This document shows positions 1-64,000 of a DNA stretch of 64,000 nucleotides, one piece after another. Below the pieces are notes generated by a model. The model did not search any database, was not told where the DNA came from, and saw only the letters and a list, made by a program, of their open reading frames with translations. Location of the stretch: positions 12,159,001 to 12,223,000 of the forward strand of contig NC_092673.1 of NCBI RefSeq assembly GCF_964355755.1. Direction: 5' to 3'. Each line of letters starts with the position of its first letter. Position 1 is the first letter of the stretch. The DNA is from Antedon mediterranea (Eukaryota > Echinodermata > Crinoidea > Comatulida > Antedonidae). The position numbers and the translations under genes are program-made.

Positions 1-3000
1 CGGGAAATTGGTAGAAATTCAGATTCAAAAATGAGAGGTTCTGAAACGCAATATGAATCTACTATTGAGAACAAATTTGTGGAGAAGCCATGGCAGTTGG
101 AAAAGAAAAGTTATCAAGTAACACATAAAGAGCTGAATTCAAGTTGTGAACTTGTAAACCCAGAAGTACAAAGTCATTGTGTATTCGAAAATGAGAAATC
201 CAAATTAATGAGAGAAAATGAAAACCTGAAGATTAATGATTCACTTGATATTAATGTGGAAAAAACTAGAAGAAAAGAACCACAGAGAAGAAAAAAGGAG
301 CTTGTGGATAGTTCCAAGAGAAAAGAGAAATTTGTTGAAAGAAAGGAAACAAAGGGTGTCTCATTCTCCCCTTTATTAAAATCATTTACTGAAGATAAAG
401 ATAAAACTGAACTAACAGAAACTTCAGCATGGAATAAACCACTCAATGCAATCATACCGAAAGTAAATAAAAATGCCAATCAATTAAATACCAAAGGCGA
501 AACTAAGGAAGACACTAAAGAAGATCAGAGGGCCATAGAGACTGCTCAATCTGAATCAAAGTTAGGCCTAAAAGATGGTAATGAGTCTAAAAGTAGGTTT
601 TCCAAAGATAAAGGTCATAGAAGAGAAAATGATAGAAGAAACGAAAATTATAAAAGTGATGAAAGAAAAGTGGTGGATAGCCGACGTATCAGACGAGATT
701 TCTATCCAACAAGAGGCCATGTCAGGGAGTTATCAAATCGGGGAAGAGGTCGTTTTGACCCAAGTAATAAAGGTCATGGAAGGAGCTTTGCCCCCTCTAT
801 GAGAAGCCGTGGAAGAGGCGATCGGGGGAAAAGATCAATTAGAGATGGAAGTAATTACAATAGCCATGTTGGAACAAAGAAAAAAAATGAAAGTTTTCAA
901 GAGATTTATTCTGAACACGAAACAAAAGAGAAGAAGGTGGCTCAAGACAATGATATCTCTGCTGACGAGCCTTTATCATTTCCAAATGGTAACAAGAGAA
1001 TGGAGCAAAAGCCTAACCAAAGTTCCATTGGTGAACATCAAACGGACAAAGAAGGAAAACATAAAAGTCGAAAAGACAACAGTTTCAATAATAAAAAATA
1101 TGAAGGATGGCAATATGACAGTTCTAAAACATCAAAGACTGATAGCGCCAGGAGAGGTCGTGGTGGGTCAACAAAAGGAAGAGGAAGACCAGTTAGATTT
1201 GGCATTTCTTCAAAAGAGGGTTATGATGATGAGTCGCAATCCAAGCGATCTGAAAAAAGCAATTTTAAAATAGGCGATAATAAAAAGATATATCACGGAA
1301 AGAAATTTGACAGGAGGTTTGTAAAAGAGGATGAACCACATATGGTTTCAAGGTATGAGAAGCGAACTGTGGAACATCGGCGAAGACAGAAGCCTGAAAG
1401 ACCACCTCGTTTCCAAAAGAATGTTAAAGGAGGATTAATTAAAGGAAAAGAAAATGAACCTTTTGGTGAAAAAGTTGAATCAAGTAGTAATTATGATATC
1501 ACAATTCAAAATGTTGTCAAGCCCCTCCTCTCGCATCAACATTCATCGGATCAAAATAATGAAGACTGGGAAACTGCCTCGGAAAGTAGTGAATTCAGTG
1601 AAAAGAATAAGAAAGATAAGGAGAGTTTAGATGCAGTACTTAATGTTGACCTGGATAACAAAATTGACTCAGTAGATCAAAGAAGTTCTATACCACCAGC
1701 AAAGAAGAGCTTCTCGAATCAAAGACCTGGAAATGAAAGAGCTTCTCACAGTAATACTGGTATGTTTTTCGTTTTTTTTTTTTTTTTTTTTTTTGTTACA
1801 AAACAAAGATTAAAGCTCAGTTACAGGCATGAATTTTGAATATAATATCTGGTTTAATGTACATAAAATTGTGTGCATCAGAAATCACGATGAAAAAAAG
1901 TTGTTGGGTATACAGTAGATAATTTTTGCTATACCACGAAAATAAAAAACCTGTTCAAATTTGAATAAAAACACCAGAAAAGTAAAATTCAAGTTTATAT
2001 TACTATACAGTACCTATATTTAGTTTAGGTGTAGGACAATAAAAATCCAAACAATTATGAAATATAGGGGAAATTATAGATCGATAATTATTAGAATGTA
2101 TGACCAATAGAAATTTTTTTTGGCCACACCTGGCCTTTTTAAAGTAGCCTTTTTACAGGGGAAAATTTAATTTTAAAGCAATGGCCCGAACGAGCACTTT
2201 TTGAAGTACGACTAAAGTTCGATTTAAGAATACGGGCGTAAGTCGGCTCCATCTAGGCTAGGCCAATCTTTGCGCCGCGCATGTGGATCCAATTGTATTA
2301 AAGGTAAGAGGATTGTAGGTTAAACTGACATGCAGTATACAGTAATTCCATGACATGCACAGTTTAGCCAGTCTATAGTTCCAAGGCATGGCAATAACTA
2401 TAAACCGATGAACTTCATGAATTGAAAGGTGCCGGTATATAATCGGTGTTATATTCCCTCTAATAACGCCATCCCTAATTTGTTTTCGATAGGCTCTCTA
2501 TATTTTGGGTGGAACCTTGCCTTGTTTATAGTAATAATATTTATAATAAATGTTTTTAGAATATAGAATGGATAGAAACTCCAATAATCGTAGAGACCAA
2601 AGAGGTAGCGGACACAGCAACAGAGCAAGTGAACCAAGGCGAAATTACTCAAAATCTTCTAATAAAAATAATGGAACTAGGTCTGCAAACAGCCATCACA
2701 ATTCAGAAAACGGTGTAGTAAGACAGCAGCAGAATGTGTTATACAGACTTGATGACATCACGCTCAACAGTCCTCAAGGAGTGACAGTAAGTATTTTCTT
2801 AATAATTCTAGCATCTAATTTAATATTGAGACTTAAAAGGGTTTTGAATTCAATCAAGGCTATAACGTACGGATTATGGATGGTAAATTTTTGGTACTAT
2901 CATTCACATAAATCCTAATGAAATTTTGTGAAAGCCAATGGCAAATCAATCACACAAATAGGACGGGGCATAATTGTATCGGCCCTTGATCTGACTTTCT

Positions 3001-6000
3001 TGCTGTGTAAAGTAAAAAATAAAATATCTGGAAATTTATTTGAAAATCGGGTTACACATAACAAAATTAGGTTAATTGGCAGTCCTGTTCCGTACACTGA
3101 AGGTATTCCTGACATTCCAGTTTGTTTTTTCATTTTTTCTTTTCCAAGTTTTTTTGGCTTTGGTACTTCTCTTGATATTATTATTAACATCTTAAAGGAG
3201 TGAGTGCAAAATGCAAAACATTGTAAACATGTGACATCCCTCATTATTTATTTTGTACACCTATTAACATTCTGGTTTTAATATTCTTTTTAGAATGCCT
3301 TGACAGACGCAACAACCAAAGTGACTGTTGCCAAAAAAATACAAGATTCGAAGGCTAGGGCATCCGTAGACAAAAAGCGAGATGTTCTTGCAGATTTTGA
3401 TCTGAATAATTATGCTGGTAAGAATTATGTTTTACTTCAGTACTACTACAGTAAATCATGCATATTACGAATGTTCAATTTTTGAAGGCAAAAAACAAGT
3501 TTAATTTTTAGGAGTGTAATGGATGGCCTATAATAAATTAATTGCAGGCGATGTAAGATGCCACAAATAAAATATAACAAATATGACCTGATTACACAGA
3601 GAAACCACTAAGTTATCACGTAGAGTACAGTAGAGTAGGAGCTCTCCTTGTGAACACAGTAATTCCACTCTTTTCTTCTTCATTGCAGTGCTAAATCTGC
3701 ACAAAAAAATACACACATGAGTTGATCAATCCATTTTTAACACAAAATTAGACTTTGTATCTGAAAGGTTAAGAAGCTTGACTTAAAATAATGCAGATAA
3801 ATACCTAAATACCAAATTTGTGCTAAAAGATTATTAAAATGTGAATGAATTATTGATACAGTTCCATGAAAAGCATGAACTAATTATTTATTTGATGTTC
3901 AGACATAATCAGACAGGTAATTACCATGTCAAGGTTGACAAAAAAACCTACAAATGTATTGGAATTTCATTGTGTTTTTGCATAATTGCATACAAATTGT
4001 ACACAGACCATTTATTTTATGTAGTATGTCTTTCCAAACAGCATGCGTAAGAAGAGCCCCTTACCACCTGTTTGGCAATTCATCGTTGAAGGAAATACAG
4101 TAGTTAAAAACAACGGATATGTTCAATCAAGCATTTAATTGGGCAGAACAAACGTGTCAAACTAAATAAATACATCTAAATGGTCTGCCAGACACTTTTG
4201 TCATAATACAATAGAAACACGTTCTTGTCGTTTCAAAATTCCTTCATTAATCTAAGGAATACGATACTTCTTCAATGACAGTTATGCATTCTACAAATAT
4301 TTATTAAATACTAGACTTGTCTTCAATGATATCTGAAAACTTCTTAATTTAGTTTTTTTTTATAGAATGACAATCCCATATTTTGATATGTTTTTAGGTG
4401 TTGTAATTATTGACAACAACCCTGAGGTGATAGTGGAAGATCCTAATGACTTAATGACACCAGATGAAGGATTTCAAGAGGTTATGTCAAAGCAAACACG
4501 CAAGAAAAAAGCTCTACAGGAAGAAGAGCGGAAAAAACAGGAAACTAGTGTCACTGAGGTATGAAAAATATTATAGCAACAGTATCCCAATCATTTACAG
4601 GCCGTAACACTCGCCTGTAGGACGGCTATATTCAACTTTTATGCGGCTCGTATAATAGAATAGAAGGAATAGAAAATGTACTGTAGCTGTATCTTCATGC
4701 AATGTTGCTATACAATGCTGTCTGTAATTGCAATAATAAACGGCAGTGTATTATAATATAAAGTATACAAACAAAAAGCTGGTCTGACCATTTACAGAAG
4801 AAGATGGCTCAATTGCCCTTGAATGCCGTGTTCATCCAGAACATCAAACAGTCGATGCCAATATTCATTTTGATAGTTGGTACAAAATTATTTATAAAAA
4901 CAGAATGACATTATTTTGCTTGCCTAATATATGATTTTGTTTAATATATTATAGGCTGTAATTAAGAAACCAAAACTAGGTACTAGTATGAAGATACGAC
5001 ATGTACAAGGCAAGTCACACAAATCCATACCAACAAAGGAGTTAAATAGTAAAACAGAATTAAGTAAATCTACTGCAAAAGTAGTAAATGCAGACAACGT
5101 ACAGGCAACTAACATTCCAACCAATGCCTTTCAAGGTGAGATGCAACCTTTTGATAATGAAAGTTATTTTTTAAATTTTACTTTGAAATAATAATAATCA
5201 TTTGGTGTGCTTTATAGAAGCAACACTTTTAAAGTTGACAATAATATAAGGTTAAATTGGTTTTATTTTTCCATTCATTTGTTAAGTATGTACCACATGT
5301 ACTTTCTACACTTCTCTAGTGCATATATTTCTTTTTTTGCAGAATCTTCTAATTCAGTATCTAAAACAACTCAAGTAAATGCATGGATTAAACCATTGGC
5401 AGTAACATCAATACCAGGTATGAGAAACCGCACTGCCGCTGATGTCATTGTCAAAGTTGAAGCAGAACAACCTGATAGTGGTATTGAATTAAATAGTGAT
5501 CATCAAGCATCAGCACCATCATCTCAGACAAGTTCACCAACCGGTGACACAAAAGAAGAATCCGCGTCTGGCAATCTGTTGGAACATGTAAATGATAAAA
5601 TCAGACAACAAAAATCAAAGGAGACCGGTATTGGTAATACTATGAACAATTACAATAGGGATGTTAAACCAGACAGTAAGTTTTCTACATCGTATGATTC
5701 TGGTTTGTCTGCCCAAATTATTCAGACTGATAGTGTTAATGCATCCAATGTGTTTCTAAATGAAACTAAACCAAGTAGCAAATTTCAAGAAGAAAGTCAT
5801 GATTCTTCAGGCAGGAACCAGTTGGAACAATTTGAAGAACGAGGAAGGAAATCACAAAGTCACCAAAATGGTTCTAGAAATATAGTGCAATCTCATGATA
5901 ATTCAAAGGTGAGTTCTATCCAGCTTCAGACATGCTAAAAAAAAAGTGATTTAAATGCCTTTAAATTTTGTGGTTCAATTAGACCGATCCCTGGTTAGCG

Positions 6001-9000
6001 ACGAAGGCGTATCCCCTTACTTCGGTTTGGGTTGGTTTTTTTTTTTTTGTTTTTTTTTTTGGTATGGTTGGAATCCCTTTTCCGTTAGTGTAAACGTGCA
6101 TCATCTAATTTCGAATACCACCACAATGTGCACTTTTTTGTGTAGATTTCAAGTCCGTAATTATTACAATACTTCACATCTTAATTCTATAAATTACTGA
6201 TTCATATCTTATCATTGAAATGTTTAAACTGCAGACTGATTGACATCGAACATGTCCTCATCTACTTCTTACCCTCCTATTTTACATGTACAGTACATGA
6301 ACGTTGTTACTTTTTGATGCGTACCCTAGATTAATATTCAAACAGCACACTTTCTTTAGCGTCTTTTATTTTCGTAAAATCTGAACACAATAGAGTTCTA
6401 TATCCAGTATTTATTTCATTTTTTAATTTAGTTATGAAGGAAAGTGAAGGAATACTTTTCTATAACAAAATCAATGGCTGTAAATAGTTCCCCATTTTAT
6501 TCCTGATACAATTTATTTTTTCAGAGAAGAGTGCGCTTTTATTATACTTAATTGAATTGAATATTCACAAATCACAGAAAAAACTGAATTAAATTTAATG
6601 GAAAATTTATATCAATGTCTGATTGCTCTGGTTTCATTAATTCATGAGAAAAAGAAGTTTTTTGTGCGATATGAACTATATAATAACTTGATAAGATTCC
6701 AATTTATTAACATCACATCTTTTTTTCTTTCTATAGAGCATCATTGCACAGTCTACCATAGTTGGATCATCGCAAAGCCAAGGTGGGAAACACCCGAAAA
6801 GTGCTTTACCAAAGGAATTGCCTAATTCTTTAGCACAGGCACAAGTTGGGCTAGCAAGGGAACCAATAGAAATGCCGAAAAGCTGTGACAGCAATATTGA
6901 TGTCAGTAGATCAAACATAGATACTGGCATTAATCAACAAGAAACTTGCGACAGTAAACCATTGCAGATACCTCACACAATGCATAGGGAGCTTCAAATA
7001 AATACACAATCGCCAAATTCTCCTGCAACTGAAGAATTAACCAAGAGTATTAAGTCGACTAAAAAGTTATGGGAATCAAGAAAAAGTTTAGGGGAGACTG
7101 CTGTGTTACCTGGAAGTAGCAGTTTACCTGTTGAAAGCCAAGTGGTGACTGCTACCGCATCTGTACAGATTGCAAGCTCTGCAGATTTTACTGACTTTCA
7201 AAGACGGCAGCATGCTAGTGAAGGTATTGCACTTGGATCACAATCAGGGGTTACATTTGGAAGCTTTGGTACTGAAAGTGACCTCAGGAACTCTACTGAC
7301 ATTAGCATTCAGGAAACTCGTGCTTCTACTGCATCAACATCTTCAAGTGAAACATTTGTTTCATATAGTGGGCTAGCACTTAATACTGGAGCTCACCAGG
7401 CAAGCAATTCCTATATGGTAGCATCTGGTTATGCTACAAGTCTCAATGGATTCTCAAGTGCTGGCAACAATCTACCATTTCCATCTGTTGTTCTTACTAA
7501 CACAATAGAAACCAAACCAATTGGTGGCAATATTGCAAAGGTTCCAACAGTGGGATATGCACAGCATACACAGTTTGGCTCTATATTGCGTCCTGGCAAC
7601 GCATCGCCAAGTATACTCACTCAAGGTCCTGGAAATCAGGTTCCTGCTTTTCAAAGAGGTGACACTCGAATGATGGGATCTGGTGTAACACTTACTGGCC
7701 CTTCTATTGCATCGGTTATTCAGCACCAGCCATCAAACAACTATCAATATGGCATTGGGCAGACACATACTATTGCACCGTCACCACCAGTTCAAACATC
7801 ATTTCCTCCTGTGGGATTTATTACAAGCCAACAACAGCCTCAGCAACAACAACAGAACCAGTTACAAGCTAATCTTGGCGTTTTGTCTCAACCTCTGTCA
7901 TCTTCTTCTTTGTCTGGCCAAACTTTCCTTGGATTTAGTTCCCTTGGATTTTCACAGGGAGTAGAAAATCCTAGTAATGCATCACACATTGGAAAACCTC
8001 CTCAAACTGGTGGTCCATCAAACTTGGCACCTGTTACTAAAACAGTTTCTAGTCTGCAGTTTAACAATGTTCCAAATGTAAATATACAGCCAACAGCATT
8101 GTATGCTCAGGTAGGCATCTACATTTTCTAGATGTAGAAATGTCAGACCACTACTATATAGATCATTGTATTATTAATCAGAGGGTTAAAAAATACTGTG
8201 TACATTTAAAAAAATATTTTATATGCATATATTATTACAATTAAGCCAAGGTTTGCATAAATTCATTAATTTTTTTATTTTATTTTTTTCATTTGTCAGT
8301 TTTGCTCTTTTCTGCTGTAAGGCTTCACTTAACAAAACATATCCAATTCTCTTAATTAGGATGGTAATTTTATTTTAGCATATAAAAAATGTATACAATT
8401 ATTTCTGATGACTTACTGTATCCTCTGATTTTAATGGAATGATCATTTTGTGGTCGGAGTTTTCTAATAGAATAAAATTGGAAGCTTGTATCTGAGTTTT
8501 CTAGACACCTCTTCGTATTCACATAAGTATTGTACACTAAAACTGTTTTGACGTTAATACGAACAAGGCCTGAAACGCAAATGAAACTAGTGGAGACAAT
8601 GTCTGTTGCTACTTGTCATTCATTGATTTTTACTTTTAATGTATTATATAACACTTTTCAATTTCCATTTTGGTAAGCCACTTGACAGTGATTCATTTCG
8701 CTTTTTGGTTAACCAGTCTTTTGGATTTTGAACTCTTTTGTTTTTTTTTGGTTTGTTATGTATTTGATCTTTTCCGGTCAAATAAATTAAATGAATGCTT
8801 GCAATTTTGAAAATGTCGCGCTTGCAATGCATCCATAACTTTTAACACTATTGTAAACTCAGTATTTATAGTATTGATTCTTGTACACTTTTTTTTTTTA
8901 CTTCAGAAACCAACTACACCAGTAGGAAGCCAGCAAAATTTGATTGGATCAACCCTTTTACCTGCAATTCAACGCAACATTCAACAGGCTCAACAACAGT

Positions 9001-10316
9001 CATCGTTTTTTGCCACCAACAATCCAGTGGGTTCCTTGCAAGCCTCAAATACATATTTTAGTTCACTACAACAACAACAGCCAACAGTGCAAACCTTGCC
9101 ACTACAACTAACATCACCAGCTAACCAGTATCAATATCATTCACAAACTCCAGCTAACATACATCAATCTTCTGCAAATATGAATATACCGTCAACGACA
9201 ATGTTCAGTAATATGGCACCTGCACAAAACAGCTTTTCCAGGGCAATGACTCAGACCCCAATAAGTTCAACTGTATCAAATACATTTTCAGCTCCAGTAG
9301 ACAAAAAAATTGAGTTTTTGGCAAGCCATTCAATAATTACACCACATTCATCTGAACGTAATTTGTCACAGCGTTTTAGTGAGCGTGCTGGAATGCCAGG
9401 TAGGATGATGATTGAACAGAACCGGGGAAACTTGGCCATCAGTGATTTGCAACAACATGTTGATGCAAAACCATTCAATCCAGTTAAGAGAAACGAGATG
9501 CCTTTCCAGCTTAACCTAAATTGCCCTCCTTCAAACAGAGTAGCTATGAAGTCAGCATTTGGTAGCGTACCATCTTCCTTTATTACACCAAACAATAGTG
9601 AGAGTACTCTGCAGCAACAGCAGTTTCACCAGTCTGATATGCCAATGAGATACATATCCTCAAGTTCAAATAATGCAGCACTGCAGAAAGGTTGTCAAAA
9701 CAAAAATGTATTTAATATTTCCAGCAATCCAAATACATCACTTGGAACTAATTCATCATCAACTGCTATGTCTGCTATGCAAACTAAACAGCAAGCACTG
9801 AATTCTGCAGAGGCAGTCAAACTTGTAGTACAGCATCCAAGCAATAGAAATCCTATGAAAGATGGAAGTACTCTAAGAGGAATTGCAGCATCTGAAGTGT
9901 CTCCTTTCCCCAATCCTGCAATGTCTCATAAACCACTACCCTTTAGCTCATCTGTTGTAGGTGGTAGTATGTTTCCAATGCAAAACCCTGGGAATGTTAA
10001 TGCGTTTCATCAGGCTAATGCCCATCTAGCTGGAAATTCAGTAACATGGCAACCAAACCATGGAGGTGTTTCTGTGCCAAACCAACATAGAAAAGTTGTT
10101 AATGGTAAAATGAGTAGTTATTCTACACGACCGCCTGGATCCAAACCATATGAAAAGTTAAATGCAGATGAATTGAAATTAAAGCAAGATAAAGAAAAAG
10201 AAGCTTTATTGGCCTCGACAAGAGCATTCTTTCATGGTATGAATCAACAGGCGAGGCCATCATCCTCTCATAAAGATACTACGGATTCCAACAGCTCTCA
10301 AACAAAGAGTAATTAG
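1..10316 (+). CDS. PRRC2: PRRC2 (BAT2-like) protein, C-terminal 1,933 residues, 5' end outside window
   Basis: Eight exons join in frame: 1-1759 (open at the left edge), 2560-2786, 3294-3417, 4398-4558, 4955-5135, 5343-5908, 6737-8110 and 8907-10316, all with GT-AG borders. The first exon is charged and RGG-rich and ends near DWETASESSEFSE, a PRRC2 hallmark. The third and fourth exons give DVLADFDLNNYA and VVIIDNNPEVIVEDP followed by GFQEVMSKQTRKKK, also family signatures. The middle and last exons are Q/S/N/P-rich and disordered, with polyglutamine near 7840-7860. The end carries DELKLKQDKEKEALLASTRAFF. In vertebrates PRRC2A/B/C are long disordered cytoplasmic RNA-associated proteins linked to stress granules and translation initiation; that role is taken from the family. 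No frameshift is seen. Introns hold poly-T runs and no recognisable elements. The family call is firm; which vertebrate paralogue is closest cannot be told. Confidence 0.93.
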
Positions 10317-11500
10317 TTGTTTTTTTCTACAGATGTAGTATCATTTTTCATTTGATATATTATATAATGTACAGTAAATTTGCCTTGTGTACATTAGATA
10401 GCCGGCCAAATGCATTTGTACACGTACACAATTACTATTATTTCTGTGGCAAAACGTTAATTTCCTATTACTGCTTTTTAAGGTGGAATATTTGATACCA
10501 ATGAAGCTGTATTTAATGCTTGGAATTGGCTATAAATATTTACAAAAAGTGTTAAGCAGATATTAGTTGGTTTATAATTAATGCTAGTGGTGGATGTATA
10601 GAATTCCCTGATTTCCAGTTTCTATTTAATCATTTTTATTTATGTCTGTGTTTTTGTAAACAGTGTGTACTGTATAATTATATTTTATCTTGTGTTCCTT
10701 GTTATTATTAGTAGTATTTACATTAGCAATTAGTTTTTAAAATGTGTAGACTTTGTGTTTGATAATGCGTTACATAGAAATTGTTTGCTAATTTGTAATA
10801 CATTATACATACAAATATATTGCTAAATCATTTAAGAAGTGTAGTAAATGTCCTTATTACCGTGAACAGATGCTACACTATTTAACTTAATTGCATGACA
10901 GCAGCTTAGAGCTGAGGCAGATGACTTAATTGTTTGCTGTGTCATTTGAACGATAACTATCTGTGTAAATTGGTGCAGAATGTCAAAAGAAGAAACATTC
11001 AACACCCAATTGTATGCATAGGTATCCAAAATTGTAAAACATTCTGAATCAATAGTGTGGCAATGATAATGTGGTACTAATTAATTGAATACAATGAATG
11101 AAGCTATATATGTCTATAAAATCTAGTTGTTTTGGTAATTATTTTGCTTTCATTATCATTGCCTCTTATGTACCATTGATATACTGTAGTTAAGATACAA
11201 CTTTGTAATATTGTAAAGGTAAACTTAATTAGTTTAACAAAAATATGTTCGAGTAAAATCATATTGTTAGTTACTAGAATTATATGATTTGGATTGTCGT
11301 TCAGACTGATAGGATCATAGACTTTAAATAAACTGTGGGTTTTAAGAGTGCATGATTGTATAGCTATAATTTTTGGTTGTTTTTGTTTATAGAGTAATGT
11401 ACAATATACTGGTATTAAGTGTTTCGTATAAGGATTTTGTGTATAAAACGACACAATGCTATATCCCAAATGTTGATTCTATTTCATTTTAGAAGCTGCA
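10317..11500 (+). other. Probable 3' UTR of the PRRC2 gene
   Basis: AT-rich sequence follows the PRRC2 stop without any open frame that looks coding. An AATAAA lies at 11327-11332 and could be the polyadenylation signal. The right boundary is a guess, since several A/T-rich runs follow. Confidence 0.45.
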
Positions 11501-13014
11501 TTTCAGAGGACATTAAAATACCTTTGGATGTTTAATGATGCTAGTGGCCACATTTGTTTTTAGTTTGCTGGAGTAAGTTTTTTTGTGCATAATCTCGCCA
11601 TAAACGGACTAAGTTATTGTATTTATTCTTTATTTTTTCTTTGTTTGCCGATTTAGCTAAAATGTTAACGTGTATAATAATATATGCCTGGTACTTAAAT
11701 AAGGCTTCCTTTAAAAAAGACCAGAGCGTATGAGAATACGCGATTTGTTTCTTTATAGAAACTTTTTCTGGAAATTGGGTGGAACATAATTATGATCAAC
11801 TATTGCGATTGTCGGAGGACTTTGAAAGTTGGCAAAGTATGCTTCATATCGAGTTTTATCCGCACACAGAACTAAAATCTTTTTACTAAAATTAAGATTT
11901 TTTGTATGATAAATTGCCTCCTATAAGCGGCCACCTTAAAAGTTTGTATTGACTTTTGACAACAAAAATACAATTTTGATACTTATTGTGCTTTATTAGA
12001 TTTATTCGAAGCGGATTTAAAAACATTTCTATAAGAACATTCCTGTGTTTTTAGATGAGATGAGAAAACTACACAGATTTTGACCGACCATTTTCATATG
12101 ATTTTTAAAATTTGTCTGAAAATCATAAATATAAATACAAAACCACCTGATCATAAACAATAAAATAAAACTATCTGGAGAAATAAAATAAAATAAATAA
12201 AAATAAAAATAAAATAAAATAAATAAGAACGCCAAAAAATATCGGGCAATAACCATAATACGTGATTTTGGCCCTTCATATTGGCAGAGAACCTCCACTA
12301 AGCGGCCTGATGGTGAACCACGCTTAAGCCTGGTTTCCATTAAAATCGCTACACGCGCAGATGTCGCCGACGCAATCGCGATCGCAATCGCAGTCAAATC
12401 GGCAAAGTTCAACAACCATGTTCAACTTTGCCGATTTTGTCAGCGATGAATCGTATACGCGTACCAAAGAATATTTAGCGCTCGCGTACTAGATCCTCGA
12501 TAAATTCTAGCGTTTCCATAGAATCCTACGCCATGATCTAAAGTGTATATAATTGCAAGGAAGTAAGCGAGCGAATTGACCAATCACAAGCGTTAAATGT
12601 TGGGAGGTATAATGCAATACAATCGCGTTTGGATTTTTGTATACATTTAATTTTAAGATATTATTTGTACATTTTAACGTTAAAAGCAATTTTTCAAAAC
12701 TGTCCTTTACTTTTTTTCTCCCCGCAAAATGTGTACGGCACCCAGGCTATTTGTGTAGTATCACGTGTTCCAAAATGGTCAACCTTCTTACGGCGCTAAA
12801 CTAATCCAAATTACGCAAGTCAAAATACGTTAACTTGAGGGCGCTGACCAATACTGACCAATTTCAATTTGTGACTGTTTTATAAAAATAATACATATAC
12901 AGTATATTACTTTAAAAACATTAAACCAGGTCATTCCTTGTCTTAAATGTACGTTTTATGGTAAATTATGATAAAAAGTACCTAGGTAGCTCGCGGCGAC
13001 TGACCTCTCGTGGA
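11501..13014. other. Intergenic stretch with A-rich microsatellite and short inverted repeat
   Basis: No gene is visible. At about 12177-12227 there is an AAATA/AAAAT microsatellite. At about 12399-12439 an inverted repeat with 14-bp arms (AAATCGGCAAAGTT) closes on a short loop. It follows a GC-richer block with alternating GCGATC words, possibly a small decayed transposon. I cannot name it. Confidence 0.4.
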
Positions 13015-13436
13015 CGGTCTAGTTTTGTAGGCCTAGCTGGTAAACATCGGTAACGTACGCTAGCTATATACCTAGCCTGACGTTGTATAGTTGCTGCATT
13101 AATTTTCTTTCTATTTTTGCCAGACTCCGTTGATACAAATTGGGGAAAACCCGGTATTTTTGCTGAAAAGTTAGGAGTCTTCCACTTGTTTTGGCCTCAC
13201 GATCGATCGAAAAGTGGGTGAATTACAGAAGAAAAACAGAAATATCAGTCCGCGCGCAATGCATTTTGGGATTTATAGCGGGCCGCTATAATTATTAGAA
13301 TCGAGACTTATTTTTCATATTTTTAACCATTTAAAGACGAACAAAAGTTATCGCAATAGGACCATATAGTATTATTTTTAGATTAAATATAGTTTGTGAT
13401 CTTAAAATAGATCTAAAAAACGTAGGGAAGGTGTCT
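13015..13436. repeat. Dispersed repeat, copy 1 (related copy at 19350-19545)
   Basis: Blocks such as GTAGGCCTAGCTGGT, a stretch ending AACCCGG and a block with AAAACGTAGGGAA recur in the same order at 19350-19545, where the middle is shortened. The two copies flank the CIMIP2 gene. No coding potential is seen, and the family is unknown to me. Confidence 0.6.
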
Positions 13437-13439
13437 TTA

Positions 13440-14048
13440 ATAGAGAGGTTTCGCAATCTTACGAATACGAAAACGGATACGTCACGCACACGTATTCGTT
13501 TTCGTAAGCCATAAAAAAATCCGTTTCGCATGGCAACGAAATAATAGAGAGGTTTCGCAATCTTACGAATACGAAAACGGATACGTCACGCACACGTATT
13601 CGTTTTCGTAAGCCATAAAAAAATCTGTTTCGCATGGCAACGAAATATTGAGGCGCGTCCAACATATGACTGCGGTAAATTTGAGCGAAGCGCAGGTACG
13701 TGTTGCTTGGTGCTTGGCTGCCTAGGCCTAGCGAAACATCAAAGCGAGTGAGGACTTTAAAACTGCTATTTATCAAAATTGACTTGGCATTTTAGTAAAT
13801 TACTTTAGTAAATTACTTTCAATAAATCTATAATTATATTATAATCATGAATCATTCCTGATTCAAATGCAAAATGTGCAAATACTAGATCAAAAACTAT
13901 ACTCGTTTTGTAGTTACGAATATGACTGGTGATATTCGTCAACACGAATACGCTTTACGAATATGAAATGTGGATCAGCTCAAAAGTTTCACAAATGTGT
14001 GACGTATCCGTTTTCGTTATCGTATTCGTAAGGTTGCGAAACCTCCCT
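13440..14048. mobile_element. Putative MITE with ~50-bp terminal inverted repeats and a 104-bp terminal duplication
   Basis: The left end reads GAGAGGTTTCGCAATCTTAC, then a GAATACGAAAACGG block and GATACGTCAC. The right end (about 13998-14048) is its near-perfect reverse complement, ending GCGAAACCTC. The left terminal block is present twice in tandem (about 13440-13541 and 13544-13646, near identical). No open frame encodes a transposase, so the element is non-autonomous. The flanks do not show an obvious target duplication. Confidence 0.65.
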
Positions 14049-15200
14049 ATTGAGGCACGTCCAAAATACGTCAACTTGAGTGTGCTATTCATGTTACTAA
14101 TGTACAGTACACTGAGGGGCGCTAATAGTAATACAGATTGATGTTCACCAATGTGTTACGCTCATGTGTGATTCTCCTTTCTATTGACCAGGTACAGGCA
14201 TGTATTATAATATCTGGTATATAAATCAAATAATATATGTGTAACAGAAATCATGATGAAAATAGTACATGAAATGAACAAATATATTTTGCTATATAGC
14301 ATGAAAATAAAACTCTGAAGTTGATAAAAGCCAGAAACGTAAAATTCATCGGATAACATTTTTTACCATACCGTTTATTTTTCACAGTTTTTTTTTTAAT
14401 ATGCCTCTTACAACATTTTTGTACAAAAGAATAGAGATTTCTTAACATTTTACGAATTCTGTTATTCCTACATCACTACTCCATTCACCCCCAACAAGAT
14501 GCGCCAGTCTGTCCATTAATCTATATTAATGTCCATTGCCGTTTGGATTGCATACATACATACATAATGATCAAAAACATGTATTAATATGCTAGATTAA
14601 TAACTTTTCAATTCAAACTATATTATAATAAATCATAAATAAAATATAAAAATTTTTTTTTAAATTATTAATTCTCTTAAAGATGCAATACCTCCAATTT
14701 TTGTAGTTTTTATATTGAGTAGTACATTGGATAGTTTTTTTTATATAATTTTATCGCCGATAGGCCTATACAACAATTCTTCTCTCTTTAGACTGGTTAT
14801 GTACTATATACTGTTGATGATTTGTTAAACAAATGTGTTTGTTAAACTAAAACCAGGACAACACTTTTACAATCAATATTAAAACCTTTAAAAACATTCA
14901 GTTTTTAGTGGGAAATTAAGGCTGCTTTTTTCGCGGTCTATTATAAAACAATATTATTCGAGGTACAATTGAAGTTTCAATGTGTTTGAACAACAAAATG
15001 TAACAGGGTGGTGCTGCGCGGTTGAATTGTGTGTGCGTCGTTACGTTTATTAATGAACGCGTAAACTGCGTGCTATTTTCCGCTGCTAAGTAACCAGTTA
15101 TTGTATTCAATTCAGTGTCGGTCACACTCTAGTACTGTGATTCATAGCTTCATAGCTATAGCTTCCTAAATACTGTATTGATAATACAATTTTGTTTAGA
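14049..15200. other. Intergenic region upstream of the CIMIP2 gene
   Basis: AT-rich sequence with a few TAGGCCTA words. No open frame with coding character and no clear TATA box or cilia-gene X-box could be recognised. The promoter of the downstream gene should lie towards its right end, which is the less AT-rich part (about 14990-15130). Confidence 0.4.
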
Positions 15201-18200
15201 ATGTCATCCCAAAAAAAATGCAAAAGCATTTTAATGACACCAGATCCTTACCACATCCCAGGGTAAGTTTGTATTAAATTGTATGCGTGTGACGTGAGGC
15301 ACTAGCCGAGTTACTCTGCCTCATTAGGCTTATTATTTATTTGTTCATGCAACCAATGAGATAATCAAACTTTTCTTTTCGTTCAGATACCGTGGATTTT
15401 GCCCTCAATTTAAGTTTCAAATTGGTAAAACCTTTGGCTGCACAACTTCCAAGTTGTTAACGAGTGATAATTTAGCTTCTTCAGGAAGGGTTATTCTCTC
15501 TGATATAGACCCAGGTGTGTCTGGCAAAGATGAGGATGCTAAAAAAGAATTATTACAAACAAGATTTGCTAGCTTAGGAAATCAGAAATTAAGAAAGAGA
15601 ATGGTTCCAGGTTTTACTGGTCAGTATATCTATCATTCTGTATTTAATTATTATTTATTTTAACAAATAAAAACAGTAGATAAAGTGTTTAGCCTATGGC
15701 TTTCTATTTGAATTTGAACAAAAATATATTATTTTATTTATGAATAGGAGCTGGGAAAAATTCTTTTTTAAAATACCAAACAAATTTACGTTTATTAAAC
15801 CGGAATACTTGACTTGGCGAATTCCAAATCGATGTACTCGAAGTGCCAGTGAAAAAAAAGTGTGTCGTTCCTTTCCCAAAAAACAGAAACAGTTGTATCA
15901 TTAACCTATTTATATGTCACTAAATCACTTGCGTCTGTTTTTAAAAAAACATTTGACACCTAAAAATCGATGTATATATTTTATTGTTTCTGTCTTTATG
16001 ATGTTGTTAGATTAATTAAATTAGTGTTATTTTTATTATGTTTGTTTTAATTTGTTTTATTATGAAGCCCATTGATTGTCAGCATATTCTGTTTAGGGCC
16101 ACCCTCTATATGAGGTTAAATAAATAAATAACATTGTTAAGACTAATAAGCTTTCTCATGTATGTTATCAGGGTATATTCCAAAAGGGGAGCATTACTAC
16201 GGATCACGATATGCCAAGACTTGCCTTAATGCAACAGCAGATTTTGAAAATGGCCGACTCGCATACAGAAACAAAGTTGAACAACTTAAGTTAACGGTAA
16301 TTAGGCCTATACATTCACTTTCTAAACATATATTATTTCATAACTAATATCGATGATGTACAGTGTGGTTGTTTTTGGCGTAATACCTTTTTCAATTTTT
16401 TTTTTGGTTTTTTTTTAGAATGCCGGCATCGACCCATTGATACCACAGACAATAACATTCCGGTATGTTTCACCAAATGAGAAGCAACATTCTACATCAC
16501 CATACTATATGAGCAACAGTAATCCAGAGAAATGTTTCGTCTCAGGTACTAAACAAGCAGAAGTAGAAAGTATTAATTAGTTTTCACATGTGCTTCAACA
16601 AATTATTTAGTGTATCTTTTAGTTAAAAAAAACACCCACACACCATTTAACAAAACAAAAAACGAATGTTTTTGATTTGATTTCTTTTTAGGCCTAATTA
16701 ATAATGTTGTATGCTACTGTTTTTGAAAAGTTGTTGTATCATCGTGTTTAATTAGCCTAATTATAACTAAATTAGCCTAGGCCTATAACAAACATCTAAT
16801 TTGACTAATTGGTCAAACTTGAGCAAACCATTTTGGGCAACAAAAAACACTAATTGAAAACAAAAATTATTATTTAACGAATAGATGACGAACTAATTTT
16901 AAATATTTATTTGTACAATTTGAGCAAAATATTAAAACTAAAAAGGAAAACATATAGTATTAGCACGATTATCTATCGAAATTAATTTATCCGAAAATAA
17001 TAAGAAAAAGAATTAGGCTAGGCCTACAAAATTACAAAAACCGGAAATCCATGGTATAAACGTCCCACCAATAATGTTCAATAGCTTAAAACTGTTGTTC
17101 ACTGCAATATTTTACTCGGGTAAAATCCCAACCCAAATAGGCAACTGGCATAATACCGATTTCTAAAATAGGTGATAAGAAATAACAAGAACACTTAGGG
17201 CTAGTTTTAATCGTTGGAAAAAAGTGTTTGACGTTCTTAATGGAATAACTAACCATGCTAAAAACGATACATTTTTAACAATCAGGCTTTCGCACGTAGG
17301 CCTACTATTTAAAAAATGAACAACATAATTGAACAATTTTTAAAAAATTGGCAGAGTAGTTAGCTAAATGTGTTTATCCCAAGCGTGCTTTTTAGTATAA
17401 ATAATCATTTTCTTTTACTTAAATTATAAAAATAGGTGTCAATGATAATTTCATAATGTACACAATATCATATCAGCGCATGTAAATATAAAGAATTCAT
17501 TAACGCTTCTCTTTGAGTTCAATTGATACAAGTATCACTATAATACCTGGCATCGTCACTTTTCAACATTATGGATATAAGCTATGCTAAAATTACCTAG
17601 CGTAGCGCACAATCAGGCAGACTCCCTATACATAGTGATTGCTTTTTATCCGTTTTTAGGTTACGTATCATTGAAATAGATAAAACAAGATTTATTTTAA
17701 ATGTTACCCTTGTCAATTAACAGATATAAATAAACCATGTTAGGCTAAAATAGTGAAACATTTGCTTTGTTCAGAGTCTAGTACAATCAGAAAGTTGAAA
17801 ACAAATATAAACTTATTGATTAATTTCTTCTGTCTCTTGAGAAAATAAAATTGATGTGAGTGTTATTCATTCACAATTTTAAAAATGCCAGGCTTATACA
17901 ATATATCTCTTGCATCGTTCACTAATATTAGACATTTGGCTAAATTTCTCCATTTAATTCGTATTTAATATTATATATATATATATATGTTTTTGTGAGA
18001 AAATAGGTTACACCGGATTTGTACCTACAGCCCGAAACCTGATTGGAATGGGCTATCCAATAATAACTCATGAAGCATTGAACCTGTTCTCTGGTGATCT
18101 TGAAAAGGCTAAAACTAGAATGGATCATCCAGTAAAGTTGGCTGGACTAACACAAGAACGAAAGACATTTCGACGAATATACACACTTGATACCGGTCTT

Positions 18201-18693
18201 GTACCACAATATACCGGACATATACCTGGTAAAATATTTCAAATCAATAGTCTTTGTTCTAATAATGTCTAGTGATTAATGGACATATTTTACATGTAAA
18301 TTAAGTTATCATAACAAACGTTACTGTATTAATATAATACTGAGGAGTAAAATGAAACACGAAAACTTTGTCAAAAGTATCAAACGATGTAACAGGCTAC
18401 CATATTAGAGCAGTTCAATCTCCAATAAACAACATCGGATTTAGTTAGAAAAAACTAATGTCCGCATACAAATACATATTTAGACAAAGTAACGGCTGTT
18501 TTGATGCGTTTATTATGGCAGGAGGTTCAATTGTATAATGTTGTTCTCACACAAGGTGATATGTTTTAGGTGGTGTAATGACAATTCTTGATTATTTTTT
18601 TCAGGTCAGAAGTTTCGATACGGAACGACATTTGGTCATAGCACACGTAATGCAAAGAGAATTTCACTTCCCGCACTGGTGGAAATAAAATGA
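15201..18693 (+). CDS. CIMIP2: Ciliary microtubule inner protein 2 (FAM166-like), 285 residues, complete
   Basis: Six exons join in frame: 15201-15262, 15387-15619, 16172-16296, 16419-16545, 18007-18228 and 18605-18693, all GT-AG. The protein starts MSSQKKCKSI and has the family's repeated G-Y-x-G/P modules: DPYHIPGYRGFCPQFKFQIG near residues 13-33, PGFTGYIPKG near 95-105, GYTGFVPTARNLIG in exon 5, and YTGHIPGQKFRYGTTFG just before the C-terminus. The length matches FAM166/CIMIP2 proteins of roughly 275-320 residues. In vertebrates these sit inside doublet microtubules of motile cilia and sperm flagella as structural proteins; that function is inferred from the family. The first ATG after an A-rich leader is taken as the start. 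An AATAAA lies at 18786-18791. Intron 4 contains a dispersed repeat. It looks more like the B form than the A form, but that cannot be settled by eye. Confidence 0.9.
17815..17975. repeat. Dispersed repeat in CIMIP2 intron 4 (second copy at 31230-31400)
   Basis: About 150 bases match 31230-31400 closely, including AAATGCCAGGCTTATACAAT and ATTAGACATTTGGCTAAAT. The distal copy carries six extra bases, GGCCTA, after an ATA. No coding potential is seen. Confidence 0.75.
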
Positions 18694-20917
18694 TTTTGTT
18701 CGCACTTAGGCAGCCAATCTATACATTAAATTTTTATTACACTTTTGTAGAAATATGTAGGAACTGTTTATTAAAAGTATGTTAAAATAAATTTGTTAAA
18801 GTATTAGGATAAATAAATATTGAAACATTTAAGGACATGGTTTGTAAATAAGTTTTTGTCATTTAGAATGTTTATTCTAAATCTTTATTCTACTTTTCCA
18901 AAATTGGACCAAATGACTTTTTCCTAAATAAGTCAAAGAGAACGAAAAACTTCCATTCTTATATATTATTATGCAGTCTGTAACTATTTAACCAGACAAA
19001 ATAAACACATGAGAACAATAGCACAATAGAAAAAAGTATATGGGGAAATAACCAGGCTAGATCTTTAAGAAAAATCCTATATTATATTAATTTGAAAGAC
19101 TGGATTGATTCCGGTTTTATAAAAAAAAAAGATGTTTTTGAGATTCGGATACGTTATAAAAAAAATTGATAAGTTGGCCCTCTCGCTTGCTTTTTTGCTT
19201 AGCTTTGTTTTTTTATAGGTCTACTGTAAAATAATTTTAGATATAAATGTTATAATGTAGGATGTTTAAATACGTATTGCAAAAATGTTCAGATATGAAC
19301 ATATAAAATGAAAGAAAAAAAAATATGAAGACAAGTCTATGCTTGCCTAGCTAGGCTAATTTTTGTAGGCCTAGCTGGTCAAAAAACGATACGGAAACCC
19401 GGCATTTTTTTTAAATTATTAGAATTTAAAGACGAAAACAGTTATCGCAATATAGGAACATATAGTATTTATTTTTACATTAAATGTAGTATGTAACCTT
19501 AAATTAGATCTAAAAAACGTAGGGAATGGGACTTTAATAAGACAATTATGATTACAGTATAATGTGTAATGTCAAAAGATAATGTTGATAATTTTCGTCC
19601 CCCTTTGAGCCTGAATAAAGCTGGGAAAAAAACATCTTCGTTATACAATTACAATTTTGTGCTTATATTACAGTATGTTGACCTTTGACCTAAAGTGTAG
19701 TGAAGTTAATTGATATTTGACAAGAGGTATGACAATATGAGATTATTATGGGAAAATATTGTAAAATATGAAGATTAAATTTTTAACAATAAAACAATAG
19801 TTGATATAATAGAGAATAGTTTTGGCATAATTTCCAGCTAGCTGAAGGGGTCATATAGAAGGCGGATGCAACTTAACCCTATGCTAAAACATTAATTTAA
19901 ACTTTTAAAAACTCTTACGACCCTCCGTTCAGAAGTTTCAATTAAATTAACAGTTGGCAGGAAATCCCATGATAATTTGTTAAACATATGTTCACTTGTA
20001 CACTTTGCTTTGGTCACTTCTACCTCTAGTATAGTAAACAAACATGATTTCAAAGTTGGTATGAAAAATGTAATTGTATAGTTTCTATATATTAAAATAT
20101 GTGAATATAAGGCCTATATTTGTTTATTGATAACCCTTTAATAACAACTATAAATAAGGGGACCAATAAAGTGTCCCCTGAATAATGCTAAACTTCCCCG
20201 CATTCGTATCATGAAGAAATTCTTCCTGAATGACCAGTGTCCCAGAGCAGGGCTTTTACTGTATAAAAGATAAATGACAGAAATTATGTTCGATCTAAGA
20301 ATTTTAAAACTGAATTTAATTGGAAATTTATAAATTTAAGAATAGACTCAGAATCGAGTTCACTGCAACGACAGGGATTCACAAATCCTTTATTATTAGA
20401 CTATTATTATTATTATTATTATTATTATTTCAAAGGAGAATATAACTTTTCTGGATAATGAAACTTAAACATTAAACGCAAATTATCATGTTGTTGTGAA
20501 CATTATTTCAGCGAAATTTGTTTTAAGCTTGTGTTAATTTACATTCGGGTGGCTTTCGATTCGGTTCGTTTCACATTACTCACAATCCATGCCAATAAAC
20601 GGCATTTTGCCTCTAGGTACACAATTCTATGGTTGAAGTAGTCACTCTATATTTACGAGGACAGGCCTACGGGAAATATGGCTTCCACTAAGGATATAAA
20701 CCGTAACATCTTCAGGCTAAAAGTACTTGCTATGAACACATATTGAACGTTTTACAAAACAAACTTTGTGATGACAAATAAGTTAATGATTTCGATGCAT
20801 TACTTCCAGTTCATAATGTTTGATCATTTTCAGTAATATGGTTGCAGTTAGAACATCGTTTGACAGAGCCGTATTTTCCTTTGATTTTGTTATTTGATTA
20901 CCACCACAGACAGTATC
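18694..20917. other. Intergenic region between CIMIP2 and Prrx
   Basis: The CIMIP2 3' UTR comes first, then the second dispersed-repeat copy at 19350-19545. A perfect TGACCTTTGACCT word lies at 19679-19691, and a (TTA)n microsatellite at about 20401-20430. No coding exon was found. The Prrx promoter should lie in the last few hundred bases, but no TATA box is evident. Confidence 0.5.
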
Positions 20918-23900
20918 ATGATGTCAGATAGATTTTCGATGTCAAAAAGCTTCTCTGTTTCTCATTTGCTTAATCTCGAAAAAGTAAATTTTGGAGACGG
21001 TGGTGCACTATTAAGTACATGTGAGCCGATTGCTAAAGACGTTCAGGCAATGAGACATGCAATATCTTCTCCGGCGGGATATCAATACCACAAAGGTAAC
21101 CCATTATCTTACTAACATTATGAAGGCGACTGAGTCGTTATCCTAATAATACAATAATTATAACTATCTATAACAATTTTGTGTTGTGCAATCCATCATT
21201 AATAAGATTTAGGTATTCATCCATGAGCATTAATTAAGGCTTATTTCATAGTAGGCTTACAATAAAAAGCTAGAATAGTATTTATATCAACTATTCCGAG
21301 TAGTAATCATGTTATATTAACAGAGTTTCGACACCTTAAAATAAGTCATGACATTATTCAAATAATTGTTATATCAACTTAGCATGATATTGTCAAATCG
21401 AATATTTAAAAATGAATAATAGGATATTGTGACAACATAAACTTTTAACTGGTTTTGTCAACGTTAAAATGTGCTAGTTTCCGGAGAAAGAAGGCCTATA
21501 ACCTGTGATTAGAATTAGTAAGATTCGCTTGTGTTAGTTTATTGTCTATAATTTTTACTAGATATTGATACTTATTTACTTTTCATTATTTATTTTTATT
21601 ATATATATATATATATACAGGTACAACAAGTTAATAATGGTTCACAATTACATAATATCAAGCAGCACAAATTCTACTGACTTATTAACAGTAAAAAGAA
21701 AGAGAAAAAAATATTTCAGTCCTATGTGACATAGCTTTAATTAAAAATGATTTACTTTTATTGTCAAAAATGAAGTAAATTGATTTATCTTGATAAAAGT
21801 TATATATGTCGTCTAGTAATAAGTGATGCTTAAATTCTGTTGAACTATTAATAAAAATGTCCCAATAATATTCATTAATTGTAAATAAGTCACTTTTCAA
21901 TTTATTAAAACAAGTATTTTGTAGGCCTATGTAGGATAAATTTACACAATCAAACAAGAAATGATCAATTGTTTCTATTGAATTACTTTTACAAATGAGA
22001 CAATGGCCTGAGTAGGAATCTGACCATAATCGATTTCTGCCTTCTAAATCTAAGTTATTGGGTCTTGCTTTGAATTATAGGTTCGCTCCTTTAAAATATT
22101 CTATCTAAAAGGTAATATTCCATGGTGTATTTTTATATTTAACGTAGTCATTTAATGTTGTTTTTGTTTTTGCCTATTCCAGGGAAGAGTTAAATACTCT
22201 TCCCTGCCTATTTAAACCAATCTTGGTTGTTACATTCAGCAATATTTTTCTTAAAAGATTTTACCAATAACCTTGAGGTTCAATATTGAATTTGTCATTT
22301 AAGTTACATTTTTATAATATTAATTTAACATTTTCAATCCATTTCCATCTTGTTGAAAATCTAACCTCCATAATTTGATTTGATTTGATCACTTTATTTC
22401 AGAATAAATATTCCATATATACTATATATACAACAAATAATACAAAACCGGAAAAATCAAATAAAATAGGAGTTTTACCCACTTAGTGTAGAGATTTGAA
22501 TATCGGAATAAATAGTTCGTGGTACACCTAACCAGATCGTTTTTACTATTCACAATTCTTAATCTAAAACTGTTATATATTGTGCTCTGGAATGAATGAT
22601 AACACTAAGTATTTCACTAAGAAATCAGACCATGTGCTAATGTTCAGCCATCTTGTAGAACTCCTTTATTAGTCTCCAATCCAGTCGTAAAATTGCTAAT
22701 ATGAATATATTACATTACTTCCTTCTTTTAAAATTGAGTCAAGTGATACAGGTATTGGTTTTGTAAAATACAGTATTAATTACAGTATGGCTATCTAACA
22801 TAACATTCTAAAACTAAGTAACAGTAAACATAATGCATATAACAAAAACAAGATCTTCTAGATTTAAATTAACTATATAATGATTACATCTTATTTCCCT
22901 TTTCCTTTCTCTCTCTTTACATCAGATGTGGTATCCAACATCATGTGATTAGGATGTATTATTTTAACCAATCGTCCTATTTTAACTTCATACTTTCTTA
23001 GACCTAATACCTTTATTACTATGCCATTTAGCCATTTGTCTTGTCCTTTACCTTGTGTTCTCATGTTTTTCACTTTTACTTTGTCTGACACTGAAAAGAT
23101 TCTTTCTGATTGTGTTTTAGGATCTTTATGTAGTTTTTGGCTATATTAATTACATTCTATTCGTTCTGTTCTGTTGTAGCACACCTCCAAAGATTTAATA
23201 ATCTTAACAGTGTGGTTAGACCATAACATACAACAGTACAGATTAGTACAGAACGACCTGAACAGATTAGGCCTACTATACATCTACTACAACGTCTACA
23301 AAGAGTGTTACCTCGAATGCAAAGAGTTCGATATTGGCGATTAATGTCATTAGAATCATCTAAATTATTACGTAAAATATGACCTAGGTAAGTCACTTCA
23401 TTGACGTAAGATAATATATCATTATTTAGCATAATATTTGATACCACTTCACCATATTTCTTCTTTGGAGAAAAAACCATACAGACAGATTTTTTTGCGT
23501 TATAAATAACATCATGTTCTAAACCATACTGCTCACATATTTTAACCATATTTGTTAACCCATAAAAAGATGGAGCCATAATAGTCATGTCATCAGCATA
23601 ACTTAAATTATTTAGGACAGTATTTGAGGTTCTACACCCGTACCCACATCTACTAAGTGCTACATTCAGATCATCAATGTAAACATTATACAGTAACGGA
23701 GACATGATTCCGCCCTGTCGCACTCCGTTTCTTGCATAGAGGGAGGGAGATGGATCTTCCCCATTTAATACAAAACTGTTGCTGTGAGTACCAACACGAT
23801 AACAATTTAGTCTAGTGATTTACTCTGTCATTATGCCTTAGAGGCGTCAAGAAAGCAAGCATATACAGGGCTATTTTGCCGAGTATAAAATTCAACAACT

Positions 23901-26900
23901 TGTTTTAAGACAAATATACATGTATCTGTGGAGTGACCCCCGATTTAAACGCAAACTGATGGTCAGATGACTTAAGGCTATCTCCGGACAATTGAAGATT
24001 CTAATACCTTAGAAACCACAATAGCTAAAGCTATAGGCCTATAATTGCTTTTACTCGTAATATCACCTGATTTAGATTTTAAAATCGGGACAATTACAAC
24101 TTTACGTAACTCAGCAGACACATGACCATGACGAATCATTAAATTAAAACATAAGGACAGCAGAACTGTTACTAGCGTACTTTAAGTGTTCGGAGCTCAA
24201 CATATCATTTCCCGGGGATTTACCACTAGATAAATCTTTAATAATGCCCGCTACCTGTTGGACATTTACCTCACAACCACAATCATCATTACAATTAACA
24301 AGTATACTCTGAACATAATCCTTATTATTATCATTATGAACACAATTAAACAGCTCCTCATAATGAGCGGCCCAGTGATTACATATATCATTTTCACCAT
24401 TAACAGTATCCAAAGATTCTGTAAGAACAGGAGTACATGATTTAGACTTATAAACCTTTTTCCAGAAATCAGCATAATCATTTTTTGATAAAGACTGAGC
24501 CATAGAATCAGCCCTATGCTGTTCTTCTTCTGATTTACACTTTAAATTGTGATCTTGTCACACGCATCGCCTCAAATAATGAACCAGATTTAGGCTTACC
24601 ATTATTACCCCATAGAAGGAATGCTTCTCCGGCCACATTATGGTATTCTGCGACATTTTCATTCCACCCAGGAATATGGGTCACATTTTTTATTTTCTTA
24701 TTTTTAAAACACATTTTTGAGGCACTAGATAAGGCACGCATGCATGGAGTTGGACTAGTTATTGCAAAGAATCTATTACCATTGTTAATTAGAGTGTTCA
24801 GAGTGAACGAGAGAATCGTCGTAGCTGTCTTCAAAGGCAACCCAAAAACCTACGTCATAAGCTGCTACTCGCCTCATAACATCAAACCTCTTGACGACAT
24901 CACTCGATTCTACGAGAACCTGAGTAACACTGTTTCCAACATCCCTTCACATGCTATGCTGTTAATTGGAGGTGATTTCAATGCTCAAGTCAGTGGAAGG
25001 TTCTCGTTACACAACTTCAATAACAGAAATGGAACACATCTCCGTGATTTTGCTCTACATCAAAATTTGATTATCGGAAATACACAATTCCAGAAACCCA
25101 AGCACAAACTGTGGACTTGGAAGCACCCTGCCGGGCATCTCTCTCAAATTGATTTCTGCCTTTTCCGGAAAAGATGGAGAAACAGCATTCACAACTACCA
25201 GGCCTACTCCTCATCAGTCACAGTCGGTGGTGACCATAGGATGGTCACAACTTCCATCAGGCTCTGTCTCATGGCACCGACGCTGGTTAGAAGAAAGCGC
25301 CTGTACTGGAAAGCTCTTTCCTATGATACTACTCTTGCAACCAAAGTTGACGCAAACATCACAACCCTATTCGAATCTCTCCCTGTTGAAGAACAGACTT
25401 ATACATCATTTGTAAATACATGTAATAATGTCGGCAACAAAATATTACCGAAACCACCAGCAAAGCCATCGCCTACCGTTGATAGTGCTCCTGTTGTTAG
25501 CGCACGGAGAGAAACGTTAAGAGCAAGTACAAGAGAACAGTCAAAATACCAGAAGAAATTAAGAGAAACGTTTGATAGAGTCGAAGAGGACAGATTAAAT
25601 AATTTACTGTTTTCCTTCGACCAACCAGCATCGGCCAACAGCTTAAGATCTGCATGGCAACTTGTCAAACAACTCTCTGCAAAGAGATCTCAAAGTGTCT
25701 GCATCATGGGAGAGGATCGTCTTCTAGCATGGAAAACTCACTTCCACAAACTACTATCGGTGGAGACTTCAGTGGTAGATGACATGGATATCGACAAAAT
25801 CTTCAACTTCAACCACCAGATAAGCTCCGAGAAGTTCTCAGAGGCTGAGGTGTCAATTGCCTGCAAACAGATGAAATCTGGCAAAGCACCTGGTCTTGAC
25901 GGTCTTCCCATCGCAATATGGAAATTACCTGGCACCCAGAAAGCTCTCACTTCTTTCTGCAATCAAAGTCTAGACGGAAACAGGCCATCAGAATGGGGAA
26001 TTTCTGGGATCGTTCCTATCCCGAAAAAAGGTGATCTTTCAAAACCAGATAACTACAGGGGTATTTCATTATCACAATCGGCTGCAAAGATCTACAATCG
26101 CCTGATTTTAAATGGGATACGTCCTGTGATTAATGAAGTTCTACAACCCAACCAGAATGGCCTTCGTCAGGCACGATCAACAACTACGCACATTCTATAA
26201 CAAAATATAAGAAAATTAATGAAAAAAGGAGTAATACAGAATTCATATATGTAAAAATGTTACTTATGAACTGTAACGACATTTACAAGTTAAATAATAC
26301 GATTTTATGTAATATGAGATAATATGAATGTGAATAAAAGTGGTGTTTGCGCCACAAAAGAGAAAAAAAAAAACTACGCACATTCTTGCACTGAGGAGAA
26401 TTGTTGAAGAGGTTAAGAACCATCACAAAGAGGCAGTCATTATCTTTATTGACTTTCGCAAAGCCTTCGACTCCATCAATCGCAACATCATGATGAAGAT
26501 CCTCTTAGCATACGGCATCCTTCATAAAATTGTAGAAGCCATCAGAGTAATGTATATCAATACATCAGCAGTTGTCCTGACTCCAGATGGTGAGACTGAT
26601 TGCTTCAACGTCGACTCTGGCGTACTTCAAGGAGACCCTCTTGCTCCATTCTTGTTTATTGTCTGCCTTGACTATGCAATGCGATCAGCAACTACATCAT
26701 CAGACGGTCTCACCCTACATCGTAGGCGTAGTAGAAGACATCCAGCCGAAGTACTACCAGACCTGGACTTTGCCGATGACATCGCCATTCTTGAAGAAGC
26801 CATACATGCTGCCGAAAATCTTCTGCACAGAATTCAACAAGCCACACAAGCTATAGGTTTATACTTAAACATCAAGAAGACCCAATTCATACATTGAAAC

Positions 26901-29900
26901 CCCTCAACACCTTCTATAATTCTCACACTGGATGGATCAGCAATAGAACAAGTAGAGGATTTCAAATACCTCGGAAGCTACTGTTCATCCACTAACCATG
27001 ATGTCGAAGCAAGACTTGGTCAAGCATGGGGTGCGCTGAACAGTCTTTCAAAAATATGGGCATCTCCTATCAACAAGTCCACAAAAATCCGCCAACAGTT
27101 GAAGCCATTCTTCTTTACGGCTGTGAGACATGGAGTCTTACTTCATCGCTCTCAAAATCACTGGATGGAGCATACACCCGCATGCTGAGGAAAGTCCAAA
27201 ACATCCCATGGTCCTCACACACCACCAACAAGACACTATATGCCAACCTTCCCCGTCTTACGACCATCATTCAAAGACGTCGCATGGGTCTGGCTGGTCA
27301 TGCTATGAGAAGCTCTGAGCCAGCCTCAAGAGTACTCCTTTGGGAACCAGAAGAGAAAAGGAAAGTGGGAAGACCCCAACTGACTTGGCTCGACATTCTG
27401 TTGAAAGATACCAAACTAGGCCTGAGTGAACTGAGGAAGAGCATGCTTGATAGAGATGTGTGGAGACAAATTATCATGGCACCTACTAAGAATTAAGTCG
27501 TCGTGGGATGACATTAAGTAAGTAAAGTAAGTAAGTAGATAAGGCACAAACAATATCATTATACAAATCATCTATACCTTTCCTATGCGAGCACCCATTA
27601 CATCCGGTGCATGATATTATTAAGCGGGAGTCAACATATATGTTTTAACAACATTTCTGTAAGGTTACAATAATTACATAATTCTGGTTCTTTAACATTA
27701 CTACAATCAACTTTAGCAAACAGTGAATCTACATTATTATTAGTATACTATTTATCATGCCCAATCTTATAACTATTGACATTAAACTCATACTTAAAAC
27801 TTAACGGAAAGTGATCAGAACTAAATGAATCATAAATAACATTGACTTCAGATATGCACGTATCAGTGCCATGAGATGAAATGACATGGTCAATCCAACT
27901 CGTTGTACCATGGGCGTCACTAAGAAAGGTAAAACTATTATCATGAAGTATGATATTCAGATAAAATCATATCATTTTCACTACAGAAATCTGCCAACTC
28001 TTTCCCGAAATTTTTCCTATGATCGGCATTAAAATCACCACATACTATATTTTTATAATAATTATACTCAAAAATATTTTTAATTCTACTTAAATATTCC
28101 ATAAATTCAAATAAAGAATCGTCATCTTTTTCATACGGCATATAAATATTAATCATCAAGGTACTTTCCCTATCGTCTATCAATTCTATACCACACAATC
28201 TGGGGTCATTAAAATTGTTGAATGTAATAAAATTACTAAAACATTTCCTAAATAGCACAGCGACACCTCCAAACGGCCGACCAACAAGTAATTTAGAAGA
28301 ATCAACCGCGGACACTTCCATCCCATCAAATTCCTCGTGTATAGACTTAAGTAAACCTAATTCTTCATGTAGAAGCCAATGCACTTGTATAAAAATTATA
28401 TCAAAATTTTCACACAACTTATTTATTTCACTAAGTTTAAGCGATTTACAGTTACTGTATATGAAATACATCGTAAGTGATTGTTCTCATTTCCATTCAT
28501 TATTGCCATCTGTCTTCCTTATCTCGTAAAACTTTCGAATATAAGCACCATCAGGCCACAGCAGAGCATTCATTAACTTAGCTTTTGTATCATGTTTTAT
28601 ATCGTTACTATAATAACAAAAGAAGTGCAATCATCACGTTTAGAGTCCAATTTCTGTACTTCCACACGGATGTTTAACTCTTTTAGCAGGTGTGATTTCA
28701 CCTCATCATCAGTTGTCTCAATGTGAAGGTCACCAACATACACTTTAAATGGGGGTGCAGGTCTACTTTTTAAGTTCATGTTCTTCCCCTTACCTCGCTC
28801 ATAATTATGAGATTTAGTCTTTCGTTTACGATTTACAATCAGCCACTTGCTTTCACTAACATCAGGTATCGTATCATTAACAACAGGCGCATCGACACCG
28901 GTAGCTACATGATTCTCAATTAGGGGAATCCCCTCATTACGTAATCCATCAGGGTATGCATTGTTTACGTTTGCTTGAGCAACAACCGTATCGTTTTTGT
29001 TCGCTATATGCTTAGGTAGGATAACTGTTTGTTTACTGATCACAGGGGTGACACTAATAGGAATATGTCCATATTTCTGGGATGTATTAGTTTTCTCTTC
29101 TATTAAGTCTCTGACTTGCTGCGACAACTTGCACCTCTGATTGGTAGCATATGCAATATCTGCCTTTACAACATGAAAATCAGACCTAAGCTTTTGCATC
29201 TCACTAAACAACACAGTCGCGTCAATGTTATCCATACCAACCTGTGGGATTTTTGATAAATCTGCTGCAACAAAAGTAGGTAGCTTGGATATATCACAAT
29301 GAATTAGGTAGCCTATCAGATCCGTAAGTATCCTATTCGCCTTTCGTCTTGGTTTATGTACATCATTATCCGGGTCTGCAACGTAAGCAGCCAGTAAACA
29401 TTTTGCTTTCGTGACATCTTCTAATGAAAAATTCGCCATACTTATTGCATGTAGCCTATCGAAAGGCTTCGATCCAATATTATTGACAATAAAACATAAC
29501 AGCTCATCTATCACCATATTCTGTCCCAAATTACCATACATCGCTGTTCTTGTTATCATCAATCCTACAAGCGTTATAAACAGATGGAATGTCATCTTCA
29601 TTATCACTTACTGTTTCATCATCGGATATCCTTAATGTTTCGGGAACCACTTGCCTAGGCCCATTCATAATTCGCGCCAAATCACTCTATTGTCCGACAG
29701 GCAGCTGGCCACGGAACGCACCCTGTTTACAAGGTTTCCCCTTTTTACAATGGGGTCGATCAAGTGGAGAAACCCAAGCTAACGGGGCTAGCAACCGTCA
29801 ATTAAAAGTGTATATGATTATAGACACTATAATCACTCAATTTCAACTTCCGATTCATCCAATATTACGGTCATCCTTAAAACACATAGGCCTATTAGAT

Positions 29901-32900
29901 ATCAAGTTGATATTTAGATTCGTAATATTAGCTTCGAGATCTGAGCCATAGAGATCAAAATCTAGACGAGCATCGTAACGTAGCTCACGTCACTGATATT
30001 GTTTCAGTTTATATCTTTACATAATAAATGTGTGCTTTTAATATGATTTTAGCCATTTGGTTTTTGGGTTAATGATTTGTTACCAGGAAGCCAAACAGAA
30101 CATGCATAATTAATTGTGGGAAGACCAATTGTATTCCATAACAAATTACCATAATATACTCTGTGGAAGGTTTAGAATGAATGTTCTTTGCCTATAATGT
30201 GTTTATATATATATGAAATGACAATGCTGTGGGTATCAGTGGCTGGATCATTTTTTCAGTAATTTGCTTTAGGATATGAGAGCACTGCTTCGATAATTTG
30301 ACAGTATGTATGTATATATATATATATCCAGAGGCAAATTACTGAAAAAAATGACAATGCTGTGGGTATCAGTGGCTGGATCTCAATGGAGATACAAAAA
30401 TAAAAAGCGAAAAGCTAAATCAAAACGATAAAGTAAACAGCCAGAAAAGTTAGCAGAGCTTTCGGGCAACACTAGCCCTTCATCAGTATATATATATATA
30501 TTTTTTAGTACAGTAGTTAGTAGTACTGTATTTGATTTGAAGAAACATTTCGTCATTTATATTTATAATGAAGGTGAGCAATCAATGAGTACAAAACGGA
30601 AGAAGTCCCGAAGGAATCGAACCACTTTCAGCTCGGTTCAGTTAGAAGCATTAGAGAAGGTGTTTGAACGTACTCATTATCCGGATGCATTCTTGCGAGA
30701 GGAACTAGCAAAAAAGGTAGACCTCAGTGAAGCTAGAGTTCAGGTTAGTAAACATAAAATATACATTACATAATAAAATCAACATTTTTATTTATAAACC
30801 CCCATGCAAAAATGTATTTATCTTATGCTTAGCATTAATGTCTCACAGAATGGTGTAACACTTGGCATATGAATGTGAATGCATCTAAATGCAAGATAAA
30901 GTCACCCTTTTATTTTGATTCAAATCAACTAGTTTAAAGATAGTTTCTGTCCACAAAGATATGGGAATTTGTATTGATAGTACAGTAACATCTAGTTGTC
31001 ATATTGTTTATTTAACTTTCTTTGGAGGCACTGCCAAAACATCAACGACAGAAAAGCATTAATCGTTTTACATAAATTTTTCGTAAGGCCTAATTTAGAA
31101 TAGAAGGATTTTTAGTCGCCTGCAAACGCTACTCTATATCTCACTATGTCGGTCGGTCGGTTGGTCGTAAGTATAACTCAAATGTACTTAGTATAAAGTA
31201 CAAATTACGTCAGAGTAGGGCAATACATTTATTGATGAATTTCTTTTTTCTCTTAAGAAAATAAAATTGATGTGAGTATTATTCATTCACAATTTTAAAA
31301 ATGCCAGGCTTATACAATATAGGCCTATCTCTTGCATCGTTCACTAATATTAGACATTTGGCTAAATTATTATTTATTATTTATCCATTTAATTTATATT
31401 ATAAATATGAAGATACCACTCCATTATAAAATAATAAGACAGGAATGGGGCATGCAATAGAGAAGTCTAAAGTTTATTTTTCATTTTAAAATTCTCATGA
31501 TGGCAATATTTGGCTACACATTACATCGTGTTTGACTGTATTCATTCGCTCTGTGTTCATTTTTACAATTTCCAGTTATTAACGCCCAAGTTCCTGCATT
31601 CGAGAGCCATCTGGGCAATTGCAATCGCGTATAAATACATTTACTAAGGACGTAGGTTTTTATAGGACGTAGGCCTATTTAGTTTTATTCGTACAGTATT
31701 CTCATTTTTTGACAAGTTTTTCTTTCGGAATTCTCAGGGTACTAATTTCAGTTGATTACATAAATCACCGTGTCTATATTATTATCCTGTGGTGCGTACA
31801 TTTTGAAATCGCCAGTTTTTAGTCGCGTGGTCGCGTGCAATGCGACTCTACAGCTCACTATGTCGGTCGGTAGGTCGGTCGGTTGGTCGGTAAACACTAA
31901 CTTGAGCACGCGACTGCAGCCATGTATATGGCCTTGTTTTACGCTGAAATTAACATGTATTCGAGAACCAGCACCTAGATGGTACGTGAGCGAAGCGAGC
32001 GTACCATCTAGTCTTTAAAATTTAAGCTGCTATCAAACACCCTTCCCCTTGAAAGAAAAACACCTAAATGATAAAATGACCCTAATGCTAATGGTTGTTG
32101 TAAATTGTGCAACAGAAATGAAAAAGAAACCATTATGCACTTTCTCTTAACATGTACGACTCTAGAGGAAGAAAGAAAAGACCTAGATGGTACGTGAGCA
32201 AAGCGAGCGTACCATCTAGTCTAAAATTTAAGCTGCTATCAAACACCCTTCCCCTTGAAAGAAAAACACCTAATGGTTGTTGTAAATTGTGCAACAGAAA
32301 TAGAGAAGAAACCATTATGCACTTTTTCTTAACATGCAGGACTCTAGAAGAAGAAAGAAAAGATAAATTGCTAAATTCCAACAATAAGTTTTGTATCATA
32401 TTTATAAATATTTTCAAAATTTAGATTTAATCAACAAAACTCTTCTTAGTCTAGGCAATGACAAGGATTTAATAATAATAATAATACTGTATTACTTAAT
32501 CTCTAATTGAAAAATCATTGGCTAAATCTTTGTGGAAGGAACGATGTGCTATTTTAAACTATGTCATGCTGTTGTGTTATAAATTGCTTTCCAACTTTTT
32601 TGTGTCATTTCTATTTCTGTTTAGTTAATGTTACGTTTATAAGTATCTTTGTTTAATTTTAGTGTTTTGTATTACATACACCATTATACTCTTTTTGATT
32701 CATTTTTACTCATACCATGAAATTAATTTTATTTATGTCTTTGTATAATTAAGCCTTTTGTGTGTATCTAAACACAATACGACACACTTTATTTATTTTT
32801 TATTCATTTTAATGTATGTTTTATTTTTAATTTATTTTTGTCTGCCTTATATTTTGTATTTCATACTACTTTTTATTATTATTTTCATTAATTCTGATTT

Positions 32901-33581
32901 ATTATAAGTTAATAATTGCATTTATTTTTTACGTCTTTTATGTTATTTTTTTGGCATTTATTTTGTTATGATTTGGTCGCACCTTTATCATCAAAGAGTG
33001 CCACTATTGTAAAAAGTAAAGTTTCCAATAAATTGTCATTGCCATTTCCATTATCATCATCATCCCTAACACCATCGTCATCATTATCTTATTACCTATT
33101 ACTATCACTATCACTTTTATCACTATTATTTATTACACAATGTATCCCGTAACAATGTATATGATGGTGACACTTATTTTAATTGATGTTGATTAACTGA
33201 TGTACTTACAAAAACAAGTGCCAGTGTTTTGATTATATATGAACATAATATCTATGTATAACCCATATTCATTTTTTTTTTATGAAGGTTTGGTTTCAAA
33301 ATCGACGAGCAAAGTTTCGTAGAAACGAGCGTAGTTCTCATGCAACGAAATCATCGTCGACGATGCGGCAACCATTTACCGAGGCAGTGGCGGTAGAACA
33401 ACCGATTGCTGCGCGACCACGACCAGTCTCGTCTGATTTCCCTGCCATCTGGAACTCAAACTGCTATGGCAATATGAACATGGTCCAGTCAACCTCGATG
33501 TTTGGAATTGAAAGTGATTCCATTAACGTCCAAAACTGGAGGATGAGATCACGTGAATTGAATGCTCAGCCCATGCTATAG
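20918..33581 (+). CDS. Prrx: Paired-related homeobox transcription factor (Prrx), 213 residues, complete
   Basis: Three exons: 20918-21095, 30574-30743 and 33288-33581. Exon 1 encodes the Prrx N-terminal signature [11 protein letters not shown] (residues 11-21). Exon 2 starts the homeodomain (residues about 71-130; [23 protein letters not shown]). Exon 3 completes it with [15 protein letters not shown], giving Gln at position 50. The intron between homeodomain residues 46 and 47 is typical of paired-class genes. After the homeodomain come [12 protein letters not shown] and a C-terminal [15 protein letters not shown], which looks like a diverged OAR motif. Prrx proteins are nuclear DNA-binding regulators of mesenchyme and skeleton in vertebrates; the role here is inferred. 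ATGs at 20918 and 20921 are both possible starts. An in-frame alternative acceptor before 30517 would add residues ahead of exon 2. An AATAAA lies at 33755-33760. Introns 1 (9.5 kb) and 2 (2.5 kb) are filled with repeats. Confidence 0.93.
21685..22370 (-). pseudogene. LINE ORF2 C-terminal fragment
   Basis: On the minus strand the sequence encodes [20 protein letters not shown] and DCVNLSYIG, the Cys/His knuckle found at the end of many LINE reverse transcriptase ORFs. This follows a broken upstream part with several stops. The remnant is interrupted by a 27-bp palindrome at 22180-22206. Clade is uncertain. Confidence 0.65.
22180..22206. mobile_element. 27-bp CAGGG...CCCTG palindromic micro-element
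   Basis: The sequence begins CAGGGAAGAGT and ends with its exact reverse complement around a five-base centre. It sits in the LINE fragment between the near-identical flanks CCTATTC and CCTATTT. Related palindromes lie at 56100-56154 and 57123-57149. The CAGGG ends and a 7-8-bp direct repeat resemble hAT-type insertions, but no autonomous partner is visible. Confidence 0.6.
22371..22480 (-). mobile_element. LINE 3' end with (TCAAA)-type tail
   Basis: On the minus strand the sequence ends GAAATAAAGTGATCAAATC followed by two more ATCAA units. This short-repeat tail is typical of CR1/L2-group LINE 3' ends. Little of the element upstream of the tail can be recognised. Confidence 0.5.
22891..23150 (-). 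pseudogene. Ty3/gypsy-type integrase C-terminal fragment
   Basis: The minus-strand frame reads [14 protein letters not shown], then [18 protein letters not shown], then [13 protein letters not shown]. This fits the C-terminal part of a gypsy integrase (GD.V.V ... W..G.V....Y.V). It is cut off upstream where the CR1-like LINE begins. Sequence from about 22715 down to 22490 could be the adjoining LTR, since a purine tract precedes TGTAATAT on that strand, but this is not proven. Confidence 0.55.
23157..24503 (-). pseudogene. LINE reverse transcriptase, C-terminal half of the CR1-like ORF2
   Basis: Broken frames give [20 protein letters not shown] (entry to the RT domain), [20 protein letters not shown] followed by RPIALA, then [10 protein letters not shown] (catalytic motif A). 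Next come [19 protein letters not shown] (motif B) and LSYADDMTI (motif C with the YADD box). At least two frameshifts and several stops interrupt it between about 24140 and 23720. The C-terminal thumb ends near 23160. The activity would have been target-primed reverse transcription of the LINE RNA. Confidence 0.8.
24504..24737 (-). pseudogene. CR1-like LINE ORF2 linker segment
   Basis: The frame encodes [19 protein letters not shown], then [20 protein letters not shown]. This is the linker between endonuclease and reverse transcriptase seen in CR1-group LINEs. It is bounded at 24737 by the target site of the inner LINE and continues in frame at 27547. Confidence 0.75.
24726..24737. repeat. 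12-bp target-site duplication, left copy
   Basis: TAGATAAGGCAC occurs here and again at 27536-27547, bracketing the plus-strand LINE exactly. Confidence 0.9.
24740..27496 (+). pseudogene. Endonuclease/reverse transcriptase of the RTE-like LINE (interrupted)
   Basis: The endonuclease part shows [14 protein letters not shown] and, later, [11 protein letters not shown] with GGDHRMV (catalytic Asp/His of the AP-type fold). The RT part shows [33 protein letters not shown], then after the insertion [35 protein letters not shown] and [10 protein letters not shown] (YADD-type box as FADD). The C-terminus has [13 protein letters not shown] and [14 protein letters not shown], a common ending in this group. 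The start codon at 24740 is fortuitous because the element is 5' truncated. Confidence 0.85.
26182..26386 (+). mobile_element. 175-bp retroposed poly(A) fragment with 15-bp target duplication
   Basis: AACTACGCACATTCT occurs at 26182-26196 and 26372-26386. The insert at 26197-26371 ends with AATAAAAG, a short GC-richer tail and a run of A. This looks like the 3' end of an mRNA or short element copied by LINE machinery. Removing the insert and one duplicate restores the LINE frame. The source gene is not recognisable. Confidence 0.88.
27536..27547. repeat. 12-bp target-site duplication, right copy
   Basis: TAGATAAGGCAC, matching 24726-24737. It directly follows the TAAG-repeat tail of the inner LINE. 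Confidence 0.9.
27548..28471 (-). pseudogene. Endonuclease domain of the CR1-like LINE ORF2
   Basis: The main frame (28471-27941) reads [43 protein letters not shown] and [16 protein letters not shown], the apurinic-endonuclease fold of LINEs. A frameshift near 27950 is followed by [18 protein letters not shown] and [11 protein letters not shown], which supplies the SDH catalytic motif. It runs to the inner LINE's target site at 27547. Confidence 0.82.
28487..29668 (-). pseudogene. ORF1 protein of the CR1-like LINE, two frameshifts
   Basis: The ATG at 29668 opens [19 protein letters not shown] one-base shift near 29537 moves to the frame carrying [17 protein letters not shown], a coiled segment and the RNA-binding-like [20 protein letters not shown] second shift near 28620 leads into [19 protein letters not shown], a typical ORF1 C-terminus. 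ORF1 proteins bind LINE RNA. The stop at 28487-28489 overlaps a possible ORF2 leader. Confidence 0.75.
30220..30487 (-). mobile_element. Short repeat with hammerhead-like core, possibly Penelope-like
   Basis: A block containing AATGCTGTGGGTATCAGTGG occurs twice (about 30224 and 30353), separated by a (TA)n tract with inverted CAGTAATTTGC words. The repeat ends at a core CTGATGA - stem - GAAA on the minus strand. This end structure resembles the LTR-like ends of Penelope-like elements. No reverse transcriptase is present. It ends about 90 bp before Prrx exon 2. Confidence 0.5.
30451..30486 (-). ncRNA. Hammerhead ribozyme-like motif (type I core, unproven)
   Basis: Read on the minus strand: CTGATGA (30486-30480), an extra A, stem GGGC/GCCC around a seven-base loop, GAAA (30463-30460), then AGC-TCT-GCT that can form a three-base-pair stem III. 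A TA follows at the expected cleavage position. Departures from the consensus: the extra A before stem II, and stem I, whose left arm appears replaced by a (TA)n tract. Confidence 0.45.
31110..31165. repeat. AGTCGC...CTATGTCGGTCGGT repeat, copy 1
   Basis: TTTTTAGTCGCCTGCAAACG, then a short gap and CTCACTATGTCGGTCGG. Other copies lie at 31815-31895 and, inverted, at 40551-40690 and 41238-41372. Confidence 0.6.
31230..31402. repeat. Dispersed repeat in Prrx intron 2 (copy of 17815-17975)
   Basis: The sequence matches the CIMIP2-intron copy through about 150 bases but contains six extra bases (GGCCTA) at about 31310-31318 and a longer ATT-rich right end. Confidence 0.75.
31815..31990. repeat. 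AGTCGC...GTCGGT repeat, copy 2, with flanking TTCGAGAACCAGCACC block
   Basis: AGTCGCGTGGTCGCGTGCAA is followed by CTCACTATGTCGGTCGGT and more GGTC units. Then come GTAAACACTAACTTGAGCAC and ATTCGAGAACCAGCACC. The last block recurs inverted near 35150, next to the same CTAGATGGTACG palindrome, so this is one compound repeat family. Confidence 0.6.
31974..32420 (+). repeat. Two tandem ~208-bp units: palindrome plus LINE C-terminal remnant
   Basis: Each unit starts with the palindromic block CTAGATGGTACG...CGTACCATCTAG (near 31975 and 32182). It continues with the same LINE tail, which encodes [22 protein letters not shown], the Cys/His knuckle of a LINE ORF2 end (longest open at 32152-32424). 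The first copy contains a short extra stretch. No host gene is involved. Confidence 0.7.
32425..33287. other. AT-rich part of Prrx intron 2
   Basis: T-rich, low-complexity sequence with a CATCATCAT/CACTATCACT stretch around 33050-33130. No element or exon is recognised. Confidence 0.5.
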
Positions 33582-34504
33582 AGTTGTATTTGACGCTATG
33601 AAAACAAGCAGGTCTATTTATTTTATATGAGTATTATATAAGTCATTGTGCTTTCACACGTAGAGTAAATGATGTTTACTCTGAGGAATTAGAATAATTT
33701 CACTTAAATAGCAATTATATATTTTTTGCCGGGTATAAATTAATTGATTATAAAAATAAATGAATATTAATTTGGGTTAAATATTACATCAAGGAGGATA
33801 TATCTGGACTTTCGTAGATTACATACCCATTGTTCTTATAACATTATAATATCCGGATTATTATTTAAATGTACATTTTTACTTACATAAGTAATAATAG
33901 AAATGGCAATGATTAAGATTATCAATTGTAAAATATGCATATTAAATGGATGGATAAATTTCTTTTTGTAAATGATAGATATTCAGGCCCCGTTTCTGCT
34001 GCCAAAAATATACCGTATATATACGGTATATACGGTATATTTTTTGGCAGCAGAAATGGGTCTCATAAAAAATATACCGTATGCGGTATATATACCGCAT
34101 AAATATCCCCATCGTTTGTGGATATTATACGGTATATTCCAAAATATACCGTATATTTCGTACCCCGTTTCTGATGCACTCAAAATATACCGTATATGTG
34201 ACCCGGCCCATGACACGAGGTCAAAAACTAACAGAGCGTGACGCGTTTGTTTGGTTTTTCTGCTGCATTGACACACACGCAAGCAACAGATCAAAATATC
34301 ACTGTGGACTGAAGAAATAACTATTTTGCAATTCAATTGTGGGGAGAAGCGAAGGTTGGGGGGGGGGGGGGGGGGAGAGACTGCATGGTAACAGAAGAGA
34401 TACCGAGATTTACAAAAGTATCTCAAACAAAATAAAAGCAGAATTTGTGGTAGACTTAATAACGCCAAATTTATCGGCAAACGCCGTCGTCTTCTTTGCA
34501 TAAT

Positions 34505-34960
34505 ATAATAAATATAATAGTAGAGCAGTTAATGACATGAGCTGTGCATTTTATTACCAAAGCATGAAACTTGGCACAAAGTTTCTTTGATGTATATAGA
34601 TTCAAAATATCAGGGGGTGCCAAGTGTCCAACGTCCGGTATGGCGGCCATCTTGATTTCAAAATGGCCACCATAAAAACAAAAAATGTTCATATCTTGGC
34701 AACTATGCACATTAGAGACTTAATTCTGGTCTCAAATTGTTCACAAACTATATATTTCTATTTGCTCTAATGAAAAGTTTCGTCCAAAAATAACCGGAAA
34801 TGACATTTCTTACAGTTTGACCTTTGACCTCGTATTTGTATATCTCTGTAAACTACTGGTCATTTTCAATCGATTTTGTTGAGAATAAATACATTTATAT
34901 TTGTAGTAATGAAACATTTTCACATAAAATGACCGGAAATACAATTTATGACCTTTGACA
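34505..34960. repeat. Left inverted arm of the 6.3-kb element
   Basis: The arm contains repeated modules built of a TATCT(T/C) word, a TGGTCTCAAATTGTTC-type word, a TAATGAAAnnTTT word, a CCGGAAATGACAT-type word and TGACCTTTGAC. It matches 39535-39985 inverted. The modules resemble those in the arms of the 8.7-kb element at 49625-58356. Confidence 0.7.
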
Positions 34961-35111
34961 TTAATTTATTGATTTTGAATTATGTGAATATACTGTAGGT
35001 GGTTTTTGTTGGTCTAAAGTGCACCTAATTTTGAACTTTAACCTGATAGGCGTAATTATATTAAATGATTAATGGACTTAAATTGTATATAGTACATAAA
35101 ATTGGTAAACA

Positions 35112-35148
35112 CTAGATGGCACGCTCGCTTCGCTCGCGTACCATCTAG
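35112..35148. repeat. CTAGATGG(C/T)ACG palindrome, third copy
   Basis: CTAGATGGCACG and CGTACCATCTAG face each other around a 13-base spacer. The same palindrome occurs at about 31975-32011 and 32182-32218. GGTTCTCGAATAC follows at a similar distance, as in the inverted copy near 31950. Confidence 0.75.
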
Positions 35149-36269
35149 GGGTGCTCACAGATGGTTCTCGAATACAGTAGAATCCACGGACGGGGACTTT
35201 TTTGGGACACTAAACAAAAACGGAAGTGTCCCCCTAATTGGGGTATTCAGAAATAGAGACAACAAAACCAATACTGGATTCCATAAAGGACAATTAATTT
35301 ATGTGGATTAAAGAAATTAGGGAGAAATGGAAATGTATGTACGTACGGGAATTGGGCGGCACGTGGTGGTGGTGATGGAACCGCAGTAATAAAGTTGATT
35401 GTATTTATATATTATAAGAACCAAACTAAATAAATAGACCTAGACATTCTGCGAAATGGAAATCGGAAATTCAAGCTCCTATTCAGTGAAAAATTAAACT
35501 GTAGTCTACCTAAATATTTAGGGCAAATCATCGGTTGTGGTGTTGAAATTCCTGTAAACATTTGTGTGAACCAAACTGGGTCGAATTTCTGTCATGAGTA
35601 CTGATTTGTTGGCCTGTGATTTATGACGCCTAAGGGATCTATCTAGACTTATTTTTTAGAATAATGTACGTACCTGTCAGATACAATTGTCTTGTGTCGT
35701 ATAATAAATAAGTACTGTAATAGTTACTGAAGTTACTATTACAATCTCGTCAATGAAAACACGAAAATGTATATGCACTTACTTATGAAAACGTATACAG
35801 TATTATACTCAGTTATTGAAATAGTAGGTTTAAAAAAGTTTCGTTTGTCTGTAAAATGATGTAATCAAGCTGTTTACATGAGTCTTAATTTATAAGCACA
35901 TCAATAATAAAATAGTTTATCTATCCTGTAATTGGCGAGATTATGGTCGCTGTTGAATGAAATAAAGCCAATCGGTATCATATTTGTACAGAAACGTTTT
36001 CGCGGCCGAAGGGTGTAACCTAAATTCGTTGTATTATCGTCAAGAACTAACTGTAACTAAACTTACATAGAAAGTAGGGTATCATAAATTTGGCCTTAGC
36101 ACTCGGGGGAGTGGCTAAGATGAAGTCCGTGGGACTACTAAATATAAATTGTAATGAACCTCGAGGGACATAAATAGGAATATTTCATGTTTCATTATCA
36201 ATGTATAATAAATGGAAACTGTTTACCGATTCAAATAATAGAAATTGGTTTTTAACATTTTCCGAACCT

Positions 36270-36642
36270 ATTGCAAGTTTATTCTCAAAGGGCCCATATA
36301 TTTACCTACCGTATGTGTTAAACCAAGGGCTCATAAATTTACCTACAGTACTTGTGTTAAACCAAACTCTGGCAGACTGAGAGATTGGGATGTTCCATTC
36401 ATCGCAAATCAATACATTTGTATAATCGTATATTAAATCTATCAAAATAGTATTTTTTAAAGAAAATCGGCCTGTCTTCAACATTATGATGGTGTACTCT
36501 AGCAATCTATCAAAATAGTATTTTTTAAAGAAAATCGGCCTGTCTTCAACATTATGATGGTGTACTCTAGCTGTTCAACCGGTTTTCAGCTATTAAAAAC
36601 AATTATCGTAGGAGGAGATAGGAAAATGCGAAGCCTCCTCGC
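36270..36642. repeat. Direct repeat copy 1 (305-bp unit with a 68-bp internal duplication)
   Basis: The sequence from ATTGCAAGTTTATTCTCAAA to GAAGCCTCCTCGC recurs at 37089-37393. Within this copy 36436-36503 is repeated immediately at 36504-36571; without that the two copies have the same length. Not coding. Confidence 0.85.
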
Positions 36643-37088
36643 TATGTAACATTAGGGTTGAGGGATGGGAAAGCGGATAGGTACAAAGAGGAACAATTTT
36701 TAAATATATTCTTTATCCACTGAGTAACGAAATATTTTGTTCATGTTTTATAGGCCTATAAATAATATACCTCTAAATACAGTAGGCCTAAAACATTTGC
36801 GATTTAATACTTTGTTAAAACTGTCACTGTCATAATCGATTGAAATATTAAAGTACATGTCACGATACACCACTACGACGTTTATATTTTTGGTAATTAT
36901 TAATTAATACAAACGTTGAGAAGGAACTGTCAGTATAAAGTTTATTTGTATATCTAACAGTAGAGCCTATCCACAGTCTCAGTAATAAAGTTTATATTTT
37001 TATATTACATCTAACAGTAGGAACATTCACAGTAAGAAATGTTCGATTCAAATGAAAAATAGTTAATAGGTATTTACAGTATTGTCGT

Positions 37089-37393
37089 ATTGCAAGTTTA
37101 TTCTCAAAGGGCCCATATATTTACCTACCGTATGTGTTAAACCAAGGGCTCATAAATTTACCTACAGTACTTGTGTTAAACCAAACTCTGGCAGACTGAG
37201 AGATTGGGATGTTCCATTCATCGCAAATCAATACATTTGTATAATCGTATATTAAATCTATCAAAATAGTATTTTTTAAAGAAAATCGGCCTGTCTTCAA
37301 CATTATGATGGTGTACTCTAGCCGTTCAACCGGTTTTCAGCTATTAAAAACAATTATCGTAGGAGGAGATAGAAAAATGCGAAGCCTCCTCGC
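37089..37393. repeat. Direct repeat copy 2 (305 bp)
   Basis: Near-identical partner of 36270-36642 without its internal 68-bp duplication. Both copies end with a GGAGGAGAT...CCTCCTCGC inverted word. They could be LTRs of a very small element or a segmental duplication. Confidence 0.85.
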
Positions 37394-38010
37394 AATTTTT
37401 TGGCGGGTATTTTTCAAGATGGACATCCATTAGACAGTGTATACCACGATCGGAAAACACCCCTATTTGGGGCAAATCGTTGAACCTAAATTCGTTTTAA
37501 TCGTCAATAACTAATTATCTAACTCAATTTAATTAGTAAACAGGGTTACATCAGGCGGTTAAAATCAGTACCGAAAGTACGAACCAACTTTACATACCAT
37601 CGAGTGAAAATTCTAGAAGTAAGGCGCGATTTATCGAATTTTGCCCTTACGTAAATTTATATATAGATTGTGCTTGGTGGTACCATTAGTTCAATGATGT
37701 TGGCACCTTCTGATTCGCTAAAAGTTTTAATAGTTTGACAGAGGAAATAACATACATGTTATTGAATACCGTAAAACCTCGAAAAGGTGATATATGAGCT
37801 TCTTTTCGAGACAGACTGTATTTGATTGTCAAATGAATAGTATGATGATCGTGTTTATATCAATATATTATTAATGACCTTACAAAGAACCCTTTCTATT
37901 TCAACAATTAAGCCACAGTTATTCTACAATTTATTGTTTTCCAAGTGGTAGGCCTATTTTGATTGCATCTTATTTTTGTATGCTTCCTCGGTTAATATGG
38001 TCCTAACCCT

Positions 38011-39003
38011 CCTTCTTTGTCTGTAGATGGTATACCCCATTCTTTGTCTGTGGATGGTCTTATACCCGCTTCTGTGTCTGTTGATGGTATTATTACACCC
38101 CTTTCTTTATGTGTGGATGGTCTTACACCCATTTCTTTGTCTGTAGATGGTCTTACACCCCTTTGTCTGTGTATGGTCCTACACTCCCTTCTTTGTCTGT
38201 GGATGGTCCTACACCCCCTTCTTTTTCTGTGGATGGTCCTACACCCCCTTCTTTGTCTGTGGATAGTCTTATGCCCCCTTATTTGTCTATGGATGGTCTT
38301 ACACCCCTTTCTTTGTCTGTGGACGGTCTATACCCCTTTCTTTGTCTGTGGATGGTCTTATACCCCCTTCTGTGTCTGTTGATGGTATTACACCCCTTTC
38401 TTTGTCTGTTGATGGTATTAAACCCCTTTCTTTGTGTGTGGATGGTCTTACACCCCCTTCTTTGTCTGTGGATGGTCTTATACCCCTTCTTTGTCTGTGG
38501 ATGGTTTTATATCCCCTTCTTTGTCTGTGGATGGTCTTCTCCCCTTCTTTGTCTGTGGGTGGTTCTACACCCTCTTCTTTGTCTGTGGATGGTCTTACAC
38601 CCATTATTTGTCTGTGGATGGTCTTATACCCTCTTCTTTGTCTGTAAGTGGTCCTACCCCTTTCTTTGTCAGTGGATGGTCTTGCACCCCCTTCTTTGTC
38701 TGTGGACGGTCCTATACCCCTTTTTTTGGTCAGTGGATGGTCTTATACCCCCTTCTTTGTCTGTGGACGGTCCTACATCCCCTTCTTTGTCTGTAGATGG
38801 TCTTATACCCCCTTCTTTGTCTGTGGACGGTCCTACATCCCCTTCTTTGTCTGTAGATGGCCTTACACCCCTTTCTTTGTCTGTGGATGGTCTTATACCT
38901 CCTTCTTTGTGTGTGGATGGTCTTACACCCCCTTCTTTGTCTGTGGATGGTCTTACACCCCCTTTTTTGTCTGTGGATGGTCTTACACCCCCTTCTTTGT
39001 CTG
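38011..39003. repeat. Minisatellite with ~30-bp unit, more than 30 copies
   Basis: Units follow the pattern CTTTGTCTGTGGATGGTC then TTACACCCCC, with drift in the last half. Several frames on both strands stay open because the unit length is often a multiple of three. The apparent proteins (SLSVDGLTPP repeats or PSTDKEGGVR repeats) are by-products. It lies inside the 6.3-kb inverted-end element. Confidence 0.9.
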
Positions 39004-39534
39004 GACCCACTACTTTGATTGATTAAATTAGACATTGTTTCTTGTATGATTAGGAAACCAAGACCTTTAAAGTGAAATTCCACAGGTGGATGCCTAAACA
39101 GGTCTTGTACAGAACAGTATATTGTAGGTCCATGTCACTAATTTGAGGATTACTTGAATAATTATATTGAGATGCCTTTTAAGAATTGATTTAGTTCGGA
39201 TTTTGCTAAAAATATCAATGACTAGAGAAAATCGAGGAAAAGGATATTCAGATGAAAGGTTTACAGCAAAGGCCCATTACCATAAAAATAAAGTACATTT
39301 TTTTAGATGCAACGAAAAAACGATTGACACATCACAGTTTAGCAAATATGTCGGCATAGATGAGCTCAGTGATCTGTCATACTTTATGCCTATCCTATCA
39401 CATCAAAAGTTAAAAATTCAGAATAATAATTCCGTGTCATTTATTTCGGTAAAAAAATTAGGTGCATTTATACCAATTAAACCACATACAGTATGTTCAC
39501 ATAATTATATATGTCAAAGGTTATAAATTGTATT

Positions 39535-39985
39535 TCCAGTAATTTTATGTGAAAATGTTTCATTACTACAAATATAAATGTCTCTATTCTGAACAAAATG
39601 ACACCAAAATCGATTGAAAATGATCAGTAGTTACTGAGATATACAGATAAGAGGTTAAAGGTCAAACTGGAAGAAACGTCATTTCCGGTCATTTTTGGAC
39701 GAAACTTTTCATTAGAGCAAATAGAAATATGTGGTTTGTGAACAATTTAACACCAAAATCAAGTCTCTACTGTTTATAGTTGCCAAGATATGAACACTTT
39801 TTGTTTTTATGGTGGCCATTTTGAAATCAAGATGGCCGCCATACCGGACGTTGGACACTTGGCACCCCCCGATATTTCGAATCTATATACATCAAAGAAA
39901 CTTTGTGGAAAGTTTCATGCTTTGGTAATAAAGTGCACAACTTGGCCATTTTTATGGCGTTAACTGCTCTACTATAATAAATCTA
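39535..39985. repeat. Right inverted arm of the 6.3-kb element
   Basis: Reverse complement of 34505-34960 with modest divergence: AAAATGTTTCATTACTACAA, then CCATTTTGAAATCAAGATGG and GCACTTTATTACC-type words. See the left arm for module structure. Confidence 0.7.
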
Positions 39986-40550
39986 GTCAGTGTCCATTCT
40001 ACATTTCTAGATTGTTTGTGCGGTGTAAATTCGTTGCCACTTCTGCTCATTAGATTTATAGAAAGCAATGCTACGACGTTTTGAGAAACCATCATTGGTT
40101 TGTTTTTGTCATGTAACCTACTACACGAGACTCTTACGAAATGCATTTTGGGTAATGAAAGCCAACTTTTTTACAGCCCACCCACGAAGTATGTGCAGCG
40201 GAAACGGTGCACGAATTTCATATACGGTATATTTATACGGTATATTTATACGGTATATTTGGGATTGGCAGCAGAAACAGGGCTTTAAGATGATAAATGT
40301 AACATCTGGTTTGTAGTAGGCAAATGAGATATGACATTTTCTTTTTGTAAAAAAACATATACAATTCAAATTTTCCTTAATTTTGGTCTGATTAAAATAA
40401 GATGATTTTTGTTTAGTTTACCTATCCATTTTTTCTAAATATATCATTAGAAATATTTATAAAATGAAAAAAATCATCTTTATTGCAATCATCATAAAAA
40501 AATACAAGATTGGATATTTGTTTGTAAACAAACAAGGCCAACAGCCATTA

Positions 40551-41372
40551 AGTCGCGTGCTACAATGCATAGTGATACCGGACCGACAGACAGACCGACA
40601 GACCGACAGACAGACCGACAGACCGACAGACAGACCGACAGACAGACAGACAGAGAGACCGACCGACCGACATAGTGAACTATACTGACCGAAATTACTG
40701 AACATGTTTAAAAATGTTGAAATGTTTAAAAACATTTATTTTTTTTAAATTTACACGGGCGTAGCCTGTCACTTTCGACGTGCTCGTATAACGTAATTTC
40801 GAGTTGAAAAGTAAGTCAAGAAAACAGAAATCGGGCAAAAAGAGTGCGCAATAACATTTAACGCGCAGTGCGCGCGCAAAAATATGCGCACTCATGGCAA
40901 AAAATTGCCTGAAATGTACTCTTATTTCATCGAAAATAAATTTTGAAAATGTTAAGCGCGCGTACGCATGCGTTACATGCGCTACGCACGTAATTGTATT
41001 GCCATATGATGATTTATGCCCTGAAATTTATGAGTACCAAATTTTATTTAATTGTGATTCATGGTTGTGAAGATATGATTACAAACGTGATTTCGTTAAA
41101 TCGTGCGTAGACCGCGTAATTTTTTATTGCGCACCGTGAAAACATAACCACATTGATTCCTGGCCATAAGGAATATACTGTGAAAAATTGACCTAGCTAG
41201 ATTAAACTGATATCAAGATAAGGTCAGAAAGCGATAAAACGCATAGTGATACCGGACCGACAGACAGACAGACAGACAGACAGACCGACAGACAGACCGA
41301 CAGACAGACAGACAGACAGACCGACCGACCGACATAGTGAACTATAGAGTCGCTTCCACGCGACTAAAAATG
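40551..41372. repeat. Paired GACA/GACC microsatellite repeats with shared flanks
   Basis: Two arrays (about 40577-40672 and 41254-41332) share the left flank GCATAGTGATACCGGACCGA and the right flank GACCGACATAGTGAACTATA. The second ends with AGTCGCTTCCACGCGACT. These flanks are the reverse complement of the GTCGGT repeats at 31110 and 31815. The intervening 560 bases, with several CGCGC words, are not coding. Confidence 0.7.
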
Positions 41373-41519
41373 TATTATCAGGTATAATCAATTTGTAGTA
41401 ATAAATTTTGGTTTAGAAATGCATATAAGTACTGAATTTGTATTAACTAAATATTTTCCTTAATGCGCTCAAAGTTTAGAATCAAAACATTGCAAACAAG
41501 TAGACTAGAGATTATTTTT

Positions 41520-41830
41520 TTAATTCTTATTCTACCTTTGATAAAGTACCCCATAAGCGTTTGATTAAAAGAATTTTAATTGGATTTATCAGGTAGAAAG
41601 CAAAGAGTTAAGAATATAAAAGCAGGTGTTTCCTAAGATCTTGACACGGTGTTATTTTTAATGTATGTGAGTGATTTAGAATATGGCAGAGACTATTCAA
41701 TTCTTTCAATTTCCTGATGATGAACATTATTTTTTATGCTTAGAATGTTGTTTAAAGCTAAACAATGATTTAAATAAGATATGCGAATGGTCAGTTATTA
41801 ATATGGAATTAAAAGCTTTAAATAATAAGC
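41520..41830 (+). pseudogene. LINE reverse transcriptase fragment
   Basis: Broken frames give STFDKVPHKRLIKRI (after motif A), FLMYVSDLEYG (motif B end) and SDDEHYF (diverged FADD box), followed by LNNDLNKICEWSVINMELKA. Multiple frameshifts and stops show it is an old remnant, probably CR1/Jockey-group. Confidence 0.65.
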
Positions 41831-43899
41831 TATCATAATATACCTGTAATTAGGCAAGCATTTTTTGTCATGTTTCAAGGTGTAGCAAAGCAATGACTTG
41901 GTCAGCAATGCTATATCTTTTATAAAGCTTTAATTTTACCAGTGCCTATCAAGAAACATCAGTGTGCGAAATGTAAGCACGTACCATTCAGCGGTTTCGG
42001 AGGAGCTACGTCAAATTAAGCGACCAATTTAGCATTAATATATAGATTTTGTTGTATCTAGTTCGTATTATTTTATGTATAGGTTAACTAATTAGCTAAA
42101 GTTTATAAAATAGTGTTTTGTTAATGTTTCGGTCTATGCTTATTGCTCGTTTTTTGCAAGGTTGTTCTTTATTTGCCAAATAAATATTATTATTATAATG
42201 TAAATGTAACGATCCGCATATCACTAAATTTTGCTCTGTAGCCAGTTCAGCAATTCACACTTTCTAGGAATTGATTACACTTATTTATACCTTGGTGGAG
42301 TTTGTTTGAAAAAACTCTCTCTGTGATTCTTTCATAACATCATTATCACCGTGGTGTCGTGCCTATGGCGTTGACAACCATGCTGCTCCATATATTTTTT
42401 GTTTTTTGTGTTGTGTAATATTTCAGCCACCACAGGATTCTGATCACTTCCACAGTCTTCTCCTGGGTATGTTCTGCAGCTTTTATCAATTGTAATAAAA
42501 TCAATTTGATTCTTTATTTTGTAATCTGGTCTGATTAACTGGGCTAAGTATTACTGATCATCGTTGTATTAGTTTTTCCTGTCCACCTTGTCTCACATAC
42601 GTCATGTAAAAATTCGTATTTAAAAGATTAATTTGAGCCAGAGAATCTGGAACCGAAATTGATAGAAGAACTACCGAGGGTCTTTGTCTGCATATAGTTA
42701 TTTCGATCAGTGGAACCATAATAAAACCTTCCACCATGTCAACATATTGTCCACCTTTTTGGGGGGAATAATCACAGAGATACCTACTCCTTTCGAAAAA
42801 AAGTTTTGAAGATGGATGACGGTCTTGATGCATACTCCACCGGCACCTGATGCTGCTGAGATGGCGCAATTCGTTAAATGACGTATTCTTTAAGCTTACC
42901 CAAACTGATAGACTGATCACTCTGAATCAAACACTAAACGTTGCCGACAATCATTTGTTTATAATTCTATTTATGTATTTAATAACAAGTTTGTAAGATC
43001 TCTTTAATCTACTGGTTTTTTGTTTTCATTATATATTTGTATATTGTATGTATGCCTATATCAAATGTAAATCAGACAACCAAATGTCATTTGTACCTCC
43101 TAGTTTTAAAAATGACAATAAATACTATCGTATTGTATAACAGTAAAAATACGTTCAGTGATGGAACAGAAGATCGACGTACCATCGTTCCAAAGTACGA
43201 ATGAATTATCACCTGAGAAGATTATCGTGAAAGGTATAAATATATTGTGGAGAATCCGCTTTTGAAATACAAATAACTTTTAAAGTTCAGTTGGTGTACT
43301 ATTGTACTATTATCTTTTAACTGGTGTATTAGAAGTGTTCGTGAAACATCTATTAGATAAATATGTCAATTCAAGTGAATCACGTCAATTCATTCGCCTC
43401 TTCCATACAACACATGCATTTTCGAACTTCGCGATTTAGGGAAGGACAACATTCATTCTTATACATTTATGAAGCATTAATGCTAGTAAATTGTGAATAC
43501 CTACTACCCTTGGGCAAATCAACCATCTAAGACTGTCGAACTTTATTATTTATAAGGCCCTATGCCAAAGAATGTGAACCAACCAAACAGAATTCTGTGA
43601 ATGCAAATAGAAAAGATTAATAATAGATTTAGTGTACATGGAAATCACAGTTAAATCACTTTGTAGGCCGAATATACTGGATAATACTTTAACAATAGTG
43701 AGATAATTGATTCTAGACAATGAATTTCCGTGCTAAGGCTAGATGAATTATTTAGCATTCTTATAGACGATTTTCCGTAATGTATATAATTATTTAAGAT
43801 CAATTTGCCATTATCACATCCAGGTACCAGCTATCTAAGCTAAGTCAGAGGTAGGCTCTGCAGAAAGACTATACTATTTAGCTTTCTTTCTTTTAACAA
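41831..43899. other. Repeat-derived stretch without recognisable gene
   Basis: Mixed AT-rich sequence. A short ATG-led frame at 43161-43233 ends at a possible splice donor, but nothing downstream supports an exon pair. No conserved protein was recognised on either strand. Confidence 0.4.
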
Positions 43900-43929
43900 C
43901 TGCTTTCACCAGAGAAAGAGCACTCTTTC

Positions 43930-44142
43930 ATGGTTTCATTGATCTACCACCTTGTCCTTTCGAAAGAAAAAAATACTGAATCCAGAAAACGAGGCTACAA
44001 ACTGAAAATGTGTACCCCTCGTACTAGTCATCTAAGAATTCGGCAGAAATTTTCTCGACATCTGTTATTGACTTTTAAAACAACTTGCCCCAGCACAATA
44101 GCAGCTATGAATGTTAACCAATTCAAAAGCCTTAGCCTATAG
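43930..44142 (+). pseudogene. LINE ORF2 extreme C-terminus
   Basis: The frame reads ESRKRGYKLKMCTPRTSHL, RIRQKFSRHLLLTFKTTCPS and IAAMNVNQFKSLSL. This follows the pattern TRGH..KL..PR.R...R..FFS.R....WN.LP..I..A..VN.FK that closes many CR1/Jockey-group ORF2 proteins. The usual WN.LP is changed, so it is decayed. Confidence 0.5.
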
Positions 44143-44954
44143 AGAAGTTTTGGAATCATCATCCACTGAAATTCGCCCCATAGATAAAAGAATATACGAC
44201 AGGGACCACACAAGCACAGCTTTAGATGTCCAAGATCAAGGTAAATCAAATCTAAGTGCACACTCTGTTTCGTATTCTTTGGTGCTTTTTACTTTATGTG
44301 GTTTTTCAAAGCTCATCACCTGAAGATTTTAGGTCATTGTATTTTTGTTGTCATGTTTACATAAATGATTTTGTTTTTGTAATCATTTCTCTATCCATTA
44401 TCATTATTTACCATAATTGTTATGATTTTTATACATATCATCTTTTAATATATTTCCAAAACCTGTTTATAATTCTTATACATATTTTCTACATATATTA
44501 TTTTCTTTATACATACATTATCATTTAACACCATATGTTAATTAACCTATTTATAAACTTTTTAACAATGTTATCATTTTAAATCTCACATGCAGGAAGA
44601 ATTTACATATATATGCATACATAAAAGCATTGATATAGGCCTATACACACTTAACTACGTATTCATAAACATCTTACAAAAAAAAAACCAAACATATAAA
44701 ATGCAAATTTGTCTGGCTGTTTTACTTTAGCATTTTGCAATTAACTATTTATTTATTATCTCACTATATTTACAGCATTGACATTTTTCTAAATTGGGAT
44801 TTATACATGCAACTCTACAAAACACAACAGACACAGAAACATTAATTTTAAACGGTCCTCTGTATATGCATGGACCTATAAATTAGATAATTATATAGGT
44901 TCATGGTATTTGTAAAATAATTAATAAAAAACTACAGTTTTTACCAACCAAATG
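44143..44954. other. AT-rich spacer
   Basis: Low-complexity A/T sequence with one TAGGCCTA word at 44635. No gene or named element is seen. Confidence 0.5.
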
Positions 44955-45263
44955 TCCTTCTTATCCTTCATTATTGTTTTTAAGTGATTTATATAGTGCA
45001 AGAAACATATCAGAGTCCAAGTATGTAAATGTTTTCTTGATGCGTCGAACCATCGAGTTAGCTTTTGCTGCAGATTTATTAGTGTGGACTGCTGATTTCA
45101 GGTTAGGTGTAACCTCGAGGTTTTTCATGCTATTGACAGGTTCCAGAGGTGTATCTCCCAGGTGATATGTGTATTTAGGATTGTGTACGCCAAAATTCAT
45201 TGTTTTACACTTCGATAAAAAGTTTAGAATTTGAGCTAATGGTGTACAATTGAAAGCAAACAC
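44955..45263 (-). pseudogene. LINE reverse transcriptase fragment, inverted relative to its neighbour
   Basis: The minus strand encodes FLSKCKTMNFGVHNP, then YTYHLGDTPLEPVNSMKNLE, then YLDSDMFLALYKSL. This is the RT thumb region (KCK.M.FG ... Y..G..L......KDLGV...ALYKSLVRP). It abuts, head to head, a plus-strand endonuclease of similar type at 45264. Confidence 0.7.
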
Positions 45264-46447
45264 GGGAACATTTTAGCAGGGACGCTGTACAGACCTCCAT
45301 ATAGCAGAGTGGATTTCTTCGAAAAGCTCCAGGAATGTGTCGATCAAGTGTTAGTGGACGCCCATTTGTATAGTTTAATAATTATTGCAGGTGACTTTAA
45401 AATAATTTTAAATCTACTGGCACAATTTCAACGGAACAACGAAATATGCAAAGCACAATAGACGTCTTAAATCTAAGGCATTGTACGCATTACAAAAGAA
45501 AAAGAATTCGGCTAATACAATTATCGATCATGTTTACTCTGGTAGTACTGACATGGTAGCTGATATTCAACCTCACTCAGGTGTCGACAGTGATCATGAA
45601 GGAGTTTCTTTCAAACTTCGTATCTTTAAGGAGAACATTTCAAGACCAGCGGGTATTTTTTATGATTATTCTAAAATTTGTCCCCAACGTTTTATTGAAG
45701 AATTCGCAAATATTAAATGGAACAGTGATTTCACTGACGTGAATGAGTTATGGTTAAACTTTAAATTTATTGCAGCTATTAATGATGTTGTGTCCCTAAG
45801 GTCGGCCAAAAGGCGCCCTAAAAAAACTTGGATCTCAAGGGAGATTCTTAGTTTAATTAGAAAAAAGAATAGATTTTATAAAGCAGCTATTAGGTCTGTA
45901 AAATAACGACAAGTGGGATAGATACAAACGTATTCGTAATGACTTGAAATCTAAAATAAAAAAATCATATAAAAGTTATCTAAAGAACCTTTCCTCAAAA
46001 AATTAACACTGTAATCAGTTCTGGTCCTTCGTTCGAAGCTCTAGGGCTAAACCCAGCACTGATACCTTTGTCATCGAGGGTAATCGTGTCAACAACCTAA
46101 AGATCATAGCTGAGGCCTTCAATAAAAAATTCAAGGCTAATTTTACTCATGACGACCCTGACCACCTTTTAAATAATTCTTGTATTTTGCATGCTGGCTA
46201 CCCCAATTTCACTGATATCCAAACCACTGGTGCTGATATATTATCTGTTATTAACAAACTAAAAACAGGTAAATCTCCTGGACCTGATGGAATAACCACA
46301 ACTATGATTAAAATTGCTGCTATCTACATAATTGAACCATTATTTGAAATATTTAATCTATCCCTCAGCACTGATGTATTTTCCATTGAAATGAAGGCAG
46401 CCAACATCATTCCAATCCATAAGTCAGGTGACCAAGTTACCGATGTT
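45264..46447 (+). pseudogene. CR1/Daphne-like LINE: endonuclease and start of reverse transcriptase
   Basis: Frames give GNILAGTLYRPPYSRVDFFE and IIIAGDFK (endonuclease), then NTIIDHVYSGSTDMVADIQ and GVDSDHEGVSF (its C-terminus), RRPKKTWISREILSLIRKKN, and KLKTGKSPGPDGITT with IIPIHKSGD. Frameshifts occur near 45440, 45905 and 46005. It stops abruptly at about 46447, where a different LINE begins. Confidence 0.75.
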
Positions 46448-47527
46448 AAAACCAGGGAAGACGTAACACTGGATTTATGTTATTGTAACATAAAAAACAG
46501 CTACGTACGCCAGCAAAGTTTGCTCAAAACTTGGTCAGATCACAACACGATACACCTGATTCCCAAATACCGTCAACGAATCAAGCAATCCAAGCCGGTT
46601 ATACAACAACATAAGCGATGGACAAGGGCTTGACATGGAAACACGGGTCACCTCTAATTATATTTCTTTTTGTGTGGACAGCATTGTACCAACAGTGACA
46701 AAAATTCAGTATCCAAATGACAAACCTTGGATTACTGGCGAACTTAAAAGTTTGCTCCAAGAAAAACGCAAAGCGCATGGTGCTGGAAATGAACTAAAGG
46801 TTAAAGAATTACAAAAAGAAATAAATTTAAGTATAAGTGTAAAATAGAGAACAAATGTAAGGAAAATAACCCTAAAGCAGCATGGAAAGGTCTTCAGATT
46901 CTTACAGGGTATAAAAGTACAACACTAACATATCAAACAAAGATCCGAATCTTACAAATAAATTAAATGACTTCTTCTGCCGTTTCGATGATGAAGCTGA
47001 TACCAATAATTTACTGAATACACAGATGCCGCCTCTAAATTGTGTTAACCAATCTCTGATCTCTGAGGAGTCTGTCAGGAATGTGTTTTCGAAAGTTAAG
47101 GTCAATAAAAGTACAGGACCAGATGGCATCTCAAATCGTGTTTTAAAATATTGTAAAAATGAATTAGTACCCATATGTACTAGGCTTTTTAATTTAAGTA
47201 TAACAAATGGAATTGTTCCAAAAATATGGAAAACCTCTTTTATCAAACCTCTCCCTAAAGTAAAAAAAACCAAATTAATTAAATGACTATAGACCCATTG
47301 CCCTCACGTCAAATGTTGTCAAATGTCTTGAAAAAATAATTCTTAAGGATGTCGTCAATCAATCAAGTAATTTTCAAGACAATTATCAATTTGCTTATCA
47401 GTCTAATAGAAGTATGGAGGATGCTATTTTAACACACCTAAATAAGATATGTAATCACTTAGATAAGTCAAGATCATATCTTAGATCTCTGTATGTAGAC
47501 TTTTCAAGTGCCTTTAAAACCATTATT
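46448..47527 (+). pseudogene. Rex1-like LINE: endonuclease end to RT motif A
   Basis: Begins TREDVTLDLCYCNIKNSYVR and SDHNTIHLIPKYRQRIKQS, then KPWITGELKSLLQEKRKA, STGPDGISNRVLKYC, KTSFIKPLPKVKKT, DYRPIALTSNVVK and SLYVDFSSAF (motif A). Several frameshifts. The same type of protein, better preserved, is encoded at 62393-64000 on the other strand. It is cut at 47528 by a tandem repeat. Confidence 0.75.
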
Positions 47528-47531
47528 CTTT

Positions 47532-48006
47532 ATCCTGTAAGTTTCCCCAAACAGTAGTCCTAGACAGTAGCTCAGAAATGCCCGTTGGGCTATACAAAAT
47601 TTAATTACACGACGAGCCACACGGCCAATTCCTTTTTTATTAGAACTGTTACGTCTTGGGATAGACGAAAATACCGATGACAGCAACTTTATCCTGTAAG
47701 TTTCCCCAGACAGTAGCCCCAAACAGTAGCCCAGAAATGCCCGTTGGGTCCGGGCCTACAAGATTTAATCACACGAAGAGCCACACAGTCAATTCCTTTT
47801 TTATTGGAACTATTACGTCTTGGGATAGACGAAAATACTCATGACAGCAACTTTATCCTGTAGGTTTCCCCAGAGAGTAGCCCCATACAGTAGCCCAGAA
47901 ATGCCCGTTGGGTCCGGGCCTACAAGATTTACACGAAGAGCCACACGGCCAATTCTCTTTTTATTGGAATTTTTATGACTTGAAATATACGAATGTATTC
48001 ACGACA
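47532..48006. repeat. Three tandem units of 150-164 bp
   Basis: Each unit begins ATCCTGTA(A/G)GTTTCCCC (47532, 47691, 47855) and contains AGAAATGCCCGTTGGG, CGAGCCACACGGCCAATTC-type words and TTGGGATAGACGAAAATAC. The array sits between a LINE fragment and the decayed gene at 48000-48570. No coding role is seen. Confidence 0.85.
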
Positions 48007-48570
48007 GCACGTCGGCAGGCTCCTTAACTTCAATTGGACCATAGTGATCATTCTGGACATCGTTTATAAGAAACTGTGCTAGAGCTTCCTTAAATTCTCC
48101 ATTCTTTAATAGATCTATACCTTTCTTTTGCTGTTGTTGATCCGCTCCAGTTATAATGAATGTGTTCTTGGCATCTTTCGACATCTTTTATTGATTGTTC
48201 TACAGCAACAGGTGAACAGAATTTCCACTGGCTGAACATACCTTAATCATGATATCTGCAACGATTTTCCCATATGTAGACACATTATGACGAGGTAAAA
48301 TTTCATGCAGAACAAGTCCGCCATCAAAGAGAGTTGTCAGTCGCAGGAGTATCTTCCTTAAGTGAACCAGATTGTCTTGTTTCTAAAATCTTCGTTAGTG
48401 ATCGTTAGTACATAATGCAAATCTGTAGTGGTCTTTGATAACAAGTATCCAAAAGCATCACGAACACCTTCAGCTGCACCAAGAGCTTTGTTGCATTTAA
48501 CGATTTCTTCTTCATGTTTGAAGTAGCAAAATTGCGTACCTTTATACGCTTGACCGTCTTTAATAATCTT
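47999..48570 (-). pseudogene. Fragment of the HEESDTR-family gene (N-terminal half), decayed
   Basis: The minus strand encodes KGTQFCYFKHEEEIVKCNKA, then FDGGLVLHEILPRHNVSTYG, then (after frameshift) VEQSIKDVER and FIITGADQQQQKKGIDLLK with EFKEALAQFLINDVQNDHYG. The SIKDVER and FKEALAQFL words correspond to SIKDTTRQ and DLARFLSEEL in the gene inside the 8.7-kb element, so both belong to one family. The part with HEESDTR is missing here. Confidence 0.55.
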
Positions 48571-48584
48571 GTTTACAGATACAG

Positions 48585-49618
48585 ATACAGATAACTTTTA
48601 TTGTCCAACCTAAACTGGAAATTGCATTTGCTCACTTATCACATAAAAATATCGTATAAAAATATCGTATAAAAATAAAGTATAAAATGTAGAATAACAA
48701 AATAAAAATACACAATGATTAAAATAGTACATCATAAAATTACAGCTCAAAAATATTTAAGTTTTGTTTGTTTGTTTGTTTATTTATTTTTTCCACTCAC
48801 TTATATATATATATATATCATTTACATTTACATAACATATATTAAATGTGGGTGGATGGAAGTCACAGTAAGTTCACTGAACTTTAAGTCGTGACTCCCG
48901 TATGCCTATAAGTATACTAACATTGCTACAGAGTAGACTAAAATATGAATATATAATAGTGAAAGTACATAAAATCAAAAAAAAAATCAAAAATTTAAAT
49001 TATAGAAGTTAAGATAAACCAGGCAATTATATAATATAATGATAAAAGGGATAATGATAACAATTAGAGTACAATATGAAATATAATTAAATATGGTATA
49101 ATAACAAGTATAACGATACAATGTAGCGGAGATAATTGAATACCAGGGTGAAGGATTTAATGCCATGTATCACCACCAAATAAATAAGGATAAAAGATCA
49201 GCGAAAAATTATGTAGCATATTCTGACACCATTTTGTGTTTGAAATTAGATTTAAAACTAGAAAAGGAAGATTTCTGTTTAAGTTCATTTGAGAGTGAAG
49301 TCCAAAGTTTGGGACCAAAATAATACATAGAAAATCGTCGAGCCTTAACATTTAAATTATCAATAATTGTTAACAGAGGATCGGGTTTTATAGGAATGGC
49401 GTTCGTCAATTCTTGTAAATAAAGCATTAAAATGTGAAGGCAGTAAATTGTTAGATAAACGGTACATAAATGAGGCAACTTGTAATTTATTTAAATCATA
49501 AATGTTTAAAACGTTAAATCTTTTAAAAAGTAATTTTGTATGGGCTCTAAATGATTCTCCCGCGCAAATCCGAAGTGCACGTTTTTGTAGTTTAAAAAGG
49601 CGGTCAATTTGAGTTTTC
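48585..49618 (-). pseudogene. L2/CR1-like LINE, ORF2 C-terminus and 3' UTR (left part of the split element)
   Basis: The frame resumes just left of the TCTAGA duplication with KTQIDRLFKLQKRALRICAG, SFMYRLSNNLLPSHFNALF and, after a frameshift near 49375, RRFSMYYFGPKLWTSLSNEL. The 3' UTR runs to about 48585 and ends with GGACAATAAAAGTTATCTGT and (CTGTAT)n. It continues the ORF2 at 58363-61073. Confidence 0.85.
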
Positions 49619-49624
49619 TCTAGA
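49619..49624. repeat. TCTAGA target duplication, left copy
   Basis: TCTAGA here and at 58357-58362 bracket the 8.7-kb element. Removing the element and one copy restores the LINE reading frame exactly. Confidence 0.75.
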
Positions 49625-50344
49625 TAGACAGGTTCCATTTCTCAAAAAACGGCCTAGAAAACGAATCAAGAAGCATTTTTGGGTAGAAGCTGGGATCCAC
49701 TTTATTTAGGATATTTGGACCTCGCTGATTACGAATATGGCGGATCCCAAGCGAAATTCGGCCATCTAAGCCCTAAATTTGCATAATTAAAAATGGCGGC
49801 CATTTTTTATAATTACTCTATATCTCGAGAACCACTAGTCACAGATAATTAATTTTGGTCTCAAAATGTTTTAAATATATGTTTTTATATTCACTTTAAT
49901 GACACATTTTCTCTAAGAATGGATGCAAGTCTTATTTCTGACATTTTGACCTTTGACCTTTATTTATCGTACCTCAGTAATCGGAGAGACACAAAATAGG
50001 TCTCAAATTGTTCAGAAACTATACATTCATATTTATTATAATGAAATGTTTTTACAAAAAATGGCCGATTCTACAACTATTGACCTTTGAACTATTAGTC
50101 AAATATAATAATATAATAATAATATAACTTTGAAAATTGTGGTCTTATGAATTTTTTTTTCTTTTTAAATTGTTTAAAACATGTGTGTTTCTATCCAGTC
50201 TAATGGGACATTTTGTACAAGAATGGCCGATAGCATGGTTATTGACCTTTAAACTACAGCATAGGCCTACTGTATACTAAATATAATATAATTGCATAAC
50301 TATGAAATTATTTATACACAATAATAATAATAATTAGTAAAATT

Positions 50345-50925
50345 ATAAAATTCACTGCCATCAAATATGATGTGTTATGATTTATATAGATTTAAAAAAA
50401 ATTTGAACACGCAAGTTACATTTGTTGAAATTTGAAATTTGAAATTACCTGCCATCAATATGATGGAGTATGATTATAGATTTTTAAAAATGTGAACATG
50501 TCAGCTACATTTGGAAATTACCTGCCATCAATATGATGGATTATGATTATAGATTTAAAAAAGAATTCGAACACGTAAGCTACATTTGAAAATTACCTGC
50601 CATCAATATGATGGATTATGATTATAGATTTAAAAAAGAATTTGAACACATCAGCTACATTTGGAAATTTGGAAATTACCTGCCATCAATATGATGGATT
50701 ATGATTGTATACTACCTGCCATCAATATGGTGGATTATGATTATAGATTTAAAAAAGAATTTGAACACGTAAGCTACATTTGAAAATTACCTGCTATCAA
50801 TATGATGGATTATGATTATAGACTTAAAAAAGAATTTGAACACGTAAGCTACATATGAAAATTATCTGCCATCAATATGATGGATTATAATTGTATAGAT
50901 TTAAAAGAAAATGTGAACACGTAAG
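50345..50925. repeat. 72-bp tandem repeats in the left arm
   Basis: About eight units of the form TACCTGCCATCAATATGATG, GATTATGATTATAGATTTAA and a GAACACGTAAGCTACATTTG-type end, the outermost most diverged. A matching inverted array lies at 57150-57625. Confidence 0.85.
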
Positions 50926-50935
50926 CTACATTTGG

Positions 50936-51073
50936 AATGAACATGTTAAGGGCATCAGTTTAAGATCATTCATGCAAAGGTTTCCGTCATCTTTAGCGTT
51001 GTTACAGCGGCATAAAGCTGTACATGGTAGTTTTGCCTTCTTGCACCTACATCTATTGGTTATGCATCGTTAA
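50936..51073 (-). pseudogene. Cysteine-rich C-terminal tail of the HEESDTR-family protein (left arm copy)
   Basis: The minus-strand frame is open and reads RCRCKKAKLPCTALCRCNN, then DDGNLCMNDLKLMPLT, and stops inside the first 72-bp repeat. The upstream part of the protein was lost where the Tx1/L1-like LINE inserted. The right arm carries the same segment inverted. Confidence 0.65.
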
Positions 51074-51699
51074 TAAATAAAATGTAAAATACATGATTAA
51101 AATTGTCTTGTTAAACTATCTTATTTGTGATCTTATTTGTGTTCGAGTTTGTGTTCGAGTAGAGAGGCTATAAACTCAGGGGAGGAAAATGTAGTATCCT
51201 CCCTTTTCACCAAGATAAGATGGATGGTATGAAAAAAAGAGGAATGCAGTAGGTTGAAAGTTAGTTATTTAGAATGATAGCATGAAATGGTATATTTAAT
51301 GGAAACCGTTAGGTTAGAGTCCATACACGGTGCAAGTCCAAGATGCAATTTTGGCTCTGTGTGTATGTGAGACGCTTCATACCCGATGTCATCTTAGTAC
51401 AACTACTACTTACAATTTGTATTTACGGTATAACATATTATAGTAGTATAGAAGTATATATATTGAACAAATACACATACCTATAGATTAAATTGACATG
51501 TATACGATATAAAATAATGCAAATATAGAAAGATATATATGTTAAACAAATACCAATACCTACAGATTATATTGACATGCTACATGTATTTGAACTATTG
51601 TCATCTTAAAAAGGTATACTGTAAACAGATTTTACGTTGATATGCAGGATTTGTGTCCATTATGATAAGGTAAGAAAGAAAAAGGAATCGATAAAATAA

Positions 51700-54012
51700 T
51701 TAAATTATTAACATCAAGTCTTTAGATAGTTTTAATAATTTATCTTTTAGGTTATTCGTCCATTTCTTCTGAGCCTTATGTAAATTATTCATAAATTCAT
51801 TTGTTAATAAATGCTTTAATTCATAGTAAAATAATCTCCAAATTATTTTTGATTCCTGATTTTGTTTCTTTTCTTTTCTTATTACTAAACACGATTTATA
51901 GATGCAAAAAGTAAATATTGAAATAAGTTCATTTACAGTTTTCGTTTCCGATCCTTTAACAATATTACGCCAGGTTATATCAATCTTTTGTACAAAACAG
52001 TTTGAGATCAAAAACTTAAATACAATCTCACTATTACATCTTTCACATATGTCATTTATTGAAAGTTTCCAAATTTTTAACTTACTTTTACACGCAAGAA
52101 TACGATGTAGTAGTTTGAAATTGAATTGCGCGACTTTTGTGATATGTGTCATAGAAAACACCTTGTTATACCATACGGTATCCCATGCAAAAGTGTAATT
52201 TTGAAATTCTATCTCCCATTTTTCTTGTGCTATAGGAGTTGATATTATATTTTCCACAAATAAATTATAAAATAGTTTTGCATTAAGTTGTTTTGTATGA
52301 AGCCAAAAGCAATCGGTGTTTGTTTGATTATTTACATGTTCACCATTCAAAATAATTTCCTTCCATGATTGTGGTATAGCATTCATTAGCCCTATATATT
52401 CAATTAATCCATTTTGTTTCTGTGATAGTAATGGTAACACTTCATTCATTGGTAATAATATATTCTCCTTAATTATGTCATTCATTGTTCTAAAGCCTGC
52501 ATCAAGCCAAACTTTGAAATAGATTGACTTTCCATTTAACTGTATACATTTATTTTCCCACAATTGTTGGTTTTTAACGTCTTCAATGTTTTGTGGGTCA
52601 GACCAGTTAAAGTTGTTAATATTAACTATAGCAGTTATCATTTCTCTATAGAAAACAGGCAATAGTTTTAGATCAGAATGCTCTTCATTGTTAATTTGAG
52701 TGATATTAACAGTATACTTAATAGGGTGCATAAAATAACTCGGTATACATTTCCATTTTCCTGGATCTGGGCTAAGGAGTCGCTTAACCCAGTTTAACTT
52801 CAATGCTTTGACTTTTGCATTCAAATTAATCATATTTAAACCACCTTTATCTGTTTTTCTATTGAGTGTGGTTCTTTTAATCTTTTCTCGTCTACCACTC
52901 CACATAAAACTATATATTATCTTTTCCACCTTGGGCAAGATATATTTTGGTACGGTTATAATGCTAGCATTGTATATTAGTTTAGATATGGCTAGGGTTT
53001 TAATTATAATAATTTTTCCAAAGAACGTAAGATTTCTTCTTTTCCATAATCTTAAGATATTTTCTAAAGAAATAATCTTATCGTCCCAGTTTTTCTTTTC
53101 ACATAATTTGTTATCGTATCCAACATAAATTCCTAGAAACTTTACAGGTTTCTTTGTCCATGCAATATTACATGGTTCTGACATATTATGTTTACTCGCA
53201 CCAATCCACATACCATTTGTTTTTCCTTTGTTCAATCTTAAACCTGATATTCTACAGATTAGCTCAATCTCATGTAAAAAGCAGATTAATGATTCTTTAT
53301 CTTTTGTAAAGATGATAGTATCGTCTGCAAGCTGAGCTATCTTAACAGTACATTCTTCATCATTTATTTTTGGCAATTCAATTCCTTTACATAGGGGATT
53401 GTTCCGTATGTTACAGGCCATCAATTCAACTACCAATATAAATAACAAGGCCGATAAAGGACACCCTTGTCTTATTCCACGTTCCATATTAATGCTTTCC
53501 GACATCCAACCATTATTTACCATTATACTTTCTGTATCAGTATATATTACTTTAATCCATTTAATAAAAGAAGGACCAAATCCAAATTTTGTTAGCGTTT
53601 TTAACATTAAATTTCTGTTTACCGAATCAAACGCTTTTGCAAAATCGAGGAAAATTAAGGCGCCGGGTTTGTTTTTGATATTAGTAAAATAAAGTATATC
53701 TTCTACAAGTCTTATGTTTTCACCACCAAATCTTCCAGTAATGTAACCTTTTTGATCAGAATGTATAATAGTTGATATTACTTTTTGTAATCTGATTGAT
53801 AGAACATGAGCTAATATCTTATAATCTACATTAATGAGTGTGATAGGTCGCCAGTTTTCTAACTTCTCTCTTTGTCCACTTTTGAAAAGTAATTGAATTA
53901 TACCTCTCCTTTGTGAATTTGAAAGTATGTTGTTGTGATAATTATAGTTCAGAGCTGTACACAGCATTTCTTTTATATGGTCCCAAAACTTTCTGTAAAA
54001 TTCAACACTCAA
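51700..54012 (-). pseudogene. Tx1/L1-like LINE reverse transcriptase (C-terminal part of ORF2)
   Basis: 770 open residues starting at an internal Met. Motifs in order: LENWRPITLINVDYKILAHV (RT 2), ALIFLDFAKAFDSVNRNLML (motif A), MERGIRQGCPLSALLFILVV (motif B), IAQLADDTIIFTKD (motif C with LADD), RISGLRLNKGKTNGMWIG, and KPVKFLGIYVG. A C-terminal Cys/His region follows (DICERCNSEIVFKFLISNC). This style is typical of the Tx1/L1 group. It is joined to the endonuclease frame at about 54010-54030 by a one-base frameshift; otherwise intact, so fairly young. Confidence 0.9.
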
Positions 54013-55451
54013 GCCATCAGATCTGGGCTTTTATTAAGGTGCATTTTTAAAACAGCATTTGTGCATTCATCAACTGATAATAATCCCTCACATTTAGTAT
54101 AGTCATCAATTGAAAGTTTGCTTACATTTGATCTGTGTAAGTACTCATTAATTTTATGATCAGGGATATTTTTTTTTGCATATAGCTGTCTGAAGAAACT
54201 TACTTCTTCCTTTATAATTTCAGATGTGTCTGATGTGTATTTTCCATTACTTTTTAATACTGAAGTAATGTGTTTTCTTTTTGCGTTGGATTTTTCTAAT
54301 CCTAAAAAGAATTTAGTGTTTTTTTCTCCCTTTTCAAACCAGTCCAATCGGGATCTAATTTGGGCACCGTGTGCTTCAATTGAATATATATCATTAAGCT
54401 CTTTCTGGATGTTGCTTAATTGGATATTTGTTTCATCATCATATGCAATATCAAGTTTATTTGTTAATTCTTTGACTTTTTTGAACAATTCTTCTTTATT
54501 AACTTGTCTTTTTTGTTTCTTTTGTTTACAATATGTGCTAGAAAATGTTTTGATCTTAACTTTTAGGTATTCCCAGAGGAGGTCCGGGCTAAGATTATTT
54601 TCATTATTTTTTACATTACTAATTATTCTGATTATGTTTACATTGTAATCATTATCATTTAAAATGCTGTTATTAATTTTCCAAAGTCCAGGACCTTTTT
54701 CTGCTTGGTGGTTTACAATTTTAAGAGAGATTGCTTGATGATCAGAACAGATAGATGGTCTAATGTCGCAAGACACAATTTCACCATTTTTATAGAGGGC
54801 GTTCGAAACACACCAAAAATCTAACCTTCTGTATGTTTCTTTTCGTCTCCACGTATACTGAGTTTTGTTTTTGTGGCATTGTCTCCATATGTCAATTAGT
54901 TTATGATTACGCATACAATTTTTTAATATTTGTGGCGAGTTATCATAAGTATTTACACTGTTCTTTTGATCAAGATTACATTGTAATATACAGTTCATAT
55001 CACCGCCAATTATGATATGCTCATCAACACTACAAAGGGAATCGATCTTCTTTTCAAGTTTCTTAAAGAATAACGATCTTTCTTTGTAATTATTTGGCGC
55101 ATACACATTTATTAAAGTAAAAATTTGTCCGTTATATTCTAAACTTAAAATAAGTAGTCTACCTTCCTCATCTAAGTATTTACAACTGATGTCTTTTATG
55201 TCAAAATTCGACTTAAATAGCATTGAAACGCCTCTGCTATTTGTCGTTCCAAAGCTATGGAAAGTGTATCCCTTCCATAACGTATCGTAACATTTCACAG
55301 ATTTTATATCAAAGTGTGTTTCTTGAAACACGATATCTACTTTTTGTTCATCTAGCCAGTTAAATACTTTTCTCCTTTTAATATTATCTCTAAGACCTCT
55401 AGCATTTAATGAGATTAAATGAAGAGGGCTGTTTTTTCGTTTTATTGCCAT
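54009..55451 (-). pseudogene. Tx1/L1-like LINE endonuclease (N-terminal part of ORF2)
   Basis: The likely start is the Met at 55451 (MAIKRKNSPLHLISLNARGL), since the upstream open stretch is a (TA)n repeat. Motifs: VDIVFQETHFD (catalytic Glu), LINVYAPNN, IIIGGDMNC, YTWRRKETYRRLDFWCVSN, and SICSDHQAISL (catalytic SDH). The linker includes RSRLDWFEKGEKNTKFFLGL. The frame closes at LNKSP, where the protein would continue as DGLSVEFYRK in the next frame, showing a single-base lesion. Confidence 0.88.
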
Positions 55452-55562
55452 TTTTTTTTTTTTTGCTTTTTGTATATATATATATATATATATAATTATA
55501 TTATCCAATTTTTTTAACTTTCTCTCTTTACGTAAAGAGCAGTCGATCAGATAATTGTGTAT

Positions 55563-55931
55563 TTAACTTACGGAGTCAGTCTTTTTTTCTTTCTTTTCCG
55601 CATTCTTGTCTCCACTTTCTGTCATCTTCTTTCTTTTCCCTGCAGCGAATTGTTGCCTAGCGGCTGTCGCTGTATCTGAGTCAAGTGTATCTTTTTTCGC
55701 AGTTGTAGCGACATCTGTGATAGGTCTCATACCTTTAGTGCTTTTGTCTAGTTTACTTTTCTCTCCTTGTTTCTTTTCTTGTTCCATTTTTTCTACATTT
55801 TTCTTCTCTTGTTGTTTTTTCTTTTTCTTCTCCTTCTTAGAGCGTTGAGATCCTTGATTCTCTGAAGACAAATTCTCGTCACCGCTGAGAGATTTTACTC
55901 TATCAATCGCTTCCTTCATGATTGTCTCCAC
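55563..55931 (-). pseudogene. LINE ORF1 remnant, lysine-rich
   Basis: 122 open residues rich in Lys/Glu (KKEKKKKKQQEKKN), placed directly upstream of the Tx1/L1-like ORF2. Only the basic C-terminal part of an ORF1 would be present, the 5' end being truncated at about 55950. No zinc knuckle is retained. The assignment rests mainly on position. Confidence 0.4.
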
Positions 55932-55950
55932 TCTCTCTTCTAGTTTTAAC

Positions 55951-56710
55951 TTGACAAAAACCGTAAACGTAGCAAATGAATCTTTCCGATTTCATAATAA
56001 CTTGGTCACTGATAGGTTTTCTCCCAGGTCTTTAATTAGTTCATAATTTTTTTTAATACTTCCCATGCCGATGCCTTTGATTGACCACTTAGATATGAAC
56101 AGGGAAGAGTTAAATTACTGTATGTATGTATTAATGTAATTTAACTCTTCCCTGGATATGAGGTAGAATCGCATCCACTAATAGTGTGGAACGGAATCAG
56201 TGCTTTTGCATAAACCTCGGGCAAGGCTTGAAAAATGTCTTTTATAGATACTTTCTTTTTTTGGATGTCCCTGTCATCATCCATTTGGATACCATGCTTT
56301 GGTAGTGAGACACTAGAATCACTAGTACGTCTGTATCTCTAGAAGCAACTACAACTGTGTCGTATCGGACATTGGCAGCATGACAAGTCTCGTGTCCGAT
56401 TCTTCATGATCTGCGACCAGAAACAACGTATTCGTATAGACTTTTGATGATTTAACAACTCATTCTTTCATAAATCCACCAGCTGTGACAATTTCTTTGT
56501 CTATAGGAGCTTGACGAATCAACTCCTCTGATAGAAATCGTGCCAGATCTGCTTTATTATCTTGTAATGCCAAAAAGTTTGACCAGCAATTTGGCAGCGG
56601 TATTTCACCACTTTCTATAATTAATTTTCGACGAATTGGTCTCTGTGTTTTGGTTCATCTTTGTCTAGTGGTGTCCTTTATCGACAGTTTTAAGTTAGGC
56701 ATGCCATGTT
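55951..56710 (-). pseudogene. HEESDTR/GCDSTS-family protein, central part, decayed
   Basis: In order on the minus strand: SIKDTTRQR, PIRRKLIIESGEIPLPNCWS, ALQDNKADLARFLSEELIRQ, FLVADHEESDTRLV, YDTVVVASRDTDVLVILVSH, PFHTISGCDSTSY and, past a 55-bp palindrome insertion, KSERFICYVYG. The spacing of acidic residues (EESDTR, then S/R-DTDVLV about 20 residues on, then GCDS) resembles the metal site of PIN/FEN-type nucleases; this is inference. Two stops and at least two frameshifts break it. The protein would end with the cysteine-rich tail found in both arms. I know of similar unnamed proteins in invertebrates but cannot give a function. Confidence 0.6.
56092..56162. mobile_element. 55-bp CAGGG...CCCTG palindromic micro-element with 8-bp flanking repeats
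   Basis: The element at 56100-56154 has perfect 19-bp arms (CAGGGAAGAGTTAAATTAC) around a 17-base centre. It is flanked by GATATGAA (left) and GATATGAG (right). It interrupts the HEESDTR-family gene right after the GCDSTSY codons. Too short to code for anything. Confidence 0.75.
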
Positions 56711-56724
56711 AAAAAAAAAAACCA

Positions 56725-57035
56725 GAGGCATTACCTCCAACAAGCGATGCAGTGCACCGGCATATAAAAAGAGCACACCTCCAAGCATTCGTATTGAAAA
56801 AAGCTGTATCGCCAATCCAGCATTTGCCATCACCAACAGATTTTGGTTGGGAGCTATCTAATGGTAAACTTCAACCAGTGCTTCTGAAAAATGAAGCTAT
56901 TCCCACTGCTTCGTTAGAGATGATTTATTGTGGATGCAAAACACGATGCATAACCATATAGATGTAGGTGCAAGAAGTCAAAACTACCATGTACAGCTTT
57001 ATGCTGCTGTAACAACGCTAAAAAAGATGACGGAA
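56725..57035 (+). pseudogene. C-terminal part of the HEESDTR-family protein, inverted copy beside the right arm
   Basis: The plus strand encodes PEALPPTSDAVHRHIKRAH, then PSPTDFGWELSNGKLQPVLL, then EMIYCGCKTRC. After a frameshift near 56960 come RCRCKKSKLPCTALCCCNN and KKDDGN. Cysteines are spaced CxC...C...CxC...C...CxC, a possible zinc-binding tail. It faces the central part of the gene head to head, showing that the arm inversion included this coding segment. Confidence 0.65.
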
Positions 57036-57115
57036 ACCTTTCATGAATGATCAAAACTAATGCCCTTAACATGTTCATTCCAAATGTAGCTTACGTGTTC
57101 ACATTTTCTTTCAAA

Positions 57116-57156
57116 CCTATACCAGGGAGTTGTTATTAACAACTCCCTGCCTATAC
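57116..57156. mobile_element. 27-bp perfect palindrome with 7-bp target duplication
   Basis: CAGGGAGTTGTTA and its exact reverse complement face each other around one T (57123-57149). CCTATAC flanks it on both sides (57116-57122 and 57150-57156). The 72-bp repeat it interrupts matches its neighbours when the insert and one duplicate are removed. Confidence 0.85.
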
Positions 57157-57625
57157 AATCATAATCCATCATATTGATGGCAGGTAATTTCCAAATTTCC
57201 AAATGTAGCTGACGTTTTCAAATTCTTTTTTAAATCTATAATCATAATCGATCATATTGATGGCAGGTACTATACAATCATAAATCCATCATATTGATGG
57301 CAGGTAATTTCCGAATTTCCAAATGTAGCTGACGTGATCAAATTCTTTTTTAAATCTATAATCATAATCCATCATATTGATGGCAGGTAATTTTCAAATG
57401 TAGCTTACATGTTCAAATTCCTTTTTAAATCTATAATCAAAATCCATCATATTGATAGCAGGTAATTTCCAAATGTAGTTGACATGTTCACATTTTTAAA
57501 AATCTATAATCATACTCCATCATATTGATGGCAGGTAATTTCAAATTTCAACAAATGTAACTTGCGTGTTCAATTTTTTTTTTTTAATCTATATAAATCA
57601 TAACACATCATATTTGATGGCAGTG
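57150..57625. repeat. 72-bp tandem repeats in the right arm
   Basis: About seven units, the inverse of the array at 50345-50925: ATCCATCATATTGATGGCAG followed by GTAATTT(C/T)CAAATGTAGC-type and TCTTTTTTAAATCTATAATC-type words. Confidence 0.85.
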
Positions 57626-58356
57626 AATTTTATAATTTTACTAATTATTATTGTGTATAAATAATTTCATAGTTATGCAATTATATTATATTTAGTATAC
57701 AGTAGGCCTATGCTGTAGTTTAAAGGTCAATAACCATACTATCGGCCATTCTTGTACAAAATGTGCCATTAGACTGGATAGAAACACACATGTTTTAAAC
57801 AATTTAAAAAGAAAAAAAATTCATAAAACCACAATTTTCAAAGTTATATTATTATTATATTATTATATTTGACTAATAGTTCAAAGGTCAATAGTTGTAG
57901 AATCGGCCATTTTTTGTAAAAACATTTCATTATAATAAATATGAATGTATAGTTTCTGAACAATTTGAGCCCTATTTCGTGTCTCTCCGATTATTGGTTA
58001 CTGAGATACGATAAATAAAGGTCAAAGGTCAAAATGTCAGAAATAAGACTTGCATCCATTTTTAGAGAAAATGTGTCATTAAAGTGAATATAAAAACATA
58101 TATTTAAAACATTTTGAGACCAAAATTAATTATTTGTGACTAGTGGTTCTCGAGATATAGGGTAATTATAAAAAATGGCCGCCATTTTTAATTATGCAAA
58201 TTAAGGGCTTAGATGGCCGAATTTCGCTTGCAGCGAGGTCGAAATATCTTAAATCAAGTGGATCCCAGCTTCTACACAAAAATGCTTCTTACACCATATT
58301 TCAGAGGAAATAGAACTTGTCTAAGACTTGTCCAGGGGCATAACGTATTAAATTTA

Positions 58357-58362
58357 TCTAGA
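58357..58362. repeat. TCTAGA target duplication, right copy
   Basis: Matches 49619-49624; see the left copy. Confidence 0.75.
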
Positions 58363-61073
58363 GTAATTGCCCAACATAAATTGGCATAAGAAAGGTAAGG
58401 CAAAACTAAAGTATTATAAAGGGTTAATAAGGTTTTTTGAGGGAAGATATGTTTTAATTTGTTCAATATTCCAACATTTCTAGAAACTAGATTACTGATT
58501 TTATTTATATGTAGTTTCCAAGTCAGAGAGGCATCTATGGTTACTCCTAAAAATTGTGTTTCATTAACTCGTTTGATCATTTTATTATCAATGTATATTT
58601 GTTCATTTAAAGAATTTGAAATTTTACGTTTAGAAAATATTATATAGTTCGTTTTGAATGTATTAAGAGTTAATTTATTGTGTTTGAGCCAATTTGAAAC
58701 TTTAAGTAACTCATCATTGACAATTTTAAACAAGGTATTTAATTTAGGATGAGAGAAAAAAATATTTGTGTCGTCAGCAAATAAGATAAAATTTAGTAAT
58801 TTAGAGCCGTTTGGTATATCGTTAACAAAAATCAGGAATAAGAGTGGTCCAAGAATCGATCCTTGGGGAACACCACAGGTTAAACGGGAATAGGAAGAGT
58901 TAAAATTATTTAAGGAAGTAAACTGAACACGATTGAAAATGTAGCTTTTAATTAGTTTTAAAGGAAGGCCTCTGATACCGTAATTTGAAAGTTTATGAAT
59001 TAAAATATCGTGGTTAATAGTATCGAAGGCCTTAGATAAATCAAGGAAAATGCCAACAGAAAACTCATTTTTACTCAGGGCAATTGTAATTTTGTCAAAA
59101 ATATCTAATAAAGCAAGATCTGTTGAATACTTTTTCCTGAAACCATATTGGCCTTTAAATAAAATGTTATGTTTAGTTAAAAAGGAAGAAATTCGATTAT
59201 GCATTATTTTTTCAATTAATTTTGAGAAACAAGGAAGTAGGGAGATTGGTCTGTAGTTATTGAAAAGATGAGGATCTTCTTTCTTGTAGATAGGGATGAC
59301 TTTAGCTATTTTAAAAGAATCAGGAAAAATACCGGTTTGAAAAGAAGTATTAAAAATGTGAGTTAAGGGTTTGCATATAAAATTAGAAACACGTTTAATA
59401 ATTTTAATGGAAAACCCATCAAACCCAGGAGATTTATTATCTTTGAGGGAAAGTATTATACTGACAACTTCATGTTCGGTTACAGGACTAAGAAAGAGAG
59501 AGTGCACACATGGACGAGGTAGGGTAGAAGTATAATTATCATTATTCGACACATGTATTTTGTTAACTAAATTTGGCCCTATACTAGTAAAATAATTATT
59601 GAATTCAGTTGCAATTTGTTGAGGATTATTTAATTCAATGTCATTGTTAATAAAGTGAGAAGGAAATGGTTTACGAGATTTCTTGCCAAGGACTCCATTT
59701 ATTGTTTGCCAGGTTTTTTGGATGTTATTTTTATGGAATTCAAATTTGTCACTGAAGTAATTCTTTTGGGCAGTACGAAGGATTTTGGTAAGTACATTTC
59801 GATATTTAACATATTTATTTTTGTCCTTTTGCTTTTTAGATATAAGAAATGTTTTATATAATTTGTGTTTTTTGTCGATAGATTTAATTAAGCATTTAGT
59901 TATCCAAGGTTTTTTTTCTTTCCGAATATTGCGTCTGGAACGAGTGGTTTTAATGTTGTTATTATATAATGTACTAAATATGTTGTTGAATAAAGCGTAT
60001 GCCTCATTGGGTTCATTGGAGTTATAAATACTAGTCCAGTCAACATTTGACAAATCATTACTTAAGGCAGAAATTGAAATGTCATTGACTTTTTTTATGT
60101 AAATATATTTTGATTTAGGTTTCAGGTGTTGGAGAGGTTCTGATTTATGTATTAACAAGAAAACAGGAAAGTGATCCGAGATGTCCGAATATAGAATTCC
60201 GGAAGAAATGTTATCGTATAGATTATTACAAAAAATATTGTCGATTAAAGTTGCAGAATTACGCGTAATTCTAGTTGGCCTAGTAATAAGAGGATAATAA
60301 TTTGATTGAAATAAAGTATTAACAAAATCAGAAGTACCTTTATGTGTTTTGGAATTTAACAAGTTAATATTAAAGTCTCCTGAAATATATGCTGTTTTTT
60401 TCTCATTATTAATGGTGTCAATTAAATTAGAGATATCTTTACTAAATGTGTTAATGGATAATTCAGGCAAACGATATACTACTCCAAGGATTATGTTTTT
60501 GGGTTGTGCATCGATTTCAATGAAAAGAGATTCCGAACCATTAGTAATGATAAATGATAAATCAGGGCGAAGAATATATTTAAATCTCTGGTGTAGGTAA
60601 ATGGCAACGCCTCCTCCTGGTCTATCAGCTCGTGAAACATGCAAGAGGTTATAATTGGAAATATTATAAAAGGAAAAAGGCGTATTATGATTAAAAAAAG
60701 TTTCGGTGAAGCATAGTGCTGAGAATTCATGGTTAATAGCACCTACGCATACATTGATATCGTTAAAATGTTTAACAAGACTGCGTGCGTTTAAGTGAAA
60801 GATACTAAATGAATAATCTTGTGTTGAATATTTGTTGTTAAGACTATCGATATATTCATAGGCACAAGATTCAATATTTTCGGAAAATAATTGGGCATCG
60901 TTGTCATTAATAACATCTTTAAAATTAATATCAAAAGGGTTAAAAATTAAAGAATTAAATCTATCAAAGTCAATTCTATCGTCACAAAAGTAATAGTGAA
61001 TGACATGCAAGAATTCATCATTATCAATAATGTGATTAAATGGGAATGCATCTATATTGTCAGAAGGGTCCAT
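58363..61073 (-). pseudogene. L2/CR1-like LINE ORF2 (endonuclease and reverse transcriptase), interrupted at its C-terminus
   Basis: Open from MDPSDNIDAFPF through the endonuclease (FHLNARSLVKHF, CFTETFFN, RPGGGVAIYL, GVVYRLPE, AYISGDFNINLL, SDISDHFPVFLL) and reverse transcriptase (LKDNKSPGFDGFSIKIIKR, KVIPIYKKEDPHLFNNYRPI, IFLDLSKAFDTINHDILIHK, CGVPQGSILGPLLFLIFVND, FILFADDTNIFFS, THINKISN-type thumb) to YLSYANLCWAIT. There the 8.7-kb element begins; the rest lies at 48585-49618. About 900 codons are uninterrupted, so the copy was young when it was hit. It is the downstream partner of the ORF1 at 61518-62210. Frames after 58363 are read-through into the inserted element. Confidence 0.92.
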
Positions 61074-61517
61074 GAGAATATCTAGCGGTACATAATGTGA
61101 TCAGTTTATTCAATAGTATGTAATAAAAGATGCCTGGTAATGTTACGTAAAAACAGAAAAGTACAAGAACGTAAATATAAAGAAACAAGTTAAGAATTGG
61201 GGGGTAACAATAAAACAAAGGTGAATAAATGGTTTTAAGTGGTTTAAACATCTTATGACAATGAAATTATGTGAGAACAGACTCCTGAAAACGCTATTGT
61301 AAAATTATTATGTAAAATCAATCAAGGGGCTTATACAAATTAAGCAAAGTATGCAGATGTAAGGAAAATAATGGATAAAAGATTCTTAGTCTGTTGTAAA
61401 ATTTAATAATGGATTGAATTTGTAAAGAAGAAATGTTTCTAAACAGTCCAAGTGTTTACAACAACATTCCGATCACTAGTATGGCAATGGAATTTCGAAA
61501 AGTTTACCGGAACTATT

Positions 61518-62210
61518 TCAATGGAATTTCGAAAAGTTTACCGGAATGCCAGTTGAAGTTCGCCATTTTCCAGCCGTAAAACGAAGCTTGGTACCTTTAT
61601 TGTACATCTCTTTTACTTGTGATCTCCATTTCTTTTTTTCCAGTAGATCGGCAGCAGTAAGATCATCTATGATATAAAATTTCTGGCTATCTAGCGCAGA
61701 ACTTCGTTGTTTCATAACTTCAATCTTAGAAGCGTATGAGAGAAAACGGGCAATGATATGCCTTGGCTTACCGTTCATACGTTTACCATCTCGGTGGGCC
61801 CGTTCGATTGTTGGCCTGGGATCGAGTGTGAAAAAATCGGAAAGAATGTTCTCAAAGATTGACTTACAGTTTTCTTTTGTGTTCTCTTCCACACCAACAA
61901 TTCTTACGTTATTACGACGAGAAAAGCGTTCCGTCTTGTTAATTTTTGCCAACAGGTCAGTTGTACTACCTTGTAAATTAGCAACTGTTGTTGTCAGCTC
62001 TGTGACAGTCGTTTTTAATTCCTTGTTTTCATCTTCAAGGGCATCTATTCTAGCAGAATTAAACGATATTGCTTCGTAAAGCTCAGCTTTATTAGATTCT
62101 TGGCCTTTTAAAATCGATTCAAGTTTTTTTTTAACAAACGATTCAAACGATAGCTGGTCTTCGCTTTCGAATTCAGCGGGCTTGGTATTTGCTCGTGTAG
62201 ATCGTGACAT
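61518..62210 (-). CDS. LINE ORF1 protein (L1-type: coiled coil plus RNA-binding domain), 230 residues
   Basis: Complete open frame starting MSRSTRANTKPAEFESEDQL. A heptad-like coiled coil occupies roughly residues 55-90 (IDALEDENKELKTTVTELTT), followed by NKTERFSRRNNVRIVGVEEN (start of the RRM-like domain), PTIERAHRDGKR and KPRHIIARFLSYASKIEVM. The end is KGTKLRFTAGKWRTSTG. This is the layout of L1-type ORF1 proteins, trimeric RNA chaperones that coat the LINE RNA. It precedes ORF2 by 444 bases on the same strand. An L1-type ORF1 with an L2/CR1-like ORF2 is a mixed architecture. The frame has no lesion. Confidence 0.85.
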   Translation of the reverse strand: MSRSTRANTKPAEFESEDQLSFESFVKKKLESILKGQESNKAELYEAISFNSARIDALEDENKELKTTVTELTTTVANLQGSTTDLLAKINKTERFSRRNNVRIVGVEENTKENCKSIFENILSDFFTLDPRPTIERAHRDGKRMNGKPRHIIARFLSYASKIEVMKQRSSALDSQKFYIIDDLTAADLLEKKKWRSQVKEMYNKGTKLRFTAGKWRTSTGIPVNFSKFH

Positions 62211-62392
62211 GGCTTGTCGTGATAGGCCTAGAGAAAATTAATATGCCAAGTAGTGCGTTTCAGGAGCTCGTTGTGAAAGCGTATTTTAAGTTAAAAATAC
62301 ATATCATTACAAAACGGTTTAAAAAGTGTCTTATATTTCATTATTAATTATATATTATATTATTATTATTGTTATTATCAAAATTATTGTAG

Positions 62393-64000
62393 TTACCTCT
62401 TAAAGTCATCGTTAAATTTTTTAATCCCAGCTGGGAGAAACGAATTTGAGTATCGACCCGTCCGCGCCAACACCGGCCTCAGTCTACCACTTCTACCAAT
62501 GTGGCAGCGAAGAAGATCCGAATGAAGGGGGTGGCTTTCCTCCTCCATGATCGCCTGTAAACCATTTTTCAATCGTTCTCCGTAGTGACAATCGTAGACT
62601 GAGTCCGCTGTCAGCGCCGACGAGCCAATCACTCTTAATGCCCTTTCTAACACTTTACATATGCGGCCCTTATCTCCCTTGTTTATGTTCCCACCCCAGC
62701 CTAATAGGCAATAATCCCAGATTGAAAAAATAACAGATGAATAGAACATAGTAAGTATCTCTTCCCTAACCCTAAAAACGTTCATTTTCCTCAAACAGTA
62801 CAGTCTAGTATTTAATTTTTTAATTAGTTGATCAACATGCTCTCCCCATGATAAATTATTGTCATACGTTACCCCAAGATACTTAACGATTTCTACCTCA
62901 TGTCCTTTAATCTGGACAGGCTCAATTTCCCTTCTTTTTTTACGACGGAAATCTATTCGCATTTCTTTGGTTTTTGCTACATTAAGTTCCAGGAAATTGT
63001 CATCACAGTATTTCGTAAACCTAACTATTTCAGATTTGAAATTTGTATCGTCATCCTCTTTTATTAAACCTATCATTGCAGAATCATCTGCAAATTTAAT
63101 TACTGGACAGTCCGGGAACCTAGGTTGGAAATCCGACGTATACAATGTGAACAAAAACGATGCAAGTACAGTACCTTGTGGTGCTCCCGTATTTGTCCGA
63201 ATAATGTCCGATTTGACATTTTGATTTAGCCTAACAAACTGGAGACGTCCAACGAGGAAGTTAAAAACGAACGAAATTAGTAAATTGGGGATATTCATGC
63301 CGAACAACTTATTAATTAAAATGTGTGATTGGATGGTATTAAAAGCTGAACTAAAGTCGAAGTACATAATCCTAACAGACGGGGATGTTCTCCAATTGTC
63401 AAGATGGGCATACATTTTTTCATTTTTGTATATTAATGCGTCTTCAGTGTTCCTGTTTCTCCGATAAGCGAACTGATGTGGGTCCAAAAAATCTGCAACT
63501 AATGGTTTCAGGCGTTTTAGAACAATCTTTTCACAAACTTTCATTGTGACGGATGTTAGCGCAACAGGTCTAAGATCGTTATAACACTGTATATTTTGTA
63601 GTTTAGGGATTGGGATGATGCATGACGTTTTCCAAGATTCCGGCAAGGTTTGTGTTTCATAAATCAAGTTAAAAATATATACAAAAATATCTGCCAATTG
63701 GGTTGCGCATAATTTAAGAACTTTGGGTAGAATTTGGTCTGGTCCAGCTGATTTGGATGCTTTCAGACCTTTAAAGTGGCTGGTAACTTCATCCGCATTT
63801 GTCTTAAAGGTCAAAACCACTTTCATCTGGTAAGGCCAACCTACTTTTGAATAAGATCTGTTCATCAGAAAAATTATAGCAATCGAACCTATTAAAAAAA
63901 GTATTTAATTCATTAGCATATTGCTTAGTCAAATTCGACACAATTCCACTTCCTTGTGGCGATTTTGCATATCCGCTCATTTGCCTCATTCCCCTCCAAA
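62393..64000 (-). pseudogene. Rex1-like LINE ORF2, reverse transcriptase and C-terminus, runs off the right edge
   Basis: The 490-residue frame (63865-62393) carries LKASKSAGPDQILPKVLKLC, CIIPIPKLQNIQCYNDLRPV, RIMYFDFSSAFNTIQSHILI (motif A), TGAPQGTVLASFLFTLYTSD (motif B), VIKFADDSAMIGL (motif C), VEIVKYLGVTYDNNLSWGEH and a C-terminus RPVLARTGRYSNSFLPAGIK typical of Rex1-group elements. A frameshift near 63845 separates it from MRQMSGYAKSPQGSGIVSN upstream, which continues past the window. The 3' end lies at about 62390 and is followed by ATT-rich microsatellite sequence. It belongs to the same group as the remnant at 46448-47527. Confidence 0.9.

Follow-up and report, generated by a model that had tools for sequence, protein, structure and literature searches.

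An 8.7-kb insertion in a LINE of Antedon mediterranea read as a Foldback-like AcademX-type transposon with a nested LINE

Main finding

The window considered here is a stretch of 64,000 nucleotides of the genome of the crinoid Antedon mediterranea, in which an insertion of 8.7 kb interrupts a LINE. We are highly confident that it is one copy of a non-autonomous AcademX-type DNA transposon, whose family members measure about 3.9 kb and have Foldback-like arms, and that an L1-like LINE was inserted into it later. An earlier note on this DNA had described a single 8.7-kb element that moved as a unit. Entry of the whole into the host LINE as a unit stands; the single element does not, more than half of its length being a nested LINE that had been overlooked. 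Foldback-like is a structural label, not the name of a clade, and it is used here for long inverted arms with internal tandem repeats, which the element has. On this reading its parts are as follows (strand given where one applies):

49625-58323: whole element, non-autonomous AcademX-type transposon with nested LINE, 8699 bp, termini TAGACAGGTTCC...GAACTTGTCTA
49625-51070: left arm, outermost part of the parent 5'-end type, inner part of the inverted parent 3'-end type
50340-50937: 75-bp tandem array, left arm
50962-51069, minus strand: C-terminal CXC coding piece, left arm
51071-55940, minus strand: nested L1-like LINE, replacing 256 bp of the element (by comparison with copy L017)
51700-54030, minus strand: reverse transcriptase frame of the nested LINE
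54009-55562, minus strand: endonuclease frame of the nested LINE, in a different frame from the reverse transcriptase part
55941-56691, minus strand: broken XPG-like nuclease coding piece
56100-56154: 55-bp palindromic mini-insert CAGGGAAG...CTTCCCTG in the nuclease piece
56691-56692: inversion junction, common to the family, L030 2551 joined to inverted L030 1847
56692-58323: right arm and gene 3' end, being the parent 3' end from the inversion junction outward
56713-57040, plus strand: second copy of the gene 3' end (KKKPEALPP...CXC), frameshifted
57078-57638: 75-bp tandem array, right arm
57123-57149: 27-bp palindromic mini-insert in the right arm, duplication CCTATAC (7 bp), absent from the left arm

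The arms are identical at 1299 of 1355 aligned columns (95.9%; 49625-51070 against 56943-58323), rising to 97.5% over a core stretch at 49748-50770. The inverted pairing of 49668-51070 with 56943-58290 is confirmed: it runs from 49668/58290 in to 51070/56943, and a gapped pairing continues outward to TAGACARGTTC, found at both ends of the element. Tandem repeats and a piece of coding sequence are indeed present within the arms, the repeats having a period of about 75 bp, not the 72 bp first given. Further out lie three divergent modules of about 125-135 bp, with limits drawn by eye (pairwise z 7.4-7.7, 300 mononucleotide shuffles).

The alignment with copy L017 from elsewhere in the genome holds as far as 51070 and picks up at 55941, with 256 bp of L017 missing from the window; therefore 51071-55940 (4870 bp) is a later insertion, and the window copy is longer than its family because this L1-like LINE replaced those 256 bp. 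Two LINE probes gave no match inside other copies in any of the 20 fetched (E <= 1e-10). The reverse transcriptase of the nested LINE resembles that of L1, with L1 ORF2p as the closest solved structure (E about 3e-55, against 7e-24 for R2). It differs from the L1 clade in the short frame upstream of the endonuclease (142 aa) and in the 256-bp target deletion.

Three tiny palindromic inserts of the form CAGGGAR...YTCCCTG were also seen in the window, at 22180-22206, 56100-56154 and 57123-57149 (27, 55 and 27 bp), flanked by repeats of about 6-7 bp. Since the sister arm lacks the insert at 57123, this one is a real insertion of only 27 bp.

Copies of the family in the genome

The 354-Mb assembly was searched with a 326-bp query, the outer part of the left arm. 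At least 41 places match at E <= 0.001, the window's own included, the copy counts being lower bounds, with 40 of 825 first-look candidates scored. Twenty of the 40 other places, mostly the best-scoring ones, were fetched. Both ends lie within 10 kb in 18 of these 20, giving lengths of 3664-4437 bp; in L014 and L027 only the left end is found within that distance. The ends read TAGACAGG...CTTGTCTA, the left one being TAGTCAGG in two of the 18. An exact 3-bp duplication flanks 16 of the 18 copies; L013 has a 4-bp duplication, TATA, in a TA-rich flank, and L018 has 2 bp only. Random 3-mers of the window agree by chance in 467 of 20000 draws. In all 18 the parts follow one order: one end and its arm, a gene 3' end (minus), the nuclease piece (minus), a gene 3' end again (plus), then the other arm and its end. 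When 19 other copies are compared with that of the window over the outer 712 bp, the divergence is 2.0% at minimum, 3.0% at the median and 14.2% at maximum (L014). A 201-bp query across the inversion junction finds it in 18 of the 20 copies, in ten over the whole query and in eight from position 44 on, and because the junction is so widely common, the family that shares it likely descends from one founder.

The parent element and its protein

Searching the assembly with protein P0198 gave at least 47 matches, 38 of 1128 candidates having been scored. The best, G000:C8:1303719-1307339 (L030), has a frame of 1547 aa from stop to stop with no internal stop, homologous over 1-1214 of P0198. The element that carries it runs from a 3'-type end at 1302563 to a 5'-type end at 1309720, with AGA on both sides (7158 bp). 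Its termini are 90-99% alike for about 500 bp, then 69-83%; its native TIRs are of about 0.5 kb. The nuclease stretch of the window is 92-94% like this parent. A second match, C8:16438630-16442214 (L031), has one stop and is 98.5% identical to L030 over about 6.3 kb, a closeness that perhaps reflects recent parental activity.

For the predicted fold of the homolog P0134, the 50 matches listed from the PDB are to Exo1, FEN1, XPG/Rad2 and T5-type nucleases and to one plastid exonuclease; residues 665-1037 of P0196 give the same matches, with XRN exonucleases and GEN1 in addition, and in a viral structure library XRN/FEN-type nucleases are among the best named matches. On these structural models, the broken coding pieces of the element are predicted to derive from a protein with an Exo1/FEN1/XPG-like nuclease fold and a CXC tail. 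Sequence profile searches of Pfam, NCBIfam and the PDB gave no link between the nuclease and XPG, and the profile of the nuclease gave one meaningless match in the PDB (E 0.63). As a possible trace of an Academ-type DDD/E transposase part, DUF6589 appears weakly in Pfam, in six of seven full-length relatives at E <= 1, the best at 27.2 bits against a cut-off of 27 and the others below it. The N-terminal half of P0196 had no fold match among the matches listed, which covered the nuclease only; a known fold there is still possible. Viral contigs yielded no relatives. Further, more divergent XPG-CXC genes were seen at L032-L036 and L038-L041, some of them with long open frames, and some of these loci have subterminal modules in common with the window arms.

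How the arms arose

Comparison with the two ends of the parent tells the arms apart, piece by piece. In the left arm, the initial 100 bp share 98% identity with the parent 5' end and 88% with the 3' end; from 100 to 500 bp the parent ends are hard to distinguish, and beyond 500 bp the 3' end is the closer one (92-100%, against 70-84% for the 5' end). In the right arm, 3'-type sequence occupies the initial 100 bp (95% against 91%) and everything from 400 bp inward. Between 101 and 400 bp the parent 5' TIR is slightly closer (99/96/94% against 96/95/93%), in a region where the TIRs hardly differ; exchange between TIRs may have caused this. Copy L017 repeats the pattern at both ends, its left outermost 100 bp being 100% identical to the 5' end against 90% to the 3' end. 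In the parent, the sequences on either side of the junction 56691/56692 lie apart, as two pieces in inverted orientation (L030 2466-2551 and 1847-1734). In the derivative, the 5' TIR leads into the inverted 3' region of the parent, with 75-bp array, CXC and nuclease piece in that order; this abuts a second, shorter copy of that region, which extends as far as the authentic 3' end. The authentic 5' and 3' ends of the parent are each retained once.

Inversion or dimerisation of whole elements, leaving two 3' ends and involving no switch inside a TIR, is an improbable source of such a layout: it would suit the 3'-type sequence that makes up most of both arms, but the left arm has 5'-type sequence in its outermost 100 bp, both in the window (98% against 88%) and in L017 (100% against 90%). 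Still less likely, and by a good way, is that the long arms are ancestral TIRs of the parent and the derivative a plain internal deletion. The real TIRs of the parent, of about 0.5 kb, are continuous with the outer arms; beyond about 500 bp, however, the parent ends are 69-83% alike in a gapped alignment (one control pair of stretches inside L001 gave 71%), and its 5' side matches the arm over the outer 0.6 kb only. Moreover, the junction at which the nuclease piece meets the gene 3' end head to head corresponds in the parent to two inverted pieces.

The simplest account, we infer, is that an inverted copy of the gene 3' end and its 75-bp repeats came to stand behind the 5' terminal repeat. 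The founder would have arisen in repair after excision or a break: the broken 5' side would pair with the inverted 3' TIR, the switch falling within the TIR, 2-2.5 kb would be copied inward, and end-joining would follow. The protein of the parent would then move the derivative in trans, with the resulting 3- or 4-bp duplications, and the subterminal modules and 75-bp arrays would probably bind it. An L1-like LINE later entered the window copy, with a deletion of 256 bp. Taken whole, the proposal is that one template switch within the 0.5-kb TIR of an AcademX element gave rise to a Foldback-like family with an inverted nuclease-CXC gene end, now present in dozens of copies or more, still movable by the intact 1547-aa parental protein, and with arm repeats that act as extra binding sites; in our judgement the case for this full chain is evenly balanced.

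The insertion site in the host LINE

The host LINE and the target duplication are placed as follows:

49209-49624, minus strand: host LINE, C-terminal remainder, in two frames
49622-49624: target site duplication AGA, left
58324-58326: target site duplication AGA, right
58324-61100, minus strand: host LINE, upstream part of ORF2 (EN, RT), containing the right-hand TCTAGA at 58357

The boundaries had been set differently, by a 6-bp duplication of TCTAGA whose removal rejoined the LINE frame through LCWAIT and KTQIDRL. That right end was misplaced, the frame of the host LINE continuing 36 bases further in, to 58327. The right-hand TCTAGA belongs to LINE coding sequence, the true duplication is AGA (3 bp), and the rejoined frame is a coincidence; judged from LINE protein relatives and from the ends of other copies, the empty site would read ...CPWTS-LEK-TQIDRL.

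The relatives came from a search with the reverse transcriptase part of the host LINE (7947 matches, 120 listed). The nearest among the matches listed, P0002, has WAITVDKFTNLCPWTS across the right-hand TCTAGA, and its VDKFTNLCPWTS matches the peptide LDKFNTLCPWTS that lies beyond the earlier right end. Over the insertion region P0002 reads WAITVDKFTNLCPWTSFDSTHIDKLFKLQKRALRICAG; the window LINE reads WAITLDKFNTLCPWTS past the earlier right end and resumes on the left side with LEKTQIDRLFKLQKRALRICAG. A [CN]PW[TSNL] stretch occurs in 19 of the 120 relatives among the matches listed, and 12-13 extra residues fall exactly at the junction in 20 of the 116 BLAST alignments that cover the TCTAGA join, while 92 of the 116, with more distant relatives among the matches listed, lack any such stretch and are one residue shorter. 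The sequence of the window LINE itself places it with the relatives that carry the extra residues.

Against P0002, the join 49624/58327 needs 3 gap columns and scores 1250, the TCTAGA join 15 columns for 1223, and a join without any duplication 17 columns for 1216. The corrected join has the top score for six of the ten relatives tried (P0002, P0003, P0004, P0009, P0012, P0017); for P0016 it equals the no-duplication join, for P0008 it falls 1 short of that join, and for P0007 and P0013 it lies 5-7 under the best score. For all ten it leaves fewer gap columns. We therefore take the target duplication to be AGA.

We give next to no credence to a single 8.7-kb element of no recognised superfamily with a TCTAGA duplication. 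TCTAGA is present at both places and the LINE frame stays open when joined there; the 92 alignments without the CPW stretch are one residue off that join, which also scores slightly above the corrected one for two of the ten close relatives. The right-hand TCTAGA, however, is matched in the nearest relatives as coding sequence, and the genome search found 18 copies elsewhere bounded by TAGACAGG (or TAGTCAGG) and CTTGTCTA, not by TCTAGA; copies with other ends are what the earlier note had named as a refutation. A 6-mer common to the flanks is, besides, expected by chance, as it was found in 4782 of 5000 mononucleotide shuffles of the outer flanks (99 + 122 bases). A caution follows: a palindromic 6-mer combined with an open frame can mimic a target duplication.

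Related elements and neighbourhood

The window holds a second AcademX-type element:

34518-39974: second related element, TIR TAGTAGAGCAG, duplication TAA, arms of about 0.52 kb

Its arms are identical at 460 of 500 aligned columns, and its interior holds a 60-bp tandem array (37997-39003); tblastn found no nuclease pieces inside it. The arms are 83-89% identical to L038, a genome locus encoding an XPG-CXC relative with a single stop, and they have a subterminal module in common with the main arms (z 9-14). A further relative lies on L001, a contig filed under a mussel gill symbiont, where an element of 3282 bp (86-3367) has TAGTAGGGTGCCC ends and a TTA duplication, with an XPG-CXC coding end lying some 1.36 kb in from the terminus. 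It is an animal-type transposon in a bacterial symbiont record and therefore looks like leftover host DNA.

The motif TGACCTTTGA has seven sites in the window, six of them in the arms of both elements (34818, 34949, 49947, 50081, 57881, 58022), none in the right arm of the second element, and a further one at 19679; it occurs once in the 3' region of L001. We regard it as a lead only. TTYRAA sites are enriched in the main arms (21 against 6.4 expected and 15 against 6.1, reached in 0 of 400 dinucleotide shuffles each), not clearly so in the non-array part of the left arm (6 against 3.4, 47 of 400 shuffles) nor in the arms of the second element. Binding of these arm sites by the CXC domain, in the manner described for LIN54 in the excerpt of PMC4974476, was considered and set aside as a lead only, the enrichment being uneven and the contacting tyrosine misplaced, by eye.

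The window is rich in LINEs, with further long RT-like or LINE-like frames seen by eye in the translations at 23157-29607, 45412-47557 and 62393-63904.

Place among known transposons

The element, which the earlier note could not match to a known superfamily, can be assigned to Academ, and its family fits AcademX, the nuclease lineage of that superfamily. The AcademX nuclease is of XPG type. As cited from Kojima in the excerpt of PMC10045372, AcademX is a nuclease lineage with a target duplication of 3 or 4 bp and TIRs. Likewise, the present family has TIRs and a nuclease, here with an XPG-type predicted fold; the duplication is of 3 bp in 16 of 18 copies, of 4 bp in one and of 2 bp only in one, and the parent (AGA) and the mussel-contig relative (TTA) have one of 3 bp too. 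The termini of the window element and its relatives are TAGACARG, TAGTAGAG and TAGTAGGG. Unlike AcademX, the family in the window is non-autonomous, with Foldback-like arms gained by inverted recruitment of a gene 3' end. AcademH, with a helicase and a duplication of 9-10 bp, was considered and rejected on the duplication, which is of 3 bp in 16 of the 18 copies.

A Polinton/Maverick or a Galileo/P-type element, which the large size and the long, repeat-bearing arms might recall, has a negligible chance of being the right answer, the duplication being of 3 bp, against 6 bp in Polinton (PMC10045372) and 7 bp in Galileo (excerpt of PMC3573991), the coding pieces being XPG-CXC, and no P-type transposase having matched among the frames scanned with Pfam. 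Galileo is nevertheless close in architecture and sets a precedent for the inferred origin of the arms. According to the same excerpt, its TIRs were lengthened by recruiting adjoining internal sequence and tandem repeats, the longest given there, for Drosophila, measuring 1,260 and 1,241 bp and being 95.2% alike (PMC3573991), and its tandem repeats contain binding sites of the THAP domain of the transposase (excerpt of PMC3688188). Both families have long, internally repetitive TIRs, grown by tandem repeats and internal recruitment, as far as these excerpts describe Galileo. Galileo differs, in the same accounts, by its P superfamily, its 7-bp duplication and its THAP/P transposase, and the piece recruited in the window family, unlike that of Galileo, reaches well into coding sequence. 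A literature search at the level of titles and abstract openings found no Foldback-like Academ element.

To our knowledge, Academ has been little studied. Here, an intact-looking parent and a palindromic derivative family are present in one genome, with clean ends and duplications, and therefore could serve to test how the ends are recognised, what part the XPG-like nuclease plays and what long arms filled with repeats bring about. The family also makes the case that a one-step origin of Foldback-like arms is possible in a second superfamily.
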